Positions 1 to 64,000 of a stretch of DNA of 64,000 nt are shown here, one piece after another (the first letter of the stretch is position 1; each line of letters begins with the position of its first letter). Both the position numbers and the translations under genes were made by a program. Below the pieces are notes generated by a model, which was not told the DNA's origin, searched no databases, and saw nothing but the letters and a program-made list of their open reading frames with translations. The stretch is from Orobanche coerulescens (Eukaryota > Streptophyta > Magnoliopsida > Lamiales > Orobanchaceae). The stretch spans positions 10,587,001 through 10,651,000 of the forward strand of contig CM065804.1 in assembly GCA_033398695.1 (NCBI GenBank), written 5' to 3'.

Positions 1-53
1 AGGCACGCCTTTAACAACTATGATAGTTAGATACTAATAGCTTTTTGTTTCAG

Positions 54-2749
54 GGCTGGACTACAACATATGAAGATAGAGCGCGTCAAGAAGTTCGAGT
101 ATTGCTTACCCTGTAAGTGAAACTTATGCTCTTTCTGTAATTTATATTAAGAAAGTGCTATCAGATATCTTTGACTATATGTATTTTATAAGGCTAATGA
201 GACAAATGTAGAGGGAGAGGAGGGACCTGCAGAAGGCTGAAAGCCATGGTGTCTGGCACCTTCTTGTTTTGGATACTTTTTATTTAGTTTTGATTCAGTC
301 ACTTGTGAGTTACTTGCCATCTATGTGCTTTTCATCGTTTCAATTGTTATATAAGTTTATGTTTTAGTTTAAGTTTTCCAGTTCGATTGTATGTGCTGAA
401 GAAAATCTACATGCTTGGTAGGTATCTATTAGTCTGGCCATTAAGTTATGATCTTGTTAATTGTTTATATGTATATGATGTATGTAATTCCATGTTGATA
501 TGTTTGTTTCTAGACCAGCCATCACCAGAAAAATATTATCGTACATTGAGAAATCATCAAAATAATGTGGATTTTGAGAGATTTGCAGCTCTCCCTTAAT
601 TCTCCTAGTCATACTTTTGAATGGAAATCGTTGACTGGTAATTTTGTAGGAGTATCATTCACAGGCCTTGACAATATGTGGCATGGCTTTAAGGTTTCAG
701 TCGGCTGTTGTTTGGCCTCTTTTGCGCCTGAGATTCGTCATTAAACTGCAGAACTGACCCTTGCATTTCCACAATAATTATTTTTTTATTGTCGTTGCTC
801 CCCTGTAAAATTGTAATACTGTAGGATGTAATTAGGTGTTATTTGTGTCGTTTTAGCAAGCAGTGGGATACCAAATTCTACTTTCTGGTATATCAGCAAT
901 AGCAAGGTTCTTTATAAAACTTATGTTATTGCACTTGCACATCTTTTGGCAGACTTCTACGATCCCTTCAAGGAAGATGAAATTGAACAGAGCACAGTGG
1001 TGTCCATCCTGTTCCCGATAGACCCCAAGCCAGTAAGACTCTAACCTGTGCAATTTTTGCAACGTTATTAAGAAATACTACGAGATCATTTTGGAACATC
1101 ATTTTGGAACAGATTCGAAGGAATGTGATATGCTAACCTAGTTATAATTATGCCTCCAGGTTTTCTGCGAGTTTGATTGGGAATTAGATGAACTAGAGGT
1201 ACGTCCGATATGTTCTGGCATTTGGCATTATAATCTGCAAATTGTTGCTGAAAGATTATTTTCTTTTATGTTGATTGTTATCTCGAAAACTCTTTTTTGG
1301 CTGTTGAACAAAAAAATCATTTAGGAGTTCTGTTATGTCGAAAACCCTTTTTTGACTGTTGAACAAAAAAATCATTTAGGAGTTCACCGTTAATCTTATC
1401 GTGGCAGAGGATCTATCGGAGGACCAGAAAGAACCTTTCAAGGTAAAATTTTCATGAGTATGGCCATGCAGCTCGTGTCTCGACATTTTCGACCTCTTGT
1501 TTGATTATCTTCTATTGACTTGCAGCATTTATTCCTTTCTTTTTTTGGGTTTAGGATTTTGTGAAGGAGAAAGTTCGAGAAGCTAAAAAAGCTAATCGAG
1601 AGGTAGTTTTTTTTTTTTTTTTTTTTTTTTTTGTATTTCTAACTATGGTGCCGACCTCATATCATTTTGGGACCAAGGCTTACATGTATTTCTAACTATG
1701 GTGCGAAAAAGAACTTGTGGTTTTGTATTCTGATACCACTCATGCAATATTGAATGCTGCTTTCTTTTTGTAAAAAGGCAAGGGAGGCTCGTAAAAAGGT
1801 GCTGGCGGAAATGAGTGACGAGACGAGGGCTGCGTTTGGCAATATGAAAATCTTCAAATTCTATCCTGTACCCACACCCGACACTCCTGATGTATCGAGC
1901 GTCAAGGTGAATATTTTCATTCTTAAGGATAGTGCTTAATCGAGAAATTATATAATAAGTAAAATTTAATATTTAATCAAAATTTTATATAATGTTTTTT
2001 AAAAATTTAAATTTTTTGTTACATCAATAAATTACAACGTTGCTTGATTGCTTTTTTTTTTAAAATAAGTGAACAAATGGTTTAAAATAAGTTATATCTT
2101 TGTCAAAATTACTAAACTGAAAAGGTTGTACCTTAGCGGCACAGAGGGACTATTACTTATGCACGGAGGGACTATTACTTAGCTAGTCCATTCATGCGTA
2201 CTATGCTTCTATGGCTATGGAATGCACGCCAATTTTTCTCGAAGTATCTATTCACTATACATGGAGAATAGATGGTCTAAAACGAGTTGTACTTCAGTTT
2301 TTTTTTTTACAATCTCAGCACCAAAATACTTTCGGCAACGTAAAGTGCTATAAACACCATTAATAATCAAGGTGCATCAGTGACTCTAATTTGTTGCCTT
2401 AACTAGTTGTACCTTCATTAAAATTACTAAACTTAAAAGATTGTACCTCTGGGACGTATTACTTAGCTAGTGCATTGATGCATACGATGCTTCTATGGCT
2501 GTGGAATGTACGCCAATTTTCTCCAAGTATCTACTAGCTGTACAAACCATTTGTCGCTTTTTGCACAATAGGTTCACAACTCGATTCCTTTGTATTTTTG
2601 TCTGCATAAATCATTTTTATTCTGTTTAATTTCATTTCTTGTGCGCCGTCGTATAGTGTCGAGTCGACTGACTTTTTGTTCACTCTGAATCTGCTTTGCA
2701 GTCGCCCTTCATTAACAGATACTATGGAAAAGCTTACAAGGTTTTCTAA
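54..2749 (+). CDS. HIT4: HEAT INTOLERANT 4-like protein, C-terminal seven exons (5' part outside window)
   Basis: Seven exons join in one frame with GT/AG borders: 54-112, 953-1032, 1160-1198, 1380-1442, 1555-1602, 1778-1906 and 2702-2749 (TAA). The upstream intron ends at 53 with a TACTAAT branch-like motif at 32-38. The product is acidic then Lys/Arg-rich: FEYCLPYFYDPFKEDE, then VFCEFDWELDELE, a helical segment rich in KKANREAREARKK, and a C-terminus with FYPVPTPDTPD and PFINRYYGKAYKVF. From memory this matches the C-terminus of plant HIT4, a nuclear chromatin protein needed for heat-induced chromocentre decondensation and release of transcriptional silencing; no database check was possible. 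The frame is undamaged, so I expect a live gene. The start codon and N-terminus lie before base 1. It is the only conventional host gene in the window. Confidence 0.7.
1276..1385 (+). repeat. 55-bp tandem duplication that duplicates a 3' splice site
   Basis: Two adjacent copies (1276-1330 and 1331-1385) of a 55-bp unit differ at only a few bases. Each carries the pyrimidine-rich tract, the AG acceptor (1323-1324 and 1378-1379) and the first exon bases GAGTTC. The coding frame needs the second acceptor. Use of the first would insert 55 nt (not a multiple of three) and run into TAA at 1391-1393. Confidence 0.85.
2105..2533 (+). repeat. Dispersed direct repeat inside the last intron
   Basis: A block at 2105-2250 recurs at 2420-2533 with scattered substitutions; both contain AAAATTACTAAACT, TTACTTAGCTAGT and GCTTCTATGGCT followed by CGCCAATTTT. 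Copy 1 also has a small internal duplication of GGGACTATTACTTA. Origin unknown; it sits wholly inside the 795-bp intron 1907-2701. Confidence 0.7.
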
Positions 2750-3057
2750 AGTTACACGCCGAGGACAAATTTTCTAAAGAGTTGGTGAGGGCCAGGGACA
2801 ATGAAACAGAAAGGGATGCGAATTTAATTATAGTTCCATTTTGTTTTTGATGGGAGAAGCTATAAATGTGTTAAGACGGTTAATTGAATTTGTATGCTGC
2901 GGTTTCCTTCTATGAATAATTTTGATGGAGAGATCTTACGATGGTTGCGTCATTTTAAAAGATAACTTTTTTCTTTAAGAAAAATTTGCTCCAATTTTCA
3001 ATTAAATCATTAATTTTGTTTTCCAATTGTACCATCGTACTCCCATTATGCTTTCAA
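2750..3057. other. 3' UTR and downstream spacer of the HIT4-like gene
   Basis: AT-rich non-coding sequence after the TAA at 2749. I see no ORF or RNA gene. It probably contains the 3' UTR and polyadenylation region; no canonical AATAAA stands out. Confidence 0.5.
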
Positions 3058-4572
3058 TTAGGTCATTTTGTCAATTTAATCTAACGGAAGCTGGTGTGAC
3101 GTTGACGTACACCACTGACGTGGTGTCACGGGGTGCGGCTCACTGAGGTTCAGGCCGTCGAATTCGTGCAGCGGATCACGAATCACCCCTGCGCCTAGGA
3201 GACTTTCGAGTTTTCGTCCGGCTACCATCAATGAGATTTCATAGAATACCAACATTAGAGATATCATGCACTGGTCCATTGTGCTGCGTAAAACGCTAGG
3301 CACTCGCCTGTCCTTTGCCTCCGACCAACTAAGGGCCGTTATCTTATACCCTTCAAGCTTAACCAAAAATGGCACTCGGCACTAAGGGTCACTCACATGC
3401 CCGAAGTGCAATTCCTCGTGCTCGACACTCACTCGGGACTTCCTAGGTGCAGTATCTTGATGCCCTTGAGAGTACCTCACCCGAGACGGACAACCTTTTA
3501 GATCTTGGCTTAGATTCATGCCATCAATAGATATTTGCCTCTCACGATGTTTGGGACTACTTTGCATACCGACATATTACCTTCAATCTGCAATGTGGTG
3601 TTGTCTCGCAACCACATGTACAAGCCAACGATCCCCCGCAGCATAGCCGGAACCGATAGCTAATGCTTACGAGTAAGCTCACGAGGCGTATGATATAGAT
3701 GAGTGCCTCGATTGCCCAATCGACATAGAGGAAGTGTTATATGGCCGACGACATCCCTTCGGTCACACTAGAGCCTCCATGCCAACCTTAAGCCCAACGC
3801 AGACCACATAGGTCCTACGCCGCCCTAACGATTTCCAACTCGCTAGGGAACTCCTCGCACACTTCGAATGCTTAGAGTTGGCTCCCTAGAGTCCCCCCTT
3901 ACCTCTAGGAAGATTGCACGCTTGGTGCTCGACAGCACGAAGAAGATTGGCCGCTTGCCCACCATTGTCTATCTAAGGACTGTCCCCCCTATAATAGGCT
4001 TATAGAAATATTCCCTTGTAATTGCACTAGACATTGATCGGCCGAAGAAGCACATAGAGTTTAACTCCCTCACCCGAACTCCAAATCCTTATCCGCTTGA
4101 ACCGTAGAGTAGCTTATGACATTATCTCTCAGTCCTCAAAGTTTTAGCCCCATCCGATACTCGAGGAGTGAGGAATTGCCTCTGCAATATTCTGAAACTA
4201 CTACAATGCCACTGCACTGCAGCATCTTGATCCTTCGCATCGTTCGCTACTCAAACGGAACCGTCTAGCTGTGAAACTTGGTGGAGACCTTCCCAACACT
4301 CCAAGGAACTCCCCACTCCAAGCATTCCACGAAACTATGCTCCTAAAGCCCTCTGCTCAACGACTCAATGTCCTGCTCGCGCACGGACACACTCCGGACG
4401 CCGACCACTGTCCCACATCCCCAACCTTATTCGTGTCGCAGGGCAACTATCCAACATAATCCTTTGTTAGTCTGGGGCAATCCCGGGTACTCCGAATAAT
4501 GTGTAAAGTGCCCTGTGACACGTGGGCTCCTTACGTCAGCGCGATGCCAACTTCTGTTAAGTAAAAATTGAC
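3058..4572. mobile_element. Possible large terminal-inverted-repeat (MULE-like) element
   Basis: The ends resemble each other in inverted orientation over about 50-60 bp. The left end carries GTCAATTTAATCTAACGGAA and then GACGTGGTGTCACGGGG; the reverse complement of the right end reads GTCAATTTTTACTTAACAGAA and then CCACGTGTCACAGGG. The interior is more GC-rich than its surroundings and has no convincing protein in any frame. Outer ends and target duplication could not be fixed, so the class is a guess. Confidence 0.4.
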
Positions 4573-4788
4573 GGAATTGATGGAAAAGATCCAGTTTTTG
4601 TATCAAGTTCAAGGGTTATTAAGCTGGTAGCGGATCAGATACTTGAGGAAACTTGGAAAGGATCACCGTGCTTAAGTTTGAGGGTTAAATTTTTCGTGCC
4701 TAGGGCTGAAATTGGAATCAATCCGCATAAATCCGAAAACTGAAGCTAGTTAACAGAAAAAATCAAGAACCATAAGTTGTGTTGGGAT

Positions 4789-5101
4789 TAGGGATGGCAA
4801 TGGGCCGGATCTGGACCGGATCTTGTTTATCCCAGATCTAGATCCATTTTTCTTGTTGAGATCCAGATCTAGTCCAAATCCATGGATCCAAAAATCTATA
4901 CGAATCTGGTCCACAAATCCCTCTTTTAAGCTAAAATAGTACTTAAAATGACGTAATATTAGTCCCACACTACTATAAAAAAATTCAAAATAAATCAGCA
5001 AACACAAACATCATATCACGAGCTACTTTCTTGTTTATGAGATAAGTCACATCACATCACAAACAACTTTTGTTTTTTATAATAAAGAATTTGGGTTTTA
5101 A

Positions 5102-5147
<46 letters not shown>

Positions 5148-5327
5148 CCGCGGGTCGGATCTGGGTCGGATCCGGGTTTAAAAATTTAAAATCCAGATCC
5201 GCTTCCGCTCCACAATTTTTTTTTGTAGATCCAGATACGACGGATCTAAAAATTTGAGATCCAGATCCTCAAAAACGGATTCGAATCTGCGGATCTGAAT
5301 CGGATCCAAGATCTACTGCCATCTCTA
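4789..5327. mobile_element. hAT-type MITE 1 with 8-bp target duplication
   Basis: Terminal inverted repeats TAGGGATGGCA (left) and TAGAGATGGCA (reverse complement of right) bound a 539-bp non-coding element. Flanks are GTTGGGAT (4781-4788) and ATTGGGAT (5328-5335), an 8-bp duplication with one mismatch. Subterminal GGATCC/GGATCTGG repeats recur in both halves. Inserted in LINE L1. Confidence 0.85.
5102..5147. repeat. (TA)n(GA)n microsatellite inside MITE 1
   Basis: A run of about 11 TA dinucleotides passes directly into about 11 GA dinucleotides. Confidence 0.95.
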
Positions 5328-5481
5328 ATTGGGATGGAACATTTTAGTAAGTGGAAGGACGACACTTGTGCAATCTATGCTTTCGTCAATACCGACCTAT
5401 GCTCTTTCCTTTTATATTCTTCCTAAAACCACTTTACATGATATCAACATAGTGCAAGGTTCTTTCTTATGTGGAGGGGAC

Positions 5482-5959
5482 TAAGGCTGGCAATTTCCGA
5501 CGCGACACGATAACCCGACATGAACACGCACGAAATTAATGGATTAGTCTTTGGCCTTATCGTGTTCGTGTCCTTATCGTGTCGACACGATAAGGACATG
5601 CTAATTTCGTGTCGTGTTCGTGTTCGTGTCGGATTTGTGTCGTGTCGTGTCGTGTTCGTGTAATCCGATAATATTTATATATTTGTAGCATTAATTTTAT
5701 TATCATTTTAAATATTTTAAGTTTATTTTCTAATTTTTTTAATTTATCGATTCGTGTCGTATTGTGTCGTTATCGTCTCGTGTCAACACGAAAAATATCG
5801 TGTCATATCGTGTTCGTGTCGTGTCCGTGTTTCAACCTTTCTTGTCGTGTTCGTGTCGGGCATATACTTAACGAGCCGTGTTCGTGTTTGGCCTTATCGT
5901 GTCGTGTCGTTATTGTGTCGACCCGATAACGACCCGAAACGCACGAATTGCCAGCCCTG
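5482..5959. mobile_element. hAT-type MITE 2 with 8-bp target duplication
   Basis: Ends are TAAGGCTGGCAATT and the inverse of AATTGCCAGCCCTG. Flanks are GAGGGGAC (5474-5481) and GATGGGAC (5960-5967), 7 of 8 identical. The interior is filled with short CGTGTCG/CGACACG direct and inverted repeats around an AT-rich centre. Apparent reading frames here are by-products of this repeat. It splits LINE L1. Confidence 0.85.
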
Positions 5960-5998
5960 GATGGGACGGATAATAATTCTACAATCGCCTGGGTGAGT

Positions 5999-6568
5999 AG
6001 GGGTGTGCATGGTACGGCATGGTATAGTTTTACGGTAAAATATTTGATTTATTATGATTTAATATCATAACATATGTTTTTTGCGGTTTGGTAGTTCGGT
6101 ATTTCGGTTTGGTTTACATCGATACAGTATTTTTTCGATCTTTCTACTTGATACTTGATAGCATTAATAACACAAAAATATTTGAATAAATTAATTCAAC
6201 AAGGTACCCTAAATAGTTGATCGAAATTAATAGTTAAACCAAAAAATCACACTAACCTTAAGACAGCAACTAATATAATATTCAAGTTTTCATCCAATTA
6301 TTTTGGAGGATAAAAAGATAAAAAAAGAAAAAAGAAGACAAACAAGTGTCTGTAACTACTATATATATATGATATATTATCATAAAAATATTTAATATAA
6401 ATAACAGAACAGTACAGATTTTTTCCGGCATTTAAGTCAAATACCATACTGTTACCGAAATTTCGGTTTTATAAAAAATAAAAATCATATATCTCGGTTT
6501 AAATGGTTTATCGTTTTTTTCGGTACGGTTTTTACGGTGCGTTGCGTGGTTTCGGTTTCATCGGTTTT
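5999..6568. mobile_element. Third small insertion in LINE L1 (MITE-like)
   Basis: The LINE frame stops at TGAGT (5994-5998) and resumes after a second TGAGT (6569-6573). The intervening 570 bp begins AGGGGTGTGCATGGTACGG, a start often seen in plant MITEs, and contains repeated CGGTTT/GGTACGG motifs. No inverted right end was found, so class and exact duplication length are uncertain. Confidence 0.6.
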
Positions 6569-7405
6569 TGAGTTGGGAGGAATTTGTATTGAAAAATCTG
6601 AGGGAGGCTTGGAAATTAGGGATATTGAAGCGCTCAACAAAGCATTTGTAGGAAAATGGATATGGAGGTTTCTAGAGGATAAAGAGAGTCTATGGGTGGG
6701 AGTGGTGGAGTCGAGATATGGGGGTTTCGGGAGTGAAGGTAGAGGTGGGGGTTTAGCGAGGGCGTCTATTTGGTGGAGACATATTTGTTGTATGTTGTGG
6801 TGCTTGAAAGGGTTATGGTCTTGAAACAAGTCGTAGTGTGTCTAATAGAAACTTGGAGAGCCTCAACAATTTAATTGATATTTTGAACAAAGTGGAGATG
6901 AAGGATAATGAAAAAGATTGTTGGATTTGGCAACCTGCAACAATGGCATGTATACAACCAACTTGGTGTACCAATGACGGAAAACGAGAACAATTGTGGA
7001 AGAGCTGGGCGATCGCCAAAGCGGTACCTACGGCATGGAAGTTGATGAAGGGGAGAGTGGCAACTAAGGATAATTTGGAGAAAAGGAGCATGGTGTTCAA
7101 TAATAATGAAAAGGTATGTCCTCTTTGCAAAGAAAAGGATGAAACATCAACCCACTTTTTCTTTGTTGTATATATGCAAGCTCGTTTTGAAATGAAGTAC
7201 TTAACTGGTTGGGAGTATCTACGGTAATGCACACGAACCCTGTCTATACACTTTCTCCAATTTTCGGAGCGATCGGGGAATAGGAGGAAAGCTCAAGTTG
7301 CAACATCAATCTGGCTAGGTATCATTTGAAATATTTGGCATATGTAAGGCAGAAGTGGTGTTTGATAATAAAACTTGTAATATAGACATGGTGATTAATA
7401 CATTA

Positions 7406-7745
7406 AGGCTTGTTTGTTATGTGTGATTAAGGTGTATAATATATTTAATACACATTTATATCTTGTTTGGTATAAAGTATAGAGTCCTTGATAAAATTCG
7501 GGTCCGTATAAATTATACTAATTTCTAGTATTACGTATCCCACCTAAGAGGTGGTATTAGGTGATATTAAAAAATATTGCAACTAATAAATCTAATAAAC
7601 CACCAAATTTCTATATTTGCAGAGAATTTAATACTTCGTACCAAATATGATATTAATTTCTTATATTGTATAAGAAATCACAGTCAATCTTATCAAGCTT
7701 TATCTCATACAACTTAATGTGAAATTGGATTACAACTAAGGAGAA
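7406..7745. other. Non-coding spacer between LINE L1 and the inverted segment
   Basis: AT-rich sequence beginning AAGGCTTGTTTGTTATGTG, with a related TTGTTTGGTATAAAG farther in, reminiscent of a MITE start, but no matching right end is present. It probably represents the original left neighbour of LINE L2. Confidence 0.4.
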
Positions 7746-7754
7746 TAGACTATG

Positions 7755-9762
7755 AGAAAACTCGAGAATTTGAGTGGGACCAAGATATGTAAGATAGTTT
7801 TGAGGAATTGAAGAAACGGCTAACTACCACACCGGTCTTATCCTTACCGCAGGGAAACGATGATTTTATAGTGTACAGTGATGCGTCGAGGCTTGGACTA
7901 GGATGCGTTTTGATGCAAAAGGATAAAGTGATTGCCTATGCATCTCGACAGTTGAAACCGTATGAAGAGAGTTATCCTACCCATGATTTGGAATTAGCTG
8001 CAGTTGTGTTTTCCTTAAAGATCTGGAGACATTATCTCTATGGTTCGTCCTGCAAAATTTATACGGACCATAAAAATTTGAAGTACCTCTTTAGCCAAAA
8101 GGAATTAAATATGAGACAGTGGAGATGGCTAGAATTAATTAAAGATTATGATCTTGAAATTCTATATCATCCGGGTAAGGCGAATATTGTGGCGGATGCT
8201 TTGAGTCGTAGATCGATGTCACTTCAAAGGTTGGAAGCCCTTACACCTCAACTAATAATTCAACAAGACTCGATCAGGCAGGATATCGAGGTTTGGCTTC
8301 AGAAAATTCAAGGTCAATTATGTGTACTAGAAATTGCTTCGTCCTTGAACGATGATATCAAGGCTAAGTAATTTGAGGATCCGATGTTGGTTCAATTGAC
8401 AAAAGATGTATAAAAAGGAAAAGCACATGGATTTGTGATTCAAGAAGATGGGGTATTAAGATTTCGAGGAAGACTTTGTGTACCGCATGACATTGAGTTA
8501 AGACATAAAATATTAAAAGAAGCTCACGCTACTCCTTATTCTATTCATCCTGGTACAAGTAAAATGTACAAGGATGTCAAGAATAACTTTTGGTGGAGTA
8601 ACTTAAAGAAAGATGTTAGCGAATTCATATCGAAATGTTTAACTTGTCAGAAAGTTAAAATTGAGCATCAGCGGCCTGCAGGATTATTGAGACCGCTCCC
8701 GATACCCTAGTGGAAGTGGGAGGATATTACTACGGATTTTATCGTCAGCATGCCAAGGACTCGCACTGAAATGAATGTGATTTGGGTCATTATAGATCGA
8801 CTAACCAAATCAGCTCACTTTTAAGGTATTAAAAATACCTGGGGATCGGAGAAGTTAGCGAAAATATTCATTAAGGAAATTGTAAGGTTTCATGGTACCC
8901 CCAAGAGTATAATTTCTGATTTTATGTCGCATTTTTGGCAACCTGTACATAGAGCCTTGGGAACCAAGTTGAAACTTAGTACGTCCTATCACCATCAGAC
9001 TGATGGGCAATCAGAGCGCACCATACAGACAGTAGAGGACATGTTGAGGGCGTGTGCCTTAGATTGGAAGGATGATTGGGAGATGCATTTACCATTGATC
9101 GAATTTACGTATAATAATAGCTGGCATGCCTCGATTAAAATGGCACCATTTGAGGCTTGATACGGGAGACATTGTAGATCACCACTTTGTTGGGACGATG
9201 CATCTGATTTCATTGGTACTGAACCCGATTTATTGGTCGAGACGAGAAGTAAAATTACATTAATGTGGGATAGACTGTTGACTGCACAGAGCTGGCAGAA
9301 GTCGTGCGCAGATGTTCGTCGTCGTCCGTTGGAATTTGAGGTTGGTGACCATGTGTTGCAGAAAGTGTCGCCAACTCGGGGAGTCTACCATTTCGGACGG
9401 AAGGGTAAACTTAGTCCTTGATATATTGGGCCGTTTGAAATCCTCGAACGGGTTGGAGAGCTTGCCTATCGACTAGGCTTACCACCATCATTAAAACATG
9501 TGCATAATGTATTTCATATTTTCCAGTTGAGAAAATACGTACCGGACCCTAGTCATGTAATCGATTTTGGAGAGATTGAATTGGGTCCCGACATCACCTT
9601 TGAGGAAAAACTGATCTAGATTTTGGAATGTCGAGTAAAGCAGCTTAGGCACAAAACCATTCCTTTGGTTAAGATACAATGATCGAGGCATGGATCGGAA
9701 GAAGCTACATGGGAAACGGAGGAGGATATGAGATCGAGATACCCCGGATTATTTTCTTTATA
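7755..9762 (+). pseudogene. Element A pol 3' part: RNase H, integrase, chromodomain-like tail
   Basis: RNase H (7808-8220) shows [39 protein letters not shown] and [12 protein letters not shown], ending [15 protein letters not shown]. The integrase zinc region has HPGTSKMYKD and CLTCQKVKIEHQRP (8550-8690). The core retains WKWEDITTDFIVSMPRTRTE and WVIIDRLTKSAHF, then a stop at 8822. The second catalytic Asp region is deleted (IISD joined directly to FMSHFW), and the Glu-helix [20 protein letters not shown] is kept. The C-terminus (9536-9762) ends in EEATWETEEDMRSRYP, the chromodomain-type tail of Tekay-like chromoviruses. Stops occur at 8369, 8708, 8822, 9158, 9419 and 9617. Non-functional. 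It lies in the inverted segment of element A. Confidence 0.85.
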
Positions 9763-10135
9763 AGTTTCTGGACGAAACTTGTTTTTAGAGGGATAGAATG
9801 TAATATCCGAGATTTTGTTTCGTGTTTTTAATGATGGCATTTTGTACCAATTATTTTGTTTCATTACAACTGTCATTTTGGACTTCGTCTTCCTGGTATG
9901 TATGGTACGAAGTATCAAGATTTACAATGTTTTCCTTGTGAATATGACTTGCTATCGTATGTGTTTCTTCGATTGGATGACGCTCGTCGTGTAGTGTGGT
10001 ATGTTCGTAATGAGTTCGTTATTGTCTCGAATTATAGAAAATGCACCCGGGTCATCTGGACGTGTCGAACGTCTAACCAGACTGTTGAAATTATGGCCGC
10101 ATGAGACGGATATTGCAGACGAGGTGACTGGCTGA

Positions 10136-10380
10136 TTTACGGCCGTATGGTGCCGGTTACGGCCGTAAGGGCTCGGCAGAGTGATGGGCAGTATCCGGAC
10201 GAATGCCGGTTACGACCGTAAGAAGTGGTCGGATACGGCCGTAAGGGTGCTGGGCAGCATCCGGACGAAGTCTGGTTACGGTCGTAAGGCGTGATCGGTT
10301 ACGTCCGTATGTGGTCGGAAGGGTGCTGGGTAGAACTTTCACGAAGGCCGGTTAAGGCCGTAAGTGACCGGCTATATAAG
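10136..10380 (+). promoter_or_regulatory. Element A U3 promoter: seven TTACGGCCGTAA palindromes plus TATA box
   Basis: Near-palindromic TTACGGCCGTAA or one- to two-base variants occur at about 10136, 10156, 10209, 10232, 10275, 10298 and 10351. TATATAAG follows at 10373-10380, about 9 bp after the last copy. Spacing is irregular (20-55 bp). Position upstream of TATA suggests enhancer or activator sites; that is inference. Confidence 0.7.
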
Positions 10381-10544
10381 GCCTTATGTCCGGAAATCTT
10401 GGTCATTTCTCTCATTTCTCACCTACCTTCGAGACCCTTCGGCAAAATTAGAGAATTTGTGAAGAAAATCCTTGGAGAATCATTTGGGAAGTTGGATTTG
10501 AAGTTATTATCATCATCAATCGTCTCCTTGTTGTCCGAATTGAG

Positions 10545-11418
10545 GTAAGATCAATCGAACCCTTGAAATTGGGGGATTTTGGGGGGTTTTAACATGATTA
10601 TGCTCCTTTAGCTTGTTCTAGCTAGGATATATGATAAATCATCATTGTATAACTGAGAATTTATATTAATCTCGAAGTTTTGTGGAATGATTTCGAGAAT
10701 CCTTTCGTTGATTGATCAAATTGGACTATGCCTTCAAGGTGTCCGATAAAATGCTCCAATGGGTAGAAATTAAGAGATTCTCTACATTTCCGTAATATCG
10801 TAATTGATTTGGTACCGTTGTGATCTAGAAACAAACTTCCGAAGAGAGAGTTGAACATAAACCTCCCTTTCGTAGATTTCGTCGCACTGAGTTATCCGAG
10901 GCAAGTACATGGGTTACATTTGGTTGCGAATGTTGTGTATTCCGCATGTATGTTGCTTGCGAACTATGCTTTTGAATGATGTGTTGTTCCTCCAGGGGAT
11001 GGCGTTACGAGGCCTCTGGGGACCGATACTAAGGGGTACGGTCATGGAATGCGTGTGTGCGTTGTTGTTCTTCCACCTGGGGAGGGCCTGGCGAGGTCTC
11101 TGGTGACCGATACTAAGGGGTATGGTTGCGGAAGTGGTTTTCCACCTGGGGAAGGCTCGACGGGGCCTCTAGGGGGTCGGTACTAAGAGGTACGACCGAG
11201 GATCACCAATGGTATCGTCGTGATAACGTGATGTGATGGTTTTGTAAATGATAAATGTTTTGTTAAAGTGAGATATTCCTCAATATAATCTTCTTACAAT
11301 GTTTTCAGACTGTGACAGAAATGTTGGACTATATTTATATGTAACGCTATGTAACTATGTACTTGTACTAGCATTTCGTATGCTAACCCCTCGTTGGGGT
11401 GAAATGTTTACATTTCAG
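10545..11418 (+). other. Predicted intron inside the A LTR
   Basis: Donor GAG|GTAAGATC begins at 10545, about 165 bp after the TATA box. The branch-site match TGCTAAC is at 11381-11387 and the acceptor CATTTCAG|G ends at 11418, 32 nt after the branch A. The same three signals sit in the same order in the other A LTR and in B and F. Confidence 0.55.
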
Positions 11419-11754
11419 GTTCTGGACATTTCGAGGGGCAGGCACGGGAAGCGCATGGAAAGGATGAGCAGGCATGATGAGGCTCGAGTCTTAAAAGTTA
11501 TTTTGGCTTTCGTGTGGTCGTCTAATTCAAGAGACTTGTGTTGCTTTATGTTATTATGGTTAAGTCCCCTGTGGGTAAAAAATGATATTATGTTTTGAAT
11601 TTTATGGTTGTCAGATAAATATTTTGGTCGAGGGCCCTGGCCAGTTAATGTATTTTTTGTGTTGTGACATAGTTTTGTGAATGGTTTCGCCTGGTTGGGC
11701 CTTGTTGAAGGTCCTACGGCATGTAACGACCCTCGTGTGAATTGGGGTGTTACA

Positions 11755-11862
11755 CCCTCCCCCGTCTGGTGACTTTAACGGCGGTAGAAGTGCGCCGGCA
11801 TGGTCTGAACTTTAGGAGCGTCTTGCATTTTTGCAAAAGAGTCTCCAATAATGAAATGATTT
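11755..11862 (-). pseudogene. N-terminal fragment of LINE L2 ORF1, carried inside the inversion
   Basis: On the minus strand this reads LETLLQKCKTLLKFRPCRR and then STAVKVTRRGRG, which is continuous across the A insertion site with the plus-strand frame at 32866 (HQQRISFRDKLLG). It is therefore host DNA next to the A insertion, flipped with the 3' end of A. Confidence 0.65.
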
Positions 11863-12735
11863 CTAGAGTAATTGTGTTAGTGGTCTAGCAATCTTGGAGA
11901 ATCCTTCGACGAATCTACGATAATAACCTGCAAGTCCTAGGAAACTCCTTACTTCTTTCACGTTCTTAGGCGGTTCCCATGCTAGTACCGCCTCTATCTT
12001 TTGAGGGTCAACTCGAATTCCTTCTGCGGATATCACGTGCCCGAGAAATGTTACTTCCTTGAGCCAAAATTCGCACTTGGAAAGTTTCGCATACAATTGT
12101 TCCATTCTTAAAGTGTCTAATACAATGCGAAGGTGCTTCGTGTGCTCTTCCCGGTTCTTGGAATAAACAAGGATATCATCAATGAATACGACCACGAACT
12201 TGTCTAAGTATTTAATAAATACTTTGTTCAACAGTTGCATGAATACGGCTGGGGCGTTGGTTAGCACAAAAGGCATAACCACAAATTCATAATGACCATA
12301 TCTCGTTCGAAAAGCCATCCTTGGAATATCAGTATCCCGAATCCTCAACTGATAATATCCCGATCGAAAAACGATTTTTGAGAAAACAGTCGCGCCCTGA
12401 AGTTGATCGAATAAATCATCTATTCGAGGTAAAGGATATTTATTCTTGATGGCCAACTTGTTTAACTCCCTATAGTCGATACATAAACAAAGTGACCCAT
12501 CTTTCTTCTTGACGAATAAAATCGGTGCGCCCCAAGGTGACGTACTCGGTCGGATGTACCCTTTATCTAATAACTCACCCAACTACTTCTTTAATCCCGA
12601 CATTTCCGATGGAGCCATATAATACGGGGCTCGAGAAATAGGACTAGCACTCGGCTCCAACTCAATAGGAAATTCAATCTCTCGTTGAGGTGGTAATCCC
12701 GGCAAGTCATTAGGAAACACGTCAGGATATTGATT
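11863..12735 (-). pseudogene. Element A reverse transcriptase
   Basis: A Ty3/gypsy [42 protein letters not shown], the FIDD catalytic box in [16 protein letters not shown], and [19 protein letters not shown] followed by [20 protein letters not shown]. It ends at LTQLL, where the inversion breakpoint cuts the polyprotein. One stop separates it from the linker LPGLPPQREIEFPIELEPSA upstream. SKIVF replaces the usual SKIDLR, losing the first catalytic Asp, so this RT is probably dead. Confidence 0.85.
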
Positions 12736-12737
12736 AA

Positions 12738-13268
12738 TCACGGGTATTGAGGTGATCTAATCCCGGTATCTTCCATATTCATATCATAACACCAATAACC
12801 TAGACAACATTGGTTAAGAAGTTTTACCGCCTGTAAAGCACTAATCACACTTCCCGATCTACCCGGTTTATATCCTTCCAAAAGATGCTCGTTACCGTCT
12901 TCGGCCACTATTGTAATAGTATGAGTTCGATAATTCATGATAGCGCCGTGACGGTCTAACCAATCCTCCTCGAGGATCAAGTCCTCGTTCTTTAAGTCAA
13001 CCACAATAAGATTTGAAGGCCAATCTTGATTTCCAATTTTCACTGGACAATCACGGACCTCCCGGTTGCCAACCATACGATCCCCGTTTGGTATACCTAC
13101 TATAAAGGGTTCACACTCGAACAAGCTATCTAAACCAAGACGGCGTACACAATCAAGAGAAATAAACAAATGCGTGTCACCCAAATCAAACAATACCGAA
13201 ACTGGATGTGAACGAATTTGAGTAATACCTGATGTTGCTGGAGCATCTGCATCCTCTGCATGTTTCAT
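12738..13268 (-). pseudogene. Element A aspartic protease
   Basis: Retropepsin-like domain with HPVSVLFDLGDTHLFISLDC, corresponding to VLFDSGATHSFVSLDC in element B. The catalytic DSGA is changed to DLGD, predicted to abolish activity. Downstream QDWPSNLIVVDLKNEDLILE and LDRHGAIMNYRTHTITI match the protease-RT spacer of Tekay-like elements. Stop codons separate it from gag. Confidence 0.8.
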
Positions 13269-14055
13269 CTAATACACACAGGGATGAACGGACCTTGCAC
13301 TCGACGCTGCCTGCTGACCTACTTGACCTCGGCCCCTACCACGGCCTGAACTCTGAGGATTTTGTGAAACTGAGGTCTTCCTCTCAGCATTAATTTTTTT
13401 CTGACCAGTAATGACCGCTGGACTACTTACTGCTCGGGTCGCTTCCTCACAATGGATGGCTCTATGTCCACTCTGCCGACAAGTATAACAAGTAACCAAC
13501 GGATACGGGCACACTCTTGCCAAATGATCTTTCTGGTTGCAATTAAAACAAGCTCTGCCTCCAGAAGTAACAGTTTGAGCCGAACGGCCGCCGCGAGAAC
13601 TACCAGCAGGCTAAAACGACCTCTTCCTCGGCACAGAACTGGAATGTGACTGTGAAAATTTTCCACCCTTACTAGTCGATAAGTTCCCAGTATTCTTCTC
13701 TTTCTTGGTCTCGGAACCAACTTCTGATTCCGGAATAGCCATCTGAATAGCCAGAGCACGGTCCTGGTATTCCTTCAGTGTAGAGCATGTAAGCGATGCC
13801 ATGCTCTGTAGAATATGTGGTTTCATTCGCATATTAAAATAGCAAATCTTATCCTCTTCAGTTTTCACCTGGTTTTGTACATGACTTAACTGTTGATTCT
13901 AGGTAATAATAGCTTGAGATATCGGTACATCTTGTGGAGTTGCTGTAAAGAACTCAATGATCCTACGCTCTCGGACTGGCGGTGGACAATACTCCGCCTC
14001 CATGTCTACCTTAAAATCTTCCCAAGTAGTCGCATGATCTTTAGGAGCCACTGCA
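13269..14055 (-). pseudogene. Element A gag, C-terminal part with two zinc knuckles
   Basis: It continues the gag begun at 30616 after the B insertion: ATTWEDFKVDMEAEYCPPPV, EDKICYFNMRMKPHILQSMA, then CFNCNQKDHLARVC and CYTCRQSGHRAIHC (both CX2CX4HX4C, nucleic-acid binding), and a Gly-Arg-rich GRGRGRGQVGQQ. There are stops at about 13892, 13611 and 13269. Confidence 0.8.
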
Positions 14056-14359
14056 TTTAATATCCGCATTTTCTTTTCCCGGTACTTTCGCGATTTTTGT
14101 GTTTTTCCTCTTTCGGTGGCTCGTGTATAACCGTATGTGTATTTCGGGAATACTTATTTTTGGATTTATTTTACTCAATTCCACTATTGTTGGCTTTGCC
14201 ATCGCTTTTCGGTCCGATTCTCGTGATTATTGTTTGGAACCGCTGTTTTGAGGTTGCCGTATATCTATCATACGTTATTATGCGTGTTGTGATCTTCTGT
14301 GTTGTTCCAAGCGTGTTTCATGTGTTTCGGGTGTTTGAGCCGTTTCACACTTGGGTGTC

Positions 14360-14828
14360 TAGCGCACGCTATGGATGTTAATTAGCGCGTGCTAGTTTTC
14401 CATGGTAGCGCACGCTACGCTTGTCTGGTAGTGCGCGCTAGTGATTAGGGCACAGCAGTGTCAGTAGCCTGCTTCTGCCTTCTGCCCTCTGGAGAGTCAT
14501 TCTAGCGCACACTAATAGTTTGTTCTAGCGCACGCTACTGTTCGGGTTTAGCGCACGCAGAGTGGCCGGTAGTGCGCGCTAACCCGGCAGCCCAGTACTG
14601 GGCAGTTTACTCCTGGACTCGACTGATGTCCAGGTAGCGCATGCTACAGCCCAATAGCACGCGCTACCGAGGGGCGGTTAGCGCACGTTATTTTCTGATT
14701 GCGCTCGCTAGTGGTCCAGAACTATAGGTTCTGGACTGGGGTGTTAACTTTCTGGGCCGGGGTATGAGGCAATAGCGCACGCTAACAAGAGAATGTTAGC
14801 GCACGCTAATAACCCTTGGTTATATAAA
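14360..14828 (+). promoter_or_regulatory. Element B U3 promoter: about 14 TAGCGCACGCTA palindromes plus TATA box
   Basis: Exact or near copies of TAGCGCACGCTA (or TAGTGCGCGCTA, TAGCGCGTGCTA) occur at roughly 14355, 14384, 14405, 14430, 14502, 14525, 14548, 14570, 14635, 14655, 14679, 14698, 14773 and 14796. They are followed by TATATAAA at 14821-14828. The truncated 3' LTR repeats the array at 29635-30075 with TATATAAA at 30087-30094. Confidence 0.75.
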
Positions 14829-15003
14829 CCAGGGGGTTGACCGGGGCTGCTCATTTCTTCCCATTTTCACTCCATCTCCGAGAGTTAGGCAATTTGGAGC
14901 ATTGAGAGCCTGGATTCGAGCGATTATCATCATCCATTCAAAATCTTGAGTTTTTAACACCAAGTTATCATTCATCTAATCATCTTCTACCTCTTGAATC
15001 AAG

Positions 15004-15768
15004 GTAAATCTTCTAGAACCCTACTTTTGGGGAGATTTGGGGGTTTTCGCGTTTTTGTCCGATTCGTTCCGTGTTGTTGATTAATTCATGACGAATATGA
15101 TTAATCTTGTTGGTATTCTTGGTTTCCCTATGATTCATGGTATATTTCGTGATATATTCGTAATGGAGAGGGTTTGGTTGTGGTCCACCCTCGTTGTTGT
15201 TCTTGAACGAATATACATGAATCGTAGGCTGGTTTTCGGGTCTATTCCATTTCCGTATTCATTTAGATATGGTTGTGATTGTATTCTTCAAATCATTAGG
15301 TTCGGTTTTTCCGGTTCCTAGCAGTCGTGTTTGATCCTTCATTTTCATTCGTGTCACCGTCTATTCATCGAGGCAAGTACCCCTATGAATTTACAATCTT
15401 AACATAGTAGTGTTGCATGAGAATTATGTGTGTGTGCATGCTCACTATGGGTTAGATCCGACGGGATCTCGGTAGGGGTCCACGGAGGGGTGGATCCACG
15501 AGCTTGCTTTTAACCACTATGGGTTAGATCCGATGGGGTCTCGGTAGGGGTCAACGGAGGGGTGGATGCGCAGTTAATTGTGGCGTATTTTACAAATGTG
15601 TTTTGATTTTGGCATTTCCGGAAATGTCTATTTCAACTGATGTTTTCATTATTGTATGCTTTGACTATATGTGCAAGATGTAAGTTGTTCATTTGGTTAC
15701 ATGTACTAGCGTAATTGCTAACCCCTTTGGGGACCCATTTTTAGGAAAATTTGTTTTATGAATTTCAG
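15004..15768 (+). other. Predicted intron inside the B LTR
   Basis: Donor CAAG|GTAAATC begins at 15004, TTGCTAAC branch match at 15715-15722, acceptor AATTTCAG|G ends at 15768. Layout is the same as in the A LTR, including TACTAGCR shortly before the branch site and a CCCC..GGGG hairpin just after it. Confidence 0.5.
15443..15572 (+). repeat. 72-bp tandem repeat in the B LTR
   Basis: Two copies starting at 15443 and 15515 share CACTATGGGTTAGATCCGA and TCTCGGTAGGGGTC. Related two- or three-copy units occupy the same relative place (between GGCAAGTAC and the TACTAGC motif) in the A, F and G LTRs. Confidence 0.75.
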
Positions 15769-16136
15769 GTCAGGCTCATCGAGATGAACGGGCGCTGGAC
15801 CAGTTGGCGGATGATGGCCGTGCGTGATGCTTGTGCACGAGTGTTGTCTTATTATTTTCTACCTTTTTACCGTTTTTCGGTTTGTAAACTAATAGTACTT
15901 AGGAGTTTTATTTGTTCGGATTGAGATGTTTGTCTATTACATTTACGCTGGATGATTGCATTGTTGATTGACCGAATGAATTGGGTGGATTATTTTATTT
16001 TGCGTCTTTATGACGAGGTGTTATTTGTTGATTCCGTGAGTCGATGAGTATGTCTAGTTGTCTAGCCTAGTGGATCCCATGTATGGATCCACGACGCTGT
16101 AATATACCCTGAATATCTTGGGGGTTTTACAAAAAA

Positions 16137-16150
16137 TGGTATCAGAGCCC
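16137..16150 (+). other. Element B primer-binding site, initiator-Met tRNA type
   Basis: TGGTATCAGAGCCC directly after the 5' LTR is the standard plant initiator-Met tRNA-complementary PBS and fixes the element's orientation. Confidence 0.9.
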
Positions 16151-16367
16151 TAGGTTTATGGATACCTAGGCTTGTCGGTTTATTGGGTCTTGTTGTGTTT
16201 TGTTTTGCACATCATCACGCTGCCATGATTCCAGTGCTACCAGTGCCCGTAAGTTTTTCCTTACTCTGTTCTTTGTTTCCTTGTATCGCACCTTCGATTC
16301 TTGATTGTGGTTGTTTTTCCTCTCGTACTTACCATCGTATGGCCTTTGCTACTTATTTAACATCAGT

Positions 16368-17351
16368 ATGGATGGTGGAAAAAGTCGTGGTCGTGGTCGT
16401 GGACGCGGCCGGGGACGTGGGGCAGCCAGTGAGGCAGCCACGTCGCATTCTTCTGGAGCCGGCAGTATCGGTGACCGTCATAGCTATGATTCTACTCAAG
16501 ATGGTGACAATCTTGGTGTTGCGGCTGTTATGCAGCAAATGGTGAACCAGATGGAGGCGATAGCTCAGGCTGTTCAGTACCTGAATCCGGACCAAGCTGT
16601 TCGGGGCGGAGCAGATCGTTGGCTATAGGATGTCAAGATGCATCCTCCCCAGTTTTTGAGAGCCTCAAACCCGATCGGCTGGGAGGGGTGGATCAAAGAG
16701 ATATCCAAATTTTTCGTCGCCACTAACTGTCCCGATGACCGTAAGGTCTTTATTGCCCAATATTTTCTTACAGGGGATGCTACTGACTGGTGGGAGGCCG
16801 TGGAGCCCCGAGACCGTGCTGCTACGTGGGATGGGTTTAAGGACTTGATGGAGACCGAATATTGCCCGTGACCGGTCAAACAGGCTTGAGTCCATGCATT
16901 CTTTGACGCTCAGCCTCGGGATATCCCTGTTTCTCAGGCTATTGCTGATTTCAACCGGGAGTTGGGCTTCGTGAAGGCCCAGGTTAGAGAAGAAAGCGAC
17001 AAGATTTTCCACTTCTCCAGGCGGATGAAATTGTCAATTCGTGACTACATGTCTGGGCTCGTTTGCACTACCTGGAAGGATTATCAGAGTAGGGCCCTTA
17101 CTTACGATATGTCTGTGATGGCTAGTGAGGCGGCTCGCGAGAGCAAGAAGCAGAAGTTCGCCGGGAATTTTTCGGGCCACAAGAGTGGGGGTCAGCAGAA
17201 TTCCCAGTCTACTGACTTTTCTGCTGGTGGTGGTCCATCTCGTTCTACTGGGGTTTCCCGCAGGGCTGCCAGTACGTATTCTCGGGATGTGAAGTGTTTT
17301 AACTGTGGCCAGCCGGGACACATCAGTCGTAATTGTCCGACCCTTTGCTGA
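16368..17351 (+). pseudogene. Element B gag
   Basis: The likely start ATG at 16368 opens MDGGKSRGRGRGRGRGRG. Retrotransposon gag homology follows: HPPQFLRASNPIGWEGWIKE, YFLTGDATDWWEAVEPRD, TWDGFKDLMETEYC, FDAQPRDIPVSQAIADFNRE. A zinc knuckle CFNCGQPGHISRNC is at about 17297-17338. A second knuckle, CNRCGQPGHKATFC, lies in the next frame (from 17351), showing a frameshift. Stops at 16626, 16869 and 16888 break the ORF. Confidence 0.85.
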
Positions 17352-17730
17352 CGTGTAATCGGTGTGGCCAGCCAGGCCACAAGGCTACTTTCTGTGCCGA
17401 GAGAGAGAGAATTCTTGATGCCCAGGCTTCCATTCAAGCGCCTAGGGAACCAAGCGTGAATCAAGGATCGTTTGCTTCTCAGTCCCCAGCGAGTGCCAGT
17501 CGAGGGAGAGGTCAGGGTCAGCCCTCCAGAGGGGGAGCTTCCAGTGTCGGCTCCACCCACCCGCATGTTTATGAGATGAGGAGGGCCGATGATCCAGCCA
17601 CCACCATAGACACAGGTACCGTTCACAACCATTCGCATCCTGTCAGTGTACTTTTCGATTCTGGTGCTACGCATTCGTTTGTCTCTTTGGATTGTGTGTG
17701 CCGTTTGGGTCTTGATTGTTTGTTGCCCTG
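17333..17730 (+). pseudogene. Element B second zinc knuckle and protease N-terminus
   Basis: CNRCGQPGHKATFC is followed by a Gln/Gly/Ser-rich linker and the protease active site VLFDSGATHSFVSLDC. The frame is cut after LLPC at 17730 by element C and resumes at 26036 (EPFIVILPSGDRIVGD), with CCCTG on both sides. The catalytic triplet is intact, unlike in element A. Confidence 0.85.
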
Positions 17731-19198
17731 TGATCGCTAGAATTCGCGTAATATGGTTTTCAAATCCGATCAATTTTAAAATTTGTAAAACCTCGAAGTA
17801 TTTCCAAGGTGTCGAACCCAAGGGAATTGATATGTCGAAAATAAAGGAAATAACTCTACTCAAAATTTGACTGCTATTTAGGAATCCGAAAATTTGGTTT
17901 GTTTCTAATTATCTACTTCAAAAATCGAAAAATAAAAATTAAATAAAAGATGAATTATCTAAATCAAGCAGATAACCAAATTAGCGAGATAAAATCACAA
18001 GTTGAAAGCTAATTGATCCTAGGGTAGTATCATCTAATTGAGTTCACACAATCCATTCACTTGATTCCTTCTCCCCAAATTTTAATTCAATCCTAGAAAT
18101 AATCACTCAGCCGATCTAGAATTCCGATCAAGGCAACCTAGAAAGATAGTTAATTTAAACTCTTTTCCCCGCCAGGACTCAAAGAATTTAAATCACTTAA
18201 AAAGCACCAACTTATTTATCTATGATTTATCTTACTCCACTTAGGTCTTAAGATCAAATCATATTGTGCATCAAGTATTTCCACTAATTAATTAATCCTT
18301 CCGGGCAAGATTAATTAGCTAACATGCATCGATTAAGGGCCCTTTAATCTAGCATGAGATTTAACACATCTTGATCACAAGCCTAGGATGAAAGGTAAAA
18401 AGGTAATCAAAGGAACATCATGTGAACATCAATTAAAATTACTAACCCTAGAATCAATCAATGGATTTAGCCAGACATAATTGAAATTAAACAAGAAATA
18501 GATGGAGATTGCATATTATTAATATGAAAAGAGAGATTACAACCCGTCTGGATGAACTCTGAGTCTTCAATCTCCGAAAAAGTAGAAAAACAATAATAAT
18601 TGCTGCTCTCCAAAAAGTTCTTGTCTCCAAGGAATTAAAATTGAAAAAGAAAAAATAAAAATCTGCTAAAGTGATGAAAGATGATAAAAGATGAAAAAGG
18701 ATGGTGGAAGATGGTAAACTAGGTCTAGGGGGAGGGGTATATAGCCTATGGGAGTTAAAATACCGATTGGAACTAATCTAGGAAACAAAATCTATCCAAA
18801 AGAGTCACAATCCGTCAAAACACGAGATCCCGCGGAGCAGCCTATCGACCTGGCCTATCAGCCGATAGGCTGGCCCGATAGTTGGTTCGTCGGTCGACTT
18901 TCACTTGATAGGGCTTGGACACCTTTCGGACGCACCTATCGGCCGATAGTCTGGCCCGATAGGTGGTCTGACTTTTGCAAAAAATCCGTTCTTCCGTCCG
19001 TTTGACTCGACTCTCGGTCCTTTGTCTCGTTTTGGGTCCTTTTGGCTCTAAAAACCTGAAAACACACTAAAACCAACCCAAACGCGTAATACGGCTCGAC
19101 TAATCATAAATAAGCCAAATACGAGCACATTAATCACGAAACGAGATAAAAACCTAGTATAAAATCCTAGAAAAATGTGGTAAAATTACCACTTATCA
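17731..19198 (-). mobile_element. Element C 3' LTR
   Basis: 1468 bp, nearly identical to 24570-26035. On the minus strand it runs from TGATAAGTGGTAATTTTACC to GCGATCA. The first bases can form a GTGGTAATTTTACCAC hairpin. It contains the palindrome array (18841-18963) and TATATA (18738-18743). Confidence 0.95.
18738..18963 (-). promoter_or_regulatory. Element C U3 promoter copy: CTATCGGCCGATAG palindromes plus TATA box
   Basis: CTATC(A/G)GCCGATAG palindromes and half-sites CCCGATAG lie at 18841-18963. On the minus strand they are upstream of TATATA at 18738-18743. The 5' LTR copy has the same array at 25679-25800 and TATATA at 25575-25580, with two palindromes more perfect there (CGGCC where this copy has CGACC or CAGCC). 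Confidence 0.7.
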
Positions 19199-20200
19199 AA
19201 CCCCCCAAACTTAAGCCTTGTTCGTCCCGAACAACAAAAAGAAAAGAAAAAGAATGTCGTGAATCATCGTGCAACTCATAGTGTTCAACCTAATCAATAC
19301 TATCCTGTAATTCTCTCTAAATAATCCGAGTGTCGTAAAAGCTTAGCCGCACTCGAATAATGATTCCGCAAAGTAGTCAAGTTCGGTCTAATCATTCGTT
19401 CATGAAGAAAATCCGGCTCAAAGATTAACAAAACGTGAGTCAAATCGATCGTCAATATGAAAGGCTAAAATAAACAAGCTAGTTCGTCCGTTACGGTCTA
19501 GTGGCACAATTTTTACGAGTTTCATAACAAATAAACCTCGGACAGTATTCCCTTATATATATGTTCAAGAATTTGATTCGAGTTGACCACTAGGTTAGGA
19601 TCTCGGGATGTTTCATCGGGGTAATCCTAGGGTGGAACTTCCATTCTCATGTATTAGGAAACCGTTTGACGTAAAAGACACTCATGGGGCACATGGATGC
19701 TTCTAGTTACTAAGTTCCCGTCTACAGTGGAGAAACAACTCGAATATATAATTTCCGCATGTCCGAATCAAGGTCGCCGTTTTGCGCGAGAGTAAACAGC
19801 GGGTCACGCGAATGCCCCCGGTTACTAGGTTCCCTATCATTGGTACATGTAAAATATCTAAATCACTAGTCTAATCAGAGTCGTCGTTTTACGCGAGGGT
19901 AAACAACGGGTCACGCGAGTGCCCCTGGTTACTAGACTTCCCTTCATAGAACAACATTATCTCGACTTTTGGGAAAAACTGACCGACTCTAAACTCAATC
20001 TAAGTGCCAACACGACTGAAGAAACATTACGACTCACTATCCGGAAGATGTAACCAAAAGTATTGACGGTGATTTTAAAACAAGTATGTATCGTCTCTTA
20101 TCTGCCAAGACCTCTACAATCACGAAAAATTTTGGACCTAAATGAATACTATGCAAAACAGAAATAACTGACTACAACTCGACTAAAACTCGACCGTTTC
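19199..20200 (-). other. Conserved non-coding 3' region of element C, ending in the polypurine tract
   Basis: About 1 kb between the coding part and the 3' LTR, closely similar to 41990-43080 of element D even though LTRs and gag differ. It contains two copies of a unit with CGGGTCACGCGA, GTTACTAG and GTTT(T/A)CGCGAG-type inverted halves (19765-19840, 19880-19945). The polypurine tract AAGTTTGGGGGG adjoins the LTR at 19199-19212. No ORF. Function unknown. Confidence 0.7.
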
Positions 20201-20411
20201 TTCAGAGAGAAAAATAGTGTCGTAACATCGGTATCACACAAATAGAAGCACGAAAAATTCACGAATAAAGAAAAACTAAGACAAGCAAGGCTATCTAAGC
20301 AAACAAAGAAAAGCAAATAAAAGCAAACACGAAAGCAAAAAAAACTACTACGACCTAAAAAATAAAAACTAGCAAACACACCAAACGAAAATGAACATAA
20401 AAATCTAAAAA

Positions 20412-20696
20412 CTAAGCAACAAAAGCTAAATCCACGCAACACCAATATGAGAAGCACAAATAAAAACAACGGGCACCAACACAAGCAAATAATGATACAA
20501 GGCAAACAAGGTACTCACACGTGCCGAAATTAACAAAGCCGCACTTCTCGCCCCCAAACTTATTTCGCATCCCAAAGGAGGAATAAGTTTGAAAAGAGAA
20601 AGGAGTGGCTTTGTTAACGGAGTACCTGATCACTGTGGTTGCCTTAGACTTTCCGGCCTTACACGGCTTCGATTTCTTGCTTTGATTTCCAGCCAT
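20412..20696 (-). pseudogene. Remnant of a second ORF in element C
   Basis: ATG at 20696 opens a short basic peptide MAGNQSKKSKPCKAGKSKAT and then runs into sequence that includes an internal AAGTTTGGGGG tract. It occupies the same place as the longer downstream ORF of element D (start 40440, which also begins with a basic MARTKKLSKRARTQ), so I read it as a deletion remnant. Confidence 0.4.
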
Positions 20697-21904
20697 TTCA
20701 AAGTGCCTACAACACAACCATCCAATCAATATCCAATAAGCAACGCATAATGCAAACATTCAACGAGTGTCGACATAATCCAATAATCCCACAATATCAA
20801 CTAAGAGCCCTATAATGTCCAATAAACATCAAAATCATAGACCCGACAGCCATATACTACGATCAACAAATCACACAACCTCCCCCAAACTTAGACTCCC
20901 CCATTTCATATTCAAAGGATCAAAATCACAACCCACAATAACAAAACAACACACTACGATCATATTAGGGCAAATTCTCTCCAATCCAATCTAATTCACC
21001 AACAATTCAACTCATATCAATCCCAATTAACAATTCAATTCAACAAATTTACCCAATTTCAACAAATTCGAAATTAGGGTTCTTCCAATTTGGGGTTTTT
21101 TTTCAAAATTCGTTCAATTTCATCAAATAATCCCCCAATTCGAAGTACCCATGAACAATCAAGCGTAGATAACATGTTTCCCTCAAGATTATATCAACAA
21201 TCGGGCATAAAATTCAAAGAACATCCAAGTCTAACAAAAGCCCCCAAAAAGTGGATCCCCAATTCGAAATTCAACAAAACTCCAAAAAGAATCCGTTAAA
21301 GTGCTTCAAAACATGTATAGAATTGAAAAACAAGAGGATTAAGTGTCGAAATTAAGTACCTTGATCGAGTTTTTAAGGAAGAACAATAGAAAGAAATCGC
21401 CCCTTGTTCTTATCGGCCGATATGTGTGTGTGTGTGTGAGAAAATCGGGTGGTGAAGGTGTTTAAAAGGGGTATTAATCAACCGGGTCGAAGCGGATACT
21501 GGGCCGGGTATGTCCTATCGGGCTGGCCTATCGACCGATAGGCTGGGCCGATAGGGCAGACAGAAAGTTACGTACCTTACTATCGGGCGGGATATCGGTC
21601 GATAGGGTCTGCCTATCGACCACTGCTTGTAACATTTAATTTTTTTTTTTTCAACTTTTTCTATTTCGCATACTTGGTCCCGTTTTTGCTTGGATATGGC
21701 GATTAAAGACCTGCAAGTATCCAAAAATCGGCGTGCATGGATTAGAACTTAACAAAACTAACAAAGCTACTACGAAACTAGAAACTACAAAAATCACGCA
21801 AACGAAAAGTCGAAAACAAACGAATAAAACGAACTAATATACATACGTTGGGTTACCTCCCAACAAGTGCTACGTTTAACGTCTTTAGCTAGAACATACC
21901 TCAT
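20697..21904 (-). other. Non-coding spacer of element C between protease and second ORF, with internal palindrome array
   Basis: CTATCGGCCGATAG-type palindromes lie at 21411-21422 and 21513-21621 (at least six full or half sites), plus a (TG)n run at 21423-21437. The motif is that of C's own LTR promoter. The rest (20880-21360) is A/C-rich on the plus strand with another purine tract AAGTTTGGGGG at about 20880. A conserved GTTGGGAGGTAACCCAA hairpin lies just after the protease at about 21848-21866. Confidence 0.6.
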
Positions 21905-22897
21905 TCATTCCGGGTCTTCAGCGACAACTCCCCCTTGAACGGGTTTGTTTATATCAAGATAGCATACGTCCCTCTCATTAGATCGAAACTCGTTCGCCTC
22001 CAACATTCGAACATACTTTGGCAAATCCTCGTAAATTTCTTCAACATCGGAATGTGAGTAAATGGATTGTGAAATGCAATGCTCCAACAAGTCGGTCGGG
22101 GGCGGCATAATAGACTCAATTTCATAACATTCCTCGGGCGCATCCTCGGGCTTCTTCATCGCGTCATAGATGGAAATTTTCAGATTTTGATCATTAACCC
22201 GGAAGGTAAGATCACCCTCTTGGACGTCGATAAGTGCTCTCCCCGTCGCTAGAAACGGTCTCCAAAAGATCAATGGTTGATTCTCGTCCTCGGGCATATC
22301 AAGAACTACGAAATCGGCCGGGAAGACTAAGTGTTGGACTCTAACGAACACATCCTCCACAACTCCCCTCGGATAAGAGATCGACCGGTCCGCCATGAGT
22401 AGAGAAATGGTAGTCGGCTTCATCTCCCCAATCTTCAACCTCTTAAAGATGGATAGAGGCATAAGATTGATGCTTGCCCCGAGATCACACAACACATTAC
22501 AGAACGTTTGGTCGCCAATCATGCATGTCAAAGTAAAACGTCCTGGATCCTTCTGCTTGAGCGGGAGCTTGTTTTGAATGATAGCGCTACACTTCTCTGT
22601 CAAATTTATTGTTTCAAACTTCGCCAACTTCCTCTTGCTTGCCACAGCGTCTTTCAAGAATTTAACGTACCCCGGCATGTCTCTCAAAGCTTCTAGAAGT
22701 GGAATGTTGATATTCACCTTTTGAAACATGTCTATAAACCGTTGAAGCTTTTCATCATATCTCGACTTGGCCAATCGCTGTGGAAATGGAGCTTTTACCT
22801 CAAAATCCTTCACATTCGAACCTACAGGAGCCTTTCGACCGATAGGGGGGTCGATAGGCTCAATTGCTGGAATTCTGTCTGGGTATCGGGTGGGCAT
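21905..22897 (-). CDS. Element C aspartic protease region of the gag-pro polyprotein
   Basis: A 330-aa open frame. PFPQRLAKSRYDEKLQRFID and INIPLLEALRDMPGYVKFLK are typical Athila spacer sequence. The protease core is VLCDLGASINLMPLSIFKRL and then MADRSISYPRGVVEDVFVRV and FPADFVVLDM. The usual LGRPFLATG reads FWRPFLATG. Its first codons (PPIGRKAP) lie in CCGATAGG motifs like those in the LTR. No RT follows. Catalytic DLGA is the normal form in Athila proteases. Confidence 0.8.
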   Translation of the reverse strand: MPTRYPDRIPAIEPIDPPIGRKAPVGSNVKDFEVKAPFPQRLAKSRYDEKLQRFIDMFQKVNINIPLLEALRDMPGYVKFLKDAVASKRKLAKFETINLTEKCSAIIQNKLPLKQKDPGRFTLTCMIGDQTFCNVLCDLGASINLMPLSIFKRLKIGEMKPTTISLLMADRSISYPRGVVEDVFVRVQHLVFPADFVVLDMPEDENQPLIFWRPFLATGRALIDVQEGDLTFRVNDQNLKISIYDAMKKPEDAPEECYEIESIMPPPTDLLEHCISQSIYSHSDVEEIYEDLPKYVRMLEANEFRSNERDVCYLDINKPVQGGVVAEDPE

Positions 22898-22909
22898 ATC
22901 GGCCGATAG
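22832..22909 (-). repeat. Element C palindromes inside its own coding region
   Basis: Half-sites TCGACCGATAGG and GGTCGATAGG at 22832-22859 and a full TATCGGCCGATA at 22897-22908 match the LTR motif but sit in the gag-pro linker, where they are translated. Confidence 0.65.
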
Positions 22910-23072
22910 TCTTGGCAGAAAGGCCTGCTGCGTTTCATCTGCCTTCTCGTTCTCGGCTCCCGTTTCTAGTACATCCTCGTTTCCAGATTTCTCAACTTCA
23001 GCCCCATGATTACTGTACCTTGTCCCACTCCGAAGCTCGATTGCGTTGCATTGTTGCGTCTTCCGGTTGGTC

Positions 23073-24421
23073 TCAGATCGCTTTCGGAAAATGGCCCGGC
23101 TTATGAATTCCGGCTTGGGCGTTCGCCATTTGACTCATTTGGGTCTCCACCATCGACATCTGCTTTGTCAAGGCTATCACTGAGTTTCCAATAGATGTCA
23201 CACTATACTCGAGAGCCCCGAACCTCTTGTCTGCTTTATAAATAAAATATTTTTGACTCGCCTCTAACCGTTCCAACATCTCTTCCATCGGTGTCTTAGC
23301 AATCGGCTCTTGAATAACCCCGTTTTTCACGTTAAATTCCGGTGGTGGCTGAAGAGCATTGTTCGGGTTGGCATAGGAGAAATTAGGGTGGTTTCGATTG
23401 TTCGGATAATAGTTCCCCCTATTTCCCCTTGCCAGAAGTTTCCTCCTTGCACGTAATTTACATCCTCCTCAATTGCAATAGGCTCGTTTAGCTCTTCAAA
23501 AACTGCATTGACTCCCAAAGTCTTCTTTTTTAGCATCTCAAGCTCTTTTTGTTGTCTTTCAAATTTCGCCTTCAAATCACCGTAGGCGTCCTCGTCACCG
23601 GATGGAACCTTTCTTCTCGTCATCTTCCTATCTGTCACCTCCTCGTAATCATTGTTGACCGCTAGCTCGATGAGATTCTTGGCCTCTTCATAATCGTTAG
23701 CAAGAAATCCCCCCTTCGAGGAATAGTCCAACTCTCTTCTAGCCCCTCGTCAAACCCCGATAAAACCGAATGTAGATTTCCTCCTTGTCAATTCCATGCT
23801 GTGGGCATTTGCGAAGTAGCTTCTTAAATCGGATCCATGCCTCGTATAAGTATTCATCCTCATATTGCTCGAATTGCAAGATATCGTTGATTTGTTTTTG
23901 CACCTTCGAGGGAGGATAGAACTGTGCTAAGAACAACCGAGTCATCTCTCTCCAAGTACCAATTTCCTTCCGATCTAGGCTCTTGTACCAATCTAGCGCA
24001 TCGTCTTCTAAGGAAAACCGGAATAGGCGGAGCTTAATGACATCCGGAGGCACTCCATTTTGCTTGATGGTGGCACATATGTCCAAAAACGACTCAAGAT
24101 GAGCGTTTGGATCTTCATTAACTCCTCCTCCGTATGTTTGAGACTTCACTGTAGCGATGAGGGACGGCTTAAGCTCGAAGTTGTTGGCATCATCCCCCAA
24201 CCTCCTTCTTGATAATCGTCCAGCTTCGGTCGAAAGCGGGCATTCAAAGGGATCTTCTCGGGACGAGCGAGTTCTCGTGGTGGGTCAACAATGCCGGCCA
24301 TGGTATCAACGAAATGTATAGAAATAGTCTCGGTTCTCGCTTCTTGCTTCTTCCTCCTCAAAGACTTCTCGATTTCCGGATCCAAAGGAAATAAGTCCTT
24401 TCCTTGGGATCTTGTGATCAT
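23073..24421 (-). pseudogene. Element C gag, frameshifted
   Basis: Likely start ATG at 24421 (MITRSQGKDLFPLDPEIEKS). Frameshifts near 24180, 23735 and 23330 join segments NNFELKPSLIATVKSQTYGG, NAHLESFLDICATIKQNGV, IKLRLFRFSLEDDALDWYKS and EAWIRFKKLLRKCPQHGI, the capsid-like retrotransposon gag domain of Athila elements. They are followed by a coiled-coil KAKFERQQKELEMLKKKTLG and ITSIGNSVIALTKQMS-like heptads. No clear zinc knuckle survives. Confidence 0.8.
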
Positions 24422-24546
24422 GCACCGCCTACAAGGAAGAGAAAACAAGATATGAGGAAACGAGATCGAATATTAATAATAACAGTAAACAACCTAAAGT
24501 AACAATCTCTTCTTTTTCGAATTATCCCCTTAAGTTTTCTATCAAC

Positions 24547-24563
24547 TCCCAAGAACGGCGCCA
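24547..24563 (-). other. Element C primer-binding site region
   Basis: Six bases inside the 5' LTR end, the minus strand reads TGGCGCCGTTCTTGGGA, the GGCGCC-type PBS used by Athila-like elements. The element D counterpart is TGGCGCCATTGCCGGGG. Confidence 0.75.
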
Positions 24564-24569
24564 AAAAAT

Positions 24570-26035
24570 TGATCGCTAGAATTCGCGTAGTTTGGTTTTC
24601 TTATCCGATCAATTTTAAAATTTGTATAACCTCGAAGTATTTCCAAGGTGTCGAACCCAAGGGAATTGATATGTCGAAAATAAAGGAAATAACTCTACTC
24701 AAAATTTGATCGCTATTTAGGAATCCGAAAATTTGGTTTGTTTCTAATTATCTACTTCAAAATCGAAAAATAAAAATTAAATAAAAGATGAATTATCTAA
24801 ATCAAGCAGATAACCAAATTAGCGAGATAAAATCACAAGTTGAAAGCTAATTGATCCTAGGTAGTATCATCTAATTGAGTTCACACAATCCATTCACTTG
24901 ATTCCTTCTCCCCAAATTTTAATTCAATCCTAGAAATAATCACTCAGCCGATCTAGAATTCCGATCAAGGCAACCTAGAAAGATAGTTAATTTAAACCCT
25001 TTTCCCCGCCAGGACTCAAAGAATTTAAATCACTTAAAAAGCACCAACTTATTTATCTATGATTTATCTTACTCCACTTAGGTCTTAAGATCAAATCATA
25101 TTGTGCATCAAGTATTTCCACTAATTAATTAATCCTTCCGGGCAAAATTAATTAGCTAACATGCATCGATTAAGGGCCCTTTAATCTAGCATGAGATTTA
25201 ACACATCTTGATCACAAGCCTAGGATGAAAGGTAAAAAGGTAATCAAAGGAACATCATGTGAACATCAATTAAAATTACTAACCCTAGAATCAATCAATG
25301 GATTTAGCCAGACATAATTGAAATTAAACAAGAAATAGATGGAGATTGCATATTATTAATATGAAAAGAGAGATTACAACCCATCTGGATGAACTCTGAG
25401 TCTTCAATCTCCGAAAAAGTAGAAAAACAATAATAATTGCTGCTATCCAAAAAGTTCTTGTCTCCAAGGAATTAAAATTGAAAAAGAAAAAATAAAAATC
25501 TGCTAAAGTGATGAAAGATGATAAAAGATGAAAAAGGATGGTGGAAGATGGTAAACTAGGTCTAGGGGGAGGGGTATATAGCCTATGGGAGTTAAAATCC
25601 CGATTGGAACTAATCTAGGAAACAAAATCTATCCAAAAGAGTCACAATCCGTCAAAACACGAGATCCCGCGGAGCAGCCTATCGGCCTGGCCTATCGGCC
25701 GATAGGCTGGCCCGATAGTTGGTTCGTCGGTCGACTTTCACTTGATAGGGCTTGGACACCTTTCGGACGCACCTATCGGCCGATAGTCTGGCCCGATAGG
25801 TGGTCTGACTTTTGCAAAAAATCCGTTCTTCCGTCCGTTTGACTCGACTCTCGGTCCTTTGTCTCGTTTTGGGTCCTTTTGGCTCTAAAAACCTAAAAAC
25901 ACACTAAAACCAACCCAAATGCGTAATACGGCTCGACTAATCATAAATAAGCCAAATACGAGCACATTAATCACGAAACGAGATAAAAACCTAGTATAAA
26001 ATCCTAGAAAAATGTGGTAAAATTACCACTTATCA
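24570..26035 (-). mobile_element. Element C 5' LTR
   Basis: 1466 bp; see the 3' copy. Palindrome array at 25679-25800 and TATATA at 25575-25580. Shares ATGTCTGGCTAAAT near its middle with the D-family LTRs (ATGTCTGGCTAAAG), a conserved downstream motif. Confidence 0.95.
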
Positions 26036-29000
26036 CCCTGTGAGCCTTTCATCGTTATACTTCCTAGCGGTGATAGGATCGTTGGTGATCGGGAGATCCG
26101 AGATTGTGCTGTGACTATTTGCAAGAGGGCTTGGCTCTTTCATCTTATTGTTGTGGGTATTGAGGGTGAGGATTTAATTCTCGGGGATGATTGTCTCGAG
26201 CGGCATGGTGCGATCATAAAATACTGCACGAGAATCATCACTATGATAGCCGAGGACATCACCGAACACTCTTTTGCAGGGCGAAAGAGGGAAAACCAGA
26301 AGTTCGTTATTAACGCCTTGAAGGCGATGAGACTCCTGCGGAAGGGGTGTTCTGGTTATTGGTGTTACGCCTTGAAGGCAGAGAGCGATGGAGTAGAGTT
26401 TTCATCGATTCCCATTGTTAGTGAATTCCCGGATGTCTTTCCTGACGAGTTGCCGGGGTTGCCACCGGACCGTGAGGTCGAGTTTGCTATTGAGTTAGAG
26501 CTGGGCGCGGCTCCGATTTCTAAGGCTCCGTATCGTATGGCACCTTCCGAGATGGCCGAGTTGAAGAAGTAGTTGAGTGAGCTTCTTGAGTCGGGATATA
26601 TTCGACCGAGCGCTTCACCTTGGAGTGCATCGGTTCTCTTCGTGCGGAAGAATGATGGTTCACTGCGATTGTGTATCGACTATCGCGAGCTAAACAATGT
26701 GACCATCAAGAACAAGTATCCATTGCCGAGGATTGATGCCTTGTTCCATCAGTTGCAGGTAGCTGCGGTATTCTCGAAAATCGACTTGAGATCGGGATAC
26801 TACCAGCTTCGGGTGAAGGAGTCCGACGTGCCGAAAACAGCTTTTCATATACAGACATTATGAGTTTATAGTTATGCCTTTCGGGTTAACTAACCCGCCG
26901 GCAGTGTTCATGCAGTTGATGAACAAGGTCTTTATCGAGTATTTGGATAAGTGTGTCGTCCTCTTCATTGATGATATCCTAATTTATTCGAGGAACAATG
27001 AGGAGCACGTGCATCGTCTGCGAGTAGTATTAGACATTTTGAGGACCGTGCAACTCTATGCGAAGTTCTCGAAATGCGAGTTCTGGCTGAAAGAAGTGAT
27101 ATTCCTAGGCCACGTGGTTTCAGCCGAGGGAGTCCGTGTGGATCCGCAGAAGATCGAGGCAGTGTTGGATTGGGCACCGCCTAAGAACGTGAATGAGGTC
27201 CGTAGTTTCTTGGGTTTGGCTGGATACTACCGTAGGTTCGTCGAGGGTTTCTTGAAACTAGCTCGACCACTTACACAGTTGCTTCAGAAGTTCGAGATGT
27301 TCGTCTAGAATGACGAGAGACAGGCGAGTTTTGAGGAGCTTAAGAGACGTTTAACTTCAGCCCCGATTTTAGCATTGCCATGTGGCAATATGGGATTTGT
27401 TATATATAGTGATGCTTCGGGTCAGGGTCTTGGATGCGTGTTGATGCAGCATGATAAGACCATTGCGTGTGCATCGAGACAGTTGAGGCCATATGAGCTT
27501 AACTACCCTACTCACGATTTGGAGTTAGCGACAGTTGTTTTCGCACTCAAGATTTGGCATCACTATCTGTTTGGCTCTGCATGTCAGATTTTTACCGATC
27601 ATAAAAGTCTAAAGTATATTTTTACCCATCGGGAGTTGAATATGAGGCAAAGGAGGTGGTTGGAGTTGATTAAGGATTATGACCTCGAAATCCTTTATCA
27701 CCCGGGCAAGGCGAACGTCGTGGCCGACGCCTTGAGTCAGAAACTGATTGCGTTGAGGACACTTGAGATCCTTACATCTCAGTCTGAGCTTCAGCAGGAT
27801 TTGATCGAGTTGAGTGTTGAGATTGTGTTTCCGGGAGCTGTCGGGCAACTTTGTGCTTTAGAGATTTCATCGTCGTTAGTCGATGAAATTAAATTAAAAC
27901 AATTGGAGGATCCGATGATTTCTCAAATCTGAGAGAATGTTCTCAAGGACTAGTCTCCTGGGTTCGTGATTCACGAGGATGGTGTGTTGAGATTCCAGAG
28001 TCGGCTTTGTGTACCGAACGACATGGAAGTGAGGCAAAGTATTTTGCGAGAGGCCCATGCTACGCCTTACTCAGTTCATCCTGGATCGAGTAAGAGGTAC
28101 AAGGACCTGAGGAAGAGATTTTGGTAGAACGACATGAAGGAGGAGCACACACGGTTTGTAGCGAGATGTTTGACTTGTAAGCAGGTCAAAATCGAGCATC
28201 AGTGACCGGCTGGCCCTATTGCAGTCGCTTCCCATTCCGGAATGGAAATAAGAAGATATTTCGATGGATTTCGTCACGAGTTTGCCGAGATCGAGATCGG
28301 ACATAAATACGGTTTGGGTGATTGTTGATCGTCTGACCAAGTCGGCACATTTTATGGGCATCAAGGATACTTGGGGTCTAGAAAAGCTGGCTCGGGTGTT
28401 TATTGTGCAAATTGTGAGACTTCATGGTACTCCAAAATCTATTGTTTCGGATCGGGATGGCCATTTCGCATCGCACTTTTGACAGGCAGTGCATAAGGCA
28501 TTGGGTACTCTTTTGCGTTTGAGTACTTCTTTTCACCCTCAGTCGGATGGACAGTCGGAGCGCACTATCCAGAAGTTTGAGGATATGTTGCGTGCTTGTG
28601 CTCTCAATTGGAGTAGTGACTGGAGGAACATTTACCGTTGATCGAGTTCACGTACAACAAGGCACGCGTCGATTTGCATAGAACCGTACGAGGCACTTTA
28701 TGGGCGGCATTGTCGATCACCGATTTGTTGGAATGAGGCATCTGATTTGGTTGGGACTGAACCGGATATCGTTATGGAGACGAGATGGAAGGTGGAGTTG
28801 ACTCGGGAGAGAATATTGACTGCTCAGAGTTGACAGAAGTCGTATGCCGATGTTCGTCGTCGACATCTAGAATTCGAGGTGGGAGACCATGTTTTACTGA
28901 AAGTGTCGCCGACAAGGGGAGTTTTCCACTTCAGGAAGAAGGAAAAGTTGGGCCCGAGATTTATTGGGCCCTTTGAGATTCTCGAGAGAATTAGTGAGTT

Positions 29001-29301
29001 GGCATACCGATTGGCGTTACCTCCGGACCTGAACCACGTTCATATCTTTTGTCATGTTTCCCAGCTGAGGAAATATGTCTCGGATCCTAGCCACGTTATC
29101 GACTATGGCGAGATTGATGTCATCGAGGATATTACCTTCGAGGAGCTCCCCTTGAAGATTTTGGAACACCGTGAGAAGCGACTGAGGCATAAGACCATCC
29201 CCTTGGTCAAGGTGCAGTGGTCGAGGTATGGAGTCGAAGAGGCAACTTGGGAAACCGAGGATAGCATACGTGCTAGGTACCCCGAGTTGTTTGTTTCTTA
29301 A
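26036..29301 (+). pseudogene. Element B protease C-terminus, RT, RNase H, integrase, chromodomain-like tail
   Basis: It continues the protease cut by [42 protein letters not shown] in [14 protein letters not shown], with a frameshift near 26863. RNase [41 protein letters not shown]. Integrase: zinc region HPGSSKRYKD..CLTCKQVKIEHQ, core WVIVDRLTKSAHFMGI, SIVSDRDGHFASHF and [13 protein letters not shown] (Asp-Asp-Glu retained), several stops (27307, 27930, 28126, 28203, 28480). The tail VIEDITFEELPLKILEHREK through EEATWETEDSIRARYPELF is intact. Non-functional overall, but better preserved than element A. Confidence 0.9.
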
Positions 29302-29336
29302 GTTTCGGGACGAAACTTATTTTTAGAGGGGTAGAA

Positions 29337-30139
29337 TGTAATATCCGCATTTTCTTTTCCCGGTACTTTCACGATTTTTATGTTTTTCCCATTTCGGTGG
29401 CTCGTGTATAACCGTATGTGTATTTCGGGAATACTTATTTTTGGATTTATTTTACTCAATTCCACTATTATTGGCATTTCCATCGCTTGATTCTCGTGAT
29501 TATTGTTTGGAACCGCCGTTTTGGGGTTGTCGTATATCTATCATACGTTATTATGCGTGTTGTGATCTTCTGTGCGTTGTTTCGAGCGTGATTCATGTGT
29601 TTTGGGTGTTTGAGCCGTTTTTCACTTGGGTGTCTAGCGCACGCTATGGATGTTAATTAGTGCGCGCTAGTTTTCCATGGTCGCACGCTATGTTTGTATG
29701 GTAGCGCACGCTAGTGATTCGGGCACAACAGTGTCAGTAGCATGCTTCTGCCTTCTGCCCTTTGGATCTAGCGCACGCTAATAGTTTCTTCTTGCGCACG
29801 CTATTGTTCGGGTTTAGCATACGCAGAGTGGCCGGTAGCGTGCGCTAACCCGGCAGCCCAGTACTGGGCAGTTTACTCCTGGACTCGGATGATGTCCAAG
29901 TAGCGCACGCTGCAGCCCAATAGCGCGCGCTACCGAGGGGCGGTTAGCGCACGCTATTTTCTGATAGCGCACGCTAGCGGTCCAGAACTATAGGTTCTGG
30001 ACTGGGGTGTTAACTTTCTGGGCCGGGGTATGAGCCGATAGCGCACGCTAATAAGAGAATGTTAGCGCACGCTAATAACTCCTGGTTATATAAACCAGGG
30101 GGTTGACCGGGGCTGCTCATTTCTTCCCATTTTCACTCC
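29337..30139 (+). mobile_element. Element B 3' LTR, truncated after the promoter
   Basis: It begins TGTAATATCCGC after the purine tract TTAGAGGGGTAGAA, includes the full palindrome array and TATATAAA (30087-30094), and stops after TTTTCACTCC, where homology to the 5' LTR ends. Around 1.27 kb of R/U5 is missing. Sequence of element A gag resumes at once. Confidence 0.85.
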
Positions 30140-30616
30140 TTTTCACCATTCAGCGGCTTCTTTGTCCAGAAGGTATTGGGCAATAGGCACCCTTATACCT
30201 TCGGGACAAGCCACAACATCGAAGATTCTGTCCATCTGGAAAAGTCATTTCTCCCACCCCAAAGAATCTGTAGCACCAGTGAAACGAGGGGGATGCATCT
30301 TCGTAACTTTCTGAAGCCATTTACTAGATTCCTCTTCCATAATTGCGGGTGGTTTTCATTGGATACCCTGGGCAATCTATGTTAATTAGTTTACCATCTG
30401 TTGTAATATAGCTGTAGCCCCGGGTTTAGCACCGGCACCCGATGGTTGATCTTGACTGGTCGAAGGGTCTTGATGCGCTTCTGAACTCAACGGTGGGTCT
30501 TCTGGTACTGTATATGATGCCATTTCAGTGGTTGGTGGTGAAGGTACCTCATCCTCGTCAGTAGCACCACGACCACGGCCACTGCGGCATCCCCGGATTG
30601 ATCTTCCTCTCAACAT
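30140..30616 (-). pseudogene. Element A gag, N-terminal part
   Basis: ATG at 30616 opens MLRGRSIRGCRSGRGRGATD, followed by an acidic/Pro-Ser-rich stretch and GATAILQQMVN. After a stop, SFHWCYRFFGVGEM-like out-of-frame and LDKEAAEW segments match gag position for position with element B (GWEGWIKE...TGDATDWWE). It is interrupted here by element B and continues at 14055. Confidence 0.75.
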
Positions 30617-30852
30617 ACTGAGGAATAAGAAAGAGTATAAAACAATATCAACACGGTTCATACATCAACATTATCGTAGATTTCATTACATCATATCGGA
30701 GTAACGAATGAGATAAATGCAATGGCTTCAGGAGACTTACAGCCACATATCGCACAGAGGTATGACATCATGATGATGTTAGGCTCAACAACTGACTCAT
30801 GAAACTCGACTGACAGACCCAACTTATCCATAGCCTAGGTATTCACAACCTA

Positions 30853-30865
30853 GGCTCCGATACCA
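30853..30865 (-). other. Element A primer-binding site, initiator-Met tRNA type
   Basis: On the minus strand TGGTATCGGAGCC lies four bases after the LTR end GTGTTACA. It differs by one base from the TGGTATCAGAGCC of element B. Confidence 0.85.
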
Positions 30866-30869
30866 TAAC

Positions 30870-32865
30870 TGTAACACCCTAATTCACACGAGGGTCGTTA
30901 CATGCCGTAGGACCTTCAACAAGGCCCCACCAGGCGAAACCATTCACAAACCAAACACAAAACCATGTCACAACACATAAAATACATTAACTGGTCAGGG
31001 CCCTCGACCAAAACATTTATCCGACAACCATATAATTCAAAACATAATATCGTTTTGTTGTCCACGCAGGGGACTTAACCATAATAACATAAAGTAACAC
31101 AAGTCTCTTGAATTAGACAACCACACGAAAGCCAAAATAACTTTTAAGACTCGAGCCGCATCATGCCTGCACATCCTTCCCATGTGCTTCCCGTGCCTGC
31201 TCCTCAAAATGTCCAGAACCTGAAATGTAAAACATTTCACCCCAACGAGGGGTTAGCATACGAAATGCTAGTACAAGTACATAGTTACATAGCGTTACAT
31301 ATAAACATAGTCCAACATTTCTATCACAGTCTGAAAATATTGTAAGAAGAATATATTCCGGAATATCTCACTTTAACAAAACATCTATCATTTCCAAAAC
31401 CATCACATCACATCACATTATCACGACGATACCATTGGTGACCCTCGGTCGTACCTCTTAGTATCGACCCCCTAGAGGCCCCGTCGAGCCTTCCCCAGGT
31501 GGGAAACCACTTACGCGACCGTACCCATTAGTATCGGTCCCTAGAGACCTCGTCAGGCCCTCCCCAGGTGGAAGAACAACAACGCATACACGCATTCCAT
31601 GACCGTACCACTTAGTATCGGTCCCCAGAGGCCTCATCACGCCATCCCTTGGTGGAGGAACAACACATCATTCAAAAGCATAGTTCGCAAGCAATATACA
31701 TGCGGAATACGCAACATACGCAACCAAATGTAACCCATGTACTTGCCTCGGATAACTCGGTGCGATGAAATCGATGAAAGGGAGGTTTATGTTCAACTCT
31801 CTCTTCAGAAGTTCGTTCCTAGATCACAACAGTACCAAATCAATTACGATACTACGGAAATGTAGAGAATCTTCTAATTTCTACCCATTGGAGCATTTTA
31901 TCGTACCTTGAAGGCATAGTCCAATTTGATCAATCAACGGAAGGATTCTCGAAATCATTCCACAAAACTTTGAGATTAATATAAATTCTCAGTTATACAA
32001 TGATGATTTACCATATATCCTAGCTAGAACAAGCTAAAGGAGCATAATCATGTTAAACCCCCCAAAATCCACCAATTTCAAGGGTTCGCTTGATCTTACC
32101 TCAATTCGGACAACAAGGAGATGATTGATGATGATAATAACTTCAAATCCAACTTCCGAAATGATTCTCCAAGGATTTTCTTCACAAATTCTCGAATTTT
32201 TCCGAAGGGTCTCGAAGGTAGGTGAGAAATGAGAGAAATGACCTAGATTTCCGGACACAGTGACTTATATAGTCGATCACTTACGGCCGTAACCGGCAGC
32301 CTTACGGCCGTACCCGGCCTTCGTGAATGTTCGGCCCAGCACCCTTCCCACCACGTACGGACGTAGCCGATCACGTCTTACAGCCTTAAACAGCCTTCAT
32401 CCGGATGCTGCCCAGCACCCTTACGGCCGTATCCGACCACTTCTTACTGCCGTAACCGGCCTTCGTCCGGATACTGCCCAGCACCCTGCCGAGCCCTTAC
32501 GGGTGTAACCAGTACCGTACGGCCGTAACTCGGCCAGTCACCTCGTCTGCAATGTCCGTCTCCTGCAGCCATAATTTTAACAGTCCGGTTAGACGTTCGA
32601 CACGTCCGGATGACCCGGGTGCATTTTCTATCTCGAGACAATAACGAACCCATTACAAACATACCACGTTACACGATGAGCGTCATCGAATCGAAGAAAC
32701 ACATACTGTATCAAGTCATATTCATAAGGAAAACATTGCAAATATCGATACTTCGTACCATACATAGCCAAAAGACGAAGTCCAAAATGACAGTTGTAAT
32801 GAAACAAAATATTTGGTACAAAACGCCATCATTCGAAACACGAAACAAAAATCTCGGATATTACA
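30870..32865 (-). mobile_element. Element A 5' LTR (minus orientation)
   Basis: 1996 bp, starting TGTAATATCCGAG at 32865 on the minus strand and ending TGTTACA at 30870. It contains its own TATA box at 32264-32272 (TATATAAG), palindromes between 32279 and 32530, and a predicted intron at 32099-31220 (donor GAG|GTAAGA, branch TGCTAAC at 31252-31258, acceptor TTTCAG). The outer flank GGGGG compares with GAGGG in the inverted flank, a probable target duplication. Confidence 0.9.
32264..32530 (-). promoter_or_regulatory. Element A 5' LTR promoter: TTACGGCCGTAA array plus TATA box
   Basis: Palindromes or one-base variants at about 32279, 32299, 32354, 32419, 32443, 32497 and 32516, then CTATATAAG on the minus strand at 32264-32272. 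Copy number and order resemble the 3' LTR, with different point changes. Confidence 0.7.
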
Positions 32866-33246
32866 GGGGGGTGCACCAGCAACGCATCAGTTTTCGCGAT
32901 AAGTTACTCGGGGCTCAAGAACCAGTTCCAAATAGAGAACGTGTTGATTTATTGGCAAAAAATTTGTTCAAAATCGAGCTTGAAGAGGGGGATAGGTTGA
33001 AACAAAAATGCTGAAAGCATCTTGGAGGAGTTGTGGATACCATGGAAAGATGCAGTTATCGTTACACTCTTAGGAAAGACACTAGGCTATCTGACAATGA
33101 AGGACAGATTCCAAGCCACATGGAGGCTGGCAGGGGGAATGGATATGATCGATATAGGAAGTGGCTACTTTGTGGTTAAGTTTGACATGGCAGCAGATAG
33201 GGAGAAGATTATATATGAAGGACCTTGGATGATTTTTGATCATTAT
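32866..33246 (+). pseudogene. LINE L2 ORF1, DUF4283 domain (middle part)
   Basis: ISFRDKLLGAQEPVPNRERV, NLFKIELEEGDRL, then after a small frameshift LEELWIPWKDAVIVTLLGKT, LGYLTMKDRFQATWRLAGGM and VKFDMAADREKIIYEGPWMI. This is the DUF4283 domain of plant LINE ORF1 proteins. The domain is cut at FDHY by element H and resumes at 61707 with VAVRPWTPDF, with ATTAT on both sides. Confidence 0.85.
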
Positions 33247-34566
33247 TGTTTGGTATATTTTGAGTAATATTTTTATTAGTATTTTATGTATATAATTGTG
33301 TGTTTTGTGTGATAATTTATTCGTTTTACCATATATTTATATTATTTCATTTTATTAGAAATTTCTATAATTTTGTGTTATTTTTGGATAATTAATTGGA
33401 ATTAAATTATATCTGCAGTTAACCAACCCAGACAAGAGATCAATTGGTTCAAGGACGATATTTTTCCAAAATTCAAATACGATCCATGGTCTCATTTTAT
33501 TGGTCTCGTCGAGATGATAGTTTTAAAAAACATTCATCCGAATCCGAGTTCGTATGAAGAAGTTATGACCGTCGAAGGACAATTAAATAGATGACCATAT
33601 TGCGCCACGTGTCAACACCCGATTGGATCGAATTCAACTCTGTCCGATGTCATCCATGACATCAGCTGACTTAGCAGCCGTGAAATAATTGAGGGTGGGA
33701 TTTTAAACTTGTAAAAATTATTATTTTATTAATTTTGAAGTAGTATAAATAGGGGATGAATGTGTAGTGTTTTGGAGAGGAGAAAAAAGGAGAAAAAATA
33801 GAGAGATATTATTGTAAGGGAGAGAAATAAAAATATTATGTAATAAAATTATATTTGAGTAATAATATTATGAAATATTTGTTTATTTGTGTTGTTATTA
33901 TGAGTGAGTAATTTTCTTTTCAAGGTTATGATGAAACCATGTCTATATTATTATTAATATTTATATAATAATTCCAAATAAATATTTTTAACGATTATGA
34001 TTTTCGCTTCAATAGGAGAATATTATTTCATCAATTATATCACGTATTTTTGATAGTTATAAATTCCCCATTGCTTTGTGATTATTGATATTAGTTAATT
34101 TCTTTGATTATTTGTTTTCCGTTAAATTGGATACATGTAATGCTTAGAAATTACATTTTTCAAGCGAAAGAAAATCTATATTTGAATTATAATTTTGTAC
34201 TTATTGTCCTATCTATAGGGAAATAGTGAGATTGATTTCAGAATCTATTCCCTGAATTTCTTGGAATTAAAATATAAATTAAATAATAAATAGACATTGG
34301 TGGATTCTAAACCCTAGTAAATTATTTAAAATCAATTTATCTAAAATCTACTTAAAAATTACTAGTTATTTAATACAATTATTATAACATTCCAATATCA
34401 AATTTTTTGGGACTATGTTAGAATTTAATTTAATTTGGTTCAAAACGATAGGAATAATTTGACTTCACTATTATAGTCCTCCCTGTAGAATCGACCTTGC
34501 ACCGCATATCTACATCGAATAAATCGTGCGCTTGCGAGTATTAGACTAAAGAATCAACCAACAACA
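33247..34566 (+). mobile_element. Element H 5' LTR
   Basis: 1320 bp, highly similar to 60371-61706. It contains a G-box-like CCACGTGTC (33605), the inverted repeat GATGTCATCCATGACATC at 33646-33663 and TATAAATA at 33744-33751. A duplicated-looking GAGGAGAAAAAAGGAGAAAA stretch follows TATA. Confidence 0.9.
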
Positions 34567-35489
34567 AGTTTTTGGCGCAAACGAAGTACAAGAAGACTGT
34601 CGTCACCAAGTTAGTTAAATTCTTCTACTAGTTATTTATTTTACTGTTTTTCTTTATTATTATCTGTCTTTTTAATATCCGTTTTGGATTGTGTTAGTAT
34701 AAATAATAGTTAGTAGTAGAATTTATTTTCTTTTTACGTTCATAAAAAATATCTGAAAAATAATAAAAACTTATAATAATAAATATAAAAATATAAGTAA
34801 TAATAATAAAAGCTACTGTTCATTTTCGTAAAAATAATAATAATAAAATAAAAAGTCCAAAAAAATACAAAAATATAAAAAAATCTGAAAACTTTAAAAA
34901 ATTCAGAACTTATTTATTTTTATTTTAAAAAAAAAAGATCTGGAAAATAAAAAAAGTTCAGACTTTAAGGTAATATTTTTGTAATTTTGGAATATTAATA
35001 TTAAAAAATCAAAAATTTTAATTTAAATTCGAAAAAATAAAAAAATAATAAAAATAAATTAAAAAATAATCTGGAATATTATTTTCTATAATAAATAAAA
35101 ATATGAATTATTTTATTTTATTTTTAAAAGTACAACCTGCTAGTTAATTAAAAAATTTAATTTTCATAAAAAATATAAAAATAAAAAAAAATCAGATTAA
35201 GAGTCAATAATTTAAATAATCTGGAATATATATAATAAAATAAATTTTCTGAAATTTGAATTTTTTAATAAAAACAGATTTTTTTTTAAAATAAATTACA
35301 ATATTTTAATAAAAAAGGGAAAATACTAAAAAAATTAAAAACCTGAAAATTAAAAAAAAAACAGAAACGAAATTTGTAATAAAAAAAACTATTTTTTTTG
35401 TATGCATAAATAAAATAAAAGTTTGTAATTTTTATTTTTTTTTCTAAAAAAAGTCTGAATTTTTTTGTGAAAAAATAAATAATATATCT

Positions 35490-35524
<35 letters not shown>

Positions 35525-35923
35525 CTCAATATTATTAGTCTAAAAATATAATAAAATTATAATAAATATAAAAATATAAAAACTAAAAAAATATAAAATA
35601 TAAAAAAAGATCAGATTTTTTTTTAATTTTTATATCTTGTCTTTAGTTTTAATAGAATCTTCTAGTGGTAACTTTAGATTGTGTTTTTAGTTGTTATTTT
35701 CTATTTACAGTTTTCTTAGACATTTAGTTTAGTTGCAATAATTTTCGTCGTACAATTTTGTTTATCAATAGATATTGCTTCCGTAGATCAATTAGTAAAT
35801 TTATTCCTTTGCAATCTATTACATCGTATAATTTTAGTAATAATTATAATAATTATCATTATTATTAATAATAATAAAAATATAAAAACTCAAAAAAAAA
35901 ATTAAACAATAAAATCCTTTAAA
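34567..35923 (+). other. Element H PBS and AT-rich leader
   Basis: It begins AGTTTTTGGCGCAAACG (PBS region). The rest is extremely A/T-rich with no ORF, a (TA)n run at about 35493-35521, and recurring AAAATCTGAA/AATCTGGAA words. Element D is inserted at its end; H sequence resumes at 44402. Confidence 0.75.
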
Positions 35924-35928
35924 AGATT

Positions 35929-37217
35929 TGTTAGGCGTATTTTTATACGCTTATTTATCATTATTTTGTAGTATTTTGGTGAGTGAAATTGTCTAAATGA
36001 GCCTTTAATGCCTTAATTTTGTATGATTGACAGGAAATTGAAGTCCGGGAGCTAAAACGAAGCAAAACGGGCGAAAACGGCAAATCTGGACTATGAGCCG
36101 CGGCACAAGGAAGCGGCCGCAAGACAGAAGACACCCAACCGAAGGCGAGTAATCGTACTGTGTCGGCAGCCTGTGAGCCGCGGCACAGAAGAAATTGAGG
36201 ACGCCCAGGCATCCAGCTGAAGGCTCTGTGCCGCGGCACACTTGGCGGCTTTTGGTTGTCCACGCGAATTAGGGCCGTTTCGAAGCCAATTTTCGACCTA
36301 CGGATACGGACACGATTTGGAGGATATGCTGAGCTATAAATAGGGTTTAAGACCCTAATTAATGATCTTTGGATCTTTTAATCTTTTGGAGCTTAAGCTT
36401 GGAGACGGCAGAAGAAGAGGGAAGCAGAAGACTTCAAGGGCAGAGGGCGGAAGCTGAAGAACGGAGGAATCCGAGCTTCATCTGCGTTTGATTTTTATGC
36501 TTTCATTTATCTATTCTGTATTTTCAATTATTAGTATGTCTGGCTAAAGCCCTAATCTAGGGTTTTGATGAAACCTATGTTTTGACGAATTTCTTGAGAT
36601 TATCCAATTAATTACCTTTTTATTAAGTTTTCCCCAATCGTGTTTAATGCTTGCAATTATCTGGCCAATAGTTGTATTGATATAATCATTCACTTCGAAT
36701 CGGGAGAGGAGATTTGGTGAGGAACTATTGGTGAGAACCGTTTTATTCTGTGAGATAGGAATATACTCATAGGAACTACGTGGCCTTTGGGAGATTTTAT
36801 GCTTTTCGCCTATTGACGAATTAATTCACCTAGGGATAGAGTGCGTTATTCGCCTTTAGATAAATCTATTGACCTCGGGAGAGGCGGTAGAATATATTAG
36901 CAATCTCCGCCTTTAATGAATTGGGAAAATTATTTATTACGGATAATCGAGAGTAAATTCGGATAAACTGAGGTGGATTCAGAACCCTAGACTTATTCAT
37001 CATTTGATTTATTTTATTCAAGCCATCGTTTTCTACTAGTCTTTTAGTTATTCTTTTAGTTATTCATTGCAAAATCCCAAATTCGATTGTTCAAATAAAA
37101 TTGGAATACACAAAAATCGGTAGTTAGAGATTCAGTCCTCGTGGGAACGATACTCTACTTATCACTTTATTACTTGTAAACGATGACGTGCACTTGCGTG
37201 TAAGAAATATCGCAACA
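35929..37217 (+). mobile_element. Element D 5' LTR
   Basis: 1289 bp. U3 palindromes at 36100-36240, TATAAATA at 36335-36342, ATGTCTGGCTAAAG after the likely transcription start, then GGGAGAGG repeats. The 3' LTR is about 30 bp longer, mostly from differences within the palindrome array. Confidence 0.9.
36096..36342 (+). promoter_or_regulatory. Element D U3 promoter: GTGCCGCGGCAC palindromes plus TATA box
   Basis: GAGCCGCGGCAC, GCGGCCGC, GAGCCGCGGCAC and GTGCCGCGGCAC between 36096 and 36242, then TATAAATA about 95 bp downstream. The 3' LTR has five copies (43246-43430) with TATAAATA at 43519-43526. Confidence 0.7.
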
Positions 37218-37359
37218 AGTTTTTGGCGCCATTGCCGGGGATTGAAATTTTCTAATATCGATTTAAGTATTTCCAGTCTTAATTTGAACGTTTTATTTTT
37301 ATTTTTGTGTATTTAATTTCGTTTGTTTGTTTTTCCTTTCAGGACCTTTCGTGTAGTGC

Positions 37360-39942
37360 ATGAGAAAACTCGGTAACGAAGGCCTACTACCTTTGGATAC
37401 CGAGCTCGAGCGCACTCTAAGAAGGAAGAAGAAGGAGAAAAGAGAGTTGCAGACGACGGTCAACATGGCCGAGAATATCGAAGTCCAAGGAGGAGATAAC
37501 CAAGTGCGGCAAGTTCAACCGGAACTAGCTCTTCGAGATTATGCCATGCCGCAGATCACTGCTAATTTTTCGGGAATTCGGCGTCCCACTATCCAAGCCA
37601 ATAATTTTGAGATCAAGCCCGCTATTATTCAGATGGTGCAGGCGAGCCAATTCTGTGGACTGCCGAATGACGACCCGAATGCCCATATTGCTTCTTTCCT
37701 TGAGATATGCGACACGTTCAAGACCAATGGTGTCACCGACGATGCCATCCGATTGAGGCTTTTCCCTTTCTCTTTGAGGGATAAAGCAAAATTTTGGTTA
37801 AATTCCTTACCGCCGGGGTCGATTACAACATGGGGGGGGGGGGGTGGGTTAGCGCAAGCCTTCCTTGCCAAATTCTTCCCACCTGCTAAGACGGCGAGGT
37901 TGAGAAACGAAATAACCACCTTTGGTCAGTACGATATGGAATCGCTCCACGAGGCGTGGGAGCGATATAAAGATTTGCTTCGAATATGCCCTCATCACGG
38001 CCTTCCTGATTGGCTCCAGATTCATACGTTCTATACTGGTTTGAGTGCTTCTACACGCACTCTCGTGGATGCGGCCGCTGGTGGGGCCTTGATGGGAAAG
38101 TCTATGGCAGAGGCACACTCGCTTTTGGAAGATATGGCCGCAAATGCGTACCAATGGCCATCGGAAATATTGACACCGAAGAGAGTTATGGAAGTTTCAA
38201 GTAATGACCCGATTTCCACTTTGTCAGCTCAAGTCGCCGCTTTGACCCAATAGCTCCAGGCATTTTCGCACGCACCTTCCCCCGTTACCATTGAGACATG
38301 CAATTGGTGTAACGGATCACACCCGAGCGCGGAGTGTCAAGTTGGAAACCCGTTCGAGCAACATCAGATGGAGCAGGCTCAATTCGTGGGAAATGGAAAT
38401 CGGCAGAATAACCCGTACTCCAACACTTATAATCCGGGGTGGCGCAATCATCCCAACTTTTCATGGAGAAACGGACATAACTCACACCAGCCCCCGTTCG
38501 CTCAGAATCAACAGCAGCCCCCTCCCGCTCCCAAAGTGTCTCTCGAGGAAGCACTTGCAAAATTGGCGGCAAATACGAGTCAATTTATGACCCGTACTGA
38601 AGCTACATTGCAAAATCATTCCGCTTCCATTCGGAACTTGGAGGTCCAGCTAGGCCAAATTGCTAATGTGTTGACAGCTCGCCCGGAGGGAGCATTGCCG
38701 AGTACAACAGAGACAAATCCTAGAGAGAGTCTAAATGCAATCAGCTTAAGAAGTGGGAAAGAGGTGCTGGATCAGCCCGAGCGGGGTAAAAAGAAGAAGG
38801 AAATTGAGGAAGAGAAGGATTTAAAGCCAGAGGAGTCGAAGGATTTGAAACCTTCAATAAAGTTGCCGGATAACTCGAAGACATGTGTGTCCCCCGTCCC
38901 GTTTCCGCAGAGATTACAGCAAAGAAGGGCGGACAAACAATTTTCCAAGTTCCTTGATGTGTTTAAAAAGCTTCACATAAACATTCCGTTCGCCGACGCA
39001 TTGGAACAGATGCCGAGTTACGTTAAGTTCATGAAAGAGATATTATCGAAGAAAAGAAAGCTTGAGGAGTTTGAAACGGTCGCCTTGACAGAGGAGTGCG
39101 GTGCAATTCTTCAAAAGAAGCTCCCACCTAAATTGAAAGATCCGGGAAGCTTCAACATACCGTGCACCATGGGGAATCTTTCTTTTAATAAGGCACTATG
39201 CGATCTTGGTGCTAGTATCAACCTCATGCCTCTGTCGATTTTCAAAAAGCTGGATATTGGGGAAGCCAAGCCAACAACAGTCTCCTTACAATTGGCGGAT
39301 CGATCCATCAAATACCCAAGGGGAGTGATTGAGGACGTTTTAGTCAAAGTTGACAAGTTCATCTTTCCAGCCGATTTCATCATACTCGACATGGAGGAAG
39401 ATGATGATATTCCAATCATCTTGGGACGACCATTTTTAGCGACTGGCCGAACCCTTATAGACGTGGAAAAAGGGGAGTTAACTCTGAGGGTCCAAGACGA
39501 GCAAGTTACTTTTCAAGTATTCAAATCGTTTCCATGTCCCGGAAGTGTTGATAAAAGGTCACAAATTGAAAGTGTAAATGCCGTTGAAAGAGGAAAGCAC
39601 CGAAAACATCGTCGGTGGGAAAATTCAGATTTTGTGTTAAATGGTCCAAGTCTTAAGAAGGATGTAGAACGAGTGGCGTTCCTCGAGCATGAGGACAAAT
39701 CTGCTGCAGTCTTGAGTGCGTTTGTGAAGGAGGAGAGTAAGCCGAAAGCCCAGCGGAAAATTAGTCATGGAAAAACCGGGTGTTTCGGGAAGTTGTTTAC
39801 GTCGAAACCTTTCCGCAAACAACATTTGATGACCGAACCGAAAGTCGAATCGCTGACGACCAATGGTCATAATTTTAACAAATATATGAACGGTTCGATG
39901 AACGGGGCGGAAATCAAATGGAGTTTGCGAAAAGCGAACTAA
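37360..39942 (+). CDS. Element D gag-protease polyprotein, one in-frame stop
   Basis: Two open stretches are in the same frame, separated only by TAG at 38251-38253 (37360-38253 and 38254-39942), about 860 aa in all. Gag domain: NAHIASFLEICDTFKTNGV, RLFPFSLRDKAKFWLNSL, HEAWERYKDLLRICPHHGLP. A zinc knuckle-like CNWCNGSHPSAEC follows the stop, then a Gln/Pro-rich linker, a Lys/Glu-rich segment and the protease ALCDLGASINLMPLSIFKKL, QLADRSIKYPRGVIEDVLVK and ILGRPFLATGRTLID. A G13-like run lies at 37833-37845. The C-terminus is basic. The stop is one transition from CAG. Best-preserved gag-pro in the window. Confidence 0.85.
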
Positions 39943-40160
39943 TATTTTCCAATAGGTCCGGCTGAAGACTATAAACTTAACGCTTCTCGGGAGGCAACCC
40001 GAGTTCGTAGTTGTAGATTTTTGCGTTCCTTTATTTTTCTTGCATCTTTGATTTCTATTTTTTCTTCATTTTTGTGCTTCAATTTGCTTCTGCCTCTCGC
40101 TTTTAACGAGTTCTGCTCAAAATGCCGTGCGTAAAAGTCCTGTGGAAGAAATCGACGCGT

Positions 40161-40410
40161 CGAGCCGCAAGATGTATTGTGAGCCACGGCACACATAAAT
40201 CGAAGGAGGCTAAACCAATCGTACCTTGTGCCGCGGCACGGCATAAATGAGCCGCGGCACACTTGAGCACCGAGCCGCGGACACGTAATTCGTGCCGCGC
40301 ACACGACAAAACGAGCAAGGTGTAAAAGGGATCAGACTCGTGCCACGGCTCACTTTAGCTGTGCCGCGGCACACTATGCGGAATCTGAAAGGCCCTGGTA
40401 GCTTATAATT
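40161..40410 (+). promoter_or_regulatory. Element D internal palindrome array upstream of its second ORF
   Basis: About seven copies or near copies of G(T/A)GCCGCGGCAC lie between 40181 and 40372, the same motif as in the LTR promoter. TTATAATT follows at 40403-40410, and the ATG of the second ORF is at 40440. This suggests an internal promoter, which is inference. Confidence 0.55.
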
Positions 40411-40439
40411 CTCAATCGTCCGAACACCCAGGACTGATT

Positions 40440-41843
40440 ATGGCGAGAACAAAGAAACTGAGTAAGAGAGCTAGGACCCAGTCATCCCCCACTCGAGGGG
40501 AGACCTCTCGTGGTCGGGCCGAGGCGGAGGGGCACCGCTTTCGGACTCGAAATTCACAAGATATTCAATGAAAAGATCCGGCCACGACCGCTTATTCCAG
40601 AGAGGGGATTCACTCCGGCTCCTCGGGACGGGAATTGCTCGCTATGATTGATGAGATAGGGTGGGCTGATTTGCCGCACCCGAGCTGCCAGCTTATCTTG
40701 ATTGCGGCAGAGTTCTACGCCATGCACCGCCGAAGCACATTCAGCAGGTGGCATACGTTGCCGTCATTAGAGTCTCGGACTCAGTCGATGTCCGAGGGTT
40801 ACAGCTGATTTCTCCACTACCGCTATTCGGAGGTCAGTTTGGGCTTCGGTGGTTGATGAGTCGGCCTATGACCGAGTGATGACCGGCCTCACGAAGGAGG
40901 CCCGCTCGAGACCATTGCACAGCCGACATCGACCGGGAGCAGCGAGCACGTGGTTCTTCCACTTTCCACTTCAGAGCTCGCGCCTCGGTCGGCCTCGGCG
41001 TGCACGGCTTTATTTTATCTGCGCACGCATTGACCCCACCTCCCGGATCCGTCTGCTTTTCTCTCCCGCGCCCGGACACTTTATGCTATCACTTCCGGGC
41101 TGCGTTTCGATGTGGCCCCCATCCTGGTCCGATCTATCTTCCAGTGTATCCAGGGGGGGGCAAGACGGGGTTGAAGCACCCCTCTCTCATCTGCGCTTTG
41201 TGCCGGCAGTCGGGGCTGACGTGGTCAGACGACGAGCCGATGCTTGCCCCCCAGGCCCCGATCGACCACCGCATCATATCACACTTTGACCAGTGGGGAG
41301 GAGCGCCGGCGCACGCTCGGGGGAGAGGATTTCTGCTAGAGGAGGCCCACGAGGGGTCCCCTGAGCCGCTTTTGTTGACACATGGAGATGCTGGCCCGCC
41401 ACCCGACAGAGCGAGGTTGCAGGAGTTGTTTGATGGGCTGAGGGAGGATCTGAGGAGAGAGAGAGGAGCTGAGAAAGGAGACGAGGAGAGAGAGAGAGAG
41501 AGATGAGTTGAGGATAGAGAGGGAGAGCTTGATGGCTGCCATGCGGGAGGAGCAACGGACGGAGCGGGAGAGCGTTATTGCTGCCGTCAGAGCCGAGATG
41601 CGAGAGCAGGCCCGCCGGGCCAGCCGACTAGAGGCGAGGCGTCTTGCTGCGAGGGATGCTTATCATCAGGAGCACCTTGCCGCATGGACGGCCTATATCA
41701 TGCATCCCGACGGGCCATTTATTGCACCCGCCCGGCCAGCCACACCACCCTCCTCACCGGATGATGCCGCACAGGCTCCCGAGCTGACCGGAGGGGAGTA
41801 CTTGACCTTTTACTTTTATTGCATATCATTTTTTGTCCATTGA
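40440..41843 (+). pseudogene. Element D second (env-position) ORF, degraded
   Basis: ATG at 40440 opens the basic MARTKKLSKRARTQSSPTRG. After frameshifts, RPLIPERGFTPAPRDGN, ELLAMIDEIGWADLPHPSCQ and LILIAAEFYAMHRRS follow, then RARLYFICARIDPTSRI and GLKHPSLICALCRQSGLTW, ending in an Arg/Glu-rich coiled coil (41430-41640, with a GA microsatellite at 41456-41502). The pattern resembles the plant-specific domain found downstream of pol in Athila-type elements (Putative plant transposon protein family, from memory). Multiple stops. Confidence 0.55.
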
Positions 41844-41858
41844 GGTCAATGTACGTCC

Positions 41859-43078
41859 TAAGTTTGGGGGGGGGGGGGGTTTACTTTCAGTTGCTACATT
41901 CATTGCTGTACTTTATTTTATTGCTGTACTTTATTTCGTTGCACTTTTCATTACTTTGCGTAAATTTTTTTTTTAGATAGCCTTGCTTGTCTTAGTTTTT
42001 CTTTATTCGTGAATTTTTCGTGCTTCTATTTGTGTGATACTGATGTTACGACACTGTTTTTCTCTCTGAAGAAACGGTCGAGTTTTAGTCGAGTTGTAGT
42101 CAATTATTTCTGTTCTGCTTAGTATTCATTTAGGTCCAAAATTTTTCGTGATTGTAGAGGTCTTGGCAGATAAGAGACGATACATACTTGTTTTAAAATC
42201 ACCGTCAATACGTTTGGTTACATTTTTCTGTTAGTTAGTCGTCCAGTTATATTAGTCGTGTTGGCACTTAGATTGAGTTTAGAGTCGATCAGTTTTTCCC
42301 AAAAGTCGAGATAATGTTCTATGATGGGAAGTCTAGTAACCGGGGGCATTCGCGTGACCCGTTGTTTACTCTCGCGTAAAACGACGACCCTGATTAGACT
42401 AGTGATTTAGATATTTCACATGTGCCAATGATAGGGAGCCTAGTAACTGGGGGTATTCGCGTGACCCGCCGTTTACTCTCGCGTAAAACGGCGACCTTGA
42501 TTCGAACATGCGGAAATTATATATTCGAGTTGTTTCTCCGCTGTAGACGGGAACTTAGTAACTAGAAGCATCCATGTGCCCCATGAGTGTCTTTTACGTC
42601 AAACGGTTTTCCAATACATGAGAATGGAAGTTCCACCCTAGGATTATCCCGATGAAACATCCCGATATCCTAACCTAGTGGTCAACTCGAATAAATTTCT
42701 TGAGCATATATATATAAGGGATTACTGTCCGAGGTTTATTTGTTATGAAACTCGTGAAAATTGTGCCACTAGACTGTGGAACGGGACGAACTAGCTTGTT
42801 TATTTTAGCCTTTCATATTGACGGTCGATTTGACTCACGTTTTGTTAATCTTTGAGCTGGATTTTCTTCATGAACGAGTGATTAGGACTGAACTTGATTA
42901 CTTTGCGGAATCATTATTCTGAGTGCAGCTTGCTATTATGACACTTGTATTATTTAGAGAGAATTACAGGATAGTATTGATTAGGTTGAACACTATGAGT
43001 TGCACGATGATTCACGACATTCTTTTATTGAATTTAATTCTTTTTGCTTGAGGACAAGCAGAGGCTTAAGTTTGGGGG
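41859..43078 (+). other. Element D conserved 3' region between two polypurine tracts
   Basis: CTAAGTTTGGGGGGGGG at 41858-41879 and CTTAAGTTTGGGGGTA at 43065-43080 bracket about 1.2 kb of non-coding sequence, nearly the same as 19199-20200 of element C (opposite strand). It includes two units with GTGACCCG(T/C)(T/C)GTTTACTC and GCGTAAAACG. The second tract directly precedes the 3' LTR. Confidence 0.7.
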
Positions 43079-43082
43079 TATT

Positions 43083-44401
43083 TGTTAGGCGTATTTTTAT
43101 ACGTTTATTTATCATTATTTTGTAGTATTTTGGTGAGTGAAATTGTCTAAATGAGCCTTTAATGCCTTAATTTTGTATGATTGACAGGAAATTGAAGTCC
43201 GGGAGCTAAAACGAAGCAAAACGGGCGAAAACGGCAAATCTGGACTATGAGCCGCGGCACAAGGAAGCAGCGCCGCGGCACAGGAAGACACCCAGCCAAG
43301 GCGAGTAAATCAGTACTCTGTGCGCGGCCTCGCCTGTGAGCCGCGGCACGAGAAGAAATTGAGGACGCCTGAGCATCCAAGTGAAGGCTCTGGCCGCGGC
43401 ACAGGTTTAGTGCGCCGCGGCACACTTGGCGGCTTTTGGTTGTCCGCGCGAATTAGGTCCGTTTCGAAGCCAGTTTTCGACCTACGGATACGGACGCGAT
43501 TTGGAGGATATGCTGAGCTATAAATAGGGTTTAAGACCCTAATTAATGATCTTTGGATCTTTTAATCTTTTGGAGCTTAAGCTTGGAGACGGCAGAAGAA
43601 GAGGGAAGCAGAAGACTTCAAGGGCAGAGGGCGGAAGCTGAAGAACGGAGGAATCCGAGCTTCATCTGCGTTTGATTTTTATGCCTTCATTTATCTATTC
43701 TGTATTTTCAATTATTAGTATGTCTGGCTAAAGCCCTAATCTAGGGTTTTGATGAAACCTATGTTTTGACGAATTTCTTGAGATTATCCAATTAATTACC
43801 TTTTTATTGAGTTTTCCCCAATCGTGTTTAATGCTTGAAATTATCTGGCCAATAGTTGTATTGATATAATCATTCACTTCGAATCGGGAGAGGAGATTTG
43901 GTGAGGAACTATTGGTGAGGACCGTTTTATTATGTGAGATAGGAATATACTCATAGGAACTACGTGGCCTTTGGGAGATTTTATGCTTTTCGCCTATTGA
44001 CGAATTAATTCACCTAGGGATAGAGTGCGTTATTCGCCTTTAGATAAATCTATTGACCTCGGGAGAGGCGGTAGAATATATTAGCAATCTCCGCCTTCAA
44101 AGAATTGGGAAAATTATTTATTACGGATAATCGAGAGTAAATTCGGATAAACTGAGGTGGATTCAGAACCCTAGACTTATTCATCATTTGATCTATTTTA
44201 TTCAAGCCATCGTTTTCTACTAGTCTTTTAGTTATTCTTTTAGTTATTCATTGCAAAATCCCAAATTCAATTGTTCAAATAAAATTGGAATACACAAAAA
44301 TCGGTAGTTAGAGATTCAGTCCTCGTGGGAACGATACTCTACTTATCACTTTATTACTTGTAAACGATGACGTGCACTTGCGTGTAAGAAATATCGCAAC
44401 A
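43083..44401 (+). mobile_element. Element D 3' LTR
   Basis: 1319 bp, starts TGTTAGGCGTATTTTTATACG (the first 20 bases fold as a hairpin GCGTATTTTTATACG) and ends CGCAACA. Highly similar to 35929-37217, so insertion is fairly young. Confidence 0.9.
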
Positions 44402-44748
44402 AGATTCAACAAGGGATTGATATTTTTCACTCACTACTTTGTTCGATTTGAATAGAGAAAAGCTAAATATCAATCTTGTACAAACTGATTTTGAAAATAG
44501 ATTGAATTTTTGCAAAAAGGCCTCTGTTGTACATGCCGAAGAAAGTTGGATTTTAAGTGCGACCGTTGTGACGCCTCCAACGATCTGGAAGTTCGATCGA
44601 CTATCATAATTTGGTTTGTATGCAAAGTTAAAAAAAATTGAAATATCGGTGAATGCAAGTTTGGCAATGAAATAATAAAGGTCGATTAACGAGAAGAAGA
44701 TTGTCCTTAACTAAAACTGAAGTTCAACAAACAAAACCGATACAAAAA

Positions 44749-45490
44749 ATGGACGAAATCGAAAATCGGAATAATCAAGTTGCAAAAGAGAAAACTTTAA
44801 TAGAATATTTTTCTCCAGTGAGTGCTAATTCTCCCTCTTGCATAGTGTTGCCTACGACTAATGCAACTCATTTCGAACTTAAACCATCAATAATTCAATT
44901 TCTTCCATCTTTTCACGGTTTGGAAAGAGAAGATCCCTATATGCATGTCAAGGAATTTCTCGACATTTGTTCTACTTTCCGATTCCAAAATTTCTCTGAT
45001 GAATCTGTCAAACTTAGATTATTTACATTTTCTCTCAAAGATAAAGCAAAATTCTGGCTAAATTCTCTTCAAGCAAGAACAATTACTACTTGGGACCAAC
45101 TAGTGAATAAATTTCTCGCAAAATTTTTTCCAATATCCAAAACTGATAGTCTTAGAAGAGAAATATCATAATTTTTCCAAAAAGAAAATGAAGAATTTTA
45201 TGAGTGTTGGGAAAGATTTAATGATTTAATCCTTAAGTGTCCCCATCATGGTTTTGAAATGTGGCGTTTCGTAAAATATTTTTATGACGGTTTAACTCCA
45301 AACAATCGCCAATTAATCCAATCAATGCATGGTGGAAAATTTCTTCACCTTATTGGAGACGAAGCTTGGAATGCACTTGAAAATATGTCAATTAATTCAC
45401 AACAATGGAATTCACTCGACTCTAGAGCCAAATCGATGCATACGACCCAAAAAAAGGTGGAATTTACGAGGTTAAACAAGATGTTGAAAT
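44749..45490 (+). pseudogene. Element H gag
   Basis: ATG at about 44749 (MDEIENRNNQVAKEK). The capsid-like domain has ATHFELKPSIIQFLPSFHGL, VKLRLFTFSLKDKAKFWLNS and NKFLAKFFPISKTDSLRREI, then a stop (45169-45171), then ENEEFYECWERFNDLILKCP and HHGFEMWRF. A frameshift near 45480 leads into the next segment. Athila-type gag; inactive. Confidence 0.85.
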
Positions 45491-45521
45491 AAAATCTACT
45501 ATAGATGATTTAGTACGAAAA

Positions 45522-47291
45522 GTGGGTGCGTTAGTCTTGAAGCAATCCATCCCTCACAAACTCAAAAATGAATTTTGCATTTCATGTGCGGAATCATTTC
45601 ATTCATCTCAATCTTGTCCCTCTGGTCCACAAAATCAAGAAATTTTTAATGAAGAAGTCAATGTGTTACATTCATATGGAAAATCTTCGGACAGTCCATT
45701 TGCTCCAACTTATAATTCAAATTGGAGGAATCATTCAAATTTTTCCTGGAAGCAAAATATGCCTCCAATGAATCAAGGAGGACATCAAATGAATATGTCA
45801 AATCAACAAAATGTCCATCCTAATCAATATCCTCCAAATACTTATCAATATCCTTCTACAGTGCCAAAGAAATCATCTTTGGAAGATACGTTGCAACAAT
45901 TCATGCAATCTACTAAACAAATGTTCCAATCAACTCAGCAAGCTGTACAATCAAACTCACAGGCTATTTCTAAGCTTGAAACACAAATTGGTCAACTTGC
46001 AACAACTTTAGCTGAAAGAGAAAAGGAAAAATTTCCGAGTCAGTCCATCCCTAATCCTAAAGGACAATATGAAGTAAACTCTTCTAACGCAGAAGTTCAG
46101 TCCATAACTACCTTAAGAAGCGGAAAAGAAATACAAAAGCCTGACTATGATCCGGAAGAAAAATCAAATGAACCACAAGTTTCAAAACCAAAAGATTCTA
46201 AGGAAAAAGAAAAGCCTTACATTCCAAAAGCTCCATTTCCTGAAAAACTTATTCCAAAAGATAAAAGTGCGCAATACAAAGATATAATGAAAATATTTAA
46301 ACAAGTTCGAATAAATATTCCATTCCTTGATGCTATTAAACAAGTGCCTGCTTATTCTAAGTTCTTGAAAGATCTTTGCACTGTAAAAAGAAGAACAAAT
46401 GTTCCAAGAAAGGCATTTTTAGCTGAACATGTTAGCTCAATAATCCAAAATAAAACTCCCGTTAAGTATAAAGATCCTGGTAGTCCTACAATATCTTGTG
46501 TCATTGGAGATCACATCATTAAACGAGCCTTGCTTGATTTAGGAGCCAGTGTGAATTTATTACCATATTCTGTTTATACACAACTTGGATTAGGGGAGCT
46601 AAAATCAACATCTGTGATACTTCAACTAGCTGATAGATCTATAAAAATACCTCGAGGAATCGTAGAGGATGTTCTGATTCAAATAGATAAATTCTACTTT
46701 CCTGTTAATTTTATAATCATAGACACTGAACCTGTTGAGAATACCAAAGATCAAATCCCTGTCATTTTAGGAAGGCCATTTTTAGCTACTTCAAATGCAT
46801 TAATTAACTGTAGAAATGGCATCATAAAATTTTCTTTTGGAAATATGACTGTTGAACTATATATGTTTAACATTTCTCAACAACATGATGATCATGATGA
46901 TGTCTGTGAGGTAAATATGATAGAGAGTATGGGTCCTTGTTTCTTTCCAAAAATGGACAATGATGATCTTTTTGAAAGCTGTCTTGCTCATTTTGGTTCA
47001 GATTTTGACATCGACAGTTCAATTAATGAAGTAAATTCTTTACTAGAGTCTATACCATTATTGGATAATGATAAATGGAAAGCTAAAACTGAACCACTTG
47101 AGAGTCAAATGAATAAAGAAGTACCTATTGAGGATTCAAATATAGAACTCAATCCATTACCTGAGTCTCTAAAATATGCATTTTTAGGACCATCAGAAAC
47201 CCTGCCTGTCATCATAGCATCTGATTTAGATGAAGAACGAGAAGATAAATTAATCAATGTCCTTAAAGACCATAAAGAAGCAATAGGCTAG
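45522..47291 (+). CDS. Element H gag C-terminus and aspartic protease
   Basis: A 589-aa open stretch. A zinc-knuckle-like CISCAESFHSSQSC, the Athila motif NSNWRNHSNFSWKQNM, a Gln-rich coiled coil (LEDTLQQFMQSTKQMFQSTQ), a Lys/Glu/Pro linker, INIPFLDAIKQVPAYSKFLK, and the protease ALLDLGASVNLLPYSVYTQL, QLADRSIKIPRGIVEDVLIQ and VILGRPFLATSNALI. It ends with a stop at 47289 just before RT. Confidence 0.85.
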   Translation: MGALVLKQSIPHKLKNEFCISCAESFHSSQSCPSGPQNQEIFNEEVNVLHSYGKSSDSPFAPTYNSNWRNHSNFSWKQNMPPMNQGGHQMNMSNQQNVHPNQYPPNTYQYPSTVPKKSSLEDTLQQFMQSTKQMFQSTQQAVQSNSQAISKLETQIGQLATTLAEREKEKFPSQSIPNPKGQYEVNSSNAEVQSITTLRSGKEIQKPDYDPEEKSNEPQVSKPKDSKEKEKPYIPKAPFPEKLIPKDKSAQYKDIMKIFKQVRINIPFLDAIKQVPAYSKFLKDLCTVKRRTNVPRKAFLAEHVSSIIQNKTPVKYKDPGSPTISCVIGDHIIKRALLDLGASVNLLPYSVYTQLGLGELKSTSVILQLADRSIKIPRGIVEDVLIQIDKFYFPVNFIIIDTEPVENTKDQIPVILGRPFLATSNALINCRNGIIKFSFGNMTVELYMFNISQQHDDHDDVCEVNMIESMGPCFFPKMDNDDLFESCLAHFGSDFDIDSSINEVNSLLESIPLLDNDKWKAKTEPLESQMNKEVPIEDSNIELNPLPESLKYAFLGPSETLPVIIASDLDEEREDKLINVLKDHKEAIG

Positions 47292-47330
47292 ACCATCTCC
47301 GATATTAAAGGTATTAGTCCTTCTATATGC

Positions 47331-47832
47331 ATGCATCGAATTCACCTTGAGGAAAATGCGAAAACTTCCCGAGAATTTCAAAGAAGACTAAATCCTAATT
47401 TGAAAGAAGTTGTAAGAGCTGAAATAATCAAACTCTTAGATGTAGGGATCATCTACCCTGTTTCTGACAGCTCTTGGGTTAGTCCTGTTCATATAGTTCC
47501 AAAGAAATCTGGCATAACTGTAATCACGAATGAAGAAAATTAACTTGTTCCAACCAGAATTCAAACTGGATGGAGAGTCTGTATTGATTACGTAAAATCA
47601 ACTCATACAAGAAAAGATCACTTTCCACTTCCTTTTATTGATCAAATGCTAGAAAGGTTAGCCGGTCATGCTTATTATTTTTTTCTTGATGGATATTCCG
47701 GCTATAACCAAATTCCCATTGCTCCTGAAGATCAAGAAAAAACCACTTTTACCTGTCCTTTCGGCACTTTTGCTTACCGACGAATGCCATTTGGTCTGTG
47801 TAATGCACCTGCTACTTTTCAGCGGTGTATGA
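47331..47832 (+). pseudogene. Element H reverse transcriptase, N-terminal half
   Basis: HRIHLEENAKTSREFQRRLN, VVRAEIIKLLDVGIIYPVSD, SSWVSPVHIVPKKSGITVI, stop at 47541, then GWRVCIDYVKSTHTRKDHFP and FLDGYSGYNQIPIAPEDQEK, ending RRMPFGLCNAPATFQRCMM. It is cut at TATGA by solo LTR F and resumes at 50208. Confidence 0.85.
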
Positions 47833-48165
47833 TGTAACACCCCCGATATATTCAGGAATATTACAGCGCCGTAAATCCTTTACATAAGGATTTACAAGGC
47901 TGAAGAATTTAACAACATTAAATGGTACTAACGAATGGAAATAATGGAATTAAGATACAACGGTTCTGATCAAATACTGAAAGTACAGTTGTTCAGCAGG
48001 AACTTAATAATACATCACCAAATTCAAATTCAGCATAAATGACTTCGTACTCGAGTACTTATTGAAATAACCAATAAACAACAGACAAATGAACCCGGCC
48101 GAAACATCACTCTGCACCCTCGTCGTCATGCAGTTCCAGTGGTTGTTTTCCCGCTCTCCTGGATC

Positions 48166-49574
48166 CTGAACATAAACAAAATGTTCACCCCCGAAGGGGT
48201 TAGCACAACGATGCTAGTACAAGTACCACGACATATTATTCATATCTCACGAAGAATAATAACGTAAACGACAAAAATACCAACGAGTCTTCTCCTACGA
48301 GAAACTCAAAAATGACATACACAACTGATAATCACAACATGATATCATAACATACACATGGTAATTCCGACGATCCAGCGTTCACTGCCTAGAACCCACG
48401 ATGATCCCGTCAGATCAACCCATGGTGGAAAAACCCGTCCGATGATCCAGCGTACGCTAGCATAGATCCCCCGATGATCCCGTCGGACTAACACGAGGTG
48501 GACATACAACAACGACATACATGCACGACAATATGTATAACATCAATACATAAAATAAATAAAGTACTTGCCTCGATTTAAAGACAAGAACAACACTTCC
48601 ACGAAAATGAACACTCGAAGGTCGTCCTCCTCAATCAATCACGTAACGAGACCAAACCTTAACAAAAGAAATGATATAGGATTTATCTCACGTCGTACGA
48701 ATGTTTAACAATTCGATTTACGGCCAAAAGTTCATAAAATGCAATCTGCCTGAACTGCTTAGCGCACGCTAAGTACTCTGCGTAGCGTGCGTTAAGTTCG
48801 CTCGATAGCGCACGCAAACAACAAAGCCTAGCGTACGCTAACTATGTATGGTCAGTACTCCACTGGTCAGTCGACTGACTCGTCTGATGGCCTAGCGTAC
48901 GTTACGTACCAAACATAGCATACGCTAACTCGTGCTCGATAGCGCACGTTAATATTTATAGCTTAGCGTGCGCTATCTATGCATGGGAGTTTACTGCTGG
49001 GCACTAAACTGTTCTCATCATGATCAAAACAATGAAATCTTCCGTGATAATTCATGTTACCTCCATGAATATCATGTTCATACTCTTATGAATGATTTTA
49101 CGGATAACAACAACTTCGGATTCAAGGATATGCATACCATTAAAACCATATTCCATTTCGACTACAAATCTTCATATGACAATTCGAAAAGCTTAACGGT
49201 TGATATCAACACCTTTACATCAATCAATATTATCATGCTGAAGTTGTTTAACATTCCATCTATACTAGATAAATCCTTCCATGATCAATCTCTTAGATTT
49301 ATCTATCAATAATGATGTTAAAGTCAAGTCCATGATTGATATGAAGTCATCTACTAGATTCGGATTACCAATGATAGAAGCTTCCTTTACTTTGTTCAAT
49401 GTAATAAGATTTCGAATCATGATGATCATAATCAAGGTACTTAAGGCTTAATCATCTCAATATTCCAAACATGATATACTTTGGATAATTCATCTATGAA
49501 AATCCATATCTCGTTAACATGATCATCCAAATCGTTAGAATCCAACTCTAAGTCTGGAGATAGATTGAACATAC
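48166..49574 (-). other. Predicted intron inside LTR F
   Basis: Minus-strand donor AAG|GTATGTT begins at 49574, TGCTAAC at 48205-48199, acceptor TTATGTTCAG|G ends at 48166. The branch-to-acceptor distance is about 34 nt, as in A. Confidence 0.5.
48760..48975 (-). repeat. Second palindrome array of LTR F, inside the predicted intron
   Basis: About eight copies (TAGCGCACGCTA at 48760, TAGCGTGCGTTA, TAGCGTACGCTA, TAGCATACGCTA, TAGCGTGCGCTA at 48964) lie roughly 0.8-1.0 kb downstream of the TATA box in LTR orientation. Confidence 0.7.
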
Positions 49575-49799
49575 CTTAATATGATGAAAATCACTGAACC
49601 GTAAGGTAGAATCCGACTCCGGTTGGTTATATGCCACTCCAAGGTGCTATTCCACTTCAATGATTATTCCCAAGTGATAACCAATAAACAACACCAACAA
49701 AATGTGTTCTAAGTGTGTAGGAGGATATTTCAGCTCTCTGGCCTCTCAAGAATGCAGAATGGTCGAGTAAAAATGTAAGCCAAAACGAGTTGTTGTCCC

Positions 49800-50053
49800 A
49801 TTTATAATATTCTGCATTTTAACAAGTTAGCGCACGCTACTAAGCATTCCTTAGCGTGCGCTAATAATGGTTGACTTCAGAATTGTCCGGGCTCGTCCGC
49901 GGGAATCTTATCCGGACCCATGTCCCGGCTGGCGCATGTGCTAGCCGTCCCGCTCAATAATTGAGTTCTTAGCGCACGCAACTTCTATCTGCATAGCGTG
50001 CGCTAATAGTAGCCCGATAGCGCGCGTTAAGCTACATTCTTAGCGTGCGCTAT
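49800..50053 (-). promoter_or_regulatory. Solo LTR F promoter: TAGCGCACGCTA array plus TATA box
   Basis: Palindromes TTAGCGCACGCTA, TTAGCGTGCGCTAA, TAGCGTGCGCTAA, TAGCGCGCGTTA and TAGCGTGCGCTA lie at 49827-50053. On the minus strand they are upstream of TATAAATG at 49800-49807. Confidence 0.65.
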
Positions 50054-50207
50054 CACTAGTTTGCATGAGAAAATTTGCATGTTTCTATACTTATGTACAA
50101 TGATATCAATGCAAGAAATATCATACTCCAATAATCAAAACCACAATTCCGAATAATACAGGGTTTGAATACAGATGAAATACACCGTAATAAATCCGGA
50201 TATTACA

Positions 50208-51291
50208 TATGATGAGCATTTTCTATGACATGGTTGAGCGGTTTTTGGAAATTTTTATGGATGATTTTTCTGTATTCGGGTCTAGCTTTGATGAATGTTT
50301 ACACCACTTAACCCAAGTGTTGGTTAGGTGTAAGAAGAAGAATCTTGTCCTAAACTGAGAAAAATGTCATTTTATGGTTAAGAAAGGAATTGTCTTAGGA
50401 CATGTGATTTCTGAAAAAGGAATTGAGGTAGACAAATCTAAAGTTGATTTAATATCCAGTCTTCCACCCCCACGAACGATTAAAGAAATTCGGTCATTCT
50501 TAGGCCATGCTGGTTTTTACCGTCGATTCATCAAAGATTTTAGCAAAATCTCAAGGCCATTATGTAACTTACTTTCAAAAGACACGCCTTTCGTATTTGA
50601 TGATTATTGTCTAAAAGCTTTTAAGACACTCAAATCTATGTTGAGCTCTGCACCTATCATCAAATCTCCAAACTGGAATCTTCCTTTTGAAATAATGTGT
50701 GATGCATCCGACTATGCCGTCGGTGTAGTATTGGGTCAAAGAGAAAATAAATTGCCAACTGTAATATATTATGCAAGTAGAACTCTAAATGATGCCCAAT
50801 TAAATTATTCTACAACTGAAAAAGAATTGCTTGCAGTCGTTTTTGCCTTAGACAAATTTCGACCCTACTTGATTGGTTCGAAAGTCATAATTTACTCTGA
50901 TCATGCTGCATTAAAATATATTCTTTCTAAGAAACATGTTAAACCTCGCTTGACCCATTGGATTCTATTGTTACAAGAGTTTGACTTAGAAATTCGAGAT
51001 AAAAAAGGTGCTGAAAATATTGTTGCTGATCATTTGTCTAGGCTAATCGTGAATTTTACTGATAAAGAACCTCCCATTAATGAAACTTTCCCTGATGAAC
51101 AACTCATGTCTGTTTCTCAAATACCTTGGTATGCAGACATTGTCAATTATCTTGTCACTGGTAACATGCTATCTCATTGGAATAACCAAGATAAAACAAA
51201 ATTTTTAAACGAAGTAAAAAAATTCTTTTGGGATAATCCATATTTGTTCAAATATTGTCCTGATCAAATCATTAGGAGATGTGTGCCATAA
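50208..51291 (+). pseudogene. Element H reverse transcriptase C-terminus and RNase H
   Basis: FLEIFMDDFSVFGSSFDECL contains the FMDD catalytic box. There is one stop at 50356-50358, then [40 protein letters not shown]. RNase [73 protein letters not shown]. Clearly Athila type. 305 aa open after the stop. Confidence 0.9.
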
Positions 51292-52416
51292 CATGAACAA
51301 CAAAATATCATTTCCTTTTGTCATGATCATGCATGTGGAGGTCATTTTAGTTCAAAGAAAACAACTGCTAAAATTCTGCAATGTGGTTTTTAATGGCCAA
51401 CACTTTTCAAAGATACACATTCATATTGTAGCACATGTGATAGATGTCAAAGATTAGGTCGAATTTCTAAACGAAATATGATGCCTTTAAACCCAATTTT
51501 AATTATTGAAATATTTGATGTTTGGGGCATAGATTTTATGGGACCTTTTCCAATTTCTTTTGGCAATCTTTACATTCTTGTGGCCGTCGATTATGTTTCA
51601 AAATGGGTAGAAGCAATTGCTTGCAAAACAAATGACCACAAAGTCGTGGTAAATTTTTTGAAAGAAAATATTTTTTCCAGATTTGGAACACCACGAGCAA
51701 TGATAAGTCATGGAGGAAAATATTTTTGTAATAAATTTTTGAATCATTTATTTAAAAAATATGGTGTTACACATAAAGTTGCTACTCCTTATCACCCTCA
51801 AACAAGTGGACAAGTTGAAATTTCAAACAGAGAAATCAAACATATTCTTGAAAAACTGTTAACCCTACAAGGAAAGATTGGTCTTTGCGATTGAATGATG
51901 CATTGTGGGCTCCGTACTGGTTTTAAAACTCCCATCGGAATGTCTCCATTTAGGCTTGTCTTTGGAAAACCATGTCATTTGCCTGTTGAATTGGAACATA
52001 GAGCATACTGGGCCATAAAACGATTAAATTTTTCATTAGACATGGCTGGAATTCATAGGAAACTTCAACTAAATAAATTGGAAGAAATCAGAAATGATGC
52101 TTACGATTGTGCAAGGAAATATAAGGATAAAATGAAATTTTTTCATGATAAACACATTTTGAGAAAAACTTTTTCTCCTGGTCAAAAAGTCCTTCTTTTT
52201 AACTCTCGTTTGTTATTATTTCCAGGCAAGTTGCATTCATGATGGTCTGGTCCATTTATTATTCATACGGTTTATCCTCACGGAGCTGTAGAAATTGAAA
52301 ATACAAAAAATGGTAATATTTTTAAAGTGAATGGTCAACGGTTAAAACCATATTTGGAATTAAAATCTTTTGAGGTAGAAGAGGTTCTTCTTAAAGACCC
52401 TGATATTGTGAACTAA
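51292..52416 (+). pseudogene. Element H integrase
   Basis: Zinc region CHDHACGGHFSSKKT...[13 protein letters not shown] (stop at 51392). Catalytic core [60 protein letters not shown]. The usual second catalytic Asp (SDGG) is replaced by His (SHGG at about 51706-51717), so this copy cannot integrate. Frameshift near 51893. The tail ends DPDIVN at 52416. Athila type, no chromodomain. Confidence 0.85.
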
Positions 52417-52535
52417 TACTCCATTGTGTTTGCCCGGTCAAATGGCAGATAACGGTACTCCGTGGCTAGTAAAGTCGGATTTTTCAGTTTCCCATAACAA
52501 CTGATTTTGTAGATATTTTTTTATTTTTTTTAATT

Positions 52536-53081
52536 ATGGAACAAACTTTGAAAACAATTGAAAAAAGATTTCTCTTTCTTAGCAAAAAAGTCATTTTGAA
52601 ACTTTATCAAGCCAGAGTTGAAAGGATGAGGTTGCTTATGAATAACAGCATACCTTTTGATATTCGATTCATTATTGAAGCCAAAGTGAGAATAGTGGGT
52701 GAATTCACGGAAACACCAACTAGATTTTTACCAGAGCTTGGAAAAAGTTCATATGTCAAGAAACGACGAGCAAAGAAAATCGCCGTTTGCTACAAATGTG
52801 CTAGGTGGAACTGTGATTCAAGATGTCGATCTTTAGGAATTCCTTCCACAAATAGAGAAGATAAAATTCAGTTCATCAAGGATAGTCTGAATAAGGAGAA
52901 TTTAGATGATATCGAAATTTCTATTGACACGCATCCTAGTGGACTCGTACATTATGGGATTCGATGTTTGTGGAATAAATTCAAACCGGAATATGAACAA
53001 CGTCTTGGGAATCTGACATTAAAAGACCCTGTTTGCCAATTTGTAAGAAAATTGGATGGGAAGCTTCTCCCCGACTCATAG
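52536..53081 (+). CDS. Intact 181-aa ORF of element H: basic protein with a four-Cys cluster
   Basis: Uninterrupted frame 120 bp after the integrase stop. The N-terminal half is helical and basic, then KSSYVKKRRAKKIA (70-83) leads directly into CYKCARWNCDSRC (85-97, CX2CX4CX3C), a probable zinc-binding module. The C-terminal part has no known motif. Basic patch plus Cys cluster recalls the small nucleic-acid-binding proteins of some plant RNA viruses (carlavirus/vitivirus type, Viral_NABP family), but this is resemblance only. It could also be a plant-derived or element-specific RNA-binding protein. Position corresponds to env in other elements. Function unknown. Confidence 0.7.
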   Translation: MEQTLKTIEKRFLFLSKKVILKLYQARVERMRLLMNNSIPFDIRFIIEAKVRIVGEFTETPTRFLPELGKSSYVKKRRAKKIAVCYKCARWNCDSRCRSLGIPSTNREDKIQFIKDSLNKENLDDIEISIDTHPSGLVHYGIRCLWNKFKPEYEQRLGNLTLKDPVCQFVRKLDGKLLPDS

Positions 53082-53384
53082 AAGGCGTTTAAGCCGTTTC
53101 TGAACGTAAAATCAGAGGAAGATGTGAGCCACAATCACAACTACTATACATACACGTGAGTATCTTCACTTTTTGTCGTTTTTTTAGATTTTCTGAATAA
53201 AAAAAGTGATACGCAATCAGTGCATTCATTATTCTATTGAGTAGTTGAAGCGCAATTAACGCGGTCACAGATTTTATAAATCTTTTTACTTTATTTTGCA
53301 TCTATAAATAAACGTTGCAGTTGTTTCTTTCAAACTTGTATTCTTTTCATTTTCTCTCTAAATAATTTTCTTTTTAAAAAAAAA
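53082..53384 (+). promoter_or_regulatory. Intergenic region with a candidate promoter for the LOG-like ORF
   Basis: TATAAATA at 53303-53310 is followed by an 70-80 nt CT-rich, A-rich leader (TTGTTTCTTTC, TTTTCATTTTCTCTC) that ends AAAAAAAAAATGG at the start codon. Looks like an ordinary plant core promoter and 5' UTR. None of the LTR palindromes occur here. Confidence 0.55.
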
Positions 53385-54041
53385 ATGGAATCATCATCTT
53401 CCGCAAAAAGATTTAACTCCATCTGCATTTTTGGTGGAGCTAGTCATGAAAAAGAGGCTTGCTTTACTGAAGCAGCCCACAACTTGGGTCGTACCTTAGG
53501 AGAAAAATGCATTCATGTAGTTTACGGAGGAGGAAGTCTAGGATTAATGGGACGTGCTGCTGCTTCTGCCTATATGGAAGGAGTAAAAGTGTTGGGAATC
53601 ATTCCAAAACCTCTCGCTGAAAGTAAAATCACCAGAGCAACCATTGGAGATGAGTTCAGAGCTGTGAATATGCAAGACCGCATAACTCACATGATAAATA
53701 ATGCTGATGTCTTTATCACCCTTCCCGGTGGTTTTGGCACTCTTGAGGAACTTTTTCATGTGGTTACCAGAGCACAGCTAAATGTTCATATGAAACCAAT
53801 AGGTCTGCTAAATGTCAATGGTTTCTTCGATGGTTTACTATCTTTCATCAACTACTCTTCTGAAAAAGGTTTTATTTCTGAGCGTGCTAAACGAATCATA
53901 GTAGTTGCAACAACACCAGAAGAGCTGATCAAAAAACTTATTGCATTTGTTCTTGAATCAGACCCAGCTCTAGCTAATATTGTTTGGATGGAAGATTTCA
54001 CTGTGCGGAAATGCAAAATTGATACATTCCTTTCCCTCTGA
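53385..54041 (+). CDS. LOG: LOG-like cytokinin riboside 5'-monophosphate phosphoribohydrolase, carried by element H
   Basis: 218-aa intact, intronless ORF. LOG enzymes hydrolyse cytokinin riboside monophosphates to free active bases in the cytosol (one-step activation). Motifs: ICIFGGAS (13-20), VVYGGGSLGLMG (45-56), MQDRITHM (96-103, conserved Arg99), and the family signature LPGGFGTLEE (113-122), then AQLNVHMKPIGLLNVNGFFD. Length fits plant LOG proteins (about 210-240 aa). Differences from classic LOGs are FGGAS for FCGSS, RI for RK after Arg99, and VVTRAQ for the usual WAQ, so activity is uncertain. Host plant LOG genes normally have several introns, so this looks like a retroposed or captured cDNA. 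It lies between integrase and 3' LTR of H and is open while gag and pol are broken. Confidence 0.85.
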   Translation: MESSSSAKRFNSICIFGGASHEKEACFTEAAHNLGRTLGEKCIHVVYGGGSLGLMGRAAASAYMEGVKVLGIIPKPLAESKITRATIGDEFRAVNMQDRITHMINNADVFITLPGGFGTLEELFHVVTRAQLNVHMKPIGLLNVNGFFDGLLSFINYSSEKGFISERAKRIIVVATTPEELIKKLIAFVLESDPALANIVWMEDFTVRKCKIDTFLSL

Positions 54042-54219
54042 TATCCCACTTCATTCCTCTTGTTGTTTTTACTTTTTAGCGGGTGTAAAAATCATGAAAA
54101 TGATGGCAGCTTAAGGAGTTTCTTTTCGACCTCTTGATGCGCATCTATCCACGATTTATATATTGTTATTTCTATTACTGTACATTTTTTTGTTTGTTTT
54201 TAATAAAAGCATTGATGGC
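54042..54219 (+). other. Downstream region of the LOG-like ORF
   Basis: U-rich 3' sequence with TAATAAAAGC at about 54200-54210, a possible polyadenylation signal just before solo LTR G. No poly(A) tract of the kind a recent retrocopy would leave. Confidence 0.45.
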
Positions 54220-54378
54220 AGCGTTGTAATATCCGGATAAATTGTTGAGTATTTTCACCTGTATTTGAACCCTGTATTACCTGAAATGGTGCTATCAATA
54301 ATCGAAGTACGACCGTTTCCATATTCGTATCCTCATGCATGATAATATCAACCTTTAATCCTTTTCATGCAACTCGTC

Positions 54379-54776
54379 GTAACGCACGCTAACAGGTAAG
54401 CGTAACGTACGTTACGATCTGGAAATAGCGTACGCTACGAGCTAGACGTAGCGTACGTAAGGAGGTCAATAATTGAACAGACTGGCTAGCACATGGACAG
54501 CTGGTGGTGGGGCTCGGAAGATTCCGCGGATGAACACTGGACGATTTTGGGGTCAACGGGTGTTAACGTACGCTAAGGCTTGTAACTAGCGTACGCTAAT
54601 ATGTGTAGCTTACGACGTAATGCATAGGGTGTAACGTCGTAAGCTAGTACAAAACGAGACGATAAGCTATCGGTGATCGATAGCGTACGCTAATATCGAA
54701 TGGTAGCGTGCGCTAAGTATATTACGTACGTAAATGGCTGAGGCTAACGTCGTAAATCTCAAGATATTATATATAT
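54379..54776 (+). promoter_or_regulatory. Solo LTR G promoter: TAGCGTACGCTA / TAACGTACGTTA array plus TATA
   Basis: About ten palindromes between 54379 and 54733, including GTAACGTACGTTAC, TAGCGTACGCTA and TTACGTACGTAA, then TATATATAT at 54768-54776. The motif is the F/B motif with the centre changed from GCGCAC to GCGTAC or ACGTAC. Confidence 0.65.
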
Positions 54777-54972
54777 GGACAACACCCCATTTCGTTTCTC
54801 TTCGTCCCTTTCACTTGCAATTCATTTTCCTTCATTTCTAGAGGGTTTCACCCTCTAAAACACATAAAGAACACGTAGACTCGATCATTTAAGTTACGAA
54901 ACATCTTGCATTGACATTCAAGCAATCGGAATTGGATGCTACCTCGTGTCTCTGCGTTTCTTTCATATTAAG

Positions 54973-57100
54973 GTATGTTAATGCTACCTCAACCTTGATT
55001 TCGTGTTCTTAAGGATGTTTTGAACATACCACCAGGATTATTAAGCTCCATAAGATGATTTTTATCCGAACACCATGTTTTTGGAAGTTGGAATGTTCAT
55101 GCTTTAGTTAACCGAGTTAAGAATGTTATAGTCCGACTCTTGTTATGATAATCAATTAAGGTAAAATTCTGAGATTAATAAACCATGTTGTATGGTGTTT
55201 CCATAATGATCATAGACTTAATGATGGTAACAACCTCAGATTTTCCGAACTACATTTGAGGATCTATAATCAATATTTGGAGTGAGTATTATGATGGGAG
55301 GATTAACCTGGAATTCATAGACATCAACACCGTAGGATCATTATGATTCACATGAGTATGATATATGTGAATATAACGTACGTTAAGCTTTATGCATTAC
55401 GTACGTTATACCCTCAGGAAAGGCAGTCGTCTGAATTGAGAAGAACTGTCCAAGGCATGCTTAGCGTACGCTAATCCTTGTAGCTTACGTGCGCTAACGT
55501 GCAGACGTAACGTACGTTACGTATGTGTGTAACGTACGTTACGAAGAGAACAGTTAGGGTTCGACCATCTTTTTATGCTTTTCCTCGTGTGATTGATTAC
55601 TTATTTAATGATAGGATATTAAGGACGAATTTCCTACGATAATCCAGTGTTGAGCCTCTCCGATCGTCGTTTTCGTTGGAGTTCTGGATTGTTCCAATCA
55701 ATTGTATTTCCGGAGTATTCGCGAGAGATTACCAAGGCAAGTACCTTGATATACGAATTATAATTACGTGAAATCATTGTTGCTGAAGTGTATGAATCAT
55801 GTTATGAATATCTGTATTTATATTATATATATATGTATATATATATATAGATATGTGTGGATATTTATGTAGTATTAATTGATAGAGTTTAAGGCCTAAT
55901 GTGCTAAGTCTTGATGAATAACGTGCGAGTTATTGTTTATTTTGCGTAGTTGCGTACTGGCGAATAAATTATGTGGATTGATGGTGATTTGATAATTGTT
56001 GCAACGGTTGTTGTGTGCTTGGTATTTGTAATAATGTGAATACTTGTTATGAGAGACGTCATATCGGGTACCTACGAGGCGGGCGTGCACTCCGGCCCGT
56101 TGTCTGTGCAATGAGCGGCTCCATATGATTGGTGAACACGGTGTTACTTAATGCGCGAGCAGGCGCTCTGTGGGAGTGAACGCCGCGCGGTGACATGTGC
56201 AATGGGCGGCCAATATAGTGGAGTGAACGCCGGTACAGTGTGCAGGAGGCGCTGGCGAGGCTTATTGGTAACGGATATTTGAGTGATAGCTAAGACCCCG
56301 TTGTCAAATGATTTTGAAATTTAAATCTTTGCAACTTACTTTTAATGTTGGTCTTGACGTAGACCGCAGATTGTGTTTCGGAGTTCGTTCCAATTTGTTT
56401 TAAATGTTGGTATCGGGGTTAATTAACCAAGGATATTTGTGAGATCTCAGGGTTAATTAATCGGGGTCTTGAGCGGGATTTGTCGAATGAGAGGTGTGCC
56501 TTTGATTATCTTGTGTTGATTATTACGTGTATTGGGTCGAGGACCCCGTGAGATGTTGAGATTTGATCTCGTGATGATATTATTTGGATTGGGCCGAGAA
56601 CCCCGTGAGATGTTGTAATGATTCACTTGTGATAGTGTTTTATCATTTGGGTGAGAACCCGAATGACGTTGTGATAGTTTTCTTGCAAAATTTCTTTCCA
56701 CATGTTGGGTCAAGGACCCGAGAGCTTTTGAAGTATTTTCTAAAGTATTTCCATCGATTTTCAAAACCCCAAGATGACCCGAGTCAATATAAATATTTTG
56801 AACTTTCTTATCAAAATACTTTTCCTTTTATAAAAGGGAATTTTCGACTCCTTGGGTTCGTTTAAAGTTTCATTGGTGTTATGTTCAGACGGAGAATATG
56901 ACAATGTGATTTTCTTTCACCTTGTGTATGTAATACTTCTCATGCTTGACCATTTGAATGTGTGGGTTGTGTTAAGGTTTCACATTTGTTGAGTTTTGTG
57001 TTATTATTATTCGTATATCTTGTATGTTATGTACTTGCACTAGCAAAATTCCGGTTGCTAACCCCGAGTTTCGGGGTGGAGTGCATGTTATGCGCTCGAG
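54973..57100 (+). other. Possible intron inside LTR G
   Basis: Donor AAG|GTATGTTAATG at 54973 equals the F donor. TTGCTAAC at 57055-57062 matches the branch site. The acceptor is weak (CTCGAG|G at 57100), so this one is less certain than in A, B and F. Confidence 0.3.
55374..55542 (+). repeat. Second palindrome array of LTR G
   Basis: TAACGTACGTTA, TTACGTACGTTA, TAGCGTACGCTA and two more TAACGTACGTTA lie 0.6-0.77 kb after the TATA box, matching the position of the second array in LTR F. Confidence 0.7.
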
Positions 57101-57491
57101 GTTTTGGCGGCTCGGGAGCGATCACGGGATTAGGCCGGGAAGGAGATGGAGGACAATGATACTAATCACACCAGAGTTAGAGTCTTTTCTTTTGTTTCAT
57201 TTTGGTCGGTATTTCTCTGTCGTTCGAGTATTCACCCTTGCATGGGTGTAGTTTTCATTTATTAAATTGAGTTGTCGTTCTTTTCTGTGTTCAAGTTTAT
57301 TTTTGTCATTGAGATGTAAAGTTCATTTGTTTCCGAATTGTTTAATGACCTTGTCGGTCTGCGTTGTATTTAGATTGACCCCGGTCGGTCAATCATTTTG
57401 TAGTCTATTAGAGTTTAGCCTTGTAGATCCTTGTAAGAAGGGCCTACGGCGTGTAACATTTCCGGATGTATTCTGGGGGTGTTACAAGCGT

Positions 57492-57944
57492 AAGGCGACT
57501 CTTCGGACTCTCTTGAAGCACATCTAGGTTGTTTGTGTTATACTTCTAGGTATATATTTTCTTTTGTTGTTTTGCCACACTTATTTCTTGCAAGTCTAAA
57601 ATAAGGCTTGAGCGAAGCGTCGTCTTTCATAAACAGGGAAGCCTTATTTAAAACCTTACTCCATTGTTCTTTTTACACAATAAGGATATTGTTTATCATT
57701 AAGTGTGGGGAAAGGTGTGTATATATATATATATATATGCAATATTAAATAAAAAAAATGTTGAAAATCACGGCACCATTTTCTTGAGAAAACGTTAGTG
57801 AAAAAATCATTTTTGGGATGTTTCACTGGTTTTGATAATGGATTTGGATGAAGGTGTATGAGATTCAGTACACAACACCCTTTTTATGAGTTTTGAGAGT
57901 TAGAACAATCCTTATATATACACTCTATATTTTTTGTTGTGTAG
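57492..57944 (+). other. Element H 3' region between solo LTRs
   Basis: No ORF of note. Contains AAGTGTGGGGAAAGG (a purine tract-like stretch, 57700-57715), a (TA)n run at 57719-57737 and T-rich segments. Part of the long non-coding 3' region of H. Confidence 0.5.
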
Positions 57945-57949
57945 TCAAA

Positions 57950-59265
57950 TGTTGCGATATTTCTTACACGCAAGTGCACGTCATCGTTTACAAGTAATAA
58001 AGTGATAAGTAGAGTATCGTTCCCACGAGGACTGAATCTCTAACTACCGATTTTTGTGTATTCCAATTTTATTTGAACAATCGAATTTGGGTTTTGCGAT
58101 TAATAACTAAAAGAATTACTAAAAGACTAGTAGAAAACGATAGCTTGAATAAAAGAAATCAAATGATGAGTAAGTCTAGGATTTTGAATCCACCTCAGTT
58201 TATCCGAATTTACTCTCGATTATCTGTAATAAATAATTTTCCCAATTTATTGAAGGCGGAGATTGCTAATATATTCTACCGCCTCTCCCGAGGTCAATAG
58301 ATTTATCTAAAGGCGAATAATGCACTCTATCCCTAGGTGAATTAATTCGTCAATAGGCGAAAAGCATAAAATCTCCCAAAGGCCATGTAGTTCCTATGAG
58401 TATATTCCTATCTCACAGAATAAAACGGTCCTCACCAATAGTTCCTCACCAAATCTCCTCTCCCGATTCGAAGTGAATGATTTAATCAATACAACTATTG
58501 GCCAGATAATTGCAAGCATTAAACACAATTGGGAAAACTCAATAAAAAGGTAATTAATTGGAAAATCTCAAGAAATTCGTCAAAACAAAGGTTTCATCAA
58601 AACCCTAGATTAGGGATTTAGCCTGACATACTAATAATTGAAAATACAGAATAGATAAATGAAAGCATAAAAATCAAACGCAGATGAAGCTCGGATTCCT
58701 CCGTTCTTCAGCTTCCGCCCTCTGCCCTTGAAGTCTTCTGCTTCCCTCTTCTTCTGCCGTCTCAAAGCTTAAGCTCCAAAAGATTAAAAGATCCCCCAAG
58801 ATGATTTAATTAGGGTCTTAAACCCTATTTATAGCTCAGCACATCTCCAAATCGCGTCCGTATCAGTCGGTCGAAAACTGGCTTCGAAACGGCCCAAAAT
58901 CCGCGCGGAAAACCAAAAACCGCCAAGTGTGCCGCGGCGCACTAAACCTGTGCCGCGGCACATCGCCTTCAGCTGAATGCCTGGGCGTTAATTAATTCTT
59001 CTGTGTCGCGGCTCACAGGTGTCATGCGGCCACAATCTGATTTACTCTGCGCTTGGTGGTGTCTTCTGTCTGCGGCTCTGCTTCCTTGTGCCGCGGCTCA
59101 TAGTCCAGATTTGCCGTTTTCGCCCGTTTTGCCTCGTTTTAGCTCCCGGACTTCAATTTCCTGTCAATCATACAAAATTAAGGCATTAAAGGCTCATTTA
59201 GACAATTTCACTTTCCAAAATACTACAAAATAATGATAAATAAGCGTATAAAAATACGCCTAACA
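57950..59265 (-). mobile_element. Solo LTR of the D family
   Basis: 1316 bp, minus orientation, TGTTGCGATATTTC...CGCCTAACA. Target duplication TCAAA at 57945-57949 and 59266-59270. Contains four GTGCCGCGGCAC-type palindromes (58929-59100) upstream (in its orientation) of TATAAATA at 58826-58833. Confidence 0.9.
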
Positions 59266-59270
59266 TCAAA

Positions 59271-60370
59271 CATATTGTGTTCATTCTAGAACTTGCTCAT
59301 TTATACATTTCGAGACTACATTCATAAACTCTTGCATTAAGATGATAAAGCCAATTAGGATGAACCCCTTGTTGGCTTATATTTTCCCACCCATTACATT
59401 TTATCCTTAGAAGCCCCATTGAGCCTGCGCCTATTTCTTTGATCAAGCACATTACTTTAGCCATTATCCATTCTTGTTGATGACTCATCAATTTGCACCC
59501 TCTAGTCAAAGATTTAATTGTGAACTAGATGTGTGACAAATAGGGGCCGATGTTCATAAGAGTATTGTGGAGATTAAGAGATTTTGTTGAAAGTGAAAGG
59601 GTGTGAAGTACATTGGAGTATTGAATCGAGAAAAAAATATAAATAAAGGCCAAAAAAAAGGAAAAAAAAACGGCCTGAAAGAAAAAAAAGCGGGAGGTCA
59701 AGTGCGAAAATCATCACTATATATACATAAAATAGCACTTGAACTATCCATTGAGTGATACATAATTCCTTGCAGAAGATCCATTGCATACTTTTTCTTA
59801 CACAAGAGTATGACCTTACCAGATGAATATTCAATTACCATGTACAGAATAACTTGGGGATGATGGTTTGAGAGTTTTCATTACAGAAGGGGGGTGTTGA
59901 TTGTTATTTGTAGGATTTGTTATGCATCTAAATTCACAATTGATCTTGGCTAGCAAACCTCATAATTTTCCCTTTATCCTACCCTTACCCAAAACCACGT
60001 TACAACCAAAAGAAAGACTTTTTGATTTATGCATGAGTTTATTTTTAAGTAGTGGAGATTTGATTTTTGACCAAGCATATGGTAATGACACATTATGCTT
60101 TGATATGAGTGAACTCTTCTCGAATATCCCGTATATACACTTGAGTGAAGAGTGATATCCACTGTGAGTGTATTGAATCTTTTGGCATTCGATTCTCAAT
60201 GAAGTTGTTAGAATTTGGTGCGGCATCATATTTTTCTCTAATCTCACTTGGGTCATGATCACTTGTTCTTTCTTGATATTGGTTTTGTCATGATTTTTTC
60301 AGCATATGAGTATTATAACTCGGGTATAAGATTTGCCCGAGGACGTGCAAAAGATAAGTGTGGGGGAATT
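59271..60370 (+). other. Element H 3' non-coding region and polypurine tract
   Basis: 1.1 kb without a recognisable gene. An 84-aa open stretch at 59901-60155 resembles nothing I know and is probably chance. The polypurine tract AAGTGTGGGGGAATT (60356-60370) directly precedes the 3' LTR. Confidence 0.6.
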
Positions 60371-61706
60371 TATTTGGTATATTTTGAGTAATATTTTTAT
60401 TAGTATTTTATGTATATAATTGTGTGTTTTGTGTGATAATTTATTCGTTTTATCATATATTTATATTATTTCATTTTATTAGAATTTTCTATAATTTTGT
60501 GTTATTTTTGGATAATTGATTGGAATTAAATTATATCTGCAGGTTAACCAACCGGTACAAGACAGATCAATTGGTTCAAGGACGATATTTTTCCAAAATT
60601 CAAATATAGTCACGATTGGTCTCATTTTATTCGTCTCGTCGAGACGATAGTTTTAAAAAAAAAAATCATCCAAATCCGAGTTCGTATGAAGAAGTTATGA
60701 CCGTTCGAAGGACAATTAAATAGACGGACCATATTGTGCCACGTGTCAACACCCGATTGAATCAGAAATTCAACTCTGTGCTGATGTCATCCATGACATC
60801 AGCACCCCTTAGCAGCCGTGAAATAATTGAGGGTGGGATTTTAAAATTGTAAAAATTATTATTTTATTAATTTTGAAGTAGTATAAATAGGGGATGAATG
60901 TGTAGTGTTTTGGAGAGGAGAAAAAAGGAGAAAAAATAGAGAGATATTATTGTAAGGGAGAGAAATAAAAATATTATGTAATAAAATTATATTTGAGTAA
61001 TAATATTATGAAATATTTGTTTATTTGTGTTGTTATTATGAGTGAGTAATTTTATTTTACTGGAGTTATGATGAAACCATGTCTATATTATTATTAATAT
61101 TTATATAATAATTCCAAATAAATATTTTTAACGATTATGATTTTCGCTTCAATAGGAGAATATTATTTCATCAATTATATCACGTATTTTTGATAGTTAT
61201 AAATTCCCCATTGCTTTGTGATTATTGATATTAGTTAATTTCTTTGATTATTTGTTTTCCATTAAATTGGATACATGTAATGCTTAAAAATTACATTTTT
61301 CAAGCGAAGGAAAATCTATATTTGAATTATAATTTTGTACTTATTGTCAAATCTATAGGGAAATAGTGAGATTGATTTCAGAATCTATTCCCCGAATTTC
61401 TTGGAATTAAAATATAAATTAAATAATAAATAGACATTGGTGGATTCTAAACCCTAGTAAATTATTTAAAATCAATTTATCTAAAATCTACTTAAAAATT
61501 ACTAGTTATTTAATGCAATTATTATAACATTCCAATATTAAATTATTTGGGACTATGTTAGAATTTAATTTAATTTGGTTCAAAACGATAAGAATAATTT
61601 GACTTCACTATTATAGTTCTCCATGTGGAATCGACCTTGCACCGCATATCTACATCGAACAAATCGTGCACTTGCGAGTATTAGAATAAAGAATCAACCA
61701 ACAACA
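60371..61706 (+). mobile_element. Element H 3' LTR
   Basis: 1336 bp; first dinucleotide TA instead of TG. It carries a perfect 13-bp inverted repeat around CC at 60778-60805 (half-site GTGCTGATGTCAT) and TATAAATA at 60892-60899. Ends CAACAACA before the ATTAT duplication. Confidence 0.9.
60778..60805. promoter_or_regulatory. 28-bp perfect palindrome in the H LTR, 87 bp upstream of TATA
   Basis: GTGCTGATGTCAT, spacer CC, ATGACATCAGCAC. The 5' LTR copy (33646-33663) keeps only the inner GATGTCAT/ATGACATC halves. TGAC-type half-sites recall bZIP sites, by inference. Confidence 0.65.
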
Positions 61707-62302
61707 ATTATGTTGCGGTGAGACCTTGGACGCCGGACTTTATCGCGTCCCAAATCAAGATCAAGACTACCATGGTATGGGTGAGGTTTCCCTTTATTGG
61801 GCTAGAATACTATGATGAAAGTGTTTTAATGGCACTTGGAGCAGCAATAAGCAAACCGATTAAGATTGACATTCGCACCATTGATGCATCCAGAGGCAAA
61901 TTCGCAAGATTGTATGTTTAAATCAACTTGGAGGAACCGGTTGTGGGGAGAGTTTGGTTCAGGAATAGATGGTTCAACGTGCAATACGAAGGTCTTCATC
62001 TTCTCTGTAAAAAGTGTGGACGCTACGGCCACGTTGACTGGAATTGCCCCAAGCCTGCGTCGGTAACAACCCTAGCCGCCGGGAAAGAGTCCAGCGCGGT
62101 TCAACAGGCTGTCACCGACGAGATAATCACGGCGCCCATTAATGCTGGGACGGTTACTGAGAATGAAAATAATGAAAAAATAAATGACTGGGGTCCACTC
62201 CATCATGACTCACTGATTGTAGAAAAAAAGAAACTAAACCAAACCAAACCAAACCAAACATACCCAGTATATCCCGCTCAGAGCGAGTGCAGGGAGGAGT
62301 AG
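61707..62302 (+). pseudogene. LINE L2 ORF1, DUF4283 C-terminus and zinc knuckle
   Basis: It continues from 33246: VAVRPWTPDFIASQIKIKTT, VWVRFPFIGLEYYDESVLMA, IDIRTIDASRGKFARLYV, stop at 61919, then EEPVVGRVWFRNRWFNVQYE and the CCHC-type knuckle CKKCGRYGHVDWNC. Standard plant LINE ORF1 arrangement (DUF4283 plus zf-CCHC). The frame ends at 62302. Confidence 0.85.
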
Positions 62303-63089
62303 GATGTCTGTGACTACGCCCTACTTATTACGGTAGGGAGGCATTTCCAGTGAAGGCAGAACTTAGTGCGCGTGAGAATCTTATGTGATAAATACTGAAG
62401 GAAGCGTATGATTCAAAAAGGCTGAGGCAATCGCAGGCGTGGGCTGATCCATGGGTCTTACCTAAGCGGAATTTGGCTACTTCACCCAGATGAACGCTGC
62501 TCTAACAAAGAGAGGTTGGGCTCTGCTTGTAATTTCACTGTCAAAAATACAACACACGCAAAGACAATAGGATAAAATATACAATAAAAGTAAAAATGCA
62601 ATGCTCTAGTAGAAAAAAAGAAACTATTGAAGAATATTCACAAAACTTTGGCGCACGAGGAGTGATGGGGACTAAAAAAAGAGTTTTTGACCAAATTAGT
62701 GTTATTGAAAAAAGTATTTATCATAATAGTTTAATTTCAAAAATATTTACTATAATAGTGTATTTTTGAATTTTTTTTCAATTTTCAGTATTTATCATTT
62801 TTTATATTTATGTTTGGGTAAATATTTTCTACACTAAAAGTTTTTGGGCTAATTTAAAGTTACACCACAACTTTTTTTTCTTCATCCGACACCAAAATCT
62901 TTCAAAAATTTTGAAATCACACAAATTATGTGGATGGCGTTAAAAATTTTGTCGGAAAAATAAAAAGTAAAAAAAAAATGAAAATCTGGAAAATCTAAAA
63001 AAAATAAAAAAATTCTGAAAATTCTGCAAAATTTAAAAAAAAAAATTGGAACTTTTATTAAAATAAGTGATCGGAGATGCATATTAAGT
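62303..63089. other. Unassigned non-coding sequence
   Basis: An AAACC-type short repeat lies just upstream (62231-62260). 62262-62530 is a moderately GC-rich block (CCCGCTCAGAGCGAGTGCAG, CTACGCCCTACTTATTACGG, GTGGGCTGATCCATGGGTC) that looks like a repeat or organelle-derived piece but I cannot name it. 62690-63060 is A/T-rich with no feature. Confidence 0.4.
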
Positions 63090-63365
63090 GATCATGCAGA
63101 TATGCTTTTTCCAACATGCAAAGAGTGTCCGGTAGAAAAAGCCAATCAACTCTATCATAAGCTTTTTCCAAGTCCAGCTTCAAGATCATATCACCCTGTT
63201 TACTCTTCTTGTTACGCATATGATGAACGAATTCCTGCAAAATAATAGCATTCTCCCTAGTGCGCCTTCGTGGAACAAAACTACTTTGTAAAGCACTAAC
63301 AATAGAATCAAGATGAGGTCTCACTCTACTTACCAACACCTTACAAATAAGCTTGTGGATGACAT
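63090..63365 (-). pseudogene. LINE reverse transcriptase fragment, minus strand
   Basis: VIHKLICKVLVSRVRPHLDS, SALQSSFVPRRRTRENAIIL, QEFVHHMRNKK and KLDLEKAYDRVDWLFLPDTL are the conserved mid-RT blocks of plant L1-type LINEs. Upstream (higher coordinates) it is interrupted at 63366 by an Athila-type LTR; downstream it is truncated near 63090. Confidence 0.85.
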
Positions 63366-64000
63366 TGTTACGAAATTTGATTAACGCAAGTGCACGTTGT
63401 CGTAAGCAAGTAATAAAGTGATAAGTAAGATATCGTTCCCTCGAGGACTGACTCACTAATTATCGATTTATGTGTATTCTAATTTTATTTGAACTATCGA
63501 AATTGGAGTTGCAAGTAATATTTAAAGAAAATTAGTGAAAGGATGAACTAAGAATAAATAGTAAAATCAATTGTCCGAAGAAAGAAGATCAAATAGGGAA
63601 TTAATCTAGGATTGTGAATCCACCTTGGTTTATCCGAATTACTCTTGATTTATATGAATTAACTGATTTTCCAATTTATTGAAGGCAAAGATTACTAAAA
63701 TACTCTACTGCCTCTCCCGAGGTCAATAGAATTTTCTAAGGCGAATAAAACACTCTATTCCTAGGTGAATTAATTCGTCAATAGGCAAAAAGTATGAAAT
63801 CTTCAGAAAGGCCACGTAATTCCTATGTGTATATTCCTATCTCACAAGATAAAACAGTTCTCACCAATTTTCCCTACCAACTCTCCTCTCCCGATTCGAG
63901 TTGCGTAATCAAAACAAATCAATCATAGGCCACATAATTGACAGTAATTAAAACAATTGGGAAAACTCAATAAGAAAGGAAAATATATGTTAATAATGCA
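63366..64000 (-). mobile_element. Athila-type LTR related to the D family (runs off the window)
   Basis: Starts TGTTACGAAATTTGATTAACG and matches the D-family solo LTR end to end but with many substitutions (for example CGCAAGTGCACG, AGTAATAAAGTGATAAGTA, GGGAGAGG). It is an older or sister family. It continues beyond 64000, so solo or full-length status is unknown. Confidence 0.8.

What the first reader, a model, noticed from the sequence alone, without database searches (positions are those of the whole stretch)
53385..54041. Intact LOG-like cytokinin-activating gene inside an Athila-type retrotransposon
Element H has an LTR pair, a perfect ATTAT target duplication and restored host frame at its ends, so the LOG-like ORF lies within a defined mobile element, downstream of integrase. 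Its frame is open over 218 aa with the YGGGSLGLMG and PGGFGTLEE signatures, while gag, RT and integrase of the same copy carry stops, frameshifts and a lost catalytic Asp. An intronless gene for an enzyme that releases active cytokinin, riding on a retrotransposon, could alter cell division or meristem state in favour of the element. I know of no described element of this kind, but could not search.
Basis: partly seen in the sequence, partly recalled or inferred. Interest (0 to 1): 0.9.

Follow-up and report, generated by a model that had tools for sequence, protein, structure and literature searches.

The report
Retrotransposon family with own LOG gene
A retrotransposon family repeated hundreds of times in what is likely a broomrape genome carries its own gene of the LOG family, whose known members release the plant hormone cytokinin; the gene shows purifying selection and keeps the catalytic residues, but its changed substrate pocket suggests that it likely acts on a different nucleotide, which would make it a host-manipulating gene carried by a jumping gene.

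Summary
The 218-aa ORF at 53385-54041 is a LOG-type protein inside an LTR- and TSD-bounded Athila-like element. It is a family trait: 256 distinct places match over most of the protein (379 with short-query matches) in a 3.6-Gb, 19-chromosome genome, likely Orobanche. In 13 of 20 copies read, the order is RNase H - integrase - carlavirus NABP-like ORF - LOG. dN/dS falls from 0.92 among near-identical copies to 0.22 between two subfamilies (net 0.17-0.19), as for a gene selected while the element replicates and free after insertion. Related LOGs of Rehmannia, Paulownia, Populus, Malvaceae and Xanthoceras form one clade apart from the sampled canonical LOGs; most carry a basic patch plus a C-terminal LxLxL (EAR-like) tail, altered in Orobanche. 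Catalytic Arg99/Glu122 and PGGxGTxxE are kept, but proposed pocket residues His97, Lys100, Glu125 and Trp129 read Gln, Ile, His and Arg, which argues against ordinary cytokinin activation. A LOG (YgdH) domain in Ty3/gypsy elements was reported before for Citrus and Populus, so the kind is known; the partner ORF, selection, pocket, tail and expansion were not found in my literature searches.

The parts
33242..33246 (.). target site duplication, left (ATTAT)
   Evidence: matches 61707-61711
33247..34566 (+). 5' LTR of the LOG-carrying element
   Evidence: 95.3% to 60370-61707; K2P 0.037, 1320 sites
35926..44406 (+). nested LTR element of another family, inserted in the LOG element (its LTRs 35926-37222 and 43080-44406, 95.5%); not part of the LOG element proper
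44671..45492 (+). gag remnant, split between two frames
   Evidence: PF03732
45426..47291 (+). gag/protease ORF (621 aa stop to stop) with aspartyl protease domain
   Evidence: PF13650
47292..47837 (+). reverse transcriptase pieces (Pfam hit for 47544-47837 only), followed by a stretch (about 47838-50358) that other copies lack
   Evidence: PF00078
50374..51291 (+). RNase H region
   Evidence: PF17917, PF17919; 129 genome rows
51394..52242 (+). integrase core and following part; ISHGG in place of the expected middle catalytic Asp
   Evidence: (PF00665)
52536..53081 (+). second accessory ORF, 181 aa, similar to the carlavirus cysteine-rich nucleic acid-binding protein (PF01623 Carla_C4, PF05515 Viral_NABP)
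   Evidence: Carla_C4 above cut-off in 4 of 4 copies; at least part in 28 of 30 copies, the window's included; 5 of 5 copies of subfamily 2
53303..53312 (+). TATAAATAAA, predicted core promoter of LOG, 82 bp before the ATG
   Evidence: within 120 bp of the ATG in 29 of 30 copies, the window's included; TATAAATA at the same place in 5 of 5 copies of subfamily 2; its block 0.92 identical between subfamilies; blocks from -130 to -11 otherwise 0.64-0.79 save one of 0.99; blocks further upstream, -330 to -140, 0.65-1.00
53331..53332 (+). CA inside a conserved block, predicted transcription start (YR type); inferred
   Evidence: block at -60 to -51, 0.99 between subfamilies
53385..54041 (+). LOG-type gene, 218 aa, intronless
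57950..59265 (-). solo LTR (inverted, TSD TCAAA) inserted in the LOG element
59266..60370 (+). internal sequence before the 3' LTR; found behind LOG in 18 of 20 other copies
60371..61706 (+). 3' LTR
61707..61711 (.). target site duplication, right (ATTAT)

Best explanation
This is a high-copy Athila-like LTR retrotransposon family that carries a LOG-type gene as a fixed accessory gene under purifying selection, and the gene's protein is predicted to be a phosphoribohydrolase whose substrate pocket has been retuned away from ordinary cytokinin nucleotides. Likely history: a spliced LOG mRNA of a plant was captured (inferred: the gene is intronless, and most host LOG-type matches sit in short frames). 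It was likely kept through a large part of eudicot history, since related genes of Lamiales, Salicaceae, Malvaceae, Melia and Xanthoceras form one clade in the sample. Likely working: the gene would be transcribed from its own TATA promoter between integrase and the 3' LTR, apart from the gag-pol RNA. The protein would act in the host cell, in most lineages probably in the nucleus, because of a basic patch and an EAR-like LxLxL tail. By cleaving the base-ribose bond of a 5'-nucleotide it would change the nucleotide or hormone state of the cell in favour of the element. Shown here: gene, position, copy number, conserved catalytic residues, altered pocket residues, tails, dN/dS trend. Inferred: expression, localisation, substrate, benefit. 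The neighbouring carlavirus NABP-like ORF suggests a two-gene host-interaction module (inferred).
Against: No expression, enzyme or localisation data. In 12 matched copies of one subfamily LOG dN/dS (0.55, range 0.35-0.86) is no lower than RNase H (0.52, 0.39-0.73): constraint, but no special protection. Copies were chosen by LOG score, which favours intact ones: 30 were the best rows, 20 were rows without stops, 20 came from the ranking, all but two of them stop-free there. Of five RNase-H-chosen copies absent from the LOG lists, 3 had LOG, all broken, and 2 showed none at the expected place. A fixed-versus-polymorphic count pointed the same way but was not significant (neutrality index 2.78, P 0.08). 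Among annotated Orobanche proteins, fragments included, R99 is kept in only 79 of 93-95 rows and E122 in 86 of 91. The LxLxL tail is lost in Orobanche itself. Ten of 124 non-Orobanche rows keep Lys100. PMC11593424 (abstract and passages) reports wheat LOGs with the same critical residues but different main products, so residues alone do not settle activity. Element context outside this genome was seen only in gene models and one paper. The conserved TATA block lies in a stretch where some blocks further upstream are as conserved. The tree warns of long branches between canonical and bacterial rows.
Confidence: 0.55

Rival explanations
1. The element's LOG still activates cytokinin in the ordinary way (iPRMP to iP) and thereby pushes host cells towards division or meristem fate, where the element multiplies.
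For: Catalytic Arg99/Glu122, Thr119 and Glu121 kept in 67-70 of 70 copies; LOG fold at 1.1 A; ten of 124 non-Orobanche relatives keep Lys100, five of them with the full canonical residue string.
Against: His97, Lys100, Glu125 and Trp129 read Gln, Ile, His and Arg in Orobanche; Lys100 is kept in 0 of 93 Orobanche rows and in 10 of 124 other retro-type rows. PMC4979012 proposes these residues for the adenine/prenyl site and reports near-complete loss of activity when the crucial residues are replaced by alanine.
Confidence: 0.2
2. The protein works mainly as a nuclear adaptor: the basic patch and LxLxL tail recruit TOPLESS-type corepressors and the LOG fold serves as a nucleotide sensor or scaffold.
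For: Basic patch plus LxLxL in 93 of 118 non-Orobanche retro-type proteins, 0 of 92 canonical; residues 203-218 predicted disordered, as short motifs usually are.
Against: The window's own lineage has lost the motif: 0 of 56 have LxLxL, 48 of 56 end in D-x-[FL]-[LI]-x-L; catalytic residues are kept in 67-70 of 70 copies. That LxLxL is an EAR motif is recalled, not tested.
Confidence: 0.15
3. LOG is a recently captured passenger without function, as in many transduplicated gene fragments.
For: Many copies are broken (33 of 150 rows have stops; the three LOGs found in the five copies are all broken).
Against: Hundreds of places, fixed position in the copies read, dN/dS decline with divergence, one clade across the sampled eudicots.
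Confidence: 0.05
4. A host retrogene inserted by chance into one element copy.
For: Intronless; the A-run just before the ATG at first sight.
Against: Same gene, order and spacing in 13 of 20 copies and matches on all 19 chromosomes.
Confidence: 0.01

Closest known systems
YgdH (LOG) domain in Ty3/gypsy LTR-retrotransposons of Citrus sinensis, C. clementina and Populus trichocarpa (PMC9289625: abstract passage and the section 'Screen for Non-canonical Domains' read; it cites Steinbauerova 2011, which I did not see)
   Same: LOG-family domain in a gypsy-type element; Populus proteins fall in the same clade as the window's gene
   Different: In what I read there it is a domain hit only. Here: a likely Orobanche genome, copy number, gene order, NABP-like partner ORF, predicted promoter, selection, pocket and tail changes
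AlkB-type m6A RNA demethylase ORF in Phalaenopsis gypsy elements (PMC9289625, abstract passage and one section)
   Same: Captured enzyme gene kept as an additional ORF of a large gypsy element
   Different: Other enzyme, other plant group; enzyme activity was shown there and is untested here
[quoted passage not shown]
   Same: Position and orientation
   Different: LOG and the NABP-like ORF have recognisable cellular or viral relatives; envelope features were not looked for
Canonical plant LOG, e.g. AtLOG3 (2a33) and AtLOG8 (1ydh)
   Same: Fold, PGGxGTxxE, Arg99/Glu122; 44% and 42% identity
   Different: Pocket residues, C-terminal tail, no introns (introns of host genes inferred), mobile
Carlavirus cysteine-rich nucleic acid-binding protein (Pfam PF01623, PF05515)
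   Same: Significant profile match of the 181-aa neighbour ORF in 4 of 4 copies
   Different: Lies in a retrotransposon; for PF01623 only about 30 central residues match; that such viral proteins can suppress silencing is recalled

Membership tests
LOG phosphoribohydrolase (type I) | PF03641 above curated cut-off | tested here: met
   122.7 bits against 27
LOG phosphoribohydrolase (type I) | PGGxGTxxE motif and catalytic Arg/Glu pair | tested here: met
   (R99 in 67 of 70 copies, E122 in 70 of 70)
LOG phosphoribohydrolase (type I) | LOG fold | tested here: met
Cytokinin-activating LOG (subset) | proposed prenyl/adenine pocket residues His97, Lys100, Glu125, Trp129 | tested here: not met
   Gln, Ile, His, Arg in Orobanche; roles proposed in PMC4979012
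Cytokinin-activating LOG (subset) | release of iP or tZ from the riboside monophosphate | not testable with these tools
   needs protein
LTR retrotransposon | LTR pair and target site duplication | tested here: met
   (pair and duplication in the window's copy; 3' LTR start in 13 of 20 others)
Athila lineage of Ty3/gypsy | RT-RNase H-integrase order | tested here: met
Athila lineage of Ty3/gypsy | no second (archaeal-type) RNase H between RNase H and integrase, which would mark Tat | tested here: inconclusive
   Pfam shows one RNase H region in the ORF before integrase and about 100 nt between the two ORFs; no specific aRH model was run; criterion from PMC6317226 (passages)
Athila lineage of Ty3/gypsy | place in an RT tree | not tested
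   no RT reference set at hand
Conserved additional ORF of a retrotransposon (not transduplication) | present in most copies, same position, under constraint | tested here: inconclusive
   position and constraint met; 'most copies' not shown: among 129 RNase-H-chosen rows 29 have a LOG in the capped lists, and 3 of 5 others tested had one
Carla_C4 / Viral_NABP | PF01623 above curated cut-off | tested here: met
   24.1-25.8 bits against 20.9 in 4 of 4 copies
Carla_C4 / Viral_NABP | RNA binding or silencing suppression | not testable with these tools
   single-sequence model too poor to compare (pLDDT 46.5)
EAR-motif proteins | LxLxL motif | tested here: not met
   0 of 56 Orobanche proteins; 100 of 118 non-Orobanche relatives have it

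The most novel reading that the evidence does not exclude
A plant retrotransposon lineage carries a two-gene host-manipulation module: a LOG-derived nucleotide hydrolase with a retuned pocket and, outside Orobanche, a nuclear TOPLESS-binding tail, beside a protein related to RNA-virus nucleic acid-binding silencing suppressors. It has stayed with plants since early eudicots and exploded to hundreds of copies in holoparasitic broomrapes.
Probability: 0.3. Interest if true: 0.9.

Novelty: new variant of a known kind. Interest (0 to 1): 0.72.

Why it matters
Transposons are seldom found with an enzyme gene that selection keeps for the element's own use. Here the signs of selection, the altered pocket and the neighbouring virus-like ORF make the question 'what does a retrotransposon gain from a hormone-pathway enzyme?' testable with one purified protein and RNA-seq. 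It also warns annotators: many LOG-type genes in broomrape gene catalogues are likely transposon genes and may not make cytokinin.

Tried and rejected
Single-insertion retrogene: rejected. Intactness as proof of function: rejected, because choosing copies by LOG score favours intact ones. Frameshift counts for RT and integrase against this window's frames are not usable, since the window copy itself is the shifted one; only NABP, LOG and RNase H figures are quoted. Fixed-versus-polymorphic test: same direction, not significant; with a looser rule 23.5 synonymous and 11.5 nonsynonymous differences between subfamilies, no P computed. Structure of the NABP-like ORF: single-sequence model too poor, not searched. 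PHROGs gave a DprA-like match for LOG (5e-10) and nothing significant for the NABP-like ORF; PDB search with the NABP-like ORF gave nothing. Literature, ten searches: led to PMC9289625; YgdH + retrotransposon gave that paper alone; carlavirus + retrotransposon + nucleic acid binding protein gave none; EAR motif + LONELY GUY + retrotransposon gave one paper, seen in the listing only, a review-type title on hormonal signalling and chromatin; phosphoribohydrolase LOG + LTR retrotransposon + gypsy gave none; one search found the LOG structure papers; listings showed no title on a LOG ORF in broomrape elements. PMC11963269 was looked at in passages only and not used. Steinbauerova 2011 and the supplements of PMC6317226 were not seen. 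Host LOG intron positions: one last-exon search answered; the companion exon search never got an answer, so introns in host LOG are inferred from short open frames and recall.

Full report

Element. LTRs at 33247-34566 and 60371-61706 (95.3%; K2P 0.037) are flanked by ATTAT. Inside lie gag and protease remnants, RT pieces, RNase H, integrase, a 181-aa ORF and LOG, all in the same sense. This copy is broken: gag is split, RT is interrupted, and integrase has ISHGG where the second Asp of the recalled DDE triad is expected. A nested LTR element, an inverted solo LTR and two further insertions explain its 28-kb span. The lineage looks like Athila: one RNase H region was found and no Pfam match to the second RNase H that marks Tat (criterion from passages of PMC6317226), but no specific model was run and no RT tree was made.

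Whose genome. G000 has 3.646 Gb; contigs C1-C19 are about 138 Mb or more each and C20 has only 5.1 Mb. The nearest named proteins are from Orobanche hederae (93%), O. minor and O. gracilis. I infer an Orobanche species or close kin; n = 19 for Orobanche is recalled.

Copy number and order. Two searches with whole LOG proteins list 256 distinct places; a 48-aa last-exon query adds 123 places whose rows (about 60% identity to canonical LOG) I take as the same type without reading them: 379 in all. Of 129 RNase H rows, the window's own included, 23 have a listed LOG 2-4 kb downstream, 6 more at 4-15 kb, and none within 4 kb upstream. In 20 copies read over 8.1 kb, all picked from rows without stops in LOG, the 181-aa ORF or part of it is in 17, integrase in 15, RNase H in 14, and all four in order in 13. 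In 18 of 20 the element's last internal stretch lies behind LOG, and in 13 the LTR start follows in the right orientation; one more has LTR sequence in the other orientation, and several pieces end before the LTR. Five copies were chosen by RNase H rank among those missing from the LOG lists: LOG was at the expected place in three, all broken.

Selection. Seventy LOG copies (30 best rows, the window's included; 20; 20) fall into two subfamilies (52 and 18). dN/dS is 0.92 for pairs with dS under 0.03, then 0.48, 0.34, 0.27, 0.17 (3 pairs only), and 0.22 for dS 0.2-0.5; the net value between subfamilies is 0.169, or 0.19 with bootstrap range 0.09-0.34 on a 12+12 subsample. This is the pattern of a gene constrained while the element replicates and free after insertion. 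Choosing by protein score could lower dN, but the value near 1 among the closest pairs speaks against a large effect. In 12 matched copies LOG (0.55) and RNase H (0.52) are alike and the 181-aa ORF is looser (0.79), with overlapping ranges. Eight of the 70 have stops and one a frameshift, a figure that the choice of copies flatters. A fixed-versus-polymorphic count was in the same direction but not significant.

Relatives. The LOG genes of Orobanche, Rehmannia, Paulownia, Populus, Reevesia, Diplodiscus, Pterospermum, Melia, Xanthoceras and unnamed ENA/JGI sequences form one clade (30 rows, support 98/93) apart from 17 canonical plant LOGs, and the Lamiales rows group together. The canonical rows are LOG1/3/4-like plus LOG8; other LOG groups were not sampled, so the donor is open, and the tool warns of long branches. 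Element context outside this genome rests on a Xanthoceras gene model that fuses LOG to a gag-protease linker, on clusters of many similar proteins (for example one of 327 member sequences named for Pterospermum), and on PMC9289625 for Citrus and Populus.

Active site and tail. In CgLOG numbering, which coincides with this protein's, R99 is kept in 67 of 70 genomic copies, and T119, E121 and E122 in 70 of 70. Among the annotated Orobanche proteins, fragments included, R99 is kept in 79 of 93-95 and E122 in 86 of 91. The string at 96, 97, 99, 100, 119, 121, 122, 125 and 129 is MHRKTEEEW in 92 of 92 full-length canonical LOGs and MQRITEEHR in 33 of 56 full-length Orobanche proteins; 13 more are printed one-residue variants and ten were not printed. 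PMC4979012 (abstract, passages and the active-site section) gives Arg99 and Glu122 as proposed catalytic residues, Met96, Lys100 and Glu121 as adenine contacts, and Met96, His97, Lys100, Glu125 and Trp129 as a likely prenyl site, and reports that alanine replacement of the crucial residues almost abolished activity, Ser19 excepted. So catalysis looks kept and the substrate retuned. Against reading too much from residues: PMC11593424 (abstract and passages) reports wheat LOGs with the same critical residues and different main products. The C-terminus of non-Orobanche relatives ends in LxLxL (100 of 118), usually behind a basic patch (93 of 118 with both); 0 of 92 canonical LOGs have either; Orobanche proteins keep the basic patch (49 of 56) but end in D-x-[FL]-[LI]-x-L (48 of 56). 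That LxLxL is the EAR corepressor-binding motif is recalled.

Promoter. TATAAATAAA lies 82 bp before the ATG here, within 120 bp of it in 29 of 30 copies, the window's included, and TATAAATA stands at the same place in 5 of 5 copies of subfamily 2. Between subfamilies its block is 0.92 identical; the other blocks from -130 to -11 are 0.64-0.79, except one of 0.99 that holds a YR start site at the right distance; but blocks from -330 to -140 range from 0.65 to 1.00, so conservation alone does not single out the TATA box. An own promoter is predicted, not shown.

Partner ORF. The 181-aa ORF matches Carla_C4 above its cut-off in 4 of 4 copies from both subfamilies. A link to silencing suppression is recalled knowledge of the viral family.

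Host LOG genes. A last-exon query finds 20 better-matching places (61-89% identity; 18 of them in frames of 57-162 aa, two in frames over 300 aa) before the retro-type rows begin. I take most of these as host LOG-type genes with introns, which I could not confirm because the companion search did not complete.

Verdict. The kind (a LOG domain in a gypsy element) has been reported; the anatomy and evolution described here were not found in my searches.

Noticed in passing
window 52536-53081: 181-aa ORF between integrase and LOG resembling carlavirus cysteine-rich nucleic acid-binding proteins, in both subfamilies; a possible virus-to-retrotransposon (or reverse) transfer.
   Followed up: partly
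window 35926-44406 and 57950-59265: A second LTR family nested in the LOG element (full element plus an inverted solo LTR); tblastn of LOG and of the NABP-like ORF on the window finds only the one copy of each, so this nested copy shows neither.
   Followed up: partly
window 63366-63985: Further LTR-like fragment of the nested family, about 79% identical, near the window end.
   Followed up: no
P0201, P0171, P0186, P0194 (Xanthoceras and unnamed sources): LOG relatives of the same type that keep canonical Lys100 and end in a basic patch without LxLxL; possibly the state nearest to the original capture.
   Followed up: partly
G000 C5:148857014 (+) and C5:148857904 (-): Two LOG last-exon matches 0.9 kb apart on opposite strands, each in an open frame of more than 300 aa, unlike the short frames of the other best matches.
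   Followed up: no
public proteins P0002-P0080: Gene catalogues of Orobanche genomes list many of these genes as hypothetical proteins, and two of the listed rows (P0011, P0064) as cytokinin-activating enzymes.
   Followed up: no
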